This document shows, in pieces, positions 1-45,684 of a stretch of DNA of 45,684 bases. The position numbers and the translations under genes were made by a program. The DNA is from Bacillota bacterium (lineage in GTDB: Bacteria; Bacillota; Sulfobacillia; RBS10-35; JAJYVN01). Each line of letters starts with the position of its first letter. Position 1 is the first letter of the stretch. Where the stretch lies: contig JAJYVV010000009.1 in the NCBI GenBank assembly GCA_021791815.1, positions 1-45,684 of the forward strand. The letters run 5' to 3'. The notes under the pieces were generated by a model that worked only from the letters and a program-made list of their open reading frames with translations, was not told the DNA's origin and did no database searches.

Positions 1-269
1 AGGTCTCGGGGCTCCACCCCGTCGCCGACGAGGGCGTGCCGATCCGCGCCATCGCGGAGGTGATCGGCCGGCACCTGCACGTCCCGGCCGCCGCCATCTC
101 CGCCGGGGACGCTGCGGCCCACTGCGGATTCCTCGCGGCCTTCCTGGCCTCCGACGGCCCGGCATCGAGCGGCGGGACCCGGCGGCTCGTGGGTTGGCGT
201 CCGACGCGGCCGGGCCGCCTCGACGACCTCGGGAAGGGCCGCTATTTCCGGGCCGCATCCGCGCGCTGA
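1..269 (+). CDS. NAD(P)-dependent epimerase/dehydratase-like protein, C-terminal part
   Basis: The frame is open from base 3, so this is the 3' end of a gene that begins before the window. The about 88 visible residues read GLHPVADEGVPIRAIAEVIG, then a helical stretch, then PASSGGTRRLVGWRPTRPG and a final GRYF. This is the usual C-terminus of extended short-chain dehydrogenases/NAD-dependent epimerases, where the sugar- or substrate-binding helices end in 'LGWxPT.PGL..DL..GxYF'. The Rossmann domain and the YxxxK active site lie outside the window, so the substrate cannot be named. The next intact gene on this strand is almost 1 kb downstream, so nothing suggests an operon to the right. Confidence 0.75.
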   Translation, partial: VSGLHPVADEGVPIRAIAEVIGRHLHVPAAAISAGDAAAHCGFLAAFLASDGPASSGGTRRLVGWRPTRPGRLDDLGKGRYFRAASAR

Positions 270-319
270 TCGCTGCCGTCCCGGCTGCAAGCAACACGGG
301 CGGGGATCCGCGGTACCCG

Positions 320-850
320 TCAGGCGGGAAAGGGCTCGTCCCCGCCGCGCGTCACGCCCTGCGGCGCAGGCAACCGCGGCAGATCGGTGCGGTTCCCCTC
401 TTCGACCCGGCGTTCGGACGCCACCTTGAACGCGGCGACCCCGGCCTCGGGTCCGAGCGTCGCCGCGGGCTCGCCGACGCGGCGCGGGCGCAACGCCGCG
501 GCGAGCGCCGAGGCAGGGACGGCCGGTCCGATCCGTCGCCGCTCGCGCGGCTCGGGGCTCGCGGCGATGATCGCCAGCCGCCGCCGGGCGAATTCCCGCC
601 GCGACCCGAAAAACGCGGCGCGCCGGCGACCTTCTGCGCGAGCAGACCCTCCAGCGCGCCGGCGCCGCCGAACGGCATCTCCCGGTTGTCGGCAAAGTGG
701 CGGAAGAACGTGCGCTCCGTGAGCCTCGGCGATGTCGGCCACCGTCGCGCCTTCGAACCACCGCTCGGCATGGCGGACGAGGGCGGCCTGCTCCAGCCTC
801 CCCGGGCATCGGGCTCCCCGCGCGTACGGCGCCCGTTGTACGGCACGGGG
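320..850 (-). pseudogene. TetR-family regulator remnant, several frameshifts
   Basis: Pieces of one TetR-type repressor lie in different minus-strand frames. About 840-800 gives a GEPDARG start. About 800-732 gives EQAALVRHAERWFEGATVADIAE. About 730-630 gives LTERTFFRHFADNREMPFGG, and the C-terminal part lies in the previous frame down to a stop at 320. Known TetR proteins read '..TVADIAERAGLTERTFFRHFADKREVLFGG', so the fit to the DNA-binding helix-turn-helix is clear. The junction at about 731 also lacks two or three residues of the HTH turn. With at least three frame changes, no functional repressor can be made. It sits divergent to the MarC gene, the usual place for a local repressor. Sequencing or assembly error in GC-rich DNA is the alternative to decay. 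Confidence 0.7.
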
Positions 851-1200
851 AGGGGCGTGCCGCGACGGTGCGGGACCGAGAAGCGCACAGACCGCCACGC
901 ACCGCACCTGTTCGCCGCGGAGGTCACCGGCGGTCTGCGGGAGAAGGGGCGGCCTTGGCGGGAATGGGCCCCGCGGCCCGCCTCGCTGGCCGCTGCGGGC
1001 CCCGCCCCACGCTCGGGCGCGGTACGATGGGCGCGAGAAAGCGTCGCGCCCGCGATGCGCGAACAGGGCGCGCTCCAGGCGGCCGAGGGCTGGCCCCCAC
1101 CCCGAGGACGGGCAACCGCCCCCCCGCGGAAAATGCTCCGGCCCTGGCGATCCTGGGCCCCGCCGCGCCGCAGCCGCCGCGCGGGTCGGGAGGAGAGAGT
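851..1200. other. Non-coding gap between TetR remnant and marC-like gene
   Basis: No recognisable protein is encoded on either strand. A TACGAT hexamer at 1022-1027 resembles a -10 element, but no convincing -35 is placed before it. The last bases (1188-1197) hold a strong purine-rich ribosome-binding site, GGGAGGAGAG, for the gene starting at 1201. Confidence 0.4.
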
Positions 1201-1836
1201 GTGCTCGCGGCCGTCATCCACGCGTTGGCGGGGCTCTTCGCGGTGATGAACCCCATCGGCAACGTGCCGATCTTCCTTTCCCTGACCGGCGGCTCGACCG
1301 CGGCGGAACGGCGGGCCACGGCGCGGCGGGCGGTTCTGGCCTCGTTCGCCATCCTGGCGGCGTTCCTGGTCCTGGGCCACTTCATCTTCGAGCTGTTCGG
1401 CATCACCGTCGCGGCGTTCCGCGTGGCGGGCGGCATCCTGATCTTCGGCATCGCCTCCAACCTGCTGCGCGCCCAGCCCTCGCACGCCCACACCCCCCGC
1501 GAGGAGGAGCACGCGGAGAGTCTGGCCCGGGACGACGTCGCGGTCACGCCGCTCGCGACGCCGATCATCGCCGGCCCCGGCGCCATAGCCACGGTGATGG
1601 CGCTCTCCGGCGGGCCGCACCTCCTCGTGGATTCGTCGGCGGTGTTCATCGCCATGCTGCTCGTGCTGGTCGGGACGTACGTGATCCTGCACTACGCCGG
1701 ATCGATCGGCGAGCGCCTGAGCACGACCGAGATGAACGTGATCACCCGGCTGATGGGCCTGCTGCTCGCCGTGATCGCGGTGCAGATGGCGGCCTCGGGC
1801 CTGGAGGCCATGTTCCCGGCCTGGACGCACGCCTGA
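1201..1836 (+). CDS. MarC-family integral membrane protein
   Basis: The 211-residue protein has the expected MarC family (UPF0056) length and about six hydrophobic helices. Family hallmarks are visible. The first helix ends in LFAVMNPIGNVPIFLSLTGG, and a central segment reads RVAGGILIFGIASNLL. The second half repeats the pattern as TPLATPIIAGPGAIATVMAL, the proline/glycine-rich mirror of the first repeat. MarC proteins sit in the inner membrane. Their transport role is unresolved, and the old link to multiple antibiotic resistance was not upheld. The start is GTG at 1201 because a GGAGGA sequence lies six bases upstream and the family motif begins about 12 residues in. The gene stands alone, divergent from the broken TetR gene. 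Confidence 0.9.
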   Translation: MLAAVIHALAGLFAVMNPIGNVPIFLSLTGGSTAAERRATARRAVLASFAILAAFLVLGHFIFELFGITVAAFRVAGGILIFGIASNLLRAQPSHAHTPREEEHAESLARDDVAVTPLATPIIAGPGAIATVMALSGGPHLLVDSSAVFIAMLLVLVGTYVILHYAGSIGERLSTTEMNVITRLMGLLLAVIAVQMAASGLEAMFPAWTHA

Positions 1837-1869
1837 CGCCGCCGTCCCCGCCCGGCGTGGGCGGCGGTC
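1835..1869 (+). terminator. Possible terminator hairpin after marC-like gene
   Basis: Just at the stop codon, GACGCCGCC can pair with GGCGGCGGTC about 15 bases on, with one bulged base. There is no T-run, so this would be a GC-type or Rho-assisted terminator at best. Confidence 0.3.
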
Positions 1870-2066
1870 CGGCAGGCATCACCGGCCGGGCCCGGAGCCG
1901 GGCGGTCCCGGCCTGTTCCCCGCCGGCTCCCGCAGGGCGCTGCCCTGGGATCGACCCTGCTTCAGCCCCCCCGCCCGCGACGGCGGCCGAGGGTCCTCCG
2001 GCCCCACACGGCGGTGGGAGGCTCCGGACCCGCCGGTGCCCGTGCGGTCCGCCGGTGCGCTTCGGC

Positions 2067-2095
2067 TTGCCGCGACCCGGAACCGGTGCTACCAT
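2067..2095 (+). promoter_or_regulatory. Candidate promoter for ABC-F gene leader
   Basis: TTGCCG (2067-2072) and TACCAT (2090-2095) are separated by exactly 17 bases, and the -10 is preceded by GTGC. The same GTGCTACC(A/C)T element with a TTGCSG -35 lies before the riboswitch at 35 kb and before tRNA-Leu, which strengthens this call. Transcription would start near 2102 and leave a 178-base leader before the ABC-F start codon. Confidence 0.55.
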
Positions 2096-2101
2096 GGCTC
2101 C

Positions 2102-2137
2102 ATGGTCTTCCTCGTCTGCCGCCGCATCTCGGGGTAA
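2102..2137 (+). CDS. Possible 11-residue leader peptide (MVFLVCRRISG)
   Basis: An ATG near the predicted transcription start opens an 11-codon frame closed by TAA. It is hydrophobic, then Cys-Arg-Arg. Several ABC-F resistance genes are controlled by ribosome stalling on such short leader ORFs. There is no Shine-Dalgarno sequence, so it would have to be translated leaderless. It may be chance. Confidence 0.25.
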   Translation: MVFLVCRRISG

Positions 2138-2204
2138 CGCGCCTGGTCAGGGGTTTCCCTGCCCATCTCGCGCCTTATCCCGGGAACGGACAAGGACGGC
2201 CGGA

Positions 2205-2270
2205 CCAATCCCCCCAGCAGCTCCGGCGGGATTGGACCCCCGACCCCCGTTCCCCGCACAACGGGGGGTC
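2205..2270 (+). promoter_or_regulatory. Attenuator-like paired hairpins hiding the ABC-F ribosome-binding site
   Basis: Two hairpins precede the ABC-F gene. The first pairs CCAATCCC (2205-2212) with GGGATTGG (2228-2235). The second pairs GACCCCCGTT (2242-2251) with AACGGGGGGTC (2260-2270), and the latter contains the G-run that acts as ribosome-binding site nine bases before ATG 2280. A second GACCCCC copy at 2235-2241 could replace the downstream copy, so alternative pairings exist. That arrangement is typical of translational attenuation. The structures are visible by eye; the regulation is inferred. Confidence 0.45.
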
Positions 2271-2279
2271 GGCTCTTCG

Positions 2280-4316
2280 ATGGCACTGCTCTCCCTGCAC
2301 AACCTCACCAGGGGCTTTGGCGCGCGCACGCTGTTCGCGGGCCTGCACCTCGAGCTTCAACCGGGCCGGAAGGTCGGGGTCATCGGGGCCAACGGCAGCG
2401 GCAAGAGCACGCTGCTGCGCACGGCCGGCGGCCTGGAGGAGCCCGACGGGGGCGCGGTGATCCGGGCGGCGTCCGCGGCCGTGGGCTTCCTGCACCAGGA
2501 CGTCGCCTTCCCACCCGGGTCCACCGTCTTCGCCGCCGCCATGGAGGCCTTCTCCGGGCTCCGCGCGATCGAGGCCGAGATGCGCGCCCTCGAGGCGGAC
2601 ATGGCCGGCTCGGGAGGCGCCGCGGCGGATCGCCTCGCCCGCTACGGGGAACTGCAGGAGCGGTTCGAGCGCGCCGGCGGCTACACAGCCGAGGCCCGCG
2701 CCCGCGAGGTGCTGACCGGCCTCGGCTTCCCGCCCGGGCGCCAGGGCGAGCCCGCGGGCGTCCTCAGCGGCGGGGAGCGCGTCCGACTCGCGTTGGCACG
2801 GCTACTGCTGGAGGCCCCGGACGTCCTGCTCCTGGACGAGCCGACCAACCACCTGGACCTCCCCGCGCTGTCCTGGCTGGAGGACCACCTCTCCCGCAGC
2901 GGAGCGGCCGCGCTCCTCGTCTCCCACGACCGGTACTTCCTCGACGCGGTGACGGACGCCACGCTCGAGATGGGCCCGCGCCCACGCCTGTATCCGGGCA
3001 ACTTCAGCCAGTATCTCCGGCTGCGCGGCGAGGATCAGGTCGCGGACATCGAGGCCTACCGGCGCGCGCAGGCCGCGCTGCCCCAGGTCCGCGAGGTGAT
3101 CGCCGCCTACCAGAAGGCGTGGACGACGCCGCCCAAGCGCTGGACGAAGCGACTCGCCGAACTGGAGGCCGTGCCGCCTCCGCAGGTCGCCAGCCGCTCG
3201 ATCCGGCCCCGCGCCAGCGCGCCGGACGGCGACCGGGGAGAAGGGCGCGGCGGTCCTTCCGGAAGGGCGCAGGCACGGCAGGGCGCAGCCGGCGGGGCGG
3301 GAGGCCGCGGGTCGCGCGGCGTGGCGCTGGAGCTGGCGGCGGTCTCCAAGGCGTTCGCCGCCGCGGGCGACCTCTATGGGCGGGACGGCTTCAGCGCCCG
3401 GGTCCTGCGCGGCGAGCGGGTAGGGCTCGTCGGGCCCAACGGCAGCGGCAAGTCCACGCTGCTGCGCATGCTGCTCGGGGAAGTGGAGCCCGACGGCGGC
3501 GCGTTCGGGTGGGCGGAGGGGTTGCGGGTGGGCTGGCTGCCCCAGTCGCTGGACGGCCTGGACCCGAAGCTGACGCTGGTCGAACAGCTGACCTCGGTGC
3601 CCGGCGTCGGGCAGCGGGAGGCGCGGAGCGCGCTGGCCGACTTCCTGTTCTACGGAGACGCGGTCTTCGCCCGGACCGGGGAGTGCAGCGGCGGGGAGCG
3701 GACGCGGGTGGCGCTGTGCCGGCTGCTGCTCCAGCCGTGGGACGCGCTCCTGCTCGACGAGCCGACCAACCACCTCGACATGGAATCGCGCCGAGCGGTC
3801 GAGGGGGCGCTGGAGGCGTATGCCGGCACGGTGCTGGTGGCCTCGCACGACCGGTTCTTCCTGGATCGGGTCTGCGAGCGGCTGTGGGTGTTCGGCGAGG
3901 GCCGGCGTGGCAGGGACGGCGGCCGGCCGGCGGGGCGCGAGGCGGGCAGCGGGCGGGAAGCGGCGGCGGGTGCCGGGAGCCCGGGCGTTGTCGACTTCCC
4001 CGGCAACTACAGCGCCTGGGCGGCGGCCGTCGCCGCCGGGGGCGAGACGGGCCGGGAAGTCGCGGGCGACGACGGACCGGCCGGCCTTGCGGCGGCGATC
4101 CGGAACGCCGAGCGGCGGGCCGAGGCCCTGCAGGCGCGGCTCTCCCATGCCTCGACGTTCGAGGGGGGCAGCGGCCGGCGGCTCGCGGAGGAGTGGAAGG
4201 CGGTCCAGGCGGAATTGGCCGACCTGCACCGGCGGTGGCAGGGCGCCGCGCGCGGCGCCGGTGCCGGCCAGGCGCGGGGGGGACCCGCGCGGGGCCGGGA
4301 TCGCCAGGGGCCATAG
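2280..4316 (+). CDS. ABC-F family ATPase (ribosome-associated, duplicated ATP-binding cassettes)
   Basis: The 678-residue protein has two ABC cassettes and no membrane segment. Walker A motifs are GANGSGKST (about residue 36) and GPNGSGKST (about 385). Signatures are LSGGERVRL and CSGGERTRV, and both Walker B regions read LLLDEPTNHLD, the ABC-F hallmark. The cassettes are joined by a charged linker with EAYRRAQAALPQVREVIAAY, which in ABC-F proteins reaches into the ribosome's tRNA sites. Family members release stalled ribosomes or displace ribosome-targeting antibiotics. Which applies here cannot be told. Two Gly/Arg-rich insertions (after the linker and before the last about 120 residues) are unusual. 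The start is ATG 2280, after a G-run that is itself caught in a hairpin. Confidence 0.93.
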   Translation: MALLSLHNLTRGFGARTLFAGLHLELQPGRKVGVIGANGSGKSTLLRTAGGLEEPDGGAVIRAASAAVGFLHQDVAFPPGSTVFAAAMEAFSGLRAIEAEMRALEADMAGSGGAAADRLARYGELQERFERAGGYTAEARAREVLTGLGFPPGRQGEPAGVLSGGERVRLALARLLLEAPDVLLLDEPTNHLDLPALSWLEDHLSRSGAAALLVSHDRYFLDAVTDATLEMGPRPRLYPGNFSQYLRLRGEDQVADIEAYRRAQAALPQVREVIAAYQKAWTTPPKRWTKRLAELEAVPPPQVASRSIRPRASAPDGDRGEGRGGPSGRAQARQGAAGGAGGRGSRGVALELAAVSKAFAAAGDLYGRDGFSARVLRGERVGLVGPNGSGKSTLLRMLLGEVEPDGGAFGWAEGLRVGWLPQSLDGLDPKLTLVEQLTSVPGVGQREARSALADFLFYGDAVFARTGECSGGERTRVALCRLLLQPWDALLLDEPTNHLDMESRRAVEGALEAYAGTVLVASHDRFFLDRVCERLWVFGEGRRGRDGGRPAGREAGSGREAAAGAGSPGVVDFPGNYSAWAAAVAAGGETGREVAGDDGPAGLAAAIRNAERRAEALQARLSHASTFEGGSGRRLAEEWKAVQAELADLHRRWQGAARGAGAGQARGGPARGRDRQGP

Positions 4317-4368
4317 GGGAATCGGGAAGGCGCCGACGGCCGCGGCGCCCGCCGGCCGAAGGCGGGTC

Positions 4369-4947
4369 ATGGAGGCGATGGCGTTGGGATCGGCACTCCT
4401 GATCATGGACGTGCAGCGCGGCATCGTGGAACGGTTCGGCGCCCCGGCGGAGTATCTCACGCGGCTGGCGGCGGCGGCCGGGGCGGCCCGGGCCGCGGGG
4501 GTTGCCGTCATCCACGTGCGGGTGGCCTTCCGCCCGGGCCATCCGGAGGTGAGCCCGAGGAACCGGGCGTTCGCCGCCCTGCGGGCCGGAGGCGCGTTCG
4601 CCGACGCGGCGGCCGCTTCGATCCACCCGGCCGTGGGCCCGGGGCTGGACGAGGTGGTGGTGACGAAGCTGCGGGTGAGCGCGTTTGCCGGCAGCGACCT
4701 CGAGGTGATCCTCCGAGCGCAGGGCATCGAGGAGTTGGTTCTGGCCGGCATCGCCACCAGCGGCGTGGTCCTCTCCACGCTGCGCGAGGCGGCGGACCGC
4801 GACTACCGTCTCGCCGTGTTGGAGGACGCCTGTCTGGACGCCGATGCCGAGGTGCACCGGGTGCTGATGCAGAAGGTCTTTCCGCGGCAGGCCGAGGTCC
4901 TGACGGTGGCGGCGTGGCGGAGCCGCCTGGCGCCTCCGGCCGGATAG
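4369..4947 (+). CDS. Isochorismatase-like cysteine hydrolase
   Basis: The 192-residue protein fits the isochorismatase/nicotinamidase-like superfamily. The N-terminal strand is ALLIMDVQRGIVERF with the catalytic Asp. A Lys follows in VVVTKLRVSAFAGSDL. Near residue 130, LVLAGIATSGVVLSTLREAAD aligns with the family segment that normally reads 'GxxTxxCVxxTxRxAxxxGY'. The usual nucleophile Cys appears replaced (TSGVVL instead of T..CV), as in a known non-thiol subgroup, so the activity is uncertain. ATG 4369 was chosen; ATG 4378 is an alternative. It begins 52 bases after the ABC-F gene and may be co-transcribed. Confidence 0.8.
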   Translation: MEAMALGSALLIMDVQRGIVERFGAPAEYLTRLAAAAGAARAAGVAVIHVRVAFRPGHPEVSPRNRAFAALRAGGAFADAAAASIHPAVGPGLDEVVVTKLRVSAFAGSDLEVILRAQGIEELVLAGIATSGVVLSTLREAADRDYRLAVLEDACLDADAEVHRVLMQKVFPRQAEVLTVAAWRSRLAPPAG

Positions 4948-5008
4948 CCCACGGGCGGAACGTGGGCCCGCCAGGACCGGCGGCGGGCCTCCCTTGAGCC
5001 GCGGGCCC

Positions 5009-5686
5009 TCAGCCCGCCGCGCCGCGGCCCGCGGGCGCGTTCCCCGCCGTTCGCCCCCGGGCCAGACCCGCCGCAGCCTCCTCCTGCTCGCGGCCGACCT
5101 GCGCGCGCACGGGACAGTGGCCGAAGTGGTCGTTGACCAGCCCGGCGGCCTGCATCAGGGCGTAGGCGGCGGTCGGGCCGATGAACTTGACGCCCAGGCG
5201 CCGCAGTTCCTGCGCCAGGGCCGTGGACGCGGCCGTGTGGGCGGGCATCTCCGCCCAACTGCCGCCCGCCGGGCTGGGCACGGTGCCGGGGACGGGGCGG
5301 AACGACCAGACGACGTCGACCACGCCGCGTCCGGGGCCCCGCAGGGCGACGATCGTCCGGGCGTTGGCGACGGCCGCCTCGACCTTGGGGCGGTTCCGGA
5401 TCACCGACGGCGTGGCAAGGATGCGCTCCACGTCCGCGGGCCCGAAGGCCGCGACGGCGTCGGGGTCGAAGCCGGCGAAGGCGGCGCGCAGCGCCTCGCG
5501 CTTGCGCAGGACGATGTTCCACGAGAGCCCGGCCTGGAACGCCTCCAGGCACAGGCGCTCGAAGAGGCCGCGTTCGGTGGTGACCGGCCGGCCCCACTCC
5601 CGGTCGTGGTAGTCGCGCAGCAGGGGGTCGTCGCTCCCGCCGAAGCACCGCTCGCCGATCGCGCCGTCGTCCAACTCGCCCCACAC
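5009..5686 (-). CDS. tag: DNA-3-methyladenine glycosylase I
   Basis: Tag removes 3-methyladenine from alkylated DNA in base excision repair. The 225-residue protein has the family N-terminus ERCFGGSDDPLLRDYHDREWG, which supplies Cys and His zinc ligands, followed by LFERLCLEAFQAGLSWNIVL, the methyladenine-pocket helix-hairpin region. Further on are KFIGPTAAYALMQAAGLVNDH and GHCP, which carry the second His/Cys zinc pair. The last about 30 residues are a low-complexity Ala/Gly/Arg tail beyond the normal domain. The gene starts with GTG at 5686. It converges with the isochorismatase-like gene with a 61-base gap, so the two are not an operon. Confidence 0.93.
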   Translation of the reverse strand: MWGELDDGAIGERCFGGSDDPLLRDYHDREWGRPVTTERGLFERLCLEAFQAGLSWNIVLRKREALRAAFAGFDPDAVAAFGPADVERILATPSVIRNRPKVEAAVANARTIVALRGPGRGVVDVVWSFRPVPGTVPSPAGGSWAEMPAHTAASTALAQELRRLGVKFIGPTAAYALMQAAGLVNDHFGHCPVRAQVGREQEEAAAGLARGRTAGNAPAGRGAAG

Positions 5687-5813
5687 CCCGGGGCGGTGGC
5701 TTCGCCGCCCGGCACTGCCGCCCCTCGCGGAGACGGGGCCGGGGGCCGACGCGCGCGCCCCCGTGCCGCCGGCTCCCGCGGCCGCCAGGCCGCGCCGTGC
5801 GGGCGCACCGCGA

Positions 5814-6239
5814 TCAGGCGGGCGGGTCCCCGAGCGGCCTGCCCGTCTCTCCCAGACGTCCGGTCAGGTTGTCGCTGAGGACGACCTGGACGCGGGCGCA
5901 GGCCGCCACGCCGACCGCGTCCTCGACGCTGCAGGGCACCTCGAGGATGCCGGCCGCGCCCGCCTGCACATCCAGGAACGCCTCGACGCCGTCCTGGGGA
6001 CCCGTCTCCAGCACGGCGCGGGCGAAGCGGGCGCCGAGCGCGCCCGTGACGCTGAGCAGGAGATCGTAGGTGAGGGGGCGCGGGAACTGCCGCCCCTGCA
6101 GCGTGGCCTGGATCAGGGCCGCCGTGTGGCCGCTGACCCGCACGGCGTATTCGGTGGCCCCGCCGCGCTCGCGCAGCACGGCGAACGTCTCGTGGCGCCG
6201 CTCGTCGAAGGCGACCTCGGCCACCACCATCTCCATCAT
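5814..6239 (-). CDS. Bifunctional nuclease-family (DUF151) protein
   Basis: The 141-residue product has the DUF151/BFN layout. It begins MMEMVVAEVAF, followed by strands that lead to GRQFPRPLTYDLLLSVTGALG, the conserved 'RPxTHDLL..L..LG' helix. A C-terminal region with ILEVPCSVEDAVGVAA matches 'I(D)xRPSDAIALA' loosely. BFN proteins have reported DNase/RNase activity, but the family role in bacteria is poorly known. The start is ATG 6239, because the extra upstream residues in this frame are low-complexity Arg/Pro. Gly and Val replace common acidic residues near the end, so function may have diverged. It is divergent from the 6467 gene. Confidence 0.75.
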   Translation of the reverse strand: MMEMVVAEVAFDERRHETFAVLRERGGATEYAVRVSGHTAALIQATLQGRQFPRPLTYDLLLSVTGALGARFARAVLETGPQDGVEAFLDVQAGAAGILEVPCSVEDAVGVAACARVQVVLSDNLTGRLGETGRPLGDPPA

Positions 6240-6322
6240 GGGGGAAACTTCGCCCCCGAAGCGCCGGGGCCTGCCGTGGCCGCGGCCCGCCGACGGAGAC
6301 CGAAACGCGCGCGGCCACGGCC

Positions 6323-6352
6323 TTGACCGGCCGGCCCGCCGAGCGGCACGAT
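6323..6352 (+). promoter_or_regulatory. Possible promoter for the 6467 gene
   Basis: TTGACC (6323-6328) and CACGAT (6347-6352) are 18 bases apart in the divergent region. The -35 is good and the -10 weak. Confidence 0.3.
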
Positions 6353-6466
6353 GGACTCCGTTGGCCGAGGCCGCCCTCGCCCTGGCCGGGCGCGCGGCCG
6401 ATGTGGGCCGCCGCACGCGGGGCGTGGGCGCGCGCCGCAGTTCTCGGACGGAGAGAGGGAAGAGCG

Positions 6467-7468
6467 ATGCGCGCGCGTCCCCATCTCGTGGCGGAGCTCG
6501 CGGCCGCGTTCGGCACCCACCATGAGGATCCCCTGGTCCAGCAGTTGGCCGGGCTCCGGCGCGTCGGCGCCACGGTGTACGACCTGGAGCAGGAACTGCA
6601 GACGGCCGAGCGGGGCCAGCCCCCGCCCGACCTGCGCAGGGCCCGCTGCTACTTCGCGGCCGCCGAGGCCCTGGTGACCTTCGCGGACGCGTTCGTGCTC
6701 GACGCCCTGGCGGACCCGGACCACCCGCGCCACGTGGCGCACGTGACCTTCGTCCAGGCTCAGGCCTTCTACCTCAAGGTGCCCGACCTCGTCACGGCCG
6801 TGCGGCAGGAGATCGCCTACCCCGGCTCGGCGCAGGCGCCGCTGCCGGTGCTGCCCGGGCCGCGCTTCGAGGCCGAACGGTGCCCGATCGAGCACTTCCT
6901 GGCCATGCAGCGCGCGGCCGCCAAGCTCGAGGAGCTGATCGGGACCCGCATCGAGAGCCTCAAGCTGCACGCCGCCGGGGGAGCCGAGCCCCGCGGGCTG
7001 CGGCCGGCCGTGCTGGCGATGGCGGCCGCCCGCACCAAACGGGACGCGGCCGACCAGGTCGTCGGGGCGCTGCGCGCGGGCCAGCGCATCCCCGCCGAGG
7101 AGCACGAGGAGGCGGAGGCGCTGTATTACGACGGTGTCCTCCGCCCGTACCTGTATGCGGCGCAGGAGTTGGAACTGCCCGGAGTCACGGCTGCGGCGCC
7201 CGCGACCGAGGAACCGCCGCCCCCTCCGGAACCGCGGCCGATCCCGCAGGCGGCGCCGCTCGGGCCGGCACCCCAGTGGCAGGGATCGCCCGGCCCGTGG
7301 GGCGGCGGTGGGGGCGGCTGGGGCGGCCAGGGCGGGATCGGGATCGGGGGGCTCATCGCCGCCGACGTGGTGGGGAACCTCGTGGGCAACCTGCTGGGCG
7401 GACTTTTCGGCGGCGGCGGGGGTGGGTTCGGGGGCGGCTTCGGTGGCGGCTGGGGCGGGCGCTGGTAG
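6467..7468 (+). CDS. Unknown protein with helical domain and glycine-rich hydrophobic tail
   Basis: I do not recognise this 333-residue protein. Residues 1-230 are rich in Ala, Leu and charged residues and look wholly helical, with few glycines. Residues 235-280 form a Pro/Glu-rich linker. From about 285 comes a glycine-rich tail in which a short hydrophobic segment, GGLIAADVVGNLVGNLLGGLF, resembles a glycine-zipper membrane helix and ends in GGGFGGGW repeats and a final Trp. There is no signal peptide. ATG 6467 follows a good GGAGAGAGGGAAG ribosome-binding site. The tail could insert in or cluster at membranes, but that is inference. The next gene, an AraC regulator, starts 91 bases downstream. 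Confidence 0.75.
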   Translation: MRARPHLVAELAAAFGTHHEDPLVQQLAGLRRVGATVYDLEQELQTAERGQPPPDLRRARCYFAAAEALVTFADAFVLDALADPDHPRHVAHVTFVQAQAFYLKVPDLVTAVRQEIAYPGSAQAPLPVLPGPRFEAERCPIEHFLAMQRAAAKLEELIGTRIESLKLHAAGGAEPRGLRPAVLAMAAARTKRDAADQVVGALRAGQRIPAEEHEEAEALYYDGVLRPYLYAAQELELPGVTAAAPATEEPPPPPEPRPIPQAAPLGPAPQWQGSPGPWGGGGGGWGGQGGIGIGGLIAADVVGNLVGNLLGGLFGGGGGGFGGGFGGGWGGRW

Positions 7469-7559
7469 GCCGGGGAGGCCGCGGAGGGCCCAGGTCGCGG
7501 GAGCGGGCGGCTGCCGGGCACGCCCGCGGGCACGGCGGACGGCAGGGGGCGCGGGGCCG

Positions 7560-8603
7560 ATGGCCACCGACTGGCTCGACCGCCTCAACCGGGAGGAAAC
7601 CGCCTACGAGGTGGCCGGGGCCCGCGCCGATATCCTGCACTGGGCGTATCAGCCGGAACTCCCCGACAACGCGCCCCACCGCCACACCTACTTCGAGGTC
7701 TGCCAGGTCGGCCGCCGTGGGGCCGGCCTGTTCCATGTCGAGGGGCGGGCGATCCCCCTCCGGCCCGGCACGCTCTTCGTCGCGCGGCCGGGAGTGATGC
7801 ACCAGATCACCAACACGGCGCGCCCGTGGATGGAGCTCTATTGGGTGTCGTACCAACTCAGCCCCGCCCCGCCGCCCGCGGGGCCCGGGACCGGCGGGGC
7901 CGGTGGTCCCGGGGACGGCTCGGCGCCCGGCGGCGCCGGGTGGGGCGGCAGCACCCCCGTGCGCGCGCTCCCGGCGGTGCTGCGCGCGTTCGCGCAGTCT
8001 CCCGCGGCGGCTGTGCCGGACCCCGGGGGCCGCGTCGGAACGGCGTGGCGCGCGGTCCGGGCGCTCGCGCCGGCAGCCGGACCGCAGACGCTGCGGCACG
8101 CCGTGGCGGCCCTCGTGCTCTCGGTGGCCGAGGCCTTCGCGCCCGGGGCCGACGGACCCGCGGCGCCGATGGGCAGCGCGGCTCGGAGCGGCCCGGCCGC
8201 GGACGCCGGTACGCCGGGGCGGTCCGGGCCGCTTCCCCCGGCCGTCCGCGTCGCCCTGCGCCACATCCACGACAACGTGGACGGCCACCTGGCCTCGGAG
8301 GAGATCGCCCGCCAGGCGGGCGTGTCGTCCCGCCACCTGTCGCGGCTCATGCGGCAGCACGCCGGCACGACGGTCGCGGGCTACGTCCTGTGCGCGCGGC
8401 TGCAGGTGGCGTGCCACCTGCTCCGGCGCTCGCCCCTGCCGGTCAAGGAAGTGGCGGCCCGCTCCGGCTATCCCGACGTGCACCACTTCACGCGCATGTT
8501 CGCCCGCCACATGGGATGCCCGCCCGCCGCCTACCGCCGGGGGGACGGGCCCGCCCGCGGTCCCCTTGTCCGGAATGGGCAAATGCCTGGCAGGCTGGTC
8601 TAA
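7560..8603 (+). CDS. AraC-family transcriptional regulator
   Basis: The 347-residue protein has an N-terminal cupin sensor domain: HRHTYFEVCQVGRRG and the 'RPGTLFVARPGVMHQI' metal/sugar-binding barrel, residues 35-90. A long Ala/Gly/Pro-rich middle follows (about 100-220). The C-terminal double helix-turn-helix (about 230-335) contains LASEEIARQAGVSSRHLSRL and VKEVAARSGYPDVHHFTRMF, the classic AraC/XylS DNA-contact helices, ending in the GCPPAAYRRG motif. Such cupin-AraC proteins sense sugars or small acids. The effector is unknown; rhamnose is possible given the operon 8 kb away, but nothing links them directly. ATG 7560 follows a weak G-rich site. The PhyH gene lies 142 bases downstream in the same direction. 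Confidence 0.9.
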   Translation: MATDWLDRLNREETAYEVAGARADILHWAYQPELPDNAPHRHTYFEVCQVGRRGAGLFHVEGRAIPLRPGTLFVARPGVMHQITNTARPWMELYWVSYQLSPAPPPAGPGTGGAGGPGDGSAPGGAGWGGSTPVRALPAVLRAFAQSPAAAVPDPGGRVGTAWRAVRALAPAAGPQTLRHAVAALVLSVAEAFAPGADGPAAPMGSAARSGPAADAGTPGRSGPLPPAVRVALRHIHDNVDGHLASEEIARQAGVSSRHLSRLMRQHAGTTVAGYVLCARLQVACHLLRRSPLPVKEVAARSGYPDVHHFTRMFARHMGCPPAAYRRGDGPARGPLVRNGQMPGRLV

Positions 8604-8745
8604 AGCCAGCGGGGCGCCGCTCCCGTAGGCTGACGGACGCGGGGTGCGCCCGCCTCCGCGCGCGGGATGTCCGGCGGCTCCACGCAGGGCACGGCGCGCG
8701 GCCGGGACCGCGCCGCTGCGGGCACCGAGCGGGAGGGACGCGCGC

Positions 8746-9621
8746 ATGTTGACGTCCGAGCAATTGGCCTCCTACCACGAGACCGGGTACATCCTCGTCC
8801 GCGGCCTGTTCAGCCGCCCGGAGGCGGCGGCGCTCCGCGACGAGGCCCGCGACCTCATCGCCCGACTGCAGAGGATCCGCAACGTCGAAGCCACGTGGGG
8901 CGCGGCCCGGGCCCTCTCGGCCGAAGCCGCGTCCACCCAGTTGCTGCACTGCCACGACGCCCAGTTCTATTCCGCCGCGTTCTCGCGCCTGATCGTCGAC
9001 GACCGCCTCACCTCCGTGGCGTCCTCGATCATCGGCGGCCCGAACGTGCAGCTCCATCACACGAAGATCTTCATCAAGCCGGCCGAGCGGGGCTCGCCCT
9101 TCCCGCTGCACCAGGACTACCCGTTCTTCCCCCATGAGCGGCACAGCATGATCGCGGCCATCTGCCACTTCGACGAGGCGCCGGTGGAGAAGGGCTGCGT
9201 GGCGGTCGTGCCGGGCAGCCACAGGCAGGGCCCCCTGCCGCACGACCGCGAGGGTGGGTGGCACCTGCCCGTCGACCGCTACCCCGTGGAGAGCGCCGTC
9301 CCGTGCCCCGCCGAGCCGGGCGACGTCCTCTTCTTCAGCTACCTCACCATCCACGGTTCGGGCATCAACCGCACCAACGAGCCGCGGACGACCATCCTGG
9401 TGCAGATGCGCGACCCCGAGGACCCCCCGTCCGTACGCACCCACGAATCCCGGGGCCAGGGCATGATGCTGCGCGGCATCGACCCGTCGTGCTGCACCGT
9501 GGTGCCGGCATCGGAGGCCGTGAAGGCGGGCCCGGCCGTCCCCGGTATGGGAGGCGCGATGGGAGGGCCCGCCCCAGCCATGGGAGGCGCCGGAGCGCCG
9601 GGCATGGGCGGCCGGATGTGA
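8746..9621 (+). CDS. Phytanoyl-CoA dioxygenase (PhyH) family protein 1
   Basis: A 291-residue Fe(II)/2-oxoglutarate oxygenase. The iron triad is visible as His and Asp in LHQDYPFFPHE (about residue 121) and the distal His in LTIHGSGINRT (about 203). The Arg that holds 2-oxoglutarate follows in NEPRTTILVQMRDP. The N-terminus, QLASYHETGYILVRGLFS, is the typical PhyH opening. The substrate is not predictable; bacterial members hydroxylate lipids, sugars or secondary metabolites. An odd tail of about 30 residues is made of Gly, Met, Ala and Pro (GMGGAMGGPAPAMGGAGAPG), absent from the two other PhyH proteins here. ATG 8746 has GGGAGGGA eight bases upstream. Confidence 0.9.
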   Translation: MLTSEQLASYHETGYILVRGLFSRPEAAALRDEARDLIARLQRIRNVEATWGAARALSAEAASTQLLHCHDAQFYSAAFSRLIVDDRLTSVASSIIGGPNVQLHHTKIFIKPAERGSPFPLHQDYPFFPHERHSMIAAICHFDEAPVEKGCVAVVPGSHRQGPLPHDREGGWHLPVDRYPVESAVPCPAEPGDVLFFSYLTIHGSGINRTNEPRTTILVQMRDPEDPPSVRTHESRGQGMMLRGIDPSCCTVVPASEAVKAGPAVPGMGGAMGGPAPAMGGAGAPGMGGRM

Positions 9622-9728
9622 CGGGCGGCCTGCGCGGGTGCGGCGGGCCGCGCACGCGCCCGGGGCCAGGCGGCTCCGGGAGGGAGCAGGGGGCGCCGTT
9701 TGGGGGCACGCCGCCCATCCCCCGGCGA

Positions 9729-10288
9729 CTACCCCTGCGGTAGGAAGAACGCGGCCACGTCCTCGTCGATGCCGGGGAAGAAGTCGCAGCGGAGGGTCTC
9801 CCGCGGCCGGAACACCGCCGCCTCCCCGTATCCGTCCGGCGCGAGTCGGAGGATGCGCACGGTCTCCTCCTCGGGGTCGGCGATCCAGGACCAGGGGATG
9901 CCGTCGCGCTCATACACGTGGCGCTTGAGCAGCGTGTCGCGGCGGCGGCTTCCTTCCGATAGGAGCTCGACGGCCAGATCGGGCGCGCCCTCGACATGGT
10001 CGTCGCGAACGACCGCCAGATGCGCTCGCGTGACGAACAGAAGGTCCGGCTGGAGCACGTCGTGCGACGACAGGACCACGTCCTGGGGTGCCGCTGCGGC
10101 CAGGCCCGGACGGCCCGGTCCAGGAACCGTGCCACACGTCCACTGGACCTGCTGATGACGCCAGTTCGGCGAAGGGCTGACGATCAGGTCCCCCCCGAGC
10201 ACCTCGTACCGGCGGCCGTCGTCGGGCGCGGCCCGAAGATCCTCGTACGTAAACCGCCCGACCGGGGTGGAGCGGGTCCGGCACTCAC
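9729..10288 (-). pseudogene. Uma2-family (DUF820) endonuclease-like gene, frameshifted
   Basis: A Uma2-like restriction-endonuclease-fold protein is recognisable. An FTYEDLRAAPDDGRRYEVLGG start is followed by DLIVSPSPNWRHQQV, then DVVLSSHDVLQPDLLFV and GAPDLAVELLSEGSRRRD with the catalytic Asp and Glu, then a VYERDGIPWSWIADPEEETV end. A strong GGAGGAGG site precedes GTG 10288, but that frame reaches the domain only after a one-base shift near 10255. The stretch after HQQV (about 10140-10080) lacks the expected helix, which instead appears in another frame as VARFLDRAVRAWPQ. So three frame breaks are likely. Uma2 proteins are of unclear role and often occur in many copies. Confidence 0.65.
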
Positions 10289-10578
10289 GACGGCACCTCC
10301 TCCCAGACCCGACGCGCCCTCTGGCGCGCCACGTCGACCGGCCCCCACGCTGCCGGCGCCGGCCCTGCGCGCGTTCTGCGCGATCCTACCGTCCCCGGCG
10401 CACAAGCGACCACGCGACGTCCGGAAGGCCGTTCGGGCCGCCTGATGGGCGGGACATGCGCGTGCGCGTCCACGGCGGACCACCCGGCTCCGAGCCGCCG
10501 ACCACGCGGCGGGTCAAGGCCATGGCCGGCCCGCCGCGGCCGCGGGGGCCGGCAGCGGATGGCGAGCTCGCGCCCCAT

Positions 10579-11748
10579 TCAGTGGTGGAACAGGCGCAAT
10601 CCCGAAAGGCACATGACCATGTCGTGCTCGTCCGCGGCGGCGACGACCTCCGCATCCCGCTCGGATCCCCCGGGCTGCCAGATGTAGCGGACGCCGGTGC
10701 GGGCGGCGCGGTCGACGTTGTCGCGGAACGGGATGAAGCCGTCGCTCGCCAGGGCGACGCCGCGCAGCCGCCCCAGCCACGCGGCCCGCTCCTCGGCAGA
10801 CAGCCCCGGCGGAAGTTCGGGGCCGCCCGGCAGGGGCTCCCCGGCGAGCCACGCGTCGGTGGCGTTGTCGCGCGCCGGGCGCGGCGCGCCCGGCGGGAAG
10901 GGCAGCGCGAGCGCGCGGGGGTGCTGGCGGAGCCACCAGTTCTCCGCCTTGCCGCAGGCCAGCCGCGTGCAGTGGATCCGGGCCTGCTGCCCCGCCCCGA
11001 CCCCGATGGCCTGGCCGTCCACGGCGAGGCAGACGCTGTTGCTGGGCGTGTAGCGGAGGACGATGGCCGCCAGCACCATGTCGCGTGCGGCCTCCGGCGG
11101 GACGTCCTTGCGCCGCGTCGCCGGGGTGCCCTCCTCGACCGGCTGGGCGCTGCGGGGTTGGCGGAAGGCGACCCCGAAGACCTCGCGCCGCTCCTCGGCC
11201 GGGGGCTCCCACGCAGGGTCCATGCGCAGGACCAGGTAGCCGCCGCCCTTCTTGCGCCGCAGTCGCTCCAGGGCCGCCGGCTCGTAGCCCGGGGCCACAA
11301 CGCCGTCGGAGACCTCGCGGCCGAGCAGTTCGGCCGCCGACTCGTCCACGGGATCGCTGAAGGCGGCGAAGTCGCCGAACGAGGCCATGCGGTCGGCGCC
11401 GCGCGCACGGGCGTACGCCGCCGCCACCGGCGAGAGCCCGGAAGCCGGGACGCGGCAGGCGGCGGCCAGCCCCGGATCCAGGGGCAGCCCGAGGGCCGCG
11501 CCCGCAGGGGTGACGTGCTTCAGGGACGCGGCCGCGGGCAGAGCGAACCGCGCGCGCAGGGCGCGCACGAGCTGCCATCCGAACAGGGCATCCAGGAGGT
11601 TGATGTACCCGGGCCGCCCGCAGAGGACCTCGAGCGGCAGCGGCCCGCCCGCGGCCGCCTCCACGGATGCCGGCACCTGGTCGGGGTTCAGCCCATACCG
11701 CAGCTGCAGAGCACTCCCGGACCCCGCCGGGTGCGCGCCTTCCGCCAT
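10579..11748 (-). CDS. Monofunctional AICAR transformylase (PurH transformylase domain only)
   Basis: The 389-residue protein matches only the C-terminal half of PurH: transfer of a formyl group from 10-formyl-THF to AICAR, the ninth step of IMP synthesis. Visible motifs are LRYGLNPDQ at the start, SLKHVTPAGAALG with the catalytic Lys-His, YTPSNSVCLA, IGVGAGQQARIHCT and ASDGFIPFRDNVDRA followed by IWQPGGSERD. No IMP cyclohydrolase (MGS-like) domain precedes it, so FAICAR ring closure must come from another protein. ATG 11748 is chosen because family proteins start just before the LRYG motif; GTG 11796 is an alternative. It is flanked by broken genes and is not in a pur operon here. Confidence 0.85.
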   Translation of the reverse strand: MAEGAHPAGSGSALQLRYGLNPDQVPASVEAAAGGPLPLEVLCGRPGYINLLDALFGWQLVRALRARFALPAAASLKHVTPAGAALGLPLDPGLAAACRVPASGLSPVAAAYARARGADRMASFGDFAAFSDPVDESAAELLGREVSDGVVAPGYEPAALERLRRKKGGGYLVLRMDPAWEPPAEERREVFGVAFRQPRSAQPVEEGTPATRRKDVPPEAARDMVLAAIVLRYTPSNSVCLAVDGQAIGVGAGQQARIHCTRLACGKAENWWLRQHPRALALPFPPGAPRPARDNATDAWLAGEPLPGGPELPPGLSAEERAAWLGRLRGVALASDGFIPFRDNVDRAARTGVRYIWQPGGSERDAEVVAAADEHDMVMCLSGLRLFHH

Positions 11749-11822
11749 GTCCGCCACCTTCGCGAGCCCCGCCCCTGCGCGGGATGTTGGATGCACGGGC
11801 GCGGACCGTCCGTGCCCGGGCC

Positions 11823-11828
11823 ATCATA
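11823..11828 (-). promoter_or_regulatory. Candidate -10 element (TATGAT) for the AICAR transformylase gene
   Basis: Minus-strand TATGAT lies 75 bases before ATG 11748, in an otherwise AT-poor region. No good -35 is seen, so this is weak support only. An identical -10 lies before the MMPL gene. Confidence 0.3.
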
Positions 11829-11879
11829 GCCGATCCGGACCGTCCGCAGCGGATCCCGCCCCTCCCGCGCGAGCGCGGC

Positions 11880-13110
11880 GCGCCGACCGCGGGCTCCCCC
11901 ACCGGCACCGGCGCCGGGGCACGTCCGTCGCAGCGGGCCCGCAGGGCCTTGCGGTCCGGGCAGCCCGCCTTGTGCAGGACGTTGCGCACGTGGAACTTGA
12001 CCGTGTTCCGGCTGATGCAGAGTTCGGCCGCGATGTCGGCCGCCGCGGCGCCCGCGCGCGGCAGGGTCGGCGGCGCGTCCGCGCCGCGGCCCGCGGGAAC
12101 TGGGCCAGGAGCGGCGCCAGGACGAACAGGACCACCGCGCCGATCGCCGCGGCCGCGGGAGGGTTGGGCAGGTGCGCCGCTCCCGTCACCCGCGCGGTGC
12201 CCGAGACCACAAGCACGTTCCAGGCGGGCGCCACGCCGACATGGCCGGCCATCACGGCCGCCCAGGACACGAGGAACAGGGGCGGCGCGTACCCCCCCGC
12301 CGAGCAGGGCGAAGCCGACCCCGAGGCAGGCCAGCGTCCAGGGCACGATCCGGGTGAGCATCCCCGGGCGCGGCCGCCAGGCAGGACGCGGCGATGGAGG
12401 ACAAGTCGCCGAGCCAGCGCGTGGCGGCGAGGGATCCGGTGGCCGGCGCGCTGTGCATGATGCCCCCGGCCACGAAGGCCGCCCGGCGAACCGCGACAGG
12501 AGGGCGGGCGGCAGGGGCCGCTCGCCCTCCGGACCCGTCCGCCTCTGGCACCACCCCAGGGCACCCTGCGCACAGCCGAGAAGCACGAGCCCCGGGAAAC
12601 GAACGGCGGAGGCGTCCGTCGGCACGCTGAACGCCCAGCCCACGACGTGGGCGACCCCGCCGGCGCCGGCCAGCACGAGCCTGGGCGGCGCTCGACGCCG
12701 CCGCCCCGCGCACCCACGCCAGGACGGGCCCGGCCGCGGGCAGGCCGAGCAACGCGGCGATCGCCTGCAGCCACACGTGCCCCGCGGGCAGGAACGCGGC
12801 GCCCGTCCACAGGAGCAGCATGGCGTACACGGGTACGGGGACGTCGCGCGGCGCCCGGCGGCGGCTCCAGGGCACGAGGCCAAGCACGTGGCTGAGGGAG
12901 AAGAGGCAGGCGAAGGCGGGACCGAAGCAGGGGAAGCAGAAAAGCCACGTCCACAGGCCGATGCCAGCCAGTAGCGCGCGCGGCTCGCGCCGAAGCCGGC
13001 CGGGGCCGGGCGCCAGGGTTCCCCCGGCGGTCAGGGCCTCAGGCAGTGGCGTCCATCCCCGCGGGGGCCACGGATTCCTCCGCTGATGGGCGCCCGCGGG
13101 GCCGGCGGTC
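11880..13110 (-). pseudogene. Membrane-bound LuxR-family regulator, shattered by frameshifts
   Basis: Hydrophobic helices followed by a LuxR DNA-binding domain are spread over all three minus frames. About 12985-12700 gives LLAGIGLWTWLFCFPCFG and AMLLLWTGAAFLPAGHVWLQ. About 12690-12560 gives LVLAGAGGVAHVVGWAF. About 12480-12380 gives FVAGGIMHSAPATGSLAATRW. About 12365-12295 gives RIVPWTLACLGVGFALLGGG. About 12290-12100 gives APPLFLVSWAAVMAGHVGVA and a further helix. About 12060-11930 gives ADIAAELCISRNTVKFHVRN, the LuxR recognition helix. At least five frame changes are needed to read one protein of roughly 400 residues with 8-10 helices. The conserved HTH suggests recent loss, or repeated base-calling errors in this stretch. 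Confidence 0.65.
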
Positions 13111-13147
13111 CACCGGGCAATCCGGATGCCGGGCCCGCCGCCCTCGG

Positions 13148-14023
13148 TCACGCCAGCCTGGGGCAGACCCTCGGGTCTCCGTAGTCGGGGACCCCGTCGA
13201 CCAGCCGGCAGAGTCGATCGTTGTGGTGGGCCGCGACCTTCCCGCCGGCGTACTCGTAGTGGCGGTGGCGGTTGTCCTCGGGCTGAAGGTGGATCGCGAT
13301 CGCGCGCCGCGGCTCGCTGCTCAGGTTGGCGCCGCTTCCGTGGATGAGGCGGCAGTGGTGGAAGCTCACCTGCCCGCGCCGCATGATCGCCGGCACCTTG
13401 ACCACGGCGTTGCCGCCCGTCTCGAACCGCCGCTCCAGGGCGTCGAGGTCGGGGTCGAAGAAGTCCAGGCGGTTCAGGGGCCAGCGGTGGCTGCCGTCGA
13501 CGAAGGTGATGGTCCCGATCGTCTCGTCGACGTCATGGAAGGCCACCCACGCCGTGAGCATCTCGTCGCTGCTCGCCACCATCCAGTACTGGCGGTCGGT
13601 GTGCCAGCCGACCTTGGCGGCCGCCGCCTCCACGATGGGCGGCTTGTAGAGGAGCTGGTCGTGCCAGAGGCGGATCGACGGCGAGCCGGTCAGCCGCCGT
13701 GCCACCGCGCCGATGGCCGGATAGCGCACCAAGGCGCCGAGTTCCTTCACCTGGAAGGAGGCGTAGTCGTTCTTGCGCATGGCCGTCCCGATCGGGGGCC
13801 TGAACCCCGCGGGCGGCCTCCAGCCGCTCGGCACGACCTGGTCGCGCTCGATCATGGGCGCGTCGTGGTCGCCCTCGTAGAAGCGCTCCATCCCCCGCGC
13901 CGCGGCGTCGACGACCTCGTCGGGGAGGATCTTCTTGGAGATGTAATAGCCGTGCTCACGGTAGAACGCGACGTCCTCGTCGGACGGCAGAGCCTCGGCG
14001 AGATCGATCGCGGCCTGTGCCAC
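13148..14023 (-). CDS. Phytanoyl-CoA dioxygenase (PhyH) family protein 2
   Basis: A 291-residue PhyH-type Fe(II)/2-oxoglutarate oxygenase. It opens with DEDVAFYREHGYYISKKILP. The iron-binding His and Asp lie in VGWHTDRQYWMV, the distal His in CRLIHGSGANLS, and the 2-oxoglutarate Arg in SEPRRAIAIHLQPED. The C-terminus carries YGDPRVCPRL, as in a group of PhyH proteins with a longer ordered end. It resembles its two neighbours only in the fold motifs, so these are not recent duplicates. GTG 14023 is used because upstream codons are low-complexity; the ribosome-binding site is poor. A flanking regulator remnant lies downstream. Confidence 0.88.
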   Translation of the reverse strand: MAQAAIDLAEALPSDEDVAFYREHGYYISKKILPDEVVDAAARGMERFYEGDHDAPMIERDQVVPSGWRPPAGFRPPIGTAMRKNDYASFQVKELGALVRYPAIGAVARRLTGSPSIRLWHDQLLYKPPIVEAAAAKVGWHTDRQYWMVASSDEMLTAWVAFHDVDETIGTITFVDGSHRWPLNRLDFFDPDLDALERRFETGGNAVVKVPAIMRRGQVSFHHCRLIHGSGANLSSEPRRAIAIHLQPEDNRHRHYEYAGGKVAAHHNDRLCRLVDGVPDYGDPRVCPRLA

Positions 14024-14310
14024 TGCCCATCCCCGCCGTCCGGGCGCCGGGGTGCGTCCCGGGCCTCGCCGCACGGGATACGCCCGCGGCGGCGGCGTCC
14101 CTGCCGGCCGCCCGCTGCTCGACGCCCTCGGCACGGGCGCGCCGGGAACGGCGGCGACGCGCCGGTACCCGAGGCCCCGGCCGGCCACATCTACCTGCAC
14201 ACGTTCACGCCCCGTCCTCGCCCGCACCGGGTGGCCGCCCGCCTGGCCCCGCCGCGAGGAACCACTCGTGGCGCGGAGCCCCGCCAAGTAGCGGCTGCCG
14301 GCCGCCCGGC

Positions 14311-14612
14311 CCGCTGACCGCCGAAGACCGCGGCGCCCTGGCCGTCGGGGCACGGAACACCCATCTGCCGGCCGTCCGCGCCATGCTCGACGCGGGGATG
14401 GAGCCCCGTGCCGAAGGGCCGGAGGCCTGCGCCGTGGATCCCGCCGCGTGGCACGGCTGCGCGGACACCGTCCACACCGGGCACACCAACGGCGACCATG
14501 CCGCCGTGGCGCGGCTGCCGATCGGGGCGAGGTCCCCCCCTTCCGACCGATGGCGCCCCCGGGGAGCGAGGCCGTCGCCGCGATCGTGCGCGACGCCGGC
14601 AGGCGGCCCGGC
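14311..14612 (+). pseudogene. Ankyrin-repeat protein remnant
   Basis: The plus strand reads LTAEDRGALAVGARNTHLPA and VRAMLDAGMEPRAEG, then AAWHGCADTV, then GDHAAVARLPIGA. After a frame change near 14545 it continues as GSEAVAAIVRDAGRR. Bacterial ankyrin proteins show the same order (AARxGxxxAVRxLLDAGxDPxA, AAWHGxADxVRLL, DHAAVxxLLxAGA). No good start codon or ribosome site fits, and repeats are shortened, so I read this as a decayed gene fragment. From 14024 to 14310 nothing recognisable is present. Confidence 0.5.
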
Positions 14613-14783
14613 AAGGCCGGTCGGGGCCTCGGGCACGTCATCCGGCCGCCCGCGCACCGGTGGTGGCCGCGGCGAGCGGGCGCAAAGCGCCTTGGCGGCG
14701 GCGGAGACGGGGCCGCCTCCGGGCCCGGCGAGCGGCGGCCCGGGGTGGACCGTCGCCCCCGCCTGGGGTGCCGTGCGCGCCTG

Positions 14784-15575
14784 TTACGCTCCGCCCTGCT
14801 TGGCGAACCGCCCCGGCTCCGCCGCCTCCACGACCTCCCGCATGCCCGCCCACTCCCGCCAGATGTCGGTCATGCACTCCCAGTGGACCGCATCATGGTC
14901 CACGTGCGACAGGCGGAAGAAGATCGCGTAGCGCACGTGGGGCGAGGCGTTGCCGGCGACGCCGTGGGCCAGCTGGTAGTGGCAGAGCACCGCGTCGCCC
15001 GCCCGGGCGGTGATCTGGCGGAAAGGCGGCATCTCGACCTTGGGCATCCCGTCCAGAAGCGCCTGGGGCCCGACCTCGCGGAAGTAGCCCTCGAACTGGC
15101 GGTGCGTGCCGGGCCAGACGCTGAAGTTGCCGGAAAAGGCCTCCGGCACATCGCTCAGGTAGACGCCGGCCAGGGCGGTGAAGTTGGCGATGGTGCCCTT
15201 GGGCACGCCGTTGGTCGGGCTGTACATGCCGTCGATGTGCGGTCCGGGGCGATGGGGCTCGCCGTCGCGGGGGAAGCGCAGGGCGATCTGGCCGCCGCGA
15301 ACCGGGCGCAGCGCGCCGCGCCCGACGGCGGACTCGCAGAGGTCGAAGAGCGGGGAACGATTCATGAGGTCGGTGATCGCCGTGCTGGACTGCATCTCCG
15401 GGCAGTAGCTGCGAGCACGGAACTGCTCGAGGTTGTCGGGGTGCATGCCGTGCTCGCCGAGCGAGGCGTTGATGGCGCGGAGCGCCTGCCGCACGGCGGC
15501 CGCCGGCACGACGCCCGGGAGCAGGACGTAGCCGTCCTCATACAGCGCGCGCTTCTGGCCCATCGTCAGATCCAT
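14784..15575 (-). CDS. Phytanoyl-CoA dioxygenase (PhyH) family protein 3
   Basis: A 263-residue PhyH-type oxygenase starting at ATG 15575 after a strong GGGGGAGGGG site. The N-terminus TMGQKRALYEDGYVLLPGVV is typical. Iron ligands are His and Asp in GPHIDGMYSP (about residue 112) and the distal His in HYQLAHGVAGN. The 2-oxoglutarate Arg is in HVRYAIFFRLSH. FSVWPGTHRQFEGYF is the usual 'xxPGSH' loop. Members with HxDG and a WPGSH loop are common in Planctomycetota and Armatimonadota genomes; the substrate is unknown. It is divergent from the potassium channel gene, with a 279-base spacer in which I see no clear promoter. Confidence 0.88.
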   Translation of the reverse strand: MDLTMGQKRALYEDGYVLLPGVVPAAAVRQALRAINASLGEHGMHPDNLEQFRARSYCPEMQSSTAITDLMNRSPLFDLCESAVGRGALRPVRGGQIALRFPRDGEPHRPGPHIDGMYSPTNGVPKGTIANFTALAGVYLSDVPEAFSGNFSVWPGTHRQFEGYFREVGPQALLDGMPKVEMPPFRQITARAGDAVLCHYQLAHGVAGNASPHVRYAIFFRLSHVDHDAVHWECMTDIWREWAGMREVVEAAEPGRFAKQGGA

Positions 15576-15854
15576 CGGGACCCCTCCCCCGTGCCGGTGG
15601 GCGCCGCCGAGGCGGCCCGGCTCCGGCCCGCTCGGGATGCGCGGCCGCGCCCGGCCGCTCCTGCCGCGCCCCGTACCCGGCCGCGGGCGGACGCCGGCCC
15701 CGCAGGGACGCAGGCCCCGCCGCCGAACGTCGTCCCCGCTGCCGCCCCCAGGGCGGCGGGGATGCGGCGCGGGCCCCGGGCTGTGGCCCGTCGCCGGCGG
15801 GAGGCGCGCCAGTTGGCCAGGGGCGGCGCCCCGTCCGGGCCGGATCGCACCGCC

Positions 15855-16835
15855 ATGCCCTGGGGCGCCGTGCTCCGGGACGTGCTCTGGCGCGTCCGCT
15901 CGCGGGGGTTCGGCGGCGGCCGCCCGCTGCTCCTCATTCTCGTGGTCATCCTCGGCGGCGCCTGGCTGTTCATGCGGGCCGAGGGCGTCAGCTACTTCCG
16001 CGCCGTGTACTGGGCGGTGACCACCGCGTCGACGGTGGGGTACGGCGATGTCGTCCCGACGACCCTGCCGGCCCGGCTGGTGGCCATGGGGATGATGGTC
16101 CTCGCCGTGCCCCTGCTGGGCCTGGGGCTCGCGAGCATCGCGTCCGGACTGGTCGAAGGCCGGCTGAGGAGCGTCCTGGGCATGACGGGCCGATCGTTCC
16201 CGCCCGGCTACACGCTCGTACTGGACTGGCCCCCCAGCGCGCAGGCCGCCGTCGCCGACATCCTCCGCCGGCGGCGTCAGGCCGTGGTGGTCGCGGACGT
16301 GGACCACCTCGGCCAGGACAACCCGGGCCTGCACTTCGTCCACGGGGACCCCACCGACGAGCAAATCCTCGCCTCGATCCGCCCGGAGACCGCGCGCGTG
16401 GCGCTGCTGTGCCACCAGCGGGACGGGGACCTTCTCGCCGCCGCCATCGCCCTCCACCGCCTGGCGCCCGCGCTGCCCCTGATGGCGGCGCCGGCACGCG
16501 CCAGCACCGCCCAGGCGCTGCGGGAGCTCGGGATCGCCGTCAGCTTCCCGAGCGGCGAATTCCTCGGCTACGTGCTGGCGCGCGGCAGCGAGACCCCCCA
16601 TGCCGGCGCGTTCCTCTGGCAATTGGTCGCCGATGACACGCACCAACTTCGCGAGCGGGCGCCTGGCCCCGCCGAGGTCGGCCGGCGGGTGGACGCGGTC
16701 CGGGCGGAACGGGCGGTGCGAGACGAGTTGGTGCTCGGGGTCTGCGGGAACGCGGGAGACCTCCGCTTCGACCTCTCCTCGGACAGGGTGCTCGCCGCGG
16801 ACGACCGCCTGCTCGTGCTGTCGTCCATGCGCTGA
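15855..16835 (+). CDS. Two-helix potassium channel with TrkA-N/RCK domain
   Basis: The 326-residue protein has a hydrophobic helix at about 20-38, a pore helix and the K+ selectivity filter TVGYGD at about 60-65, then a second membrane helix (LVAMGMMVLAVPLLGLGLAS). A cytosolic Rossmann-like RCK domain follows (about 115-230), including VVVADVDHLGQDNPGLHFVHGDPTDEQIL, where an Asp ends the second strand as in NAD-binding TrkA-N folds. The canonical GxGxxG first loop is replaced by LDWPPSAQA, so nucleotide binding may be lost. The C-terminal 90 residues resemble a degenerate TrkA-C part. It is 105 bases before the sugar kinase, in the same direction. ATG 15855 is the best start, with weak ribosome-binding support. 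Confidence 0.88.
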   Translation: MPWGAVLRDVLWRVRSRGFGGGRPLLLILVVILGGAWLFMRAEGVSYFRAVYWAVTTASTVGYGDVVPTTLPARLVAMGMMVLAVPLLGLGLASIASGLVEGRLRSVLGMTGRSFPPGYTLVLDWPPSAQAAVADILRRRRQAVVVADVDHLGQDNPGLHFVHGDPTDEQILASIRPETARVALLCHQRDGDLLAAAIALHRLAPALPLMAAPARASTAQALRELGIAVSFPSGEFLGYVLARGSETPHAGAFLWQLVADDTHQLRERAPGPAEVGRRVDAVRAERAVRDELVLGVCGNAGDLRFDLSSDRVLAADDRLLVLSSMR

Positions 16836-16940
16836 CCCCCGGGGCGGGCCCGGCGCCACTCGGGCCTCCGCGGCGCAGGGTTCCCGCCGGCCGTACCGAA
16901 GACCGCCGGTGCGCCGACGCCAAGCGAGCGGGGGCAGGGT

Positions 16941-18638
16941 ATGGGGCGGCAGATCCGCGCGGGCACGGCCCCCGAGGGCAGGAGGGCGCAGCAGGTCGCG
17001 GGCAAGCGTCCGGGCGCGGGGGGGCAGGACGCCGTCGTCGCCCCTCCGCGCCGCGGGGTGGTGGTGCGGCCCACCGGTGCCGCGGGGCCCGGGGCCGCGC
17101 GCGCGGAGCCCAAGACGCAGACGCGGGCGGCGTCCGACCGCCGGCCCGGCGAGGGGTGCCTGCTCGGCGTCGACATCGGGACCACCGGCAGCAAGGCCAT
17201 CGCCTTCACGCCCGACGGGCGCCCGGTGGCCCGCGGCTACGCGGACTATCCCCTGCACGTGGGTCCCGGTGGAACCGCGGAACTGGATGCCGAGGCCGTG
17301 ATGGACGCCCTGCGCCATGCCATCCGCGCCGCCTCGGCCGAGGCCTCCGCTGCCGGCGCGGGCCCGATCATCGCCCTCGCGGCCGCCGCGCAGGGGGAGG
17401 CCTTCACGGCCGTCGACCGCCACCTGGCGCCCCTGCGGCGATCCATCGTCACCTTCGATCGCCGCGGGCAGGCCGGCGCCGACGAACTGCGCGCCGCGGG
17501 CTGGGAGGGGCGCACCGAAAAGACGGGCCTCCCGCTGTCGTTCATCGTGACCGCGGCGAAACTGGCGGCCCTGCGCCGGGAAGACCCCGACCTGTACCGC
17601 CGGGCCGCCCACTTCCTCTGCTTCGAGGACCTGCTGGCGGCGCACCTCGTCGGCCACCCCGTGGGCAGCGACAGCCTCCTGCAGCGGACGTGGCTGCTGG
17701 ACCGGCACCGCCGCGGCTGGGACGACGCCGCGCGAGCGGAACTCGACCTGGCGGGCGGCCGCCTGGCGGAGGTCGCGCCCATGGGCGCCGCCGTGGGCGA
17801 GGTCACGCCGGCGGCGGCCCGCGCGTACGGCCTGCCCGCCGGCTGCCGGCTGGTCGCCGGCGCCCACGACCAGACCGCCGCGCTCCTCGGGGCGGGCGCG
17901 TTCCTGCCGGGCTTCGCGGCCCACGCCATCGGGACGGTGGACTGCCTCAGCGTCACCCTGCGCGACGGGGAGGCGGCGCGCTTCGTGGCCCGGGGCTACG
18001 GCCTCGGGCTGCACCCCCTGCCGGGACTCGCCGTGACCCTCGCCTTCGGCTTCGGCGGCGGCTCGCTGCTGGCCTGGGCGAAGACCCTCACCGGAGCCTC
18101 CGACGTCGGCGCCCTGCTCGCCGAGGTGCCGGAGGAGCCCGGTTCCGCGTTCGCGGTGCCCTTCTGGGCCGGTTCCGGCACCCCGGACCTCGACGCGGAA
18201 GACCGCGGCGCCGTCTTCGGCCTCACCCTGGAGACGACGCGAGGCGACTTCGTGGCGGCGCTGCTTCGCGGCATGGCCCTGGAGGGCCGGCGCAACATGG
18301 AGGTCCTCCGGGAGCTCGGCGTCGAGGTGCGGGAATGCCGCCTCGTGGGCGGCGGCGCGCAGAGCGCCGCCTGGTCGCAGCTGCGCGCCGATGTGGCGGG
18401 GCGGTCCTACGTGGAGATGGCCGTCCGCGACGCCGGGTGCCTGGGGGCGGCCATGCTGGCCGCGGTGGGCGCCGGCCTGTATCGCGACGCGAGCGCCGCC
18501 GGGGACGCGATGGTGCGCGCCGGGCCCCGCTTCGAGCCCCGCCCCGACGCCGCCGCCGCGTACTCCCAGGTGTACCCGGCGTACCTGCGGGCCGTGGCGG
18601 GGACGCGCGCCGCTCGGCCCGGAGCCGACGGCCGCTAG
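16941..18638 (+). CDS. rhaB: FGGY-family carbohydrate kinase, probable L-rhamnulokinase
   Basis: The kinase would phosphorylate L-rhamnulose at O-1. The FGGY fold starts at LGVDIGTTGSKAIAFTPDG (about residue 75), with the catalytic Asp in GAHDQTAALLGAG (about 310) and the ATP-site motif GGGAQSAAWSQLRADVAG near 470, then DAGCLGAAMLAAVGAGLY. Length (565) exceeds the usual about 490 because of a 70-residue Arg/Gly/Pro-rich N-terminal extension without structure. GTG codons at 17058-17064 could be the true start, but ATG 16941 has a fair GGGGGCAGGG site. Rhamnulokinase activity rests on the next two genes; alone it could be any FGGY sugar kinase. It is the first gene of the rhamnose operon. Confidence 0.82.
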   Translation: MGRQIRAGTAPEGRRAQQVAGKRPGAGGQDAVVAPPRRGVVVRPTGAAGPGAARAEPKTQTRAASDRRPGEGCLLGVDIGTTGSKAIAFTPDGRPVARGYADYPLHVGPGGTAELDAEAVMDALRHAIRAASAEASAAGAGPIIALAAAAQGEAFTAVDRHLAPLRRSIVTFDRRGQAGADELRAAGWEGRTEKTGLPLSFIVTAAKLAALRREDPDLYRRAAHFLCFEDLLAAHLVGHPVGSDSLLQRTWLLDRHRRGWDDAARAELDLAGGRLAEVAPMGAAVGEVTPAAARAYGLPAGCRLVAGAHDQTAALLGAGAFLPGFAAHAIGTVDCLSVTLRDGEAARFVARGYGLGLHPLPGLAVTLAFGFGGGSLLAWAKTLTGASDVGALLAEVPEEPGSAFAVPFWAGSGTPDLDAEDRGAVFGLTLETTRGDFVAALLRGMALEGRRNMEVLRELGVEVRECRLVGGGAQSAAWSQLRADVAGRSYVEMAVRDAGCLGAAMLAAVGAGLYRDASAAGDAMVRAGPRFEPRPDAAAAYSQVYPAYLRAVAGTRAARPGADGR

Positions 18639-18702
18639 GTGCGCCGCCCGTCCCGCCCAGGTCCGGTCCGAGTCCAACCCACCGACTGCCGGAGGTGCGC
18701 CC

Positions 18703-20745
18703 GTGCCCATCCCCTGGACCCCCCCGCCGCCCGAGCAGGCCCGCGACGCCCTGGGCGAACTGGTGCACCGGTCGCGGCTGCTCGGCGCCGACCGCTCGAT
18801 CTGCAACTGGGGCGGCGGCAATACGTCGTCCAAGGGTAGCGCGGCGGACTTCCGCGGCCGCACGGTGCGCGTGCTCCACGTCAAGGGCAGCGGGTCCGAC
18901 CTGGCCGACTGCGGGCCGCGGCACTTCGCGACCCTGGCGCTGGAGCCGATCCTCGAGCTCCTGGACCGCGAGGCCATGACGGATCAGGAGATGGTGGACT
19001 ACCTGGCGCACTGCGCCCTCCATCCGGGGGGCCCGCGCCCGTCCATCGAGACCCTCCTGCACGCGTTCCTGCCCGCTCCGCACGTGGACCACAGCCACCC
19101 CGACGCGATCGTCGCCCTGTGCACGGCTCGGGAGGGCCCGGAGTGGGCGCGGCGGATCTACGGAGACCGCGCCATCTGGATCCCCTACCGCCGCCCGGGG
19201 TTCGGGCTGGCGCGGCAGTGCGCCCTGGCCCTGCGCGAACGCCCGGACGCGCGGCTCATCCTGCTCGCCAAGCACGGCCTGATCACCTGGGGCGAGACGT
19301 CCGAGGAGTCGTACACGGGCACCATCCGCGCCGTCGCGGAGGCCGAGGCCTTCCTGCGGGGCCGGGGACCGGATGCGGCGCCGGCCCGGCGGTCGGCGGC
19401 GACCGCGCCCGCGGAGCCGGTCGAGTCGCTGCTTCCGTGGCTGCGGGGGCGGCTTTCGGCCGGCGGCCGGGTCGTGCTCACCCTGGACGACACCCCCGAG
19501 ACCCTGGCCTTCCTGGACGACGAGGCGCGCATGGCGGTCATCGCCGAGGGGGCGGCATGCCCCGATCACCTGGTCCACACGGGCCGCCTGCCGCTGCGGC
19601 TGCGCCGGGGCGCGGACCGGCCGGCCATCGAGGCGGCCCTCGCCGCCTTCGCGCGGGACGTGACCGCCGAGTACGGGGCGTGCTCCGCGCGGGGGGAGGC
19701 GCAGTTCCCCCAGGACCCTCCCATCCCGCGGGTGATCCTGCTCCCGGGCGTGGGCCTGATCACCTCCGGCAGGAGCAAGGCCGCATCGCGGGTCAGCCGC
19801 GACCTCGCCCACCGGGCGATGGCCGTGGCCGACCTGCTGGTGCGCGCGAGCGGCGCCTACGAGCCGCTCGGGGCGCAGGACGCCCACAACGTCCAATACT
19901 GGCCCCTGGAGCGGTACAAGCTCACGCTGCAGCCGCCGGAGCGCGAGTTCTCGCGCCAGGTGGCCTTCATCACCGGCGGCGCCGGAGGCATCGGGAGCGC
20001 CATCGGGCGCCGCTTCGCGGGGGGCGGCGGCCACGTCGTGCTCGCCGACCTCGACGGGCCCGGCGCGGAGGCGCGGGCCAAGGAGCTGAACGCCGAATTC
20101 GGGGACGGCTGCGCCACGGCGGTGGCCGTCAACGTCACCGACGAGGCGCAGGTGGCGGCGGCCATGGGCGCCGCGGTGCGCGCGTACGGCGGCATCGACC
20201 TCTGCGTCGCCAACGCCGGCATCGCCTCCTCGGCCCGCATCGAAGACACGTCCATGGACGAGTGGAACCGGAACCTGTCGGTCCTCGCGACCGGCTACTT
20301 CCTCGCGGCGCGGGAAGCCGCCCGCGTCCTCCGCGGCCAGGGGTCGGGCGGCTCCATCGTGTTCGTGGCGTCGAAGAACGCGGTCGCCGCCGGCAAGAAC
20401 ATCTCGGCGTACGGGGCGGCGAAGGCGGCCGAACTGCACCTGGCGCGCTGCCTGGCCGAGGAGTTGGGACCGGACGGCATCCGGGTGAACGTGGTGAATC
20501 CGGACGCCGTCCTGTCGGGATCGCGCATCTGGTCGTCCGACTGGAAGAAGGCCAGGGCGGCGAACTACGGCATCGCGGAGGAGGACCTGCCGGCCTTCTA
20601 CCGCCAGCGCACGATCCTCCACGTGAACATCGAACCGGGCGACGTGGCCGAGGCGGTCTGCTTCCTCGCGTCGGCCCGCGCGAGCAAGACCACGGGCGCG
20701 ATGCTGCCGGTCGACGGCGGCGTCGGCCCGGCGTTCCCTCGGTAG
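18703..20745 (+). CDS. rhaEW: Bifunctional L-rhamnulose-1-phosphate aldolase / L-lactaldehyde dehydrogenase
   Basis: A 680-residue fusion of YuxG/RhaEW type. Residues 1-400 are a class II aldolase: NWGGGNTSSKG phosphate site (about 35), Zn ligands in HVDHSHPDAI (from 127) and KHGLITWGE (His about 191). Residues 415-680 are a short-chain dehydrogenase with TGGAGGIGSA (about 424), NAGIASSA and the YGAAK active site (Tyr about 570). The aldolase splits rhamnulose-1-phosphate into DHAP and L-lactaldehyde; the SDR half oxidises lactaldehyde to L-lactate, as shown for RhaEW in other bacteria. Start GTG 18703 has GGAGGTG six bases upstream. It lies 64 bases after the kinase and upstream of the isomerase. 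Confidence 0.93.
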   Translation: MPIPWTPPPPEQARDALGELVHRSRLLGADRSICNWGGGNTSSKGSAADFRGRTVRVLHVKGSGSDLADCGPRHFATLALEPILELLDREAMTDQEMVDYLAHCALHPGGPRPSIETLLHAFLPAPHVDHSHPDAIVALCTAREGPEWARRIYGDRAIWIPYRRPGFGLARQCALALRERPDARLILLAKHGLITWGETSEESYTGTIRAVAEAEAFLRGRGPDAAPARRSAATAPAEPVESLLPWLRGRLSAGGRVVLTLDDTPETLAFLDDEARMAVIAEGAACPDHLVHTGRLPLRLRRGADRPAIEAALAAFARDVTAEYGACSARGEAQFPQDPPIPRVILLPGVGLITSGRSKAASRVSRDLAHRAMAVADLLVRASGAYEPLGAQDAHNVQYWPLERYKLTLQPPEREFSRQVAFITGGAGGIGSAIGRRFAGGGGHVVLADLDGPGAEARAKELNAEFGDGCATAVAVNVTDEAQVAAAMGAAVRAYGGIDLCVANAGIASSARIEDTSMDEWNRNLSVLATGYFLAAREAARVLRGQGSGGSIVFVASKNAVAAGKNISAYGAAKAAELHLARCLAEELGPDGIRVNVVNPDAVLSGSRIWSSDWKKARAANYGIAEEDLPAFYRQRTILHVNIEPGDVAEAVCFLASARASKTTGAMLPVDGGVGPAFPR

Positions 20746-20928
20746 GGGGGCGACCGCGGACGGCCCCGCCTCCCGCGGTCGCCCCGGGCCGCGCCGGTCG
20801 TGGCGCGACTCCGCCCGGCCGCCACCGCCCGGCAGGGCCGACCAGACCACCCGGCGAAGCGGCCGGCGTGGGGCGTCCCGGCCGCCGGGCCGGGCGCGCG
20901 ATCCGGACCGCCGGGAGGTCGATGCGCC

Positions 20929-22059
20929 GTGGCCGTCTCCCCGGAGATCTCCGACATGCTCGCCCGCTTCACCGTGGCCATCCCGTCCTGGGGCTTCTCC
21001 CCCATGGGCACGCGCTTCGCCACGTTCCTCCTGGGGGACGAGGCCCGCGACATTTACGGACGGATCGACCGCGCGTCCGAAGTGCACCAGGCGACGGGCA
21101 TCACGCCCGGGCTCGCCCTGCATTTCCCCTGGGACCGCACGGACGACCTCGGCGCCCTCGGCCGGTACATCCACGCGCGCGGCCTGCGGGTCGAGGCCGT
21201 GAACCCGAACACGTTCCAGGATCCGACCTACCGGCTGGGGAGCGTGGCGCACCACGACCCGGCGGTCCGGCGGCAGGCCGTGGAGCACCTGCTCTGGTGC
21301 GTGGAGGCCCAGAAGCAGCTGGACGCGCCCTACCTGTCCCTCTGGTTCGCGGATGGCACGAACTATCCGGGTCAGGCCGACTTCCGCCGTCGCCACGAGG
21401 CGGTGCTGGACAGCCTGCGGCCCGTGGCCGCCGCCCTGGCGCCGGGCCACACGATGCTGGTCGAGTACAAGCCGTTCGAGCCGGCCTTCTACCACACCGA
21501 CCTCGCGGACTGGGGCACCGCCCTGCTGGTGTGCCAGCAGCTCGGGGCCCAGGCGAAGGTGATCGTCGACCTCGGCCATCACCTGCAGGGCCACAACGTC
21601 GAATTCACCGTCGCCCTGCTGCAGCACGCCGGCCGCCTGGGCGGGTTCCACCTCAACAACCGCAAGTACGCCGACGACGACCTGATGACGGGCAGCCTCG
21701 ACCCGTACGGCCTCTTCCTCATCTTCCGCGAACTGGTCAAGGGCGAGCGGCTGTATGGGCGACGCATCGAGTCCGTCTCCTACTGCCTGGACCAGTCGGC
21801 CAACGTCGAGGCCAAGGTGCCGGCGATGATCCTCTCCGTGATGAACACCCAGGAAGCCTTCGCCAAGGCGCTGCTGGTCGACGAGGACGCGCTCGCGGCC
21901 GCGGAGGCGGAGGGCGACGTGATCGCGGCGCAGGAGGTCCTGCGGGCGGCCTTCCTGACGGACGTGCGCCCGATGCTGGCGGAATTCCGGCGCGGCCGCG
22001 GCACGCCGGAGGACCCGTTGCGGTATCATCGGGAGCGGATGGCGCCCGCGCGGGCGTAG
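20929..22059 (+). CDS. rhaI: L-rhamnose isomerase, RhaI type
   Basis: The isomerase converts L-rhamnose to L-rhamnulose in a metal-dependent TIM barrel. The 376-residue protein resembles Pseudomonas stutzeri/rhizobial RhaI rather than E. coli RhaA: TVAIPSWGFSPMGTRFATF, LHFPWDRTDDLGAL, NPNTFQDPTYRLGS, then metal ligands Glu in VEYKPFEPAF (about 179), Asp in VDLGHH (about 214), His in GGFHLNNRKYADDD (about 241). Start GTG 20929 follows GGGAGGTC by nine bases; an ATG seven bases earlier is out of frame. It follows rhaEW by 183 bases, same direction. The protein ends normally, with TAG as stop. Confidence 0.92.
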   Translation: MAVSPEISDMLARFTVAIPSWGFSPMGTRFATFLLGDEARDIYGRIDRASEVHQATGITPGLALHFPWDRTDDLGALGRYIHARGLRVEAVNPNTFQDPTYRLGSVAHHDPAVRRQAVEHLLWCVEAQKQLDAPYLSLWFADGTNYPGQADFRRRHEAVLDSLRPVAAALAPGHTMLVEYKPFEPAFYHTDLADWGTALLVCQQLGAQAKVIVDLGHHLQGHNVEFTVALLQHAGRLGGFHLNNRKYADDDLMTGSLDPYGLFLIFRELVKGERLYGRRIESVSYCLDQSANVEAKVPAMILSVMNTQEAFAKALLVDEDALAAAEAEGDVIAAQEVLRAAFLTDVRPMLAEFRRGRGTPEDPLRYHRERMAPARA

Positions 22060-22113
22060 TGCCGGGCTGCGCGCGGCCGGCAGCCGACGCCGCCGGGCCG
22101 GGAGGGAATGCCC

Positions 22114-22305
22114 GTGCTTTCCGGGGTCTTCGCTCCCACGATGTTGCTCCGTTTGTTCGCCCTGTCGGCCCTGCTCGTCGCGGGGACCATGGTGGGCTTG
22201 GCCGTGGTTGGCTCGTCGGCGCGGCGGGCGGACGCGGACCTTCGCGAGCGGCTCGCCGAAGCGCGGGAGCGGGCGGCGGCGCGCGGAGGCCGCCGGAGCC
22301 GCTAG
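22114..22305 (+). CDS. Small single-helix membrane protein, unknown
   Basis: A 63-residue peptide: short N-terminus, one strong hydrophobic helix (LFALSALLVAGTMVGLAVVG), then a basic/acidic Arg-Ala-rich tail on the cytosolic side (positive-inside rule). GTG 22114 has GGAGGGA six bases upstream; the ATG at 22108 sits almost on that site and is less likely. It follows rhaI by 54 bases and probably belongs to the same operon. I do not recognise a family; it could be a membrane anchor or a sugar-uptake accessory, but that is guesswork. Confidence 0.55.
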   Translation: MLSGVFAPTMLLRLFALSALLVAGTMVGLAVVGSSARRADADLRERLAEARERAAARGGRRSR

Positions 22306-22375
22306 GCCCGCCCCGCGCCAGCGCCGATGGCCGCTCCCGCCCCGCGGCCGCACCCCCGTGGGTCCGCAGGCCCGC

Positions 22376-24595
22376 TCACCGCGCCTGGTCCGCCGCCAGC
22401 GCCTCCGCGCGGCGGGCCGCGCCGAGGCCCCACGGCCACCACGACGCCGTGCCCAGCAGCGCGATCGAAGCCGGGACCAGCAACGCCCGGACGATCCACG
22501 TATCCATCAGAATGGCGATCGACAGCCCCATGGCCAGGGTCCGCATCAACTGCAGCGGCGAGAGCAGCAGGGCGCCGAAGGCCACGACCATCAGCAGCCC
22601 GGCCCCCGTGACCATGCCGCCGGTTTCCTCAAGGCCGAGGCGGGCGGCCTCGGCGGCCGGGCGGCCGACCGCACGTTCCGTCGCCTGGAGCCGGGCCGCA
22701 TGCTCGCGGATGCGGTGGATCAGGATGACCTCGTAGTCCATCGACAGGCCGAAGAGGATCACGAAGATCAGCGGCGTGATGCTCGCGTCGAGGGGCAGCG
22801 CCTCGAACCCGAAGCGCCCGCCCTGCACGGCGAAGACGAGGATGCCAGCCGTGGCCAGGGCCACCAGCCCGTCGAACAGGACCGCCAGCACGGCCACGCC
22901 GAGCGACCCGCTGGCGGCGAACAGCACCACCAGGGCCACCCCGGCGACGACCGCCACCATCCCGGGCAGCGTCTCCGCGACCAGGTTGTTGAAGGACTGC
23001 AGCAGGGCGACCGCCCCGCCGGCCGCGCCGTGCCAACCGGCGGGCAGCCCCGCCATGATCGTCCCGATCTGGTGGAGCAACGCCGTGGTGCGCGGATCGT
23101 CCGGTCCATAGCGGGAGGTGACGGACAGGGCGATGAGGTCCGGCGGGCCGGTCGCGGCCTGCAGGGCGGCGGGCGGGCCCCCCGGAGCCGCGAACGCCGC
23201 GGCCATCGCCGCCGCGGGCACGCCGCCCGACGTCGGCGACGCGATCGACAGGACCGCCGGCAGCGCCTGGATCTTGGCGGACACGGCCGCGACCTCACTC
23301 CACGTCGCGGTGCTGGAAAGCGGTCCGGCCGACTGCAGCACCACCGGGATCGGCGCGATGGAGCCGGCGCCATAGTCGTGCTGCTGCTGCTCGACCGTCA
23401 GCCGGGCCACGTCGCTTGGCGCCAGCATCTTGGCCACGTTCGCCGGCGTGCGCACCCGTATCCCGGGGCTCCAGAGCGCGGGCACCGCCAGGACCACCAT
23501 GCCGACGGCGAAGACGGCCGCGGGACGGCGCGCCACCAGGGCCGCGACCCACGGCCAGAAGCGGCCGAGCCACGCCGGGCGCGGCAGGCGGCCCCATTCG
23601 GCGCGGGGTCCGAGCAGGGCAAGCAGCGCCGGCAGCAGCGTCAGCGTCGTGAGCAGGACGGCCAACACGGCGGCGCACCCGCCCACGGCCAGCCCGCGCC
23701 AATAGGGCGTCCGGGGCAGCAGGAGCGCCAGCATCGAAGCACCGACCGCCAGCGCGGAAAAGAACACCGACACGCCGGAGGTGCGCATCGCCTCCGCCAG
23801 CGCGCGGGCCACGGCCCCAGAGCGCCCGGCGCGATCGGCGGGCAGCGGCCCGTCGCGCCGCAGGGCGGAGCGGAAACGCGAACTCAGGAACAGGGAGTAG
23901 TCGATGCCCACGCCGAGGGCCAGGAAGCTCACGATGTTGGTGAGGTAGGCGGACAACTGCATGTAGGACTCCAGGAGGTCGACCGCGGCGAGGGCCAGGA
24001 CGGCGCCGACCAAGGCCACGAGCAGCGGCAGGACCGCGGCCACCAGGGAGTCGTAGACGAGGAAGAGCAGGATGGCGAGGAGGGGCAGGGCGATGCGCGC
24101 CGAGACCTTGAGGGTCGTCATGGCGGAGGTGAGGACCCCGCCGCCGGCGGAGTCCATGGTGACGAATTGAAGCGTCACACCGGCCTGCCCGGAGAGCGAC
24201 CGCTGCAGCGCCGCGGAGGCGGCGGAGGCGGCAGGCCCGGGTTGGATGTCGACGACGACCGCGGTCGGATGCCCGGGCAGGGCGGTGACGGCGGCCGTCG
24301 GGGCCGCGCCGGGTTGGGCCGTTGCCGCGGCGGTCTGCCACGCCGCCTCCACCTTGGAGAGCGGCAGGCCCTCCACGAGGATGCTCAGCGCGGGGGACGG
24401 AGCGCTGGGGGAACCGCCGCCGGACGCCTGGCCGATCCGCTTGAGCTGGTTGTCGGCCCAGGTCGCCTGGCTGCGCGGGTCGTCGAGGCCGGAACCCGAC
24501 AGGTTGTGACCGACGTGCAGCGCCCGCGGCACGGCCAGGAGCAGGACGGCGAGCCACAGCGCGAGCAGCGGGAAGCGGAGGCGGTGCCACACCAT
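22376..24595 (-). CDS. MMPL/RND-superfamily transporter
   Basis: A 739-residue inner-membrane protein of the MMPL (YdfJ-like) group. It has an N-terminal helix, an extracytosolic domain (about 30-170), a block of about five helices with a GxxxDY motif (LALGVGIDYSLFLSSRFR, about 220), a helix near residue 310, a second extracytosolic domain (about 340-500), and a second helix block with GLSMDYEVILIHRIREH (about 620). The Asp-Tyr pairs are the proton-relay residues of the family. Related proteins export lipids or drugs by proton motive force; the cargo here is unknown. ATG 24595 was chosen because the frame upstream is not hydrophobic. It is divergent from lutA (138-base spacer). Confidence 0.9.
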   Translation of the reverse strand: MVWHRLRFPLLALWLAVLLLAVPRALHVGHNLSGSGLDDPRSQATWADNQLKRIGQASGGGSPSAPSPALSILVEGLPLSKVEAAWQTAAATAQPGAAPTAAVTALPGHPTAVVVDIQPGPAASAASAALQRSLSGQAGVTLQFVTMDSAGGGVLTSAMTTLKVSARIALPLLAILLFLVYDSLVAAVLPLLVALVGAVLALAAVDLLESYMQLSAYLTNIVSFLALGVGIDYSLFLSSRFRSALRRDGPLPADRAGRSGAVARALAEAMRTSGVSVFFSALAVGASMLALLLPRTPYWRGLAVGGCAAVLAVLLTTLTLLPALLALLGPRAEWGRLPRPAWLGRFWPWVAALVARRPAAVFAVGMVVLAVPALWSPGIRVRTPANVAKMLAPSDVARLTVEQQQHDYGAGSIAPIPVVLQSAGPLSSTATWSEVAAVSAKIQALPAVLSIASPTSGGVPAAAMAAAFAAPGGPPAALQAATGPPDLIALSVTSRYGPDDPRTTALLHQIGTIMAGLPAGWHGAAGGAVALLQSFNNLVAETLPGMVAVVAGVALVVLFAASGSLGVAVLAVLFDGLVALATAGILVFAVQGGRFGFEALPLDASITPLIFVILFGLSMDYEVILIHRIREHAARLQATERAVGRPAAEAARLGLEETGGMVTGAGLLMVVAFGALLLSPLQLMRTLAMGLSIAILMDTWIVRALLVPASIALLGTASWWPWGLGAARRAEALAADQAR

Positions 24596-24625
24596 GAACG
24601 GCTTGTCCCCCCGTTCGCCATGCGG

Positions 24626-24631
24626 ATCATA
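24626..24631 (-). promoter_or_regulatory. Candidate -10 element (TATGAT) for the MMPL gene
   Basis: Minus-strand TATGAT ends 31 bases before ATG 24595, giving a short leader. No matching -35 is visible. Confidence 0.35.
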
Positions 24632-24733
24632 GCGGAAGGGCCGGCCGCCGCCCACTCCGGGCTGAGCGCCGCCGGGGAGCTGCCAGGAACGCGGCGGCAG
24701 GCCGCGCCGCCAACCCTGCCGAACGTACCGGGC

Positions 24734-25534
24734 ATGAAGGTTGCCCTGCTTGTGACCTGCCTGGCCGAAGCCTTTGCGCCGCAGGTCGCGGACGCCGCGG
24801 CGCGCCTCGTCGCCGCCGCCGCCCCCGACGCCGAGGTGGTGCCGGTCGACCGGTGCTGCTGCGGCCAGCCCGCCTGGAACGCGGGCTATCCCGGGCAAGC
24901 CCGGACGATGGCGCGGGGGCTCCTGCCGCGGCTGCGGGAATGCGACCTGGTGGTCGTGCCCTCGGGATCGTGCGCGACCATGCTCCTCCGCTACTACCCG
25001 CACCTGTTCGCCGAAGGCGACCCCGCCGGGGAGGCGGCCCGCGCGGTGGCCGCCAAGACAGTAGAACTCACGGCGTTCCTGGCGGCCCACCTCCCGGCGG
25101 ACGGCGCGCCGCCGGAAGGCGCGGCCGCCCCGACCGGCGCTGGCGGCGCTCCGAGCATCGCATTCCACCCCTCCTGCCACTCGCTGCGCGGCGCGCGCGT
25201 GGGCGACGCGGGCGAGCGGTGCCTCCGCGCCGCCGGCTGCGAGGTGCGCCAGGCGGGCGCCGCCGACGAGTGCTGCGGCTTTGGCGGCCTGTTCGCCGTC
25301 AAGGAGGACGCCCTCTCCGTGGCCATGGCCGACCGCAAGCTGGACGGCCTGCTCGCCACCGGCGCGCCGGAGGTCGCGGCGGGCGAGCTGGGGTGCCTCA
25401 TGCACCTGGAGGGACGCGCCCAGCGCCGCGGCATGTCGCTGCGCTTCCGCCACGTCGCGGAGGTCCTGGCCGACGCCAACGGCCGCCCCGCAGGGCCCGG
25501 CGGGCCCGCGGAGCCGGGGCGTGACGCCCGGTGA
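24734..25534 (+). CDS. lutA: LutA-type L-lactate oxidation Fe-S subunit (CCG-domain protein)
   Basis: The 266-residue protein has two cysteine-rich CCG domains: VDRCCCGQPAWNAGY (about 40) with VVPSGSCATML (about 80), and HPSCHSLR (about 150) with DECCGFGGLFAVK (about 178) and GELGCLMHLEG (about 220). These bind a non-canonical Fe-S cluster of heterodisulfide-reductase type. LutA with LutB and LutC makes the L-lactate oxidase complex that yields pyruvate. ATG 24734 was chosen at the start of the conserved KVALLVTC strand; only a weak GAACG site precedes it. The stop overlaps the start of the next gene by four bases (GTGA), so the two are translationally coupled. Confidence 0.92.
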   Translation: MKVALLVTCLAEAFAPQVADAAARLVAAAAPDAEVVPVDRCCCGQPAWNAGYPGQARTMARGLLPRLRECDLVVVPSGSCATMLLRYYPHLFAEGDPAGEAARAVAAKTVELTAFLAAHLPADGAPPEGAAAPTGAGGAPSIAFHPSCHSLRGARVGDAGERCLRAAGCEVRQAGAADECCGFGGLFAVKEDALSVAMADRKLDGLLATGAPEVAAGELGCLMHLEGRAQRRGMSLRFRHVAEVLADANGRPAGPGGPAEPGRDAR

Positions 25535-27465
25535 CCGAGTTCATCCCGGCCGAGGCCGTTCTGGCCCGCGCCGTCCGCTCCACGACCGACCGCCTCGCCG
25601 CCGGCCGCACGACCGCCCTGGCGGGGATGGCCGATCCCGACGCGGCCCGCGCCCGCGCCCGCGCGGCCCGCCAGCGCGCCGTGTCCCGCCTGCCGGCCAC
25701 GCTCGCGACCTTCGAGGCCGCGGCCGGCCGCAACGGCACCGTGGTCCACCGGGCCGCCGACGCGGCCTCCGCGGTCCGCATCGTCGCCGACATCCTCCGG
25801 CGCGCCGGCGCACGGCGCGTCGTGAAGTCCAAATCCATGGCGACGGAGGAGATCCGCCTCCGCGAGCGCCTGGAACACGCCGGCATCCAGGTCGTGGAGA
25901 CCGACCTCGGCGAGTGGATCGTGCAGCTCGCCGGCCAGATGCCGTCGCACATCATCGTCCCCGCGGTGCACCTGAACCGCCAGCGCATCCGGGCCCTGCT
26001 GTCCGCGGTCGCGGGCCGCGACCTCGGGGCCCAGACCTCCGCGCTCGCGGGCTTCGCCCGCGCGCACCTGCGGGAGCGGTTCCTCGAGGCCGACGCCGGC
26101 ATCAGCGGCGCCAACGTCCTGACCGCCGACACCGGCGGCCTGATGATCGTGAGCAACGAGGGCAACGCCCGCATGTGCACGACGCTGCCCCGCCTGCACA
26201 TCGCGGTGGTGGGCGTCGAGAAGGTCGTGGAGTCGACGCGCGACGCCCTGGACGTGCTGGCCGTCCTGCCGCGGTCCGCCACCGGCCAGCCGATCACGCA
26301 GTATGTATCGTTCCTGCGCGGTCCGCGCCGCGCGAAGGACGCCGAGGGCGACGGCCCCGACGAACTGCACGTGGTGCTCCTGGACAACGGCCGGTCGCGG
26401 CTGGTGGGCACCCCGGCGGAGGAGCTGCTGTACTGCATCCGATGCGGGGCGTGCCTCAACGTCTGCCCCGTCTACCGCACCATCGGCGGCCACGGCTACG
26501 GGTCCGTCTATCCGGGCCCCATCGGGGCGGCGCTCACGCCGCGGCTGACGCGGGGCCGCGAGGGGCGCGACCTGCCATGGGCGTCCTCGCTGTGCGGCGC
26601 GTGCCGCGACGCCTGCCCGGTGGGCATCCAGCTCGACGACCAACTGATCGCCCTGCGGGCCGAGTACCCGAAGCCCCTCGGGGAGCGCGCGGCGATGGTC
26701 GCGTACGCGGCGGCCGCGTCGCGGCCTGCGGTGTTCGGCGCCGCGCTGCGCGTGGCGCGCGTCGTGCTCGGGGGCCAGCCGGCGGACCGCCTGCCCGGGG
26801 TGTTGGACCGGTGGACGCGCGGCCGCCGGGTGCCCGGCATCGCCCCGCTGAGACGGCACCTGCGCCTGGAGCCGGCGCCGCGGAAAGACGCGCCGCTGCC
26901 GCCGCCGGCCGTCCCGCGCCAGGGCGGGACCACTTCCGAGGCGCCCGGTACGGCGGCGCCGGCGCCGGACCTGGTCGAGCGCTTCAGCGAGCGGTGGCGG
27001 GCACAGGGGGGCGCCGCAGTGGTCGTCGCCCGCGCGGACCTGGCGTCCGCCGTGCGGGAGGCGATCGGCGCCGGACCCGTGAGCCCCGACGCCGCGCTGG
27101 AGGGTCTGGTGGAGGGCATCGCGCGCGCGGAGCCCGCCGCCGCGGCGTCGGGCCTGGTGTGGGCCGCGGCTGCCGCCGCCGAGACCGGATCAGTCGTCCT
27201 TCCGAGTGGCCCGGGCACGGAGCGGCGCCGCTCGCTGCTGCCACCGCGGGCGGTGTTCGTCGTGGACGGCGGGTTCATCCACCCGGATCTGCACGCCGCC
27301 TTCGAGGCGGCCGGGCTGCTGGAGGCTCCGGCCGACGCCCCCCCCGCGCCCGCGGCCATCACGGTCGTCTCCGGGCCGAGCCGCTCCGCCGACATCGAGA
27401 ACGACCTGGTGATCGGGGTGCACGGGCCCGGCGAGGTCGTGGCGATCGTGGTGCGCGAAGCGTAG
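25531..27465 (+). CDS. lutB: LutB-LutC fusion, lactate oxidation iron-sulfur protein
   Basis: A 644-residue chain joining two normally separate proteins. Residues 1-465 are LutB: KSKSMATEEIRLRERLEHAG (about 105), the LUD-domain core, then 4Fe-4S ligands in CIRCGACLNVCPVY (302, 305, 308, 312) and CGACRDACPVGI (355, 358, 362). After a Pro/Arg linker, residues about 480-644 are LutC-like: AQGGAAVVVARADLA, AETGSVVLPSG, RAVFVVDGG and the end SRSADIENDLVIGVHGPGEV. LutC normally is a separate gene. Together with LutA the complex oxidises L-lactate to pyruvate. No lactate permease is nearby. GTG 25531 overlaps the lutA stop. LutC here lacks part of its usual N-terminal region, so I call the fusion from the C-terminal core. 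Confidence 0.9.
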   Translation: MTEFIPAEAVLARAVRSTTDRLAAGRTTALAGMADPDAARARARAARQRAVSRLPATLATFEAAAGRNGTVVHRAADAASAVRIVADILRRAGARRVVKSKSMATEEIRLRERLEHAGIQVVETDLGEWIVQLAGQMPSHIIVPAVHLNRQRIRALLSAVAGRDLGAQTSALAGFARAHLRERFLEADAGISGANVLTADTGGLMIVSNEGNARMCTTLPRLHIAVVGVEKVVESTRDALDVLAVLPRSATGQPITQYVSFLRGPRRAKDAEGDGPDELHVVLLDNGRSRLVGTPAEELLYCIRCGACLNVCPVYRTIGGHGYGSVYPGPIGAALTPRLTRGREGRDLPWASSLCGACRDACPVGIQLDDQLIALRAEYPKPLGERAAMVAYAAAASRPAVFGAALRVARVVLGGQPADRLPGVLDRWTRGRRVPGIAPLRRHLRLEPAPRKDAPLPPPAVPRQGGTTSEAPGTAAPAPDLVERFSERWRAQGGAAVVVARADLASAVREAIGAGPVSPDAALEGLVEGIARAEPAAAASGLVWAAAAAAETGSVVLPSGPGTERRRSLLPPRAVFVVDGGFIHPDLHAAFEAAGLLEAPADAPPAPAAITVVSGPSRSADIENDLVIGVHGPGEVVAIVVREA

Positions 27466-27555
27466 GTCGCCCCCGTGCGGCGGCCGCCGGTCCCGGGCCC
27501 GCGGGGCGTCGCGCGTCTGGGGCGGGCGTCCCGCGCCCGCCTAGGCGCAGTGGCT

Positions 27556-28152
27556 TCACCCGAAGGGCAGGCGCGTGAGCAGGAACGTGCCCGCGCGGCT
27601 TTCGTGCGCCTTCCATCGCTTGGGATCGAGCCCCAGGGCGGCCAGCGGCGGGGCGGCTCCGCCCACGAAGAGGATATGGCCGCGCGTCGCGACGCCCCCC
27701 GCCCATGCTCCGACGACCGCCCGGAGGTGGGGCTGCCGGGCCGGGAGCACGAGCAGCGCGATGGGCCCGCGCCAGTGGGCGGCCGCCTGGCCGGTGTCGC
27801 CCGGCAGCAGCAGGACCCGCCCCCGCAGGCCCGCCGCCTGCAGTTGGCGCATGGCCGGCAGGGGGTCCGGCCCCGCCGCGGCGGCGATGGGGGCCGCCGA
27901 CCGGGCGGCCGCGGTGGCGACGAGCGGAGCGAGGTCCTCGGTGCCGAAGACGATCCACTGCGGCAGCGGCACCTCGGCCGACAGCAGCTCGAGGCGGCGC
28001 AGCTCGCCGGGCGGCAGGCCGTCCGGCGCTGGCCCCCCGCCGCCCGTCCCCTCCCCGCCGGACGGCAGAGCGGCCGATCGCGACGGGGCCGTCCCCGGCC
28101 AGGGCCGCCTGGCCCCCGCAGCCGCGGCCATCCCAGGGAGCCCGGTCCCCAT
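27556..28152 (-). CDS. Unknown protein, possible degenerate methyltransferase-like fold
   Basis: I do not firmly recognise this 198-residue product. After a low-complexity Ala/Gly/Pro start, the sequence ELLSAEVPLPQWIVFGTEDL, then AAGLRGRVLLLPGDTGQAAA and WRGPIALLVLPARQPHLRAV with HILFVGGAAPPLAALGL follows the order of a class I SAM-dependent methyltransferase of the Methyltransf_24 kind. It lacks the acidic SAM-binding residues and the GxxxG loop. ATG 28152 with GGGAAGGGG about 10 bases upstream is the preferred start. It converges with the LutBC gene and follows the VCBS gene by 153 bases. Function not assignable. Confidence 0.45.
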   Translation of the reverse strand: MGTGLPGMAAAAGARRPWPGTAPSRSAALPSGGEGTGGGGPAPDGLPPGELRRLELLSAEVPLPQWIVFGTEDLAPLVATAAARSAAPIAAAAGPDPLPAMRQLQAAGLRGRVLLLPGDTGQAAAHWRGPIALLVLPARQPHLRAVVGAWAGGVATRGHILFVGGAAPPLAALGLDPKRWKAHESRAGTFLLTRLPFG

Positions 28153-28305
28153 GGCCTGCACGCCCCTTCCCGCACGGCGGGCCGTCCCCGGGGCGCCCCC
28201 GAGGTGTCCCGGCCGCCGCATCCCGGCCGCAGCGTATGCGGCCCAGGCTCCGCCGGCCCGTGCGGCAGGGACGGGCGAGACTGCGGGGCCGGGGCGCCGC
28301 CCGCC

Positions 28306-30306
28306 CTACAGCCCGGGCTCCCACGCCGGAAGCGAGACCTGCGCCCGGTAGTTCGAGGTGTTGTGGCGCGGGAGGCGGACCGGGCGGTACAGGCGGCCGG
28401 GCGGCGCGGGCCGGTCCTGGGTGTAGATCCACATGCGGTCCGCATCCCAGACCACGATCTCGTCGCGAGGGTCGCCGGTGAGGTCGACGGCCTCCGCGCA
28501 GAGGGTGGGGTGCCCGTCGCGGGGCAGCCGGACGGGCCGGCGGCCCCAACCGTCGAGCAGGCCCCCCTCCTCGGGGTCCGCGTCCAGCAGGAGCAGTTCG
28601 CTGCCGTCGCCTGCCCAGTTCACGGGTTCCAGGTGGCTCGCGCGGTAGGTGGGCTGGTGTTGCCCGATCCGACGGCACTCCCGATCGTAGAGGGTGACGA
28701 GGCCCGGTTCCCGCCAGAAGGTGGTGGTCGCCTGCTGGAGGCCGCCCTGCCCTGGGCGCAGCGGCGCCAGCGTGATCCCCTGCGTGTGCCCCGTGTTGTC
28801 GCGGGCGAGCACCTGGCCGTCCGCATCGTACCAGACGATGCCGGCATCGCCCGCGGCGACGATGATCCGCATCGGATGCGGTCCGGCCGTGGGGCAGCCC
28901 CAGGGCCCCATGGCGACGCCGTCCGCATGGTCCTCCAACGGCCGGCGCCAGCGGACCGCGCCGTCGGGCCCGAGGAGACTGTCCCCGCAGAAGACCTCGT
29001 CGCGGCCGTCGCCGTCCAGGTCGCGCACGGCCGGGAAGTGCCCGGTCACGCCGCTCCACCGCCACAGCGGGCGCAGGTCGCGCCCGTCCAGGGCCCAGAG
29101 GTTGTTGTACCGGTCCTTGACGAGGATGTCGCCGGGGTGCCCGGCGCCGCGCAGGTCGGCGAAGCACAGGCAGTCGCCGGGGATGCGCCGGAAGAGGCGC
29201 TCGTCGAGCCGGTCGGTCCGGGGCCCCGGGGTCGGGAGCGGCGCCGCGGCCCGCACGCGCCCGGTCGCCCCGTCGCGGACGGTCAGTTCGAAGTGCGTCG
29301 CGGCCACGACCTCGGGGCGGCCGTCGCCGTCGAGGTCGTGGATCTGCAGGGGCACGTCGTAGGTCAACAGGGCCAGCGCGGGGTTGGGTCGTCCCCACCG
29401 CCACAGCACGCGGCCGTGCAGGTCGCAGGCCGTGAGGCAGGTGATCGCCGCGGCGTTCTGCCCGGGCCCGATCGTGCTGTTCTGCGCGACGACGAACTCC
29501 AGCTGCCCGTCGCCGTCGAGGTCTCCCCAGCGCACCGCCCGGCCGGCCCCGAACCCGGGCGTGTCGATCGTGCGCCAGAGCCGCGGCGCCGGCAGTGCCA
29601 CGCCGGCCTCCGCCTCCGCGGCATCCCACGCCCGCCGCCGGCGGCGCCAGCCGTCGGCGTCCGATTCGCCGCAGGTCACGCGGAAGGCGCGGTAGGCGGC
29701 CGGGGAGGAGGCCACGAGGCCGGCGGCCCCGCAGGGCACGTCCGTCTCGGCGTGCAGTTGCGGGCCGCCGTCCACGGAGGCGGCCACGGCGCGTCCGTGG
29801 AACGCCAGCCGCAGGCGGTGGAACGTGTCGTGTCCATGGGGCCAGGGCGCCGAGGCGAGCACCCGCTCGGCCTCGTGGTCCCGTTCGGTCACGCGCAGCT
29901 CCAGGCCGGCCCACAGCCAGAGCGCGACGTAGCGGCGGTTGTGCAGCACCCTCCCGCACACGCCGGCGGCGCCTGCGGCCAGGGGCCTCAGGCCCACCTC
30001 GACGTCCGCGTCGCCCCAGAGCGGATCGCCGGTCACCAGGAGGGCGTGGGCGTGTCGCCGCTCGCGGGACACGACCATCGCCGGCCCCTCGGCGAACGGC
30101 AGGACCTGCCACGTGGCCGTGCCCCGCCAGGAGGAATGGAGGGAGCCCTCGCGCCACCGCCCGCGGTAGCCGGGGAGCGGCGGCACGTGGTACTCGCCAA
30201 GCGGCGAGTAGTCGCAGGGCAGCGGGCCGGGCGGAAAGTCGCCGAAGTCCTCGTCGCTCAGGACCACCACGGGCCGCGCCCCCTTTGCGCCGGGGCGCCC
30301 GGTCAT
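28306..30306 (-). CDS. VCBS/FG-GAP repeat protein with lectin-like N-terminal domain
   Basis: A 666-residue protein without a signal peptide. Residues about 65-210 look like a concanavalin-type jellyroll (GDPLWGDADVEVGLRPL, RYVALWLWAGLELRV). From about 245 there are calcium-type repeats: WGDLDGDGQLEFVV, IHDLDGDGRPEVVAA, VRDLDGDGRDEVFCG, then VDLTGDPRDEIVVWDADR and a final RYNNLWAL-like blade set, forming a seven- or eight-bladed propeller. Similar propellers occur in rhamnogalacturonan lyases of family PL11 and in sugar-binding proteins. The closing RHNTSNYRAQVSLP resembles that group, but no catalytic residue can be named. The start codon overlaps the preceding gfo/idh gene by four bases. 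Its role may be polysaccharide handling near the rhamnose genes. Confidence 0.75.
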   Translation of the reverse strand: MTGRPGAKGARPVVVLSDEDFGDFPPGPLPCDYSPLGEYHVPPLPGYRGRWREGSLHSSWRGTATWQVLPFAEGPAMVVSRERRHAHALLVTGDPLWGDADVEVGLRPLAAGAAGVCGRVLHNRRYVALWLWAGLELRVTERDHEAERVLASAPWPHGHDTFHRLRLAFHGRAVAASVDGGPQLHAETDVPCGAAGLVASSPAAYRAFRVTCGESDADGWRRRRRAWDAAEAEAGVALPAPRLWRTIDTPGFGAGRAVRWGDLDGDGQLEFVVAQNSTIGPGQNAAAITCLTACDLHGRVLWRWGRPNPALALLTYDVPLQIHDLDGDGRPEVVAATHFELTVRDGATGRVRAAAPLPTPGPRTDRLDERLFRRIPGDCLCFADLRGAGHPGDILVKDRYNNLWALDGRDLRPLWRWSGVTGHFPAVRDLDGDGRDEVFCGDSLLGPDGAVRWRRPLEDHADGVAMGPWGCPTAGPHPMRIIVAAGDAGIVWYDADGQVLARDNTGHTQGITLAPLRPGQGGLQQATTTFWREPGLVTLYDRECRRIGQHQPTYRASHLEPVNWAGDGSELLLLDADPEEGGLLDGWGRRPVRLPRDGHPTLCAEAVDLTGDPRDEIVVWDADRMWIYTQDRPAPPGRLYRPVRLPRHNTSNYRAQVSLPAWEPGL

Positions 30307-31445
30307 CCGGCGCCCGCCCGCGGTCCCTCCGGGTCGAGGACCAGCCGCCCCGCGGCCAGGTCCCCGTACAGGGCGTCGATCTCCGCGCGGTCGACGGGGA
30401 GCCGCACCCTCCGCCCGGTCAGGCCGGACAGGTGCATCGCGTTGGCCAGTTCCAGGGCGCGCAGGCCGTCCTCACCCGTGGCGACCAGGTCGCCTTCCCC
30501 CGCCACGGCGCGGGCGAAGGCGGCGATGACCGCGCCCGTCGTGTCCCCGCCCCCGCCCTCGAGCGGGACCTCGCGCCACTCCACCGTGAACGGGGTCGCC
30601 CGGCGGTCCGTGGTGTGCAGGATGTCCTCGGCGACGGGCCGCGGATAGCGGCAGTGCAGCAGCTTGCCGTCGCGGACCGCGAGGCGCCCGAGCTCTCCCG
30701 TGATCTCGATGGACCGGCGGCCCTGGGGGTCGGCCGTGGTCGCCCGGAAGAAGCCGGTCTGGGTGCCCCCGTACTCCAGCAAGGCCGACACGGTATTCTC
30801 CACCTCGATGCGGTGCACGCGCCGCCGCAGGGTGGCCGTCAGCGCCGCCGGCATGCCGCCGAGCCACGCCAGGAGATCGAGGTCGTGCGGCGCCTGGTTG
30901 GCGAGGATGCCGCCCCCCTCGCCCTTCCAGGTGCCCCGCCAGGCGCCGCCCTCGTAGTACGACTGGAGGCGGTACCAGCCCGTGGAGCTCATCTCGACCT
31001 CGTGCAGGGCGCCCAGGGCGCCCGAGGCGATGATCTCGCGGGCCTGGCGGTGCAGGGGCTCCAGCCGCCGCTGGAACATGACGCCGAGGCGCACGCCGGC
31101 GCGGCGCGCGGCCGCGACCATGCGGTCGGCCTCGGCGACCCGGACCGCGATCGGCTTCTCCGTGAGCACGTGGATGCCGCGCTCCGCCGCGTCGACCGCG
31201 ATCTGGGCGTGGAACGGGTGCGGGGTGCCGATCAGCACCGCCTCCACGAGCCCGCTCTCCAGCAGGGCCACGTGCGAGGTGTGGCCGGGGACGCCGGCCT
31301 GGGCGGCGACCTTCTCGGCCTGGGCCGCGACCACGTCGGCCACCGCCGTGAGTTCGACCTCCGGAACCGCAGCCACCGCCCGGACCAGGCCGCTCCCCCG
31401 CCCACCGACGCCCACCACGCCCATCCGCAACCTGGCCACGCCCAT
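30303..31445 (-). CDS. Gfo/Idh/MocA-family oxidoreductase
   Basis: A 380-residue NAD(P)-dependent sugar oxidoreductase. The Rossmann start RLRMGVVGVGGRGSGLVRAV carries the GxGxxG loop, followed by VEAVLIGTPHPFHAQIA and the conserved EKPIAVRVAEAD (Lys is the catalytic base of the family). The C-terminal half has GGILANQAPHDLDLLAWLGG, whose His acts in substrate oxidation. Bacterial members oxidise inositols, hexoses or amino sugars; the substrate here is unknown. ATG 31445 was chosen because the longer frame is low-complexity; the ribosome site is a G-run right before ATG. Its stop codon overlaps the start of the VCBS gene (ATGA), so the two proteins are made together. Confidence 0.9.
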   Translation of the reverse strand: MGVARLRMGVVGVGGRGSGLVRAVAAVPEVELTAVADVVAAQAEKVAAQAGVPGHTSHVALLESGLVEAVLIGTPHPFHAQIAVDAAERGIHVLTEKPIAVRVAEADRMVAAARRAGVRLGVMFQRRLEPLHRQAREIIASGALGALHEVEMSSTGWYRLQSYYEGGAWRGTWKGEGGGILANQAPHDLDLLAWLGGMPAALTATLRRRVHRIEVENTVSALLEYGGTQTGFFRATTADPQGRRSIEITGELGRLAVRDGKLLHCRYPRPVAEDILHTTDRRATPFTVEWREVPLEGGGGDTTGAVIAAFARAVAGEGDLVATGEDGLRALELANAMHLSGLTGRRVRLPVDRAEIDALYGDLAAGRLVLDPEGPRAGAG

Positions 31446-31555
31446 CCCCCCGCTCGTGCGACTGCCGCGACGCGCCAACCTTTCCCCCACTTTCCGCCGC
31501 CCGCCGCCGGCTCCTGCGGGCACCACGGCCAGGGGCGGCGCCGGGCCCGCCCGCG

Positions 31556-33309
31556 TCACTCCCGCGCCGCCGCCTCCGCCCGGTCCATGGCGACGCGGAC
31601 CCACGGCCCCTCGGCGTCATACTCCCTGGTGGCGGGCCCCCGCGACCTCGACCCGCGGCGGACGGCGGTCGGCCCCGATCAGGGCGCGCATGCCCGCCGC
31701 CCGTGGCCCCCTCCTCGGCGCGCCTCCGCGCGAAGAGGTGCGCGTCCGTCTCCCAACCTTCGACCGTGAGGTTGCCGTTGCGGTGCATGCGACGCCCGTC
31801 GGCCCTCAGATGGACGTAGACGTCCGGGCGGCGGCCCCCTTCCCGCAGCCGCGCCCAGATCCAGTCCGGGCCCGCCGCCGCCTCGACGTGGGCGGATGGC
31901 CCCTCCGGGCCATGCAGCACGAAGGCCGTGCGGGACTTCGTCTCGCGCGCCGGTTCGGGCAGGGCGAAGGCGAAGTACGGGAGATGCACGTCCGGCCGGT
32001 GGTCGGCGAGGCCGTCGGCCTCGGAGGACGCCAGGCGGTCCGGATGCAGCGGGTGGACGGCGACCCGCGCCGGGCCGTCGCCCAAAACCACCGCCGGGCC
32101 GGCCGCCGTGGAACAGGATGAGCGAACCGGCGTCGGCGTGGGCGTGGTTCCAGGTGAACCCGCACTTCACCGCGAGCATCGTGGCGTCGTCCTCCCAGGA
32201 CGAGCCGAGGACGGGCCAGCCCGCCTCCGGGTATAGGTAGGGCCCCAGGCCGTCGGGACGGCGGGGAGGGGTGGGCGTGGGCGACGCCGGGGACGGGCGG
32301 GGCTCCGCGCCCAGCGCCTGCAGGCTGATGGCCGGCGCCGGCCTGCGCGCGCGAGCCGCGTACCAGGCCAGTTCCGGAGTGCCGAACCCGTTCGCCGCGA
32401 GCAGCGCGGCGGTCCGCCCGGCGTCGCCGCGCAGGCTGCTGTCGCCGAAGTTGACCGTCCGCAGCTCGGCCGCCGTGGGGTAGCGGGTGTGGACGACGAA
32501 CGCACCCACGCGGCCGAGCACGGCCGGGCTCGGGGGCTCGCCGAGCGTGCGGCCCAAGGCCAGGCGGAAGCGAAGGAACTCCTAGAGGCCGTAGTCCGCA
32601 TAGCCCACGTTCTCGTAGAAGGCGCCGCCGGCGGCGAAGTTGCGCGTCTTGTTTTGGAGGGCGGATCCCGCGTCGTCGAACCAGAAGTCCCGCGCCTCAG
32701 CCGCGGCGTGCGCCCAGGGCTCGGCGCGCGGGTCGTCGCCGAGGATGGTCGGGGCGGCGAGGCCCGCATGGGAGACGCACACGCTCCACCAGTCGTGGCC
32801 CATGGAGTCGAGGGCGTGGATGCGGCGGGCCGGCAGGTCCCAGTCCTCCAGCGCAGGCACGATGCCCAAACGCACGAGGGCGGCCGCCACGGCGGGTCGT
32901 TCCGCCGCAGGCCGCGGCCTTCCCACTTCGCGCAGGACCCGTAGTGCAGCAGGGCGTCGCCCGTCACCTCGTAGGCGAGGCCGAGGACGAGCCCCATGTC
33001 CACGACCTGGGCGCTCGGCCGCCCGTAGTCGCCGTGCTGGGTATCGGGGGCGTCCGCCTCGGACCCGGGGGCGGGCGGCGCCGTGGGGAGGCCGTCGGCC
33101 TGCTCCGCCAGTTGCAGCCAGAGCCCGCGCAACGGGCGCGGTTCGGGGTCGCCGTCCCGGGGCGCCGCCGCCGCGCGGATGTCCGCGATGAGGTCCGGAC
33201 CGTAGAGCAGGCGGGGCGGGCCCGCGGCGGGTTCGGGGCCGGGCGGCGACGGCAACGCGTGCGCCCTCCTCGGGCGGGTCGGCCGGACGGCGCGTCCCCC
33301 GGCCCGCAC
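31556..33309 (-). pseudogene. Heparinase II/III-like gene, broken by frameshifts and an internal TAG
   Basis: A single heparinase II/III-type polysaccharide lyase can be read in pieces. The N-terminal (alpha/alpha) toroid begins RLLYGPDLIADIRAAAA near 33210, runs to AKWEGRGLR near 32920, shifts frame near 32900 and continues to YADYGL. There a TAG (32582-32584) interrupts it before EFLRFRLALG in the same frame. The beta-sandwich part carries TVNFGDSSLRGDAGR and NHAHADAGSLILF, which include the family's His and Asn residues. Further shifts near 32095 and before 31620 follow, with a REYDAEGPWVRVAMDRAEAA end at 31556. Four or more breaks make it non-functional. It lies upstream of the Gfo/Idh gene. 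Confidence 0.75.
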
Positions 33310-33441
33310 CGAGCGGACGGTGCTGCGCCCGTCCGCTGGGGTGCTTCGGACGGGGGCCCGGGGCCCTTGCGCTCCGCGGATCCGGCTGTCCCGCGCAGGC
33401 TTGGCGCCGGAGCCCGCGGGCGCCGCCCCGCCGGATCGGGC

Positions 33442-34320
33442 TCAGCCGTCCGCGAGCACGGCCGCCACCATGTGCCGGGCCATCGCCACAAAGGACGGGT
33501 TGGTGACCGCGTAGTACGGGATGATGACCAGCGCGATCGTCAACGCCCATCCGCGGCCGCGCAGCCACGTCGCCTCGTCCACCGCGACGGCGTTGCGGAA
33601 GGCCTCCCGCGCCCCCGCCGGCAGCACGCTCCAGGCGGGAATGAGATCGCAGGCCGGGTCCCCGACGCCGGCCGTGCCGAAGTCGAGCACCGCGGCAATC
33701 CGCCCGCCGGCCGTCAGGAGGTTGGTCGGGAGCAGGTCGCCGTGCGTCCAGACCGGTGGACCGGGCCAGGGTGGCGCATCCAGCGAGGCCCGCCACGACG
33801 CCGCGGCCGCGTCCACGTCCATCGTGCCGCGCAGGGCCGCCAGGGCCGCGCGGGTCTCGGCTTCCCGGCTTGAGAGCGGCGCGCCCCGGCCCGGCGGTCC
33901 GCCGGCGGGATCCAGCGCGTGGAGGGCGCCGAGGAACGCCGCGAGGTCGGCGGCCGCGCCGCGCCCGTCCGCGAGGCCCTGCGGGGGCACTGGCTCCCCG
34001 TCGAGCCAGCGGTATACCGCCCACGGCCACGGGTAGCCGTCGGATGGGCGCCCCTCGGCGAGGGGGACGGGGATGGGCAGGGGCAGGCGTGGCGCCAGGC
34101 GGGGAAGCCATGCGCGCTCCCGCTGCAGGTCGCGGACCGCCCCGGGGGTCCGGGGAAGCCGCACGCACATCTCCGCGCCCAGCCGGTAGATCGCGTTGAC
34201 CGTGCCGGGCGACCGGACGGGCGCTGTGGGGAGCCCCGCCCAGGTGGGGAATTGCTCGCGCAGGAGCCTCCGCACCAGCGCCGGGTCGATGTCCGCCTCG
34301 TCCGGATGCATTCGGGACAT
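33442..34320 (-). CDS. APH-family aminoglycoside/small-molecule phosphotransferase
   Basis: The 292-residue protein is an APH-type kinase. A PGTVNAIYRLG nucleotide loop and an AEMCVRLPR strand with a conserved Lys-equivalent position (here Arg) come first. The catalytic loop WTHGDLLPTNLL (about 190) and VLDFGTAGVGDPACDL (about 210) follow, with the magnesium-binding Asp. Such proteins phosphorylate aminoglycosides or, more often, sugars or choline; the replacement of the usual Lys in the first strand makes the antibiotic role doubtful. ATG 34320 has GGGAGGTG seven bases upstream, an excellent site. It starts upstream of the broken heparinase gene, and the spacer of about 130 bases holds no obvious terminator. 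Confidence 0.85.
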   Translation of the reverse strand: MSRMHPDEADIDPALVRRLLREQFPTWAGLPTAPVRSPGTVNAIYRLGAEMCVRLPRTPGAVRDLQRERAWLPRLAPRLPLPIPVPLAEGRPSDGYPWPWAVYRWLDGEPVPPQGLADGRGAAADLAAFLGALHALDPAGGPPGRGAPLSSREAETRAALAALRGTMDVDAAAASWRASLDAPPWPGPPVWTHGDLLPTNLLTAGGRIAAVLDFGTAGVGDPACDLIPAWSVLPAGAREAFRNAVAVDEATWLRGRGWALTIALVIIPYYAVTNPSFVAMARHMVAAVLADG

Positions 34321-35179
34321 GGGGCCGCACCTCCCGCATCGCGCTCGGCCTCGCGCATCGTCGCCACGCGGCCCGAGCTGCAACGCCTGGATGGTCTGCA
34401 GCCTGGGCCACCCCCTGCCGCTGCACGTCGGCAGTCGCCGGCGCGGGAGTCCCGGTCACGGAAGGTCGCCGGGAGCACAGCGCCGAGAAACCCCGGGGGA
34501 GTCGATGTTCACCAGTGCCTCGCTCCGGGCACCCATGGGCCATCCGCAAGCGGGGCCCGGTAACCAAAACGGCGTCCAGCCGTAGGCAGGGCTGCCGGTG
34601 CGCCGCGGAACGGCCGTTTCTCGGTGTGCGCTGCTCCTCATGGCCTCATGCGCCCGGTCGGGCCCCGGTGCCCCGCGGTTGACGTCCACGGCGGGCGCGG
34701 CGCCCATCCCGATCCGCCGGGCTCCGGACGCCTCTCGTTCCACGGTCGCCGGCCGCAGGGCGGCCACGAGGATGCGACCGGAGGTACGAACAGGCGGCGG
34801 ATGGGGCTGTTCGGAGGCCGCCCACGACGCCACGGCCATCAGCCGGCCCGACCCCGCCCGCAGTGGGCGCGCGAATGATATCTGGCCCCAAGTTGCCCCA
34901 GGTCCGTGTCCGCCAGCCACCTCAGCCTGCCACGCCTACGCCAGGGCGTGGCTCCGCTGTCTCGCGGATGCGTATCTCCCTCGCCACTCGGCCAAAGAGC
35001 CCGGACGCGTCCACCGCGCCCACGTCCTTCGCCCCCGCCGCCCTCGGCACCGTCACCGAATCCTCCCCCGGAACGCTTACAGACCTCAGGCCCGCGCTGT
35101 CCTCCTCATGGCCCCTGTCCCTCCGGGGTTGGCACGCAATCGCTTCTGCGCCAAGCCTATCACGGGGGCGGAGGCGAGC
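34321..35179. other. 859-base region without recognisable genes
   Basis: Open frames on both strands are long but have no family resemblance, no good start and inconsistent codon use, so I call no protein. The stretch 34870-35150 is somewhat less G-rich on one strand. The two TGCCCCA-like runs (about 34885-34900) resemble those near 38695, but I see no attachment site. The region serves as the upstream DNA of the riboswitch gene. Confidence 0.4.
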
Positions 35180-35208
35180 TTGCGGCCACCCGAGGCCCGT
35201 GCTACCCT
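35180..35208 (+). promoter_or_regulatory. Promoter for the c-di-AMP riboswitch and antiporter
   Basis: TTGCGG (35180-35185), 17-base spacer, TACCCT (35203-35208) with GTGC just before the -10. The distance to the riboswitch (about 27 bases) is right for a transcript starting near 35215. It is the best of the three similar promoters in the window because the RNA downstream is certain. Confidence 0.65.
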
Positions 35209-35234
35209 GTGCCCAACTGAATACGCGCCAGGCC

Positions 35235-35350
35235 GATCGCTGAGTCGCCGCCCTGCGGCGAGCGGGGGAACCCCCGATCCTTGGGGCTAATCCTCGAAAG
35301 AGGTAGGGGCAACGTTCGCTCCGAGCCCGTCAGCTAACCTCGTAAGCGTG
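35235..35350 (+). promoter_or_regulatory. Cyclic-di-AMP (ydaO/yuaA-class) riboswitch
   Basis: The aptamer is clear from conserved blocks in the right order. The 5' arm ATCGCTGA is followed by a CGCCGCCCTGCGGCG hairpin, AGCGGGGGAACC, a GGGGCTAATCC segment, the CCTCGAAAGAGG stem-loop with TAGGGG, and finally GAGCCCGTCAGCTAACC and CGTAAGCG, whose AGCG pairs with the first CGCT. These match the ydaO consensus. Members turn off K+ uptake, osmolyte or cell-wall genes when c-di-AMP is high. Here the downstream gene is a K+/H+-type antiporter. The expression platform probably lies in the 150 bases before the start codon. Confidence 0.95.
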
Positions 35351-35369
35351 GAACGATGGCGCCGCATGT

Positions 35370-35395
35370 CCCGCGGGCATGCCCTGCCCTGCGGG
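35370..35395 (+). terminator. Terminator-like hairpin in the riboswitch expression platform
   Basis: CCCGCGGGCA (35370-35379) pairs with TGCCC-T-GCGGG (35385-35395, one bulged T) over a five-base loop, about 20 bases after the aptamer. No U-run follows, so termination would be of the GC-rich type. A second small hairpin, CCCCC-GAG-GGGGG at 35481-35493, covers the ribosome-binding site and could act instead. Confidence 0.4.
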
Positions 35396-35499
35396 CCCAA
35401 CGCGACTCGTCTGTTGGCCGCGCGTCGTGGCGCACCGCGGCAGCGGAGACGCGATGGTCGGGCGCTCAGCGACGGCGATTCCCCCGAGGGGGGCTTGCT

Positions 35500-37665
35500 G
35501 TGTCGCTGTCGACGCCGGACCTGGTCCGCCTCCTGCTGCAGTTCGCCCTACTGCTGGGCCTCGCCCGCGCCCTGGGCGAAGTCGCGCGCCGCCTCGGTCA
35601 ACCCCAGGTCATCGGCGAACTCCTGGCCGGCGTCGTCCTCGGCCCCTCCCTTGTCGGCGGCGTCTTTCCGGGCGCGCTGGCTGCGCTGTTCCCCGCCGCC
35701 GGCAGCGAGGGGCTGCTGCTCCAGCTCGTGGCGCAGATCGGCGTGATCCTGCTTCTGTTGATGAGCGGACTGGAGGTCGACGTCGACCTGGTGCGCCGCA
35801 GGGCGCGTCCGGCCGTGCTCGTTGCCCTGGGCGGCGTCGTCGTGCCCTTTCTCTGCGGATACGGCTTCGCCTCGCTCCTGCCGGGGAGCCTCGCCGGCGC
35901 GGCCGCCCCCCGCCCCGCCTTCGCGCTCTTCGTGGCCACCGCCATGTCGATCTCGGCGATCCCGGTCATCGTCAAGATCCTCCTCGACATGGGCCTCATG
36001 CGCCGGGACGTCGGTCAGTTGACCGTGGCCGCGGGTGTGCTCAACGACGCCACGGGCTGGTTCCTCCTGGCGATGGTCTCCGGGGTCGCGGCGGCCCGGG
36101 CGCTGCCGCTCACCTCCCTGGCGTTCTCGTTCTTCGGCCTACTCGCCTTCGCGGCGTTCTGTTTCACGTGGGGATACCGCCTGCTGCGGTGGCTGGTCAC
36201 CTGGGTCGACGACCGCGTCGGCGGAGAGAGCGCGGCGCTGTCGGCCGTGCTGGTCGCGGGGCTCGTGGGCGCGGCCGCGACGGAGGCCCTGCACCTGGAA
36301 GCCTTCCTGGGGGCATTCGTGGTCGGCGTCCAGCTCTCGCGTATTGAGCGTGTCGGGCGGGCGGCGCGCGCCAAACTTCAGGCGCTGACCCTGGCGGTGT
36401 TCGCGCCGGTGTTCTTCGCCAGCGCCGGTCTGCGGGTGGACATCCCCACCATCGTCACGCCCATGCTGGCCCTCGTCACCCTGGTCCTGGTCGCCGTCGC
36501 CTGCGCCGGCAAGTTTGCCGGCACGTACGCCGGCGCCCGGCTCGCCGGGCTGGGGCACTGGATGTCCGTGGCGCTCGGGTCAGGCATGAACGCCCGTGGC
36601 GCCGTCGAGAGCATCGTGGCCACCGTTGGGCTGCAGATGGGCGTCCTCGGCGTGCCGATGTATTCGATGATCATCGTGATGGCGGTCGCCACGTCGGTCA
36701 TCGCTCCGCCCCTGTTGCGCTGGTCGCTGCGCCGCGCGCCCCCGGACCCCGCCGAGGAGGACCGCCTGCGCCGGGAGGCATGGCAGGCGCGCAGCTTCCT
36801 TCAAGGACTGCGGCGCATGCTGGTGCCCGTGCGGGACGGCCGGTATGCCCTCGTGGCGGCGGAGGTTGTGGGGCACCTGGCGGACGGGCGGCAGGTGGAG
36901 GCGGTGGCGATGCGGGTCCGGGTCCCGCCCGCTCCCGAAGGGGACCCCCTGCCCCTCCCGGAGTTCCGAAACGGCCGAGTCGCGTGGTCGCGCCGCGAGA
37001 TCGATGACCCCCGCGGGGTGACCGCAGCGGTGCTGGCGGAGGCCGCGCGGGGCTACGACTTGGTCGTGGTTGGCGCCTCAGACGACCGTCGGGCGGTCGG
37101 ACTCTTCGGCCCGGTGGCCGACGCCCTGGTGCGCGCCTCCCCCTGCAGCGTGCTCGTGCTGCGGGCGCCAGAGTGGCGCGGCGGCGTTGGAAGCATCGGG
37201 CGCATTCTGGTACCGACCACCGGGACGCGCGCGGACCTCCACGTTGCGGAATTCGCGGTGGCCCTCGCGCGCGGGGCTGGCGCCGAGGTGGTCGCGCTCC
37301 ATGTCGTGGAGAATCGCGCCCTGACGTCGCCCTTCGGGGGGCGCGCCGAGGCCGACCTCGGGATCGGGATGGAGATCGGCCGGCACGCGACGCGGGAGGT
37401 GGCGAACCTGGGCGAATTCCTGGGGGTGCGCGTCGCTGGGGCGGTGCGCACGGGGTCGGGGCGGGGCGCCGGCGCCGAAATCGTCCACTTCGCCACGGCC
37501 GGCGGATGCGACCTGATCCTGCTCGCCGGCGAGCCCCGGCCCATGGGTCCAGCCCTGCACTGCGGACGCACGGTCGCGGAGGTGGTGCGGACGGCCCGCT
37601 GCCCCGTGGCCGTCCTCATCGACGAGCCGGGACGCCCTCTCCTTCCCGAACCCTCGGGGGCCTGA
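35500..37665 (+). CDS. CPA2-type cation/proton antiporter with tandem universal-stress domains
   Basis: A 721-residue protein. Residues 5-395 form 12-13 membrane helices of the Na+/K+:H+ exchanger fold (LGQPQVIGELLAGVVLGPSL; ISAIPVIVKILLDMG; AAGVLNDATGWFLL). The conserved Asp of the ND pair (LNDATGW) is the proton/cation site. A soluble part follows. The region about 420-560 is a degenerate universal-stress-like domain (YDLVVVGASDDRRAVGLFGPVADALVRASPCSVLVL), and about 565-710 is a second one (GRILVPTTGTRADLHVAEFA, ending CDLILLAGEP and VVRTARCPVAVLID). Start GTG 35500 has GAGGGGGGC six bases upstream. The riboswitch upstream implies regulation by c-di-AMP and K+ homeostasis; the ion cannot be told from sequence. 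Confidence 0.93.
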   Translation: MSLSTPDLVRLLLQFALLLGLARALGEVARRLGQPQVIGELLAGVVLGPSLVGGVFPGALAALFPAAGSEGLLLQLVAQIGVILLLLMSGLEVDVDLVRRRARPAVLVALGGVVVPFLCGYGFASLLPGSLAGAAAPRPAFALFVATAMSISAIPVIVKILLDMGLMRRDVGQLTVAAGVLNDATGWFLLAMVSGVAAARALPLTSLAFSFFGLLAFAAFCFTWGYRLLRWLVTWVDDRVGGESAALSAVLVAGLVGAAATEALHLEAFLGAFVVGVQLSRIERVGRAARAKLQALTLAVFAPVFFASAGLRVDIPTIVTPMLALVTLVLVAVACAGKFAGTYAGARLAGLGHWMSVALGSGMNARGAVESIVATVGLQMGVLGVPMYSMIIVMAVATSVIAPPLLRWSLRRAPPDPAEEDRLRREAWQARSFLQGLRRMLVPVRDGRYALVAAEVVGHLADGRQVEAVAMRVRVPPAPEGDPLPLPEFRNGRVAWSRREIDDPRGVTAAVLAEAARGYDLVVVGASDDRRAVGLFGPVADALVRASPCSVLVLRAPEWRGGVGSIGRILVPTTGTRADLHVAEFAVALARGAGAEVVALHVVENRALTSPFGGRAEADLGIGMEIGRHATREVANLGEFLGVRVAGAVRTGSGRGAGAEIVHFATAGGCDLILLAGEPRPMGPALHCGRTVAEVVRTARCPVAVLIDEPGRPLLPEPSGA

Positions 37666-37954
37666 GCCCGGTGCGCGTCCGCCACCGTGTCCGCGGGAAG
37701 GACCGCGTCCTCCTGAGTCGGCCCCGACAACCCGGCGCCTGCTGGGGGGCGAGGGACGGGGCTCGGCGGGTCCCGAGGGTCTGCTCGGAGCGGGGGCGTG
37801 CGGCGGGGATCCGGAGATCATCCGCATGGCGATCGAGCTCGTGGACGGGCCCCGGGACGACCCGCGCTCGTTCGGGATGCTGGAGCAGCCGCTGCGGATC
37901 TGCAACCGCGGCACGGGGCCATGGGCGAACCATGCCTGGGACCGCGGCACGTAC

Positions 37955-38428
37955 CTCACGTACTTCGGACTGGTGCTGAAGGTGGGTTCGGCGTTGCAGG
38001 GGTATCTGGAATTCCCGCATGCCGCCAAAGTGTTTCGCATCCGTCGTGAGACCAGCAAGATCAAGGCCGGGAAGGTCACCGCAGACACCGCATACGGCGC
38101 GAACAGCCTGACTGCCGAGAAGTCCAAGCCATAGCGACTGTGCGCCCTGGTCCGCAATCATTGGCACATCGAGACCACAGTGCACTACGTGCGTGACGTG
38201 ACCTATGGTAAGGACGCGAGTCAGGTGCGCACGGCCGACGGGCCGCGCGCCATGGCCACCCTGCGCAACCTCGCCATCGCGCTGATCCGCCGCAAGGGCT
38301 GGTCCGGCATCCCCAAGGGCAACCGCCGCCAAGCCGCCCGACGGCACGAGGTCCTGGCCCTGCTGGGAGTCTGCACCTCCCGCCCGCACCCCCTGCGTCC
38401 GTCGTCCCTGGCCGGCCGCTCGCCGTAG
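37955..38428 (+). mobile_element. Transposase remnant (IS4-superfamily/ISAs1-like C-terminal part)
   Basis: The frame reads YLTYFGLVLKVGSALQGYLE, PHAAKVFRIRRETSKIKAGK and VTADTAYGANSLTAEKSKP, then an in-frame TAG (38132-38134). It resumes without a shift as RLCALVRNHWHIETTVHYVR, DVTYGKDASQVRTADGPRAM and ATLRNLAIALIRRKG, to a stop at 38428. This is the C-terminus of ISAs1-type transposases, which contain the 'HWxIExxLHYVRDVTFGEDxSQVR' motif with the catalytic Glu. The N-terminal half and terminal inverted repeats are missing, so the element is dead. The 289 bases before it hold no recognised gene. It is about 420 bases from tRNA-Leu. Confidence 0.8.
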
Positions 38429-38791
38429 CGCGTCGCCGGCCCGCCGTCTCCCCCAGCTCACGCGTCCCCGGGCTCACACCGGGTCGCTTGCCCCTGCCCC
38501 CCCAGTCGTCTCTGACGCCATACCCTGCCCACCTTGGCTTCGCATGCCCGGCCGGCCTCTCGCCCCTCCGCACGACTTTGCCGTGACCCCGGAGCCCGTG
38601 CCGCTGGGCAGGGCTATGTGCCCCGTTCCGGCCGGACGTGCCCGGAACCCTCACGGCCCGTGGACTTCCAAGCACAGGCCGTGGGCCCCGCAGTGTGCCC
38701 CGATTGTGCCCCGACCATGTACGGACACCCACGGACACCCACGGACGGGCAGGGAAAGCCCTTCACGCGCAACGAGTGGCAGGGAACGGAG
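38429..38791. other. Spacer between transposase remnant and tRNA-Leu terminator
   Basis: No protein is recognisable. It holds a tandem of TGTGCCCCG units (about 38694-38713) and the ACGGACACCC repeat (38721-38746), which look like degenerated flank DNA of mobile elements rather than an attachment site. Confidence 0.4.
38721..38746. repeat. Short tandem repeat, ten-base unit ACGGACACCC
   Basis: Two and a half copies of ACGGACACCC lie head to tail, 107 bases from the tRNA 3' end. The array is too small for a CRISPR or satellite. Confidence 0.7.
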
Positions 38792-38815
38792 GGAGCCCGC
38801 CTTCCGGCGGGCTCC
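38792..38815 (-). terminator. Perfect 10-bp hairpin downstream of tRNA-Leu
   Basis: GGAGCCCGCC and GGCGGGCTCC form a 10-bp stem with a TTCC loop, 38 bases after the tRNA 3' end. A T-run is missing on both sides; still, position and strength suggest the tRNA transcript ends here. Confidence 0.55.
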
Positions 38816-38852
38816 GCAGGGGTCGTGTGCTTGTTTGTCCTTGGAGATGTAG

Positions 38853-38936
38853 TGGTGCCGGGGGCGGGATTCGAACCCGCACGAGTCGCCCCATCCGATT
38901 TTGAGTCGGACGCGTCTGCCATTCCGCCACCCCGGC
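38853..38936 (-). tRNA. tRNA-Leu (anticodon CAA, reads UUG)
   Basis: Read on the minus strand, the RNA starts GCCGGGG and ends with the matching CCCCGGC, a discriminator A and an encoded CCA (38855-38853). The D-arm has GGCGGAATGGCAGAC. The anticodon loop is CTCAAAA within a TCCGA/TCGGA stem, giving anticodon CAA. A long variable arm typical of leucine tRNAs (TGGGGCGACTCGTG) and the T-arm GGTTCGAATCC follow. The 84-base length with CCA fits a class II tRNA. It is a frequent integration site for mobile elements, and a dead transposase lies 425 bases beyond its 3' end. Confidence 0.97.
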
Positions 38937-38959
38937 GGGTGCCGCGATACGTCCTGCCG

Positions 38960-38989
38960 AGGGTAGCACGCGGCCCGACGGCGCCGCAA
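38960..38989 (-). promoter_or_regulatory. Promoter of tRNA-Leu
   Basis: On the minus strand TTGCGG (38989-38984) and TACCCT (38965-38960) are 18 bases apart, the -10 preceded by GTGC. Transcription would start near 38953, 17 bases before the tRNA 5' end. It is the third copy of the promoter type seen at 2067 and 35180. Confidence 0.65.
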
Positions 38990-39349
38990 CGCACCCGTGG
39001 CCATCCTCCCCGCCCGGGGGCTGGGTCAGCGGGGCCCGCGCGATCCGGGGACGTCGGGCGGTGCCGAGGCGACCAGCGCCGGCTCCCGCGCCACGGGTGG
39101 CCAGAGACCTTGCGGGGCCGCGGGAGCGGGAGCCCCAGCCCGGCCGCGACGTTCTGCGGCCCGCTCCCGCCGCGGAGGGCGTACGCCAAGCGTTCCGCGG
39201 CCGGTCCCGGGCGACGGGCGTCGGCGCGCCAGGCGGCGACCGGAAGCCGGGCAACCAGGGGGCGGGCGGATGCCTCCCCTGCCTCGCCCGCCCTCGCGCG
39301 GCGAGGGCCGCCAGGTAGCCGGCGGTCGCGACGACCAGGTCTCCCAGCG

Positions 39350-40420
39350 CCCTCACCAAACCGCGCGACGACACCCGGGGCCACGGCAGGTCCGGCGCGG
39401 GCAGGGCCACGCCGATCCGCGCGTCGCGCCGGTGGGCCGCAAGGGGCGGCGCGCCCGGTGGAGGATGAGCATGGCGAACGCCGTCAGGATCATGAAGCCC
39501 GCGGCGACCGGGTGGTTGCGGGCAATCGAGGCCAGCATCAGGGCTGGAGCGCCGCGATCAGGAGGGTGGTCACGGACGGGGCCGGGCGGAGGCCGGCGAG
39601 CAGCCGCCGGCCTCCGTGCCGAGGACGGGCTGGACCGCCCGCCGGGTGCACGTCTCCACCGTCTCTCCCCGCAACACCGCCGCGGCGGTCAGGGGCACCC
39701 GGAGGGGACAGGAACCGCCGAGGAGGTGCGCCACGCGCACCGCGATCCCGGTGCGCAGCGCCGTGTATGCAACGAAGGGAGGGAGGGCGCGCGGTACCCG
39801 GCCCACAGGCCCCGCGATCCGCGGGCAGGGGCGTGGGCCGGAAGGGCGGGCACACGCTGCGCGAGGTCTCTCGCCCCTTCGATGCTGGGCGCCCATGCCG
39901 GATCCGGTGCCGCCCCGGTCTCGGCCGACAGCGCGAGCGCCGCGCAGAGGATGTCCCGCGACGACGGCGGGAGAGGGTCCGGGCGAGGAGGGGGTTCCGC
40001 CTGGATCCGGCCCGCGCACGCCGCGACGGCGTCCTCGACCGCCGCGGCCGCCTCCGGGCCGACCGGGCGGAGCAGCCAGCCGCGCATGCCGGTCGCCCAC
40101 GCGATCGCGTGGCCAACTGCCACGGCGGGCAGGCATTGGACGCGGCGGCGCGCGGATGCGGCCGACGAGGATGAACATGATGCCCGCCGGGAGGGGCACC
40201 CTCCGCATCCCCGTGACGAAGGTGGCCGCGGTGCGGAGGGCCCCGAGGGTGGCGGCCGTCAGCCACGACACGGACACCAGCGAGCCGGCGGCCAGGGCGA
40301 CCACCATGCCGGGACCGCTTCCGGCAGACCTGGCCGAGGAAGGCCCAGGAGCCGCCGCGCAGGTTGCCGCTCGCCCAGCCGATCCCGACAGCGGGCCGCG
40401 GTCACGTCCCCCGCACCGGC
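39350..40420 (-). pseudogene. Possible decayed membrane-protein gene, family unknown
   Basis: Minus-strand fragments in changing frames look protein-like. About 40395-40310 gives GWASGNLRGGSWAFLGQVC. About 40310-40165 gives GMVVALAAGSLVSVSWLTAA then LPAGIMFILVGRIR. About 40120-39760 gives MAVGHAIAWATGMRGWLLRP with an Ala/Glu-rich 100 residues. About 39770-39600 gives PPFVAYTALRTGIAVRVAHL. About 39535-39450 gives HPVAAGFMILTAFAMLILHR. Hydrophobic helices alternate with soluble loops, but I cannot name the family. At least four frame changes separate the pieces. Chance hydrophobic runs in GC-rich DNA are a real alternative. Confidence 0.3.
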
Positions 40421-40848
40421 CCGCGGCCGGTCGGCCTCGCCCGGCGCCTCCTCCGTCGCGCCGCGCCCACGCCGTGACCCGCCCTACCGCGACCCCGGTC
40501 CTCGCCGCTGGGGCTGGATCGGATGCCCCTTCCCCTTCCACCCCGCCTCCGCTGCCCGGTCCGGATCCTGCAGCTGCCCGCCCGGAACGTCGGGCGCCTG
40601 ATCCGCCACCCTGGACCGCCCCAGGCCCGGCGGCACGGTCGGCGCCTCCCTCCTCCAAGGTTCCGCCGCACCGGGCGCCGGGGCCCGCCGCCGCGCCATG
40701 ACCGCGTCCCTCCCCGCGGCCCTATCCTTCCCCAACCGGCGGCGTGGCATGGCCGGGCGGGCCGCCGGAAGCGGCCCGGTCAGGCCCGAGGGGATGGCGG
40801 GCGACAGGAGGGCCCCGGCATCCCCGGAGGCTCGCGCCCAGGGCAGAC
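40421..40848. other. 428 bases with no recognised gene
   Basis: Pro/Arg/Gly-rich frames on both strands show no family match. A plus-strand ATG frame from 40698 is not supported by a ribosome-binding site. Nothing regulatory is obvious. Confidence 0.4.
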
Positions 40849-41841
40849 TCAGCCCCGGCTGGCGGCGCCGGCTGCCGGGGAGGCCGCCCCGTCTCCCACC
40901 CTCGCGGCGCCCGAGGGCCGGCGGGCCGGGCCGCCCGCGGAACCCGGGACGGACGGCTCCGTGGCGCGCAGGGGGCTGTTGCCGCTGGGCGTGACGGCAC
41001 CCGCCGGCCCGGGGGTGGTCACGGATATGGGCGGCACGCCGCGCGGGGGCGTCCCGAGCTCCTGGGCACCGGCGATGGTCTGCAGAACGGCGCGGTAATC
41101 GGCATCGTAGAAGGCGATCCGGTCGGAGGCCGACTCCTTGGCGAGGCCGGAGAGTTGGGGCCCGTGATAGGTGAAGAGCTTGGCGACGAAGACGATGGCG
41201 GGGTCGGCGTTGGCCGACGGCAACTGCTGGAGGACTTCGAACCCGATGCGCCCGTCGCTGCGGACGCCCAGCCACACCTCGGCCTTGGCGAGTTCCGCGC
41301 TGCCGCCGGGGGTCGTCAACTGGCCCCGGTAGACCGTATAGGAGCCGGCGGGGGTCTGCATCGCGCCGAGCGAGCTGAGATGGCTGCGCATCGGGTTGGC
41401 GAACGGGACGCACGGACCGGTGACCCACGCGGCGCCATGATGCACCTGCAGCAGGTAGTTCTCCACCAGCGGCGGCCGGCCGGAACGCACGATGGCCTTC
41501 GGGAGCGGCTGGGCGGGTTGGCTCTCGATGTCGAGGCCCTGGGCGATCGTCGCCTGGGACTGCGGGACCAGGACACCGTCGGGCCCGAACTGCGGGCTGG
41601 CGCCCAGGGTCAGAACCGTCTCGTGCTGCATCCACGTGTCCGTCACGAAGAGTTGATCGGTCGGCGAGTCGGCGGCCGAACTGCGCACCACGGTGGACGT
41701 CATGCAGGCGCCGCCGGTGGCCCCCCGCACGATCGCCCGGTTCACGGACATGCCCGCGGACGTCTCCAGGCGGGTCACGAGGAGGCCGTCCACGACCACG
41801 GCCAGGGCGAGCGGCAGGAGCCACCAGCGAAAAACCGCCAC
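40849..41841 (-). CDS. Signal-anchored or secreted protein, unknown
   Basis: I do not recognise this 330-residue protein. It opens with a short basic start and one hydrophobic helix (WWLLPLALAVVVDGLLV), a signal anchor. Residues 45-260 form a mixed, beta-rich soluble domain with two prominent Cys (GACMTS and GPCVPF) that could pair. Phrases such as TPAGSYTVYRGQLTTPGG and RIGFEVLQQLPSAN suggest strands. Residues 275-330 are a low-complexity Pro/Gly/Ala tail. GTG 41841 has GGGAGGG immediately upstream, closer than usual. It follows the FtsH-like gene by 116 bases on the same strand, so an envelope role next to the protease is plausible but unproven. Confidence 0.7.
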   Translation of the reverse strand: MAVFRWWLLPLALAVVVDGLLVTRLETSAGMSVNRAIVRGATGGACMTSTVVRSSAADSPTDQLFVTDTWMQHETVLTLGASPQFGPDGVLVPQSQATIAQGLDIESQPAQPLPKAIVRSGRPPLVENYLLQVHHGAAWVTGPCVPFANPMRSHLSSLGAMQTPAGSYTVYRGQLTTPGGSAELAKAEVWLGVRSDGRIGFEVLQQLPSANADPAIVFVAKLFTYHGPQLSGLAKESASDRIAFYDADYRAVLQTIAGAQELGTPPRGVPPISVTTPGPAGAVTPSGNSPLRATEPSVPGSAGGPARRPSGAARVGDGAASPAAGAASRG

Positions 41842-41957
41842 GCCCTCCCGTCACCCCCCGGTCGCCCGCGCGAACCGCCGGTGGCGGCGGGGCGGTCGGC
41901 CGTCTGCCCCGCGTCCGGCCCGAACGAGCCGGGCCGCAGCCTCCCGGTCGTCGGCCC

Positions 41958-43796
41958 CTACCCCGGACCTCCGGCCCCGTCCCGCGGCGCGCCGGAGCCC
42001 GCACCCGAGAGCGGTCCGCCCGCGTCGTCCTGGCCCTGGGGCCGCGGCACCACCCGGCCGGCGGCCGCGCCGGTGGCGGGCGGCAAGCCGGTGCGGGAGG
42101 CGGCCGCGGTCGACGGGGACTGATCGAAGTCCTCCATGTCCCGATCTTGGACGCCGAGGCGCAACGCGATCTCCTCGACCTCGTCGCCGCTGATCTCGTC
42201 GCGTTCCATCAACGCTTCGGCGATCGCGTGGACGAAGGGTCCGTTCTCCTCCAGCAACCGGCGCACGCTCTCCATCGACTGGTTGAGGAGCCGCTCCACC
42301 ATCTTCTTCATCTGGGCGTCGGGCACGGACTGCTGGCCCATGCCCTGGATGAAGAGCGGCGAGTACAGGCTCCCTTCCATGCCCAGCGCCCCGACCATGG
42401 CGCCGGCCAACTGCGTGGCGCGGCGGAAGTCGTCGAGCACGCCGGACAACTTCGTCCCGAGAAAAAGTTCTTCGGCGGCGCGGGAGGCCAGCATGGTGCG
42501 CAGCTCCGCGCGCAGCTCCTGCTCGGAGGCGGTATGGCGCTCCTCCAAGGGCTTCCACGCCGCAAAGCCCAGCGCGTCGCCGTGCCGGACGATCGTCACC
42601 TTCACGAGGCGGTCCTTCTTGCGGGACAGGAGGTAGCGGGCCACCGCGTGGCCCGCCTCGTGGTAGGCGAGGCGGCGGCGGTCCTCCGCGGACATGGCGC
42701 GGATCGGCTGCCGCAGCCCCCACTCCCACATCTCCCGGGCCTCGGTGAAGTCACGGTACGAGACCTCGTCGCGATCCTCGAAGTGGGCCACGACGACGGC
42801 CTGGTTGATGATGTGCTTGATCATCACCGGCGTGAACCCGATGGTCTCGGCCGCCGCGCGGTGGAAGGGGAACTCCGGCGCGTGCTTGACCTTGCTCATG
42901 TAGTACTGCAAAAGGTCCAAGCGGCCGTCCATGTCAGGCGCGTCCACGGTGATCTTGTGGTCGAAGCGGCCCGGGCGGATCAGCGCGGGATCGAGGACGT
43001 CCGCCAGGTTGGTCGCGCCCATCGTGAAGACGTTGGGCCGTTCGACCTTGCCCCGGCGCAGGCCCATCTGCCGCAGCAGGCGGGGCAGCCATGCGGTCTC
43101 GATGCCGGGCGGGTCCATCTCCATCAGCAGCTGGTTCAGCATGCCGGTGTTCCCGCCGAACATGCCGCCCAACCCGCCCATGCCGCCGCCCGACATGCGC
43201 GAGGCACCGATGGCGTCGATCTCGTCGATGAAGATGATGGCCGCGCCGAACTCGCGAGCCATCTTCCGCGCCTTGCGATAGAGGCTCATGATCGTCAGTG
43301 TGCCGATGCCGAAGAACATGCTCTGAAAGGACGGCGCCGAGGCATAGCAGAAGGGCACGCCCGCCTCGCCCGCGATCGCCTGGGCGAGGTAGGACTTGCC
43401 GGTCCCCGGCGGGCCGACCAGCAGCAGCCCGCGGGGCACCTCGCCGCCCATCTCCTTGAAGCGCTTCACCCCGCGCAGCAGGGTCACCGTGCGCTCGGCG
43501 AAGTCGAGCACCGAGCGGTTCCCGCGGTAGTCCGCGAAGGTGATGCCGCACTCCTCAGGGTTCAGCCAGTATACGCGGGGCCGGGACAGGAACCAGAAGA
43601 TCGCGACGAACTGGATGACGGCCATGAAGATGAGCAGCATGACCTCGAACAGGGTGCTGAGGATGCCGCCGACCAGCGATCCGCCGTAGCCGAACTGGGG
43701 AACGAACCACGTGAAGTACAGGGCGACCAGAATGGCCACGACGGCCAACAGCACCGAATTGCGGCGGGCAAAGCGGGCCAGCCAGCGACTGAACAT
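41958..43796 (-). CDS. FtsH-like membrane AAA ATPase and zinc protease, divergent
   Basis: A 612-residue FtsH-type protease. Two N-terminal membrane helices (about 12-30 and 42-70) lie close together with a very short periplasmic loop, unlike the about 70-residue loop of standard FtsH. The AAA domain has GPPGTGKS (about 127), the pore segment SFQSMFFGIGTL in place of FVGxGA, IIFIDEIDAIGASR and RPGRFDHKI. A Gly/Met-rich insert follows the sensor region (about 200-220). The M41 protease site is YHEAGHAVAR (about 376) with a downstream Asp in LDDFRRAT. The C-terminal about 45 residues are low-complexity. Start ATG 43796 follows GAAGGTGGGG. It lies between the MreB-like gene and the secreted protein. 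Confidence 0.88.
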   Translation of the reverse strand: MFSRWLARFARRNSVLLAVVAILVALYFTWFVPQFGYGGSLVGGILSTLFEVMLLIFMAVIQFVAIFWFLSRPRVYWLNPEECGITFADYRGNRSVLDFAERTVTLLRGVKRFKEMGGEVPRGLLLVGPPGTGKSYLAQAIAGEAGVPFCYASAPSFQSMFFGIGTLTIMSLYRKARKMAREFGAAIIFIDEIDAIGASRMSGGGMGGLGGMFGGNTGMLNQLLMEMDPPGIETAWLPRLLRQMGLRRGKVERPNVFTMGATNLADVLDPALIRPGRFDHKITVDAPDMDGRLDLLQYYMSKVKHAPEFPFHRAAAETIGFTPVMIKHIINQAVVVAHFEDRDEVSYRDFTEAREMWEWGLRQPIRAMSAEDRRRLAYHEAGHAVARYLLSRKKDRLVKVTIVRHGDALGFAAWKPLEERHTASEQELRAELRTMLASRAAEELFLGTKLSGVLDDFRRATQLAGAMVGALGMEGSLYSPLFIQGMGQQSVPDAQMKKMVERLLNQSMESVRRLLEENGPFVHAIAEALMERDEISGDEVEEIALRLGVQDRDMEDFDQSPSTAAASRTGLPPATGAAAGRVVPRPQGQDDAGGPLSGAGSGAPRDGAGGPG

Positions 43797-43921
43797 CGGC
43801 CCCACCTTCTCTCGGCGAGGCGGTGGATAGGCGGGAAGGCGCGCCGCGGGCGCTCCATCCTGCCGCGCCCCACGCAGGTCCGGCGGCTCCGGTCCGGGCA
43901 CGACCGGTCGCGGTGGGGCCC

Positions 43922-43930
43922 ATTATACCA
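43922..43930 (-). promoter_or_regulatory. Extended -10 promoter (TGGTATAAT) for the FtsH-like gene
   Basis: The minus strand carries a perfect TATAAT with a TGG extension 126 bases before ATG 43796, striking in such GC-rich DNA. No good -35 is present, which fits extended -10 promoters. Confidence 0.6.
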
Positions 43931-43985
43931 GTGCGGCAGCGCCGAGGAACATCGGCGGGCCACGGGCGGCGGCGCGGCGGCGGGG

Positions 43986-45032
43986 TTACGCCTCGAGGGG
44001 GAAGTGGTCGACCTGCGGCTCGGGCGCGGCGGCCTCCTGACGGACGTCGCCCTGCCGGGCCAGGCGCGCCAACCCGCGCACGAGGCAGCGCCCGGAGTCG
44101 TCGGCCAGCGTGAGGGGAAGGCCGAGTTCCGCCTCCAGCAGCTCCCGGAGGCCCGGGACGCGCGCCCCGTTGCCGACCAGCAGCACGCCGCGGCTCTGCA
44201 CGTCCATGCGCAGGGCGGGCGGGCAGCGCGTGAAGACCTCGGTCAGGTGTTCGAGCAGCGCCGCCGTGGGGCGGCGCATCGCCTCGGCCGCGAACGACGA
44301 GGGCAGGGCGAGCGTGGTGAGCCTGCCCGTGAGGCGATCCTGAGCGGGGAGGCGGACGTCGCCGCCGTTCCGCTTCCACTGCTCGACGCAGACGCGGGGG
44401 ACGCGCACCCGGTGGGCGTCCTCGACCGCGGCGTGCAGCGCCGCGGTCCATTCATGGCCGCCCCCGGCCCGCTGGTCCGCGAGCACCGGGCGCCCGAAGG
44501 ACAGCACCGTGGCGCAGGTGCGCTGGGCGCCGACATCCACCACCATCATGCCGGGCAGCCCCGACGGGTCGACCCCGCCGCCCATGGACTGCGCGACGGC
44601 GCCGTCCCCGAACTGGAACTCCCGGACGGGCAGTTCGCGAAGGAAGGCCGTGAGCACGCTGCGCTCGAGGGGCGTCATGCCCGACGGCGCCGCGATGCAC
44701 AGACGGGGCCGCCAGAGGCGGCGACGCTGCAGGTGGTGGAGCAGCAGGCGGACCAGGAGGCGCGCGGCGCGCGTCTCGCTGAGGTGCCCCACCTCGACCG
44801 GCGGCGCGAGGCGCCAGCCTTCGGGCAGGCGCTCCTCCATGTGGAGGGCCCGCTTGCCGATGGCCTGAACGTGCCCCGAGGAGTCGAGGACGGCCCGCGC
44901 AGGTATCTCCATCAGGGAGCGGGCGCCGGCGTAGGCCAGGCGGAAAGCGTCCGTGCCCAGGTCCAGGGCGACGGTGGCGGGGCGCCAGAAACGCGCCCAC
45001 GCCGACGGCATATAGCGGACGGGGGTCGCCAC
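43986..45032 (-). CDS. MreB-like actin-family ATPase, divergent
   Basis: A 348-residue protein with the MreB fold order: phosphate-1 loop VALDLGTDAFRLAYAG, then ERLPEGWRLAPPVEVGHLSE (MreB: 'RPMKDGVIADF'), PRLCIAAPSGMTPLERSVL (MreB: 'PSGITEVERRA'), QFGDGAVAQSMGGG, phosphate-2 loop MMVVDVGAQRTCATVLSFG, and adenosine motif LLVGNGARVPGLRELLEAE. In true MreB phosphate-2 is DIGGGT; here it is DVGAQRT, and the membrane-binding loop differs. So this is a divergent cytoskeletal or PilM/FtsA-like actin homologue, perhaps with altered ATP use. GTG 45032 gives a normal N-terminus; ATG 45011 is an alternative. It lies upstream of the FtsH-like gene (190 bases apart). Confidence 0.75.
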   Translation of the reverse strand: MATPVRYMPSAWARFWRPATVALDLGTDAFRLAYAGARSLMEIPARAVLDSSGHVQAIGKRALHMEERLPEGWRLAPPVEVGHLSETRAARLLVRLLLHHLQRRRLWRPRLCIAAPSGMTPLERSVLTAFLRELPVREFQFGDGAVAQSMGGGVDPSGLPGMMVVDVGAQRTCATVLSFGRPVLADQRAGGGHEWTAALHAAVEDAHRVRVPRVCVEQWKRNGGDVRLPAQDRLTGRLTTLALPSSFAAEAMRRPTAALLEHLTEVFTRCPPALRMDVQSRGVLLVGNGARVPGLRELLEAELGLPLTLADDSGRCLVRGLARLARQGDVRQEAAAPEPQVDHFPLEA

Positions 45033-45276
45033 AGCGCCTCGTCCCCCCGGGGAACCGGTTGTTCGAGGAATCGCGCCGAAGCCCGCGGCGGCCCGCGGGC
45101 GGGGCCGCTCGCCAGGGGGGACCGGGGCCGGGGTCGCGGCAGCGCTGCCATCCGGGACCGGGCGGGTCCCGGACGGTGCGGAAGGCCGGGGCGGGCGGCG
45201 ATTCTCGACGCCTTCCGACGTTCCGCAGCCCATTTTGGTGGGGGGGCGGGAGCGGGGGCAAGGCGCACAACTTTCC

Positions 45277-45684
45277 TCAATTGGTATGGACTTCATGGAT
45301 CCGTCCTTCAAGGCCGGGCGTTGCGGCGACGCGCCGCTCCGGCGGCCCGAGCAGGGGGGGCCACCGGTCCGCGGGTACGACGGGCCCCGCGGCCGGGGCG
45401 CTCTCGAGGCATCCGTGGCGCAGGCGCAGGACCCCGTCCGCCCCCCCCAGGACGGCCTCGTCATGGCTGACCACCAGGAGCAGCGCCCCGCGCTCTCGAC
45501 GGTACTCGTGGAGGAGCCCCATCAGTTCCGCCCCGCTGTCCCGGTCCAGCGCGGCGGTCGGCTCGTCCGCGAACAGCACGACGGGGCTGTTCATCAGGGC
45601 GCGCGCCGCGGCCACCCGCTGCCGCTGACCGCCCGAGAGTTCGTGGGGGAGCCGGCCGCCGCAGCGGCCCAGCCCGAGCCGCGC
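45277..45684 (-). CDS. ABC transporter ATP-binding protein, C-terminal part
   Basis: The gene runs off the right edge; 135 residues of the C-terminal half are visible. The signature HELSGGQRQRVAAARAL is followed by VVLFADEPTAALDRDSG (Walker B and D-loop) and LLLVVSHDEAVL with the switch His. This is the LolD/MacB/FtsE type of ATPase, which drives membrane-subunit transporters. The last 40 residues are a variable Pro/Arg tail. No permease is visible within the window; it would lie beyond the edge. Confidence 0.9.
   Translation of the reverse strand, partial: ARLGLGRCGGRLPHELSGGQRQRVAAARALMNSPVVLFADEPTAALDRDSGAELMGLLHEYRRERGALLLVVSHDEAVLGGADGVLRLRHGCLESAPAAGPVVPADRWPPLLGPPERRVAATPGLEGRIHEVHTN

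Follow-up and report, generated by a model that had tools for sequence, protein, structure and literature searches.

Comparison with described RhaEW pathways

RhaEW proteins from C. aurantiacus and B. subtilis have been tested in vitro (Rodionova et al. 2013, PMC3870299). The same study placed lldD and lldEFG in the RhaR regulons of certain RhaEW-bearing Actinomycetales and Rhodobacterales and suggested that the pathway probably continues as far as pyruvate; lldEFG and lutABC are two names for the same genes (PMC6955870). Because lldEFG had already been assigned to RhaR regulons with pyruvate as the proposed product, the coupling of rha and lut genes is not new in kind, and the novelty implied in a preliminary description of the locus studied here has to be given up.

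The window, that is, the whole stretch of DNA analyzed, is an entire 45.7-kb contig (C269) from the draft genome of an uncultured Bacillota bacterium (3.86 Mb, 278 contigs, 86.8% complete). Like the RhaR regulons that contain lldEFG or lldD (PMC3870299), the locus combines a RhaEW-type pathway with LutABC, and the proposed end product is pyruvate; however, the part of that paper dealing with the lut link names other taxa, and in the window LutB and LutC form one protein and the block contains no regulator. The rhaEW operon of B. subtilis and the rha operon of C. aurantiacus also encode a bifunctional RhaEW, and the C. aurantiacus regulator belongs to the DeoR family, as in two relatives of the window genome (G004 and G005). 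However, the isomerase is RhaA in those operons and RhaI in the window, and no lut genes are named in the passages of PMC3870299 describing them. A literature search by title and abstract start found no report of a rha-lut link in any Bacillota, nor of one involving a fused LutBC. What is added here is a new lineage, a fused LutBC, and evidence for repeated recruitment. The 2013 proposal gains support from an operon that has the lactate oxidase genes enclosed by rhamnose genes and that belongs to a lineage absent from the lut passage of PMC3870299. These data aid the annotation of carbon flow in uncultured Bacillota and leave the understanding of rhamnose breakdown unchanged.

Organization of the locus

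Profile and domain searches found all five of the genes described previously (FGGY kinase, RhaEW, RhaI, LutA, and LutBC), with coordinates and strand much as reported. The locus very probably encodes L-rhamnose catabolism extended from lactate to pyruvate: RhaI would convert L-rhamnose to L-rhamnulose, the FGGY kinase would phosphorylate L-rhamnulose, RhaEW would cleave the rhamnulose phosphate to DHAP and L-lactaldehyde and then oxidize L-lactaldehyde to L-lactate, and LutA with the fused LutBC would convert L-lactate to pyruvate. The enzyme families were assigned by sequence; we infer the kinase substrate, pathway flux, and co-regulation from synteny and from other species.

The rha and lut genes are linked on the same strand, but a complete MMPL-family transporter gene (PF03176; 22376-24595, minus strand), which had been missed, lies between rhaI and lutA and splits the block. 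Because this gene is on the opposite strand, the window contains two transcription blocks rather than one operon. The start codons of lutA and the MMPL gene are divergent and 138 bases apart; with the two halves separated in this way, lutA and lutBC, which overlap by 4 bases, must have their own promoter in the window genome. A counterpart of the MMPL gene (60% identical, same place and orientation) was found only in G005 among four relatives compared, and the transporter is probably not part of the rhamnose-lactate pathway. A small ORF at 22108-22305 had no tblastn match in four relatives.

Predicted rhamnose-converting enzymes

The first gene of the block (16941-18638, plus strand) encodes an FGGY-family sugar kinase with FGGY_N and FGGY_C domains; its FGGY domain begins at amino acid 74, and the true start lies between 16941 and about 17155. 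The best model was TIGR01312 XylB (203 bits, cut-off 380), and the rhamnulokinase model TIGR02627 gave 33.9 bits, short of its cut-off of 527.95; xylulokinase and glycerol kinase both scored above rhamnulokinase. Since the model scores do not name the kinase as a rhamnulokinase, its role as RhaB rests on context and linkage, with kinases 52-70% identical linked to rhaEW in G003, G004, and G005. By genomic context it is a probable L-rhamnulokinase, with predicted activity on L-rhamnulose.

RhaEW, rhamnulose-1-phosphate aldolase fused to lactaldehyde dehydrogenase (18703-20745, plus strand), passed TIGR02632 with 735.9 bits (cut-off 567.75), matching model positions 2-676 of 676 and thus covering both domains. 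Its likely start is the GTG at 18703, behind a ribosome-site-like GGAGGT that is also present in G004 and G005. The residues E121, H135, H137, H196, and Y575/K579 were invariant across the five family members. RhaEW-like proteins with 35% identity also occurred in two Thermoplasmata archaeon MAGs (L035 and L036).

RhaI, L-rhamnose isomerase (20800-22059, plus strand; the true start may lie anywhere within about the first 110 bases), scored 466.2 bits with TIGR02635, below the cut-off of 531.35, yet this was the best hit and nearly full length; because of the cut-off we grade it as a RhaI homologue. Its best solved relatives were the P. stutzeri L-rhamnose isomerases (2hcv, E 8.5e-89), the best xylose isomerase giving E 5.2e-16. 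The metal site of the P. stutzeri enzyme, which we take to consist of E219, D254, H257, H281, D289, D291, and D327, was matched by an identical residue in window RhaI at seven of seven positions in the 2hcv alignment inspected by eye.

The kinase scores favoring xylulokinase and glycerol kinase, together with a RhaI below its curated cut-off, would also fit a kinase and a RhaI-like isomerase that act on another 6-deoxy or pentose sugar, in a locus not primarily for rhamnose. We regard this as highly improbable, given that RhaEW passed TIGR02632 and that RhaI resembles L-rhamnose isomerases far more closely than xylose isomerases by the E-values above.

LutA and the fused LutBC

The domains that define LutABC were all found: two CCG domains in LutA, LUD and 4Fe-4S dicluster domains in LutB, and LUD in LutC. 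LutA (LldE), the cysteine-rich subunit of L-lactate oxidation (24734-25534, plus strand), contains two stretches of PF02754 and is 50-66% identical to its counterparts in G002-G005. LutBC (25531-27465, plus strand) is a fusion of LutB (LldF) and LutC (LldG), with the domain order LUD, 4Fe-4S (Fer4_8), LutB_C, and a second LUD. The cluster cysteines C302, C305, C308, C312, C355, C358, and C362 were invariant in three family members. With TIGR00273 the LutB part scored 415.4 bits, below the cut-off of 444.8, and all five family members fell between 407 and 427. The best NCBIfam match of window LutBC, at 418 bits, was LdhH, the large subunit of a quinone-linked L-lactate dehydrogenase (NF045670), a 706-position model whose first part covers LutB; however, this score is below the 800-bit cut-off and the alignment spans only model positions 13-448, the C-terminal LUD having been found by Pfam.

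Synteny within the family

A search of 61 genomes of relatives (RhaEW threshold E <= 1e-60) detected RhaEW in five, all from the window's family of six genomes. Each of these five carries a single copy of lutBC, with lutA and lutBC downstream of rhaI in every case. Neither rhaEW nor lutBC was found in the sixth family genome, G001, in which deoR and the start of rhaB lie at a contig end; given this break and a completeness of 81%, the missing genes may reflect an assembly gap. The lut genes follow rhaI directly in G002, G003, and G004 and follow the MMPL gene in the window; in G005 they come after the MMPL gene, a CitMHS transporter gene, and some further DNA. The G002 copy of rhaEW is on a different contig from rhaI-lut, and in G004 two opposite-strand genes lie between rhaEW and rhaI.

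The tightest arrangement was in G003, where rhaEW (stop 3419), rhaI (3433-4548), lutA (4548-5354), lutBC (start 5320 or 5302, stop 7245), and rhaB (7242) are all on one strand, with a 13-bp gap or an overlap at each junction. Since lutA-lutBC are packed between rhaI and rhaB, lut lies inside the rha operon in this genome. Conserved synteny of rhaEW with lutABC in related genomes had been proposed as a check, and the linkage is not confined to the window genome: it was present in 5/5 rhaEW-bearing family genomes and in other lineages. The rhamnose-to-pyruvate reading is therefore well backed by synteny, including the packed G003 operon, although it was preceded by the 2013 proposal (PMC3870299) and had overlooked the MMPL split.

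The block broken by MMPL in the window and G005, and the separate promoter needed by lutA-lutBC in the window, would instead suit lut genes that act on external lactate or on a different hydroxy acid, merely adjoin the rhamnose genes, and are regulated apart from them. Two order-level relatives without rhaEW (G009 and G012; loci L055 and L056) point the same way: they have unfused lutABC near glycolate-oxidase-like genes, with a glycerate kinase gene in L056, so that Lut may serve other hydroxy acids. Such a separate role is unlikely, however, in view of the packed G003 operon, the linkage in all five family genomes and several other lineages, and the single lutBC per genome, all of which argue for lactate oxidation as an extension of rhamnose catabolism.

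Linkage beyond the family and LutB phylogeny

A contig scan gave 34 loci, of which 32 had RhaEW at E <= 1e-20; L044 and L045, with the SDR half only, were left out, and G002-G005 and L014, L015, L013, and L012 were taken as the same contigs and counted once. LutB was within 10 kb of RhaEW in at least 9 of the 32 named loci (3/4 family records and 6/28 others), a lower bound since several RhaEW loci end short. The linked loci outside the family came from three Alicyclobacillus, Paenibacillus taihuensis, Pseudalkalibacillus salsuginis, and one actinobacterial MAG. No LutB was found in the available sequence of the other 23, several of which are short. The earlier remark that the lactate oxidase is usually missing from rhamnose loci thus fits most loci, but is far from true of all.

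Among 398 genomes drawn evenly from the phylum, each at least 85% complete (RhaEW threshold E <= 1e-80), RhaEW was detected in nine, namely the window genome and eight outside the class. The best LutB match was within 10 kb of RhaEW in three of these eight (G079, G159, and G260), compared with 0.034 expected if each genome has one LutB placed at random (P about 4e-6); in the remaining five LutB was far away. The linkage of RhaEW and LutB exceeds chance.

The LutB tree, built from 37 rows, grouped the five family members in one clade (100/100), separate from the linked Bacilli copies; the neighbors of this clade were relatives at class and order level (96/88 and 88/76). The fewest changes in linkage on this tree were four. 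Spread of rha and lut as one cassette, modeled by constraining the 14 linked LutB rows to one clade against the 23 others, was rejected (AU p 3.4e-7) in a test that was set after the tree had been seen and that includes two rows on long branches. The LutB phylogeny favors repeated recruitment of the linked copies over a single origin; an old cassette whose lut genes were exchanged later may be an alternative. We tentatively propose, with somewhat less than even confidence, that RhaEW-type loci acquired LutABC in several independent events, drawing on different LutB lineages, and that the sole Lut of the family, with its fused LutBC, is dedicated to rhamnose-derived lactate. If so, the onward oxidation of sugar-derived lactate would be a selected, convergent feature.

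Regulation, transport, and neighboring genes

The statement that the block contains no transporter or dedicated regulator holds for the scanned window ORFs with the exception of the MMPL gene; among relatives, however, a DeoR-family gene directly precedes rhaB in G004 and G005, and a 64% identical one precedes rhaB in G001. An ion-channel gene occupies this position before the window kinase, and the best DeoR match in the window genome is only 39% identical and located elsewhere. DeoR-like genes accompany rhaEW in many loci beyond the family. An operator search upstream of deoR, rhaB, rhaEW, rhaI, and lutA of family members revealed only short, mostly G+C-rich 11-mers in common and no recognizable site.

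PF13407 was above its cut-off at three places in the window genome, none on the window contig, and these were not assigned to rhamnose uptake. In G002 (L054:7958-11786), lutBC is followed by genes for an SBP_bac_1 solute-binding protein and an MFS transporter, possible uptake genes. The rhamnosidase model PF17389 was above its cut-off at two places in G003 and one in G004 and had no match in the window genome, so that polymer feeding is not established as a family-wide trait.

Elsewhere in the window, a gene for an FG-GAP repeat protein adjoins a Gfo/Idh/MocA oxidoreductase gene with a 4-base overlap (28306-31604); the repeat protein matches rhamnogalacturonan lyase family 11 weakly and partially. 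Two PhyH-family (phytanoyl-CoA dioxygenase-like) genes are on opposite strands within 6 kb (8644-9621 and 13148-14641), and the gene at 35356-37665 encodes a Na+/H+ exchanger fused to universal stress protein domains.

Follow-up and report, generated by a model that had tools for sequence, protein, structure and literature searches.

How c-di-AMP might govern a cation/proton antiporter gene, and whether it does so through RNA, through protein or through both, is the question raised by one locus in the 45,684-nt stretch of DNA analysed here (the window). An original prediction, made from the letters alone, described at this locus a near-consensus ydaO/yuaA aptamer with its own promoter, a terminator-like hairpin, a ribosome-site hairpin and a single long gene for a CPA2 antiporter fused to two universal-stress-like (USP) domains, and proposed double control by c-di-AMP at the RNA and protein levels. 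We consider it probable that the leader is a translational OFF switch acting on the antiporter–USP gene by strand exchange, such that the antiporter would be made when c-di-AMP is low, for Na+ (or K+)/H+ movement.

The aptamer is clear. A covariance search returned a strong RF00379 match (E 2.4e-16 over the window), which covers the full length of the model with 77.2 bits, the gathering score being 38 bits (Table 1). No other match in this MAG (G000; 3.86 Mb, 87% complete) exceeds the threshold. At the site of the outer P1 extension, inspection by eye found a differing yet complementary helix in G000, G009, G004 and G003, and a pairing that needs a bulge in G005. The predicted promoter is also retained, as a putative extended -10 element. 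It was not picked up by a generic promoter scan of the leader, but is credible because the same extended -10 layout, TTGNNN-17/18-TGNTANNNT, lies 48–81 nt upstream of the aptamer in all five orthologous leaders; matches by chance arise in 0–0.4% of shuffles per leader. The same genome contains a sub-threshold RF00379 match of 27.5 bits (G000:C206:9250-9386) upstream of a LysM + Hydrolase_2 (cell-wall-hydrolase) gene; this match probably marks a genuine riboswitch that has diverged.

Table 1. Features of the antiporter–USP locus, in window positions.
Feature	Position	Strand	Basis
Putative extended -10 promoter: TTGCGG, 17 nt ending TGC, TACCCT	35180..35208	+	Layout in five orthologous leaders
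5' strand of outer P1 extension, GCGCCA; pairs with UGGCGC 35357-35362	35225..35230	+	By eye
c-di-AMP (ydaO/yuaA) riboswitch aptamer	35228..35363	+	RF00379 77.2 bits, model 1-134
Aptamer 5' strand GCCG-A-UCGCUGAG with P1 5' half CGCU 35238-35241; proposed antisequestor	35232..35244	+	Duplex energy
P1 3' strand AGCG	35345..35348	+	RF00379 alignment
Shared switch strand CGCUCAGCGACGGCG; predicted to pair with aptamer 5' strand or with SD/start region	35463..35477	+	Duplex energies, folds
Predicted sequestor hairpin over Shine-Dalgarno and start codon	35467..35508	+	RNAalifold five-leader consensus; single-sequence fold
Shine-Dalgarno-like GAGGGGGG, 6 nt before GTG 35500	35486..35493	+	Sequence
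CPA2 antiporter with C-terminal tandem USP, 721 aa, GTG start	35500..37665	+	Pfam PF00999 E 2.6e-50, PF00582 E 2.9e-23; 10-member ortholog alignment
Na_H_Exchanger membrane domain, residues 24-410; ion site N182-D183, K338	35569..36729	+	Pfam, ortholog alignment
USP-like domain 1, residues about 438-555	36811..37164	+	AlphaFold2 + Foldseek
USP-like domain 2, residues 567-705	37198..37614	+	PF00582; AlphaFold2 + Foldseek

The aptamer and the gene are conserved as a pair. A search of 154 genomes of the class found full-architecture orthologs in 7, counting the window's own genome. G000, G005, G009, G004 and G003, which represent five genera of one order, carry an RF00379 aptamer 78–136 nt upstream of this gene. 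When two listings were cross-matched for 61 related genomes, 5 of 71 Na_H_Exchanger places followed an aptamer on the same contig and strand, and all five are these orthologs. Gene neighbours differ among the five riboswitch genomes, so leader and gene travel together as a stand-alone unit, not as an operon inherited as a block. No aptamer accompanies the orthologs in G101 and G002, the second copy in G004, or the homologs in Alicyclobacillus, a Bacillota MAG and an Actinomycetota MAG; the homologs that a wider search returned from Alicyclobacillus, further Bacillota MAGs and an Actinomycetota MAG likewise lack the riboswitch. Beyond the class, 398 genomes drawn from the phylum yielded no ortholog at E<=1e-100. 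The five riboswitch genes form two supported groups in the tree, with riboswitch-less G101 beside one of them; as judged from this topology, one gain with losses and two gains are both possible histories of the aptamer. The riboswitch-less second copy in G004 (C126) contains one in-frame TGA.

The ligand should be present, going by gene content, since the genome encodes a cdaA-cdaR-glmM locus with its one diadenylate cyclase (DAC domain PF02457, E 1.3e-41). Other aptamers of the order stand mostly before cell-wall hydrolases (Hydrolase_2/LysM, 3D, M23, GH18), with further targets in trehalose-6-phosphate synthase, phosphosulfolactate synthase and a binding protein with OpuAC/NMT1 similarity (taurine/betaine-type). 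The RF00379 targets of the order make up a typical osmotic regulon, into which the antiporter fits. In many cell-wall-hydrolase genes of the order (loci L072, L074, L078, L083 and L093) an SD-like purine run, for example AAGGAGG, starts <=~10 nt from the P1 3' strand, with the coding start directly behind it, which suggests compact translational c-di-AMP riboswitches working by direct occlusion. Two further aptamers, L073 (G002) and L079 (G004), lie upstream of a phosphosulfolactate synthase (ComA) domain, identified by Pfam in L073 and by resemblance in L079; a c-di-AMP link to a sulfonate solute or a coenzyme M-like path through these genes is possible.

The gene itself is, as predicted, a single long one that joins a CPA2 antiporter (PF00999) to two USP domains (PF00582, AlphaFold2/Foldseek). 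Its start is most likely the GTG listed in Table 1, because the similarity shared by 10 orthologs sets in at MSLS; the ATG at 35356, which is the first in frame, was rejected on the same ground. All five riboswitch genes start with GTG or TTG, and riboswitch-less G101, G002 and L006 with ATG. Assignment to CPA2 follows from the Na_H_Exchanger fold together with an ion-site Asp and Lys in the NapA pattern: D183 and K338 are invariant in 10/10 orthologs and align with NapA D157 and K305. The residue before D183 is N in 8 of the 10 orthologs, and otherwise G or S. The electrogenic NapA-type pattern, Asp at motif position 6 and Lys at position 8 (PMC6181914), is thus absent from all ten, which have N, G or S at position 6, as is the QD motif of Kef-type K+/H+ exchangers (PMC11150392), in whose place stands ND, GD or SD. 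The TIGR00932 model of the CPA2 family gave 144.8 bits, below its curated cut-off of 238.3, and Pfam found no RCK_C domain in the protein. The ion-site stretch may resemble that of plant CHX proteins.

The expression platform was compared across five leaders, all from one order. In the window, 35232-35244 and 35463-35477 are predicted to form a duplex of -24.6 kcal/mol (p=0.0007), an energy reached by 3 of 6523 28-mer windows sampled along the 45.7 kb. All five leaders carry such an aptamer-complementary segment at -39 to -21 of the start; their mean duplex energy is -19.9 kcal/mol, compared with -11.2 +/- 1.2 for dinucleotide shuffles, none of 3000 being as low in a test that treats related leaders as independent. 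Weak matches to the aptamer strand are not specific, because riboswitch-less G101 reaches -15.0 kcal/mol with the same strand.

The same segment has a second partner. RNAalifold, run on the five leaders without the aptamer, independently recovered the predicted ribosome-site hairpin, with 19 pairs (3 outside 35467-35508), 6 of which show two-sided changes, and a covariation term that is not favourable. The left arm of this hairpin is the segment complementary to the aptamer P1 strand, and the two conserved pairings predicted by sequence comparison are mutually exclusive. Folded as a single sequence, the window hairpin has an energy of -34.1 kcal/mol (p=0.019). Start-region hairpins are individually significant in 2/5 riboswitch leaders and in none of the three riboswitch-less orthologs checked (G101, G002, L006). 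The antisequestor pairing appears in the MFE structure of the 288-nt window leader; in ensemble folding, which does not separate the two states cleanly, it is dominant in G005 only, and forcing P1 barely alters the accessibility of the SD. In G000 and G005, part of the SD remains paired in either state through a short GC-rich upper stem. The whole-leader MFE z-score of -0.46 is uninformative in RNA this rich in GC.

These pairings suggest how the switch could work. Without ligand, the aptamer 5' strand, which includes the 5' half of P1, would pair with the shared switch strand, the ribosome site would stay open and the antiporter would be made. Binding of c-di-AMP by the RNA would lock P1 and free the sequestor arm, whereupon 35467-35476 could pair with 35497-35508, sequestering the SD and GTG start and turning translation off. 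Expression would then be expected at low c-di-AMP, that is under osmotic or salt stress or low K+, together with the lineage's other riboswitch-controlled osmolyte and cell-wall genes. The most plausible role would be in adaptation to salt, by exchanging Na+ (or K+) for H+.

Other readings of the leader are less well placed. That the aptamer is a relic, decayed or re-specialised and without effect on the gene, is highly improbable: its 77 bits compare with up to 110 for the best aptamers of the class and two non-standard pair positions are flagged in the RF00379 alignment, but the five genera have retained the core sequence, the promoter and the switch strands, whereas their linkers have diverged. 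Transcriptional action, by Rho-dependent or cryptic termination in the 78–136-nt linker instead of by ribosome access, is unlikely even though the kdp, rpfA and Dehalobacter tandem c-di-AMP riboswitches use transcription termination (PMC6488665, PMC10117811, PMC9337991) and a strong hairpin lies 3' of the aptamer in G000. The terminator-like hairpin of the original prediction does not hold up as an intrinsic terminator, having no U-tract; no stem plus U-run was found in the window leader, the other four show none either, and the conserved structure sits at the SD and start codon. Moreover, in other RF00379 genes of the order an SD-like purine run often lies <=~20 nt after P1, which suggests that translational control is common there. 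Such control is not itself new, since a review already places ydaO among the classes able to occlude the ribosome site (PMC10907184). An ON switch, in which the same aptamer would have c-di-AMP induce the antiporter as with K+ exporters elsewhere, is also quite unlikely. Activation of CpaA and KhtTU-type K+ exporters by c-di-AMP at the protein level (PMC6488665, PMC10117811) would make ON the coherent sign if the gene encodes a K+ exporter, and the equilibrium folds are ambiguous. However, the sequestor arm is complementary to the very P1 strand that ligand-stabilised folding removes, which implies OFF, and the published c-di-AMP riboswitches compared are OFF (PMC6488665, PMC10117811, PMC9337991).

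The remaining alternative adds a protein layer to the RNA switch and turns on the C-terminal tail. The membrane part of a whole-protein AlphaFold2 model was poor (pLDDT 61.9), and the domain claims are drawn solely from the C-terminal model (pLDDT 81.8, pTM 0.84), which shows an ordinary tandem USP, two alpha/beta folds in one chain. Foldseek matched residues 412-710 best to the tandem USPs Rv2623, TTHA0350 and UspE (E down to 1.6e-11), and also to the USP-fold tails of cation-chloride cotransporters. The original prediction had looked to this region for nucleotide sites. Neither the Walker A-like ATP motif Gx2Gx9G(S/T) nor (A/G/C)xSxSx2N, the KdpD-type c-di-AMP motif (PMC8214093), occurs in either domain in 10/10 orthologs, so the double-layer idea is unsupported: its RNA half is upheld by the covariance match, the five-genus gene linkage and the cdaA-cdaR-glmM locus, and its protein half lacks support, given the missing motifs and the lack of RCK_C, although the tail may bind some ligand. 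Direct binding of c-di-AMP (or ATP) by the tail would have c-di-AMP act twice, switching translation off through RNA and binding the degenerate tandem USP in a mode unlike that of KdpD, and would place fast gating and slow repression on a single polypeptide. We regard this as very unlikely. KdpD USP domains do bind c-di-AMP while likewise lacking the ATP motif (PMC8214093), the first Gly of the motif in USP1 (G525) is kept in most orthologs, and a regulatory role is plausible for a USP tail joined to a transporter; yet the same tail is found in riboswitch-less orthologs, including one from an Actinomycetota MAG, and so does not track the riboswitch.

A translational OFF switch would set this locus beside known systems and apart from them. 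It shares with the RF00379 riboswitches of B. thuringiensis kdp, B. subtilis kimA and Streptomyces rpfA the aptamer architecture, an ion-homeostasis target and a predicted OFF logic, but their targets are K+ importers or cell-wall hydrolases, and the window leader is predicted to use strand exchange on the SD/start instead of an intrinsic terminator. The antiporter has the PF00999 fold and the ion-binding Asp and Lys of NapA, KefC and the CHX-like clade, and a USP-like C-tail is present in plant CHX17 too (PMC7573149); the window protein differs in its first motif residue (N, with N/G/S among orthologs, where NapA has D and KefC has Q) and in carrying a tandem USP tail instead of an RCK domain. 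In contrast to Rv2623, TTHA0350, UspE and TeaD, the USP of an osmolyte TRAP transporter, the window USPs are fused to an antiporter and have both lost the ATP-binding motif. The KdpD USP, tied to K+ homeostasis, is likewise a USP fold without that motif, but its defining c-di-AMP residues are missing here. CpaA, KhtTU and CpeAB are K+(Na+)/H+ antiporters controlled by c-di-AMP through RCK_C, whereas control of the window gene, also predicted to respond to c-di-AMP, would lie at the RNA level, without RCK_C and with the opposite sign.

That sign, which the original prediction leaves aside, bears on the ion. Because c-di-AMP is known to activate K+ exporters (PMC6488665, PMC10117811), an OFF switch would be incoherent, and unexpected, for a K+ exporter, but coherent for an ion exchanger needed at low c-di-AMP, for example in Na+ extrusion under salt stress. 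If the OFF switch is real, either the antiporter is a Na+ exporter (or serves K+ retention) or the simple rule by which c-di-AMP favours export does not always hold. The genes under c-di-AMP RNA control would then include a USP-tailed cation/proton antiporter, regulated through a conserved strand-exchange design. In the literature compared, no description was found of a CPA2 antiporter–USP gene as a c-di-AMP riboswitch target; the gene list of Nelson et al. 2013, reportedly the source for the RF00379 class, lay outside that comparison.

Elsewhere in the window, 18391-22056 (+) and 25531-27462 (+) encode rhamnose catabolism, with a bifunctional rhamnulose-1-P aldolase/dehydrogenase, an L-rhamnose isomerase and a LutB/LdhH-type iron-sulfur protein. 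A stand-alone AICAR formyltransferase (NF005492) at 10582-11796 (-) resembles the formyltransferase part of PurH only. An AAA+/M41 FtsH-like protease adjoins an MreB-like protein that scores well below its family cut-off (41958-43901 (-) and 43989-45464 (-)). Just downstream of the antiporter gene lies a 102-aa ORF with no Pfam match (37826-38134 (+)), which presumably resembles a transposase remnant.
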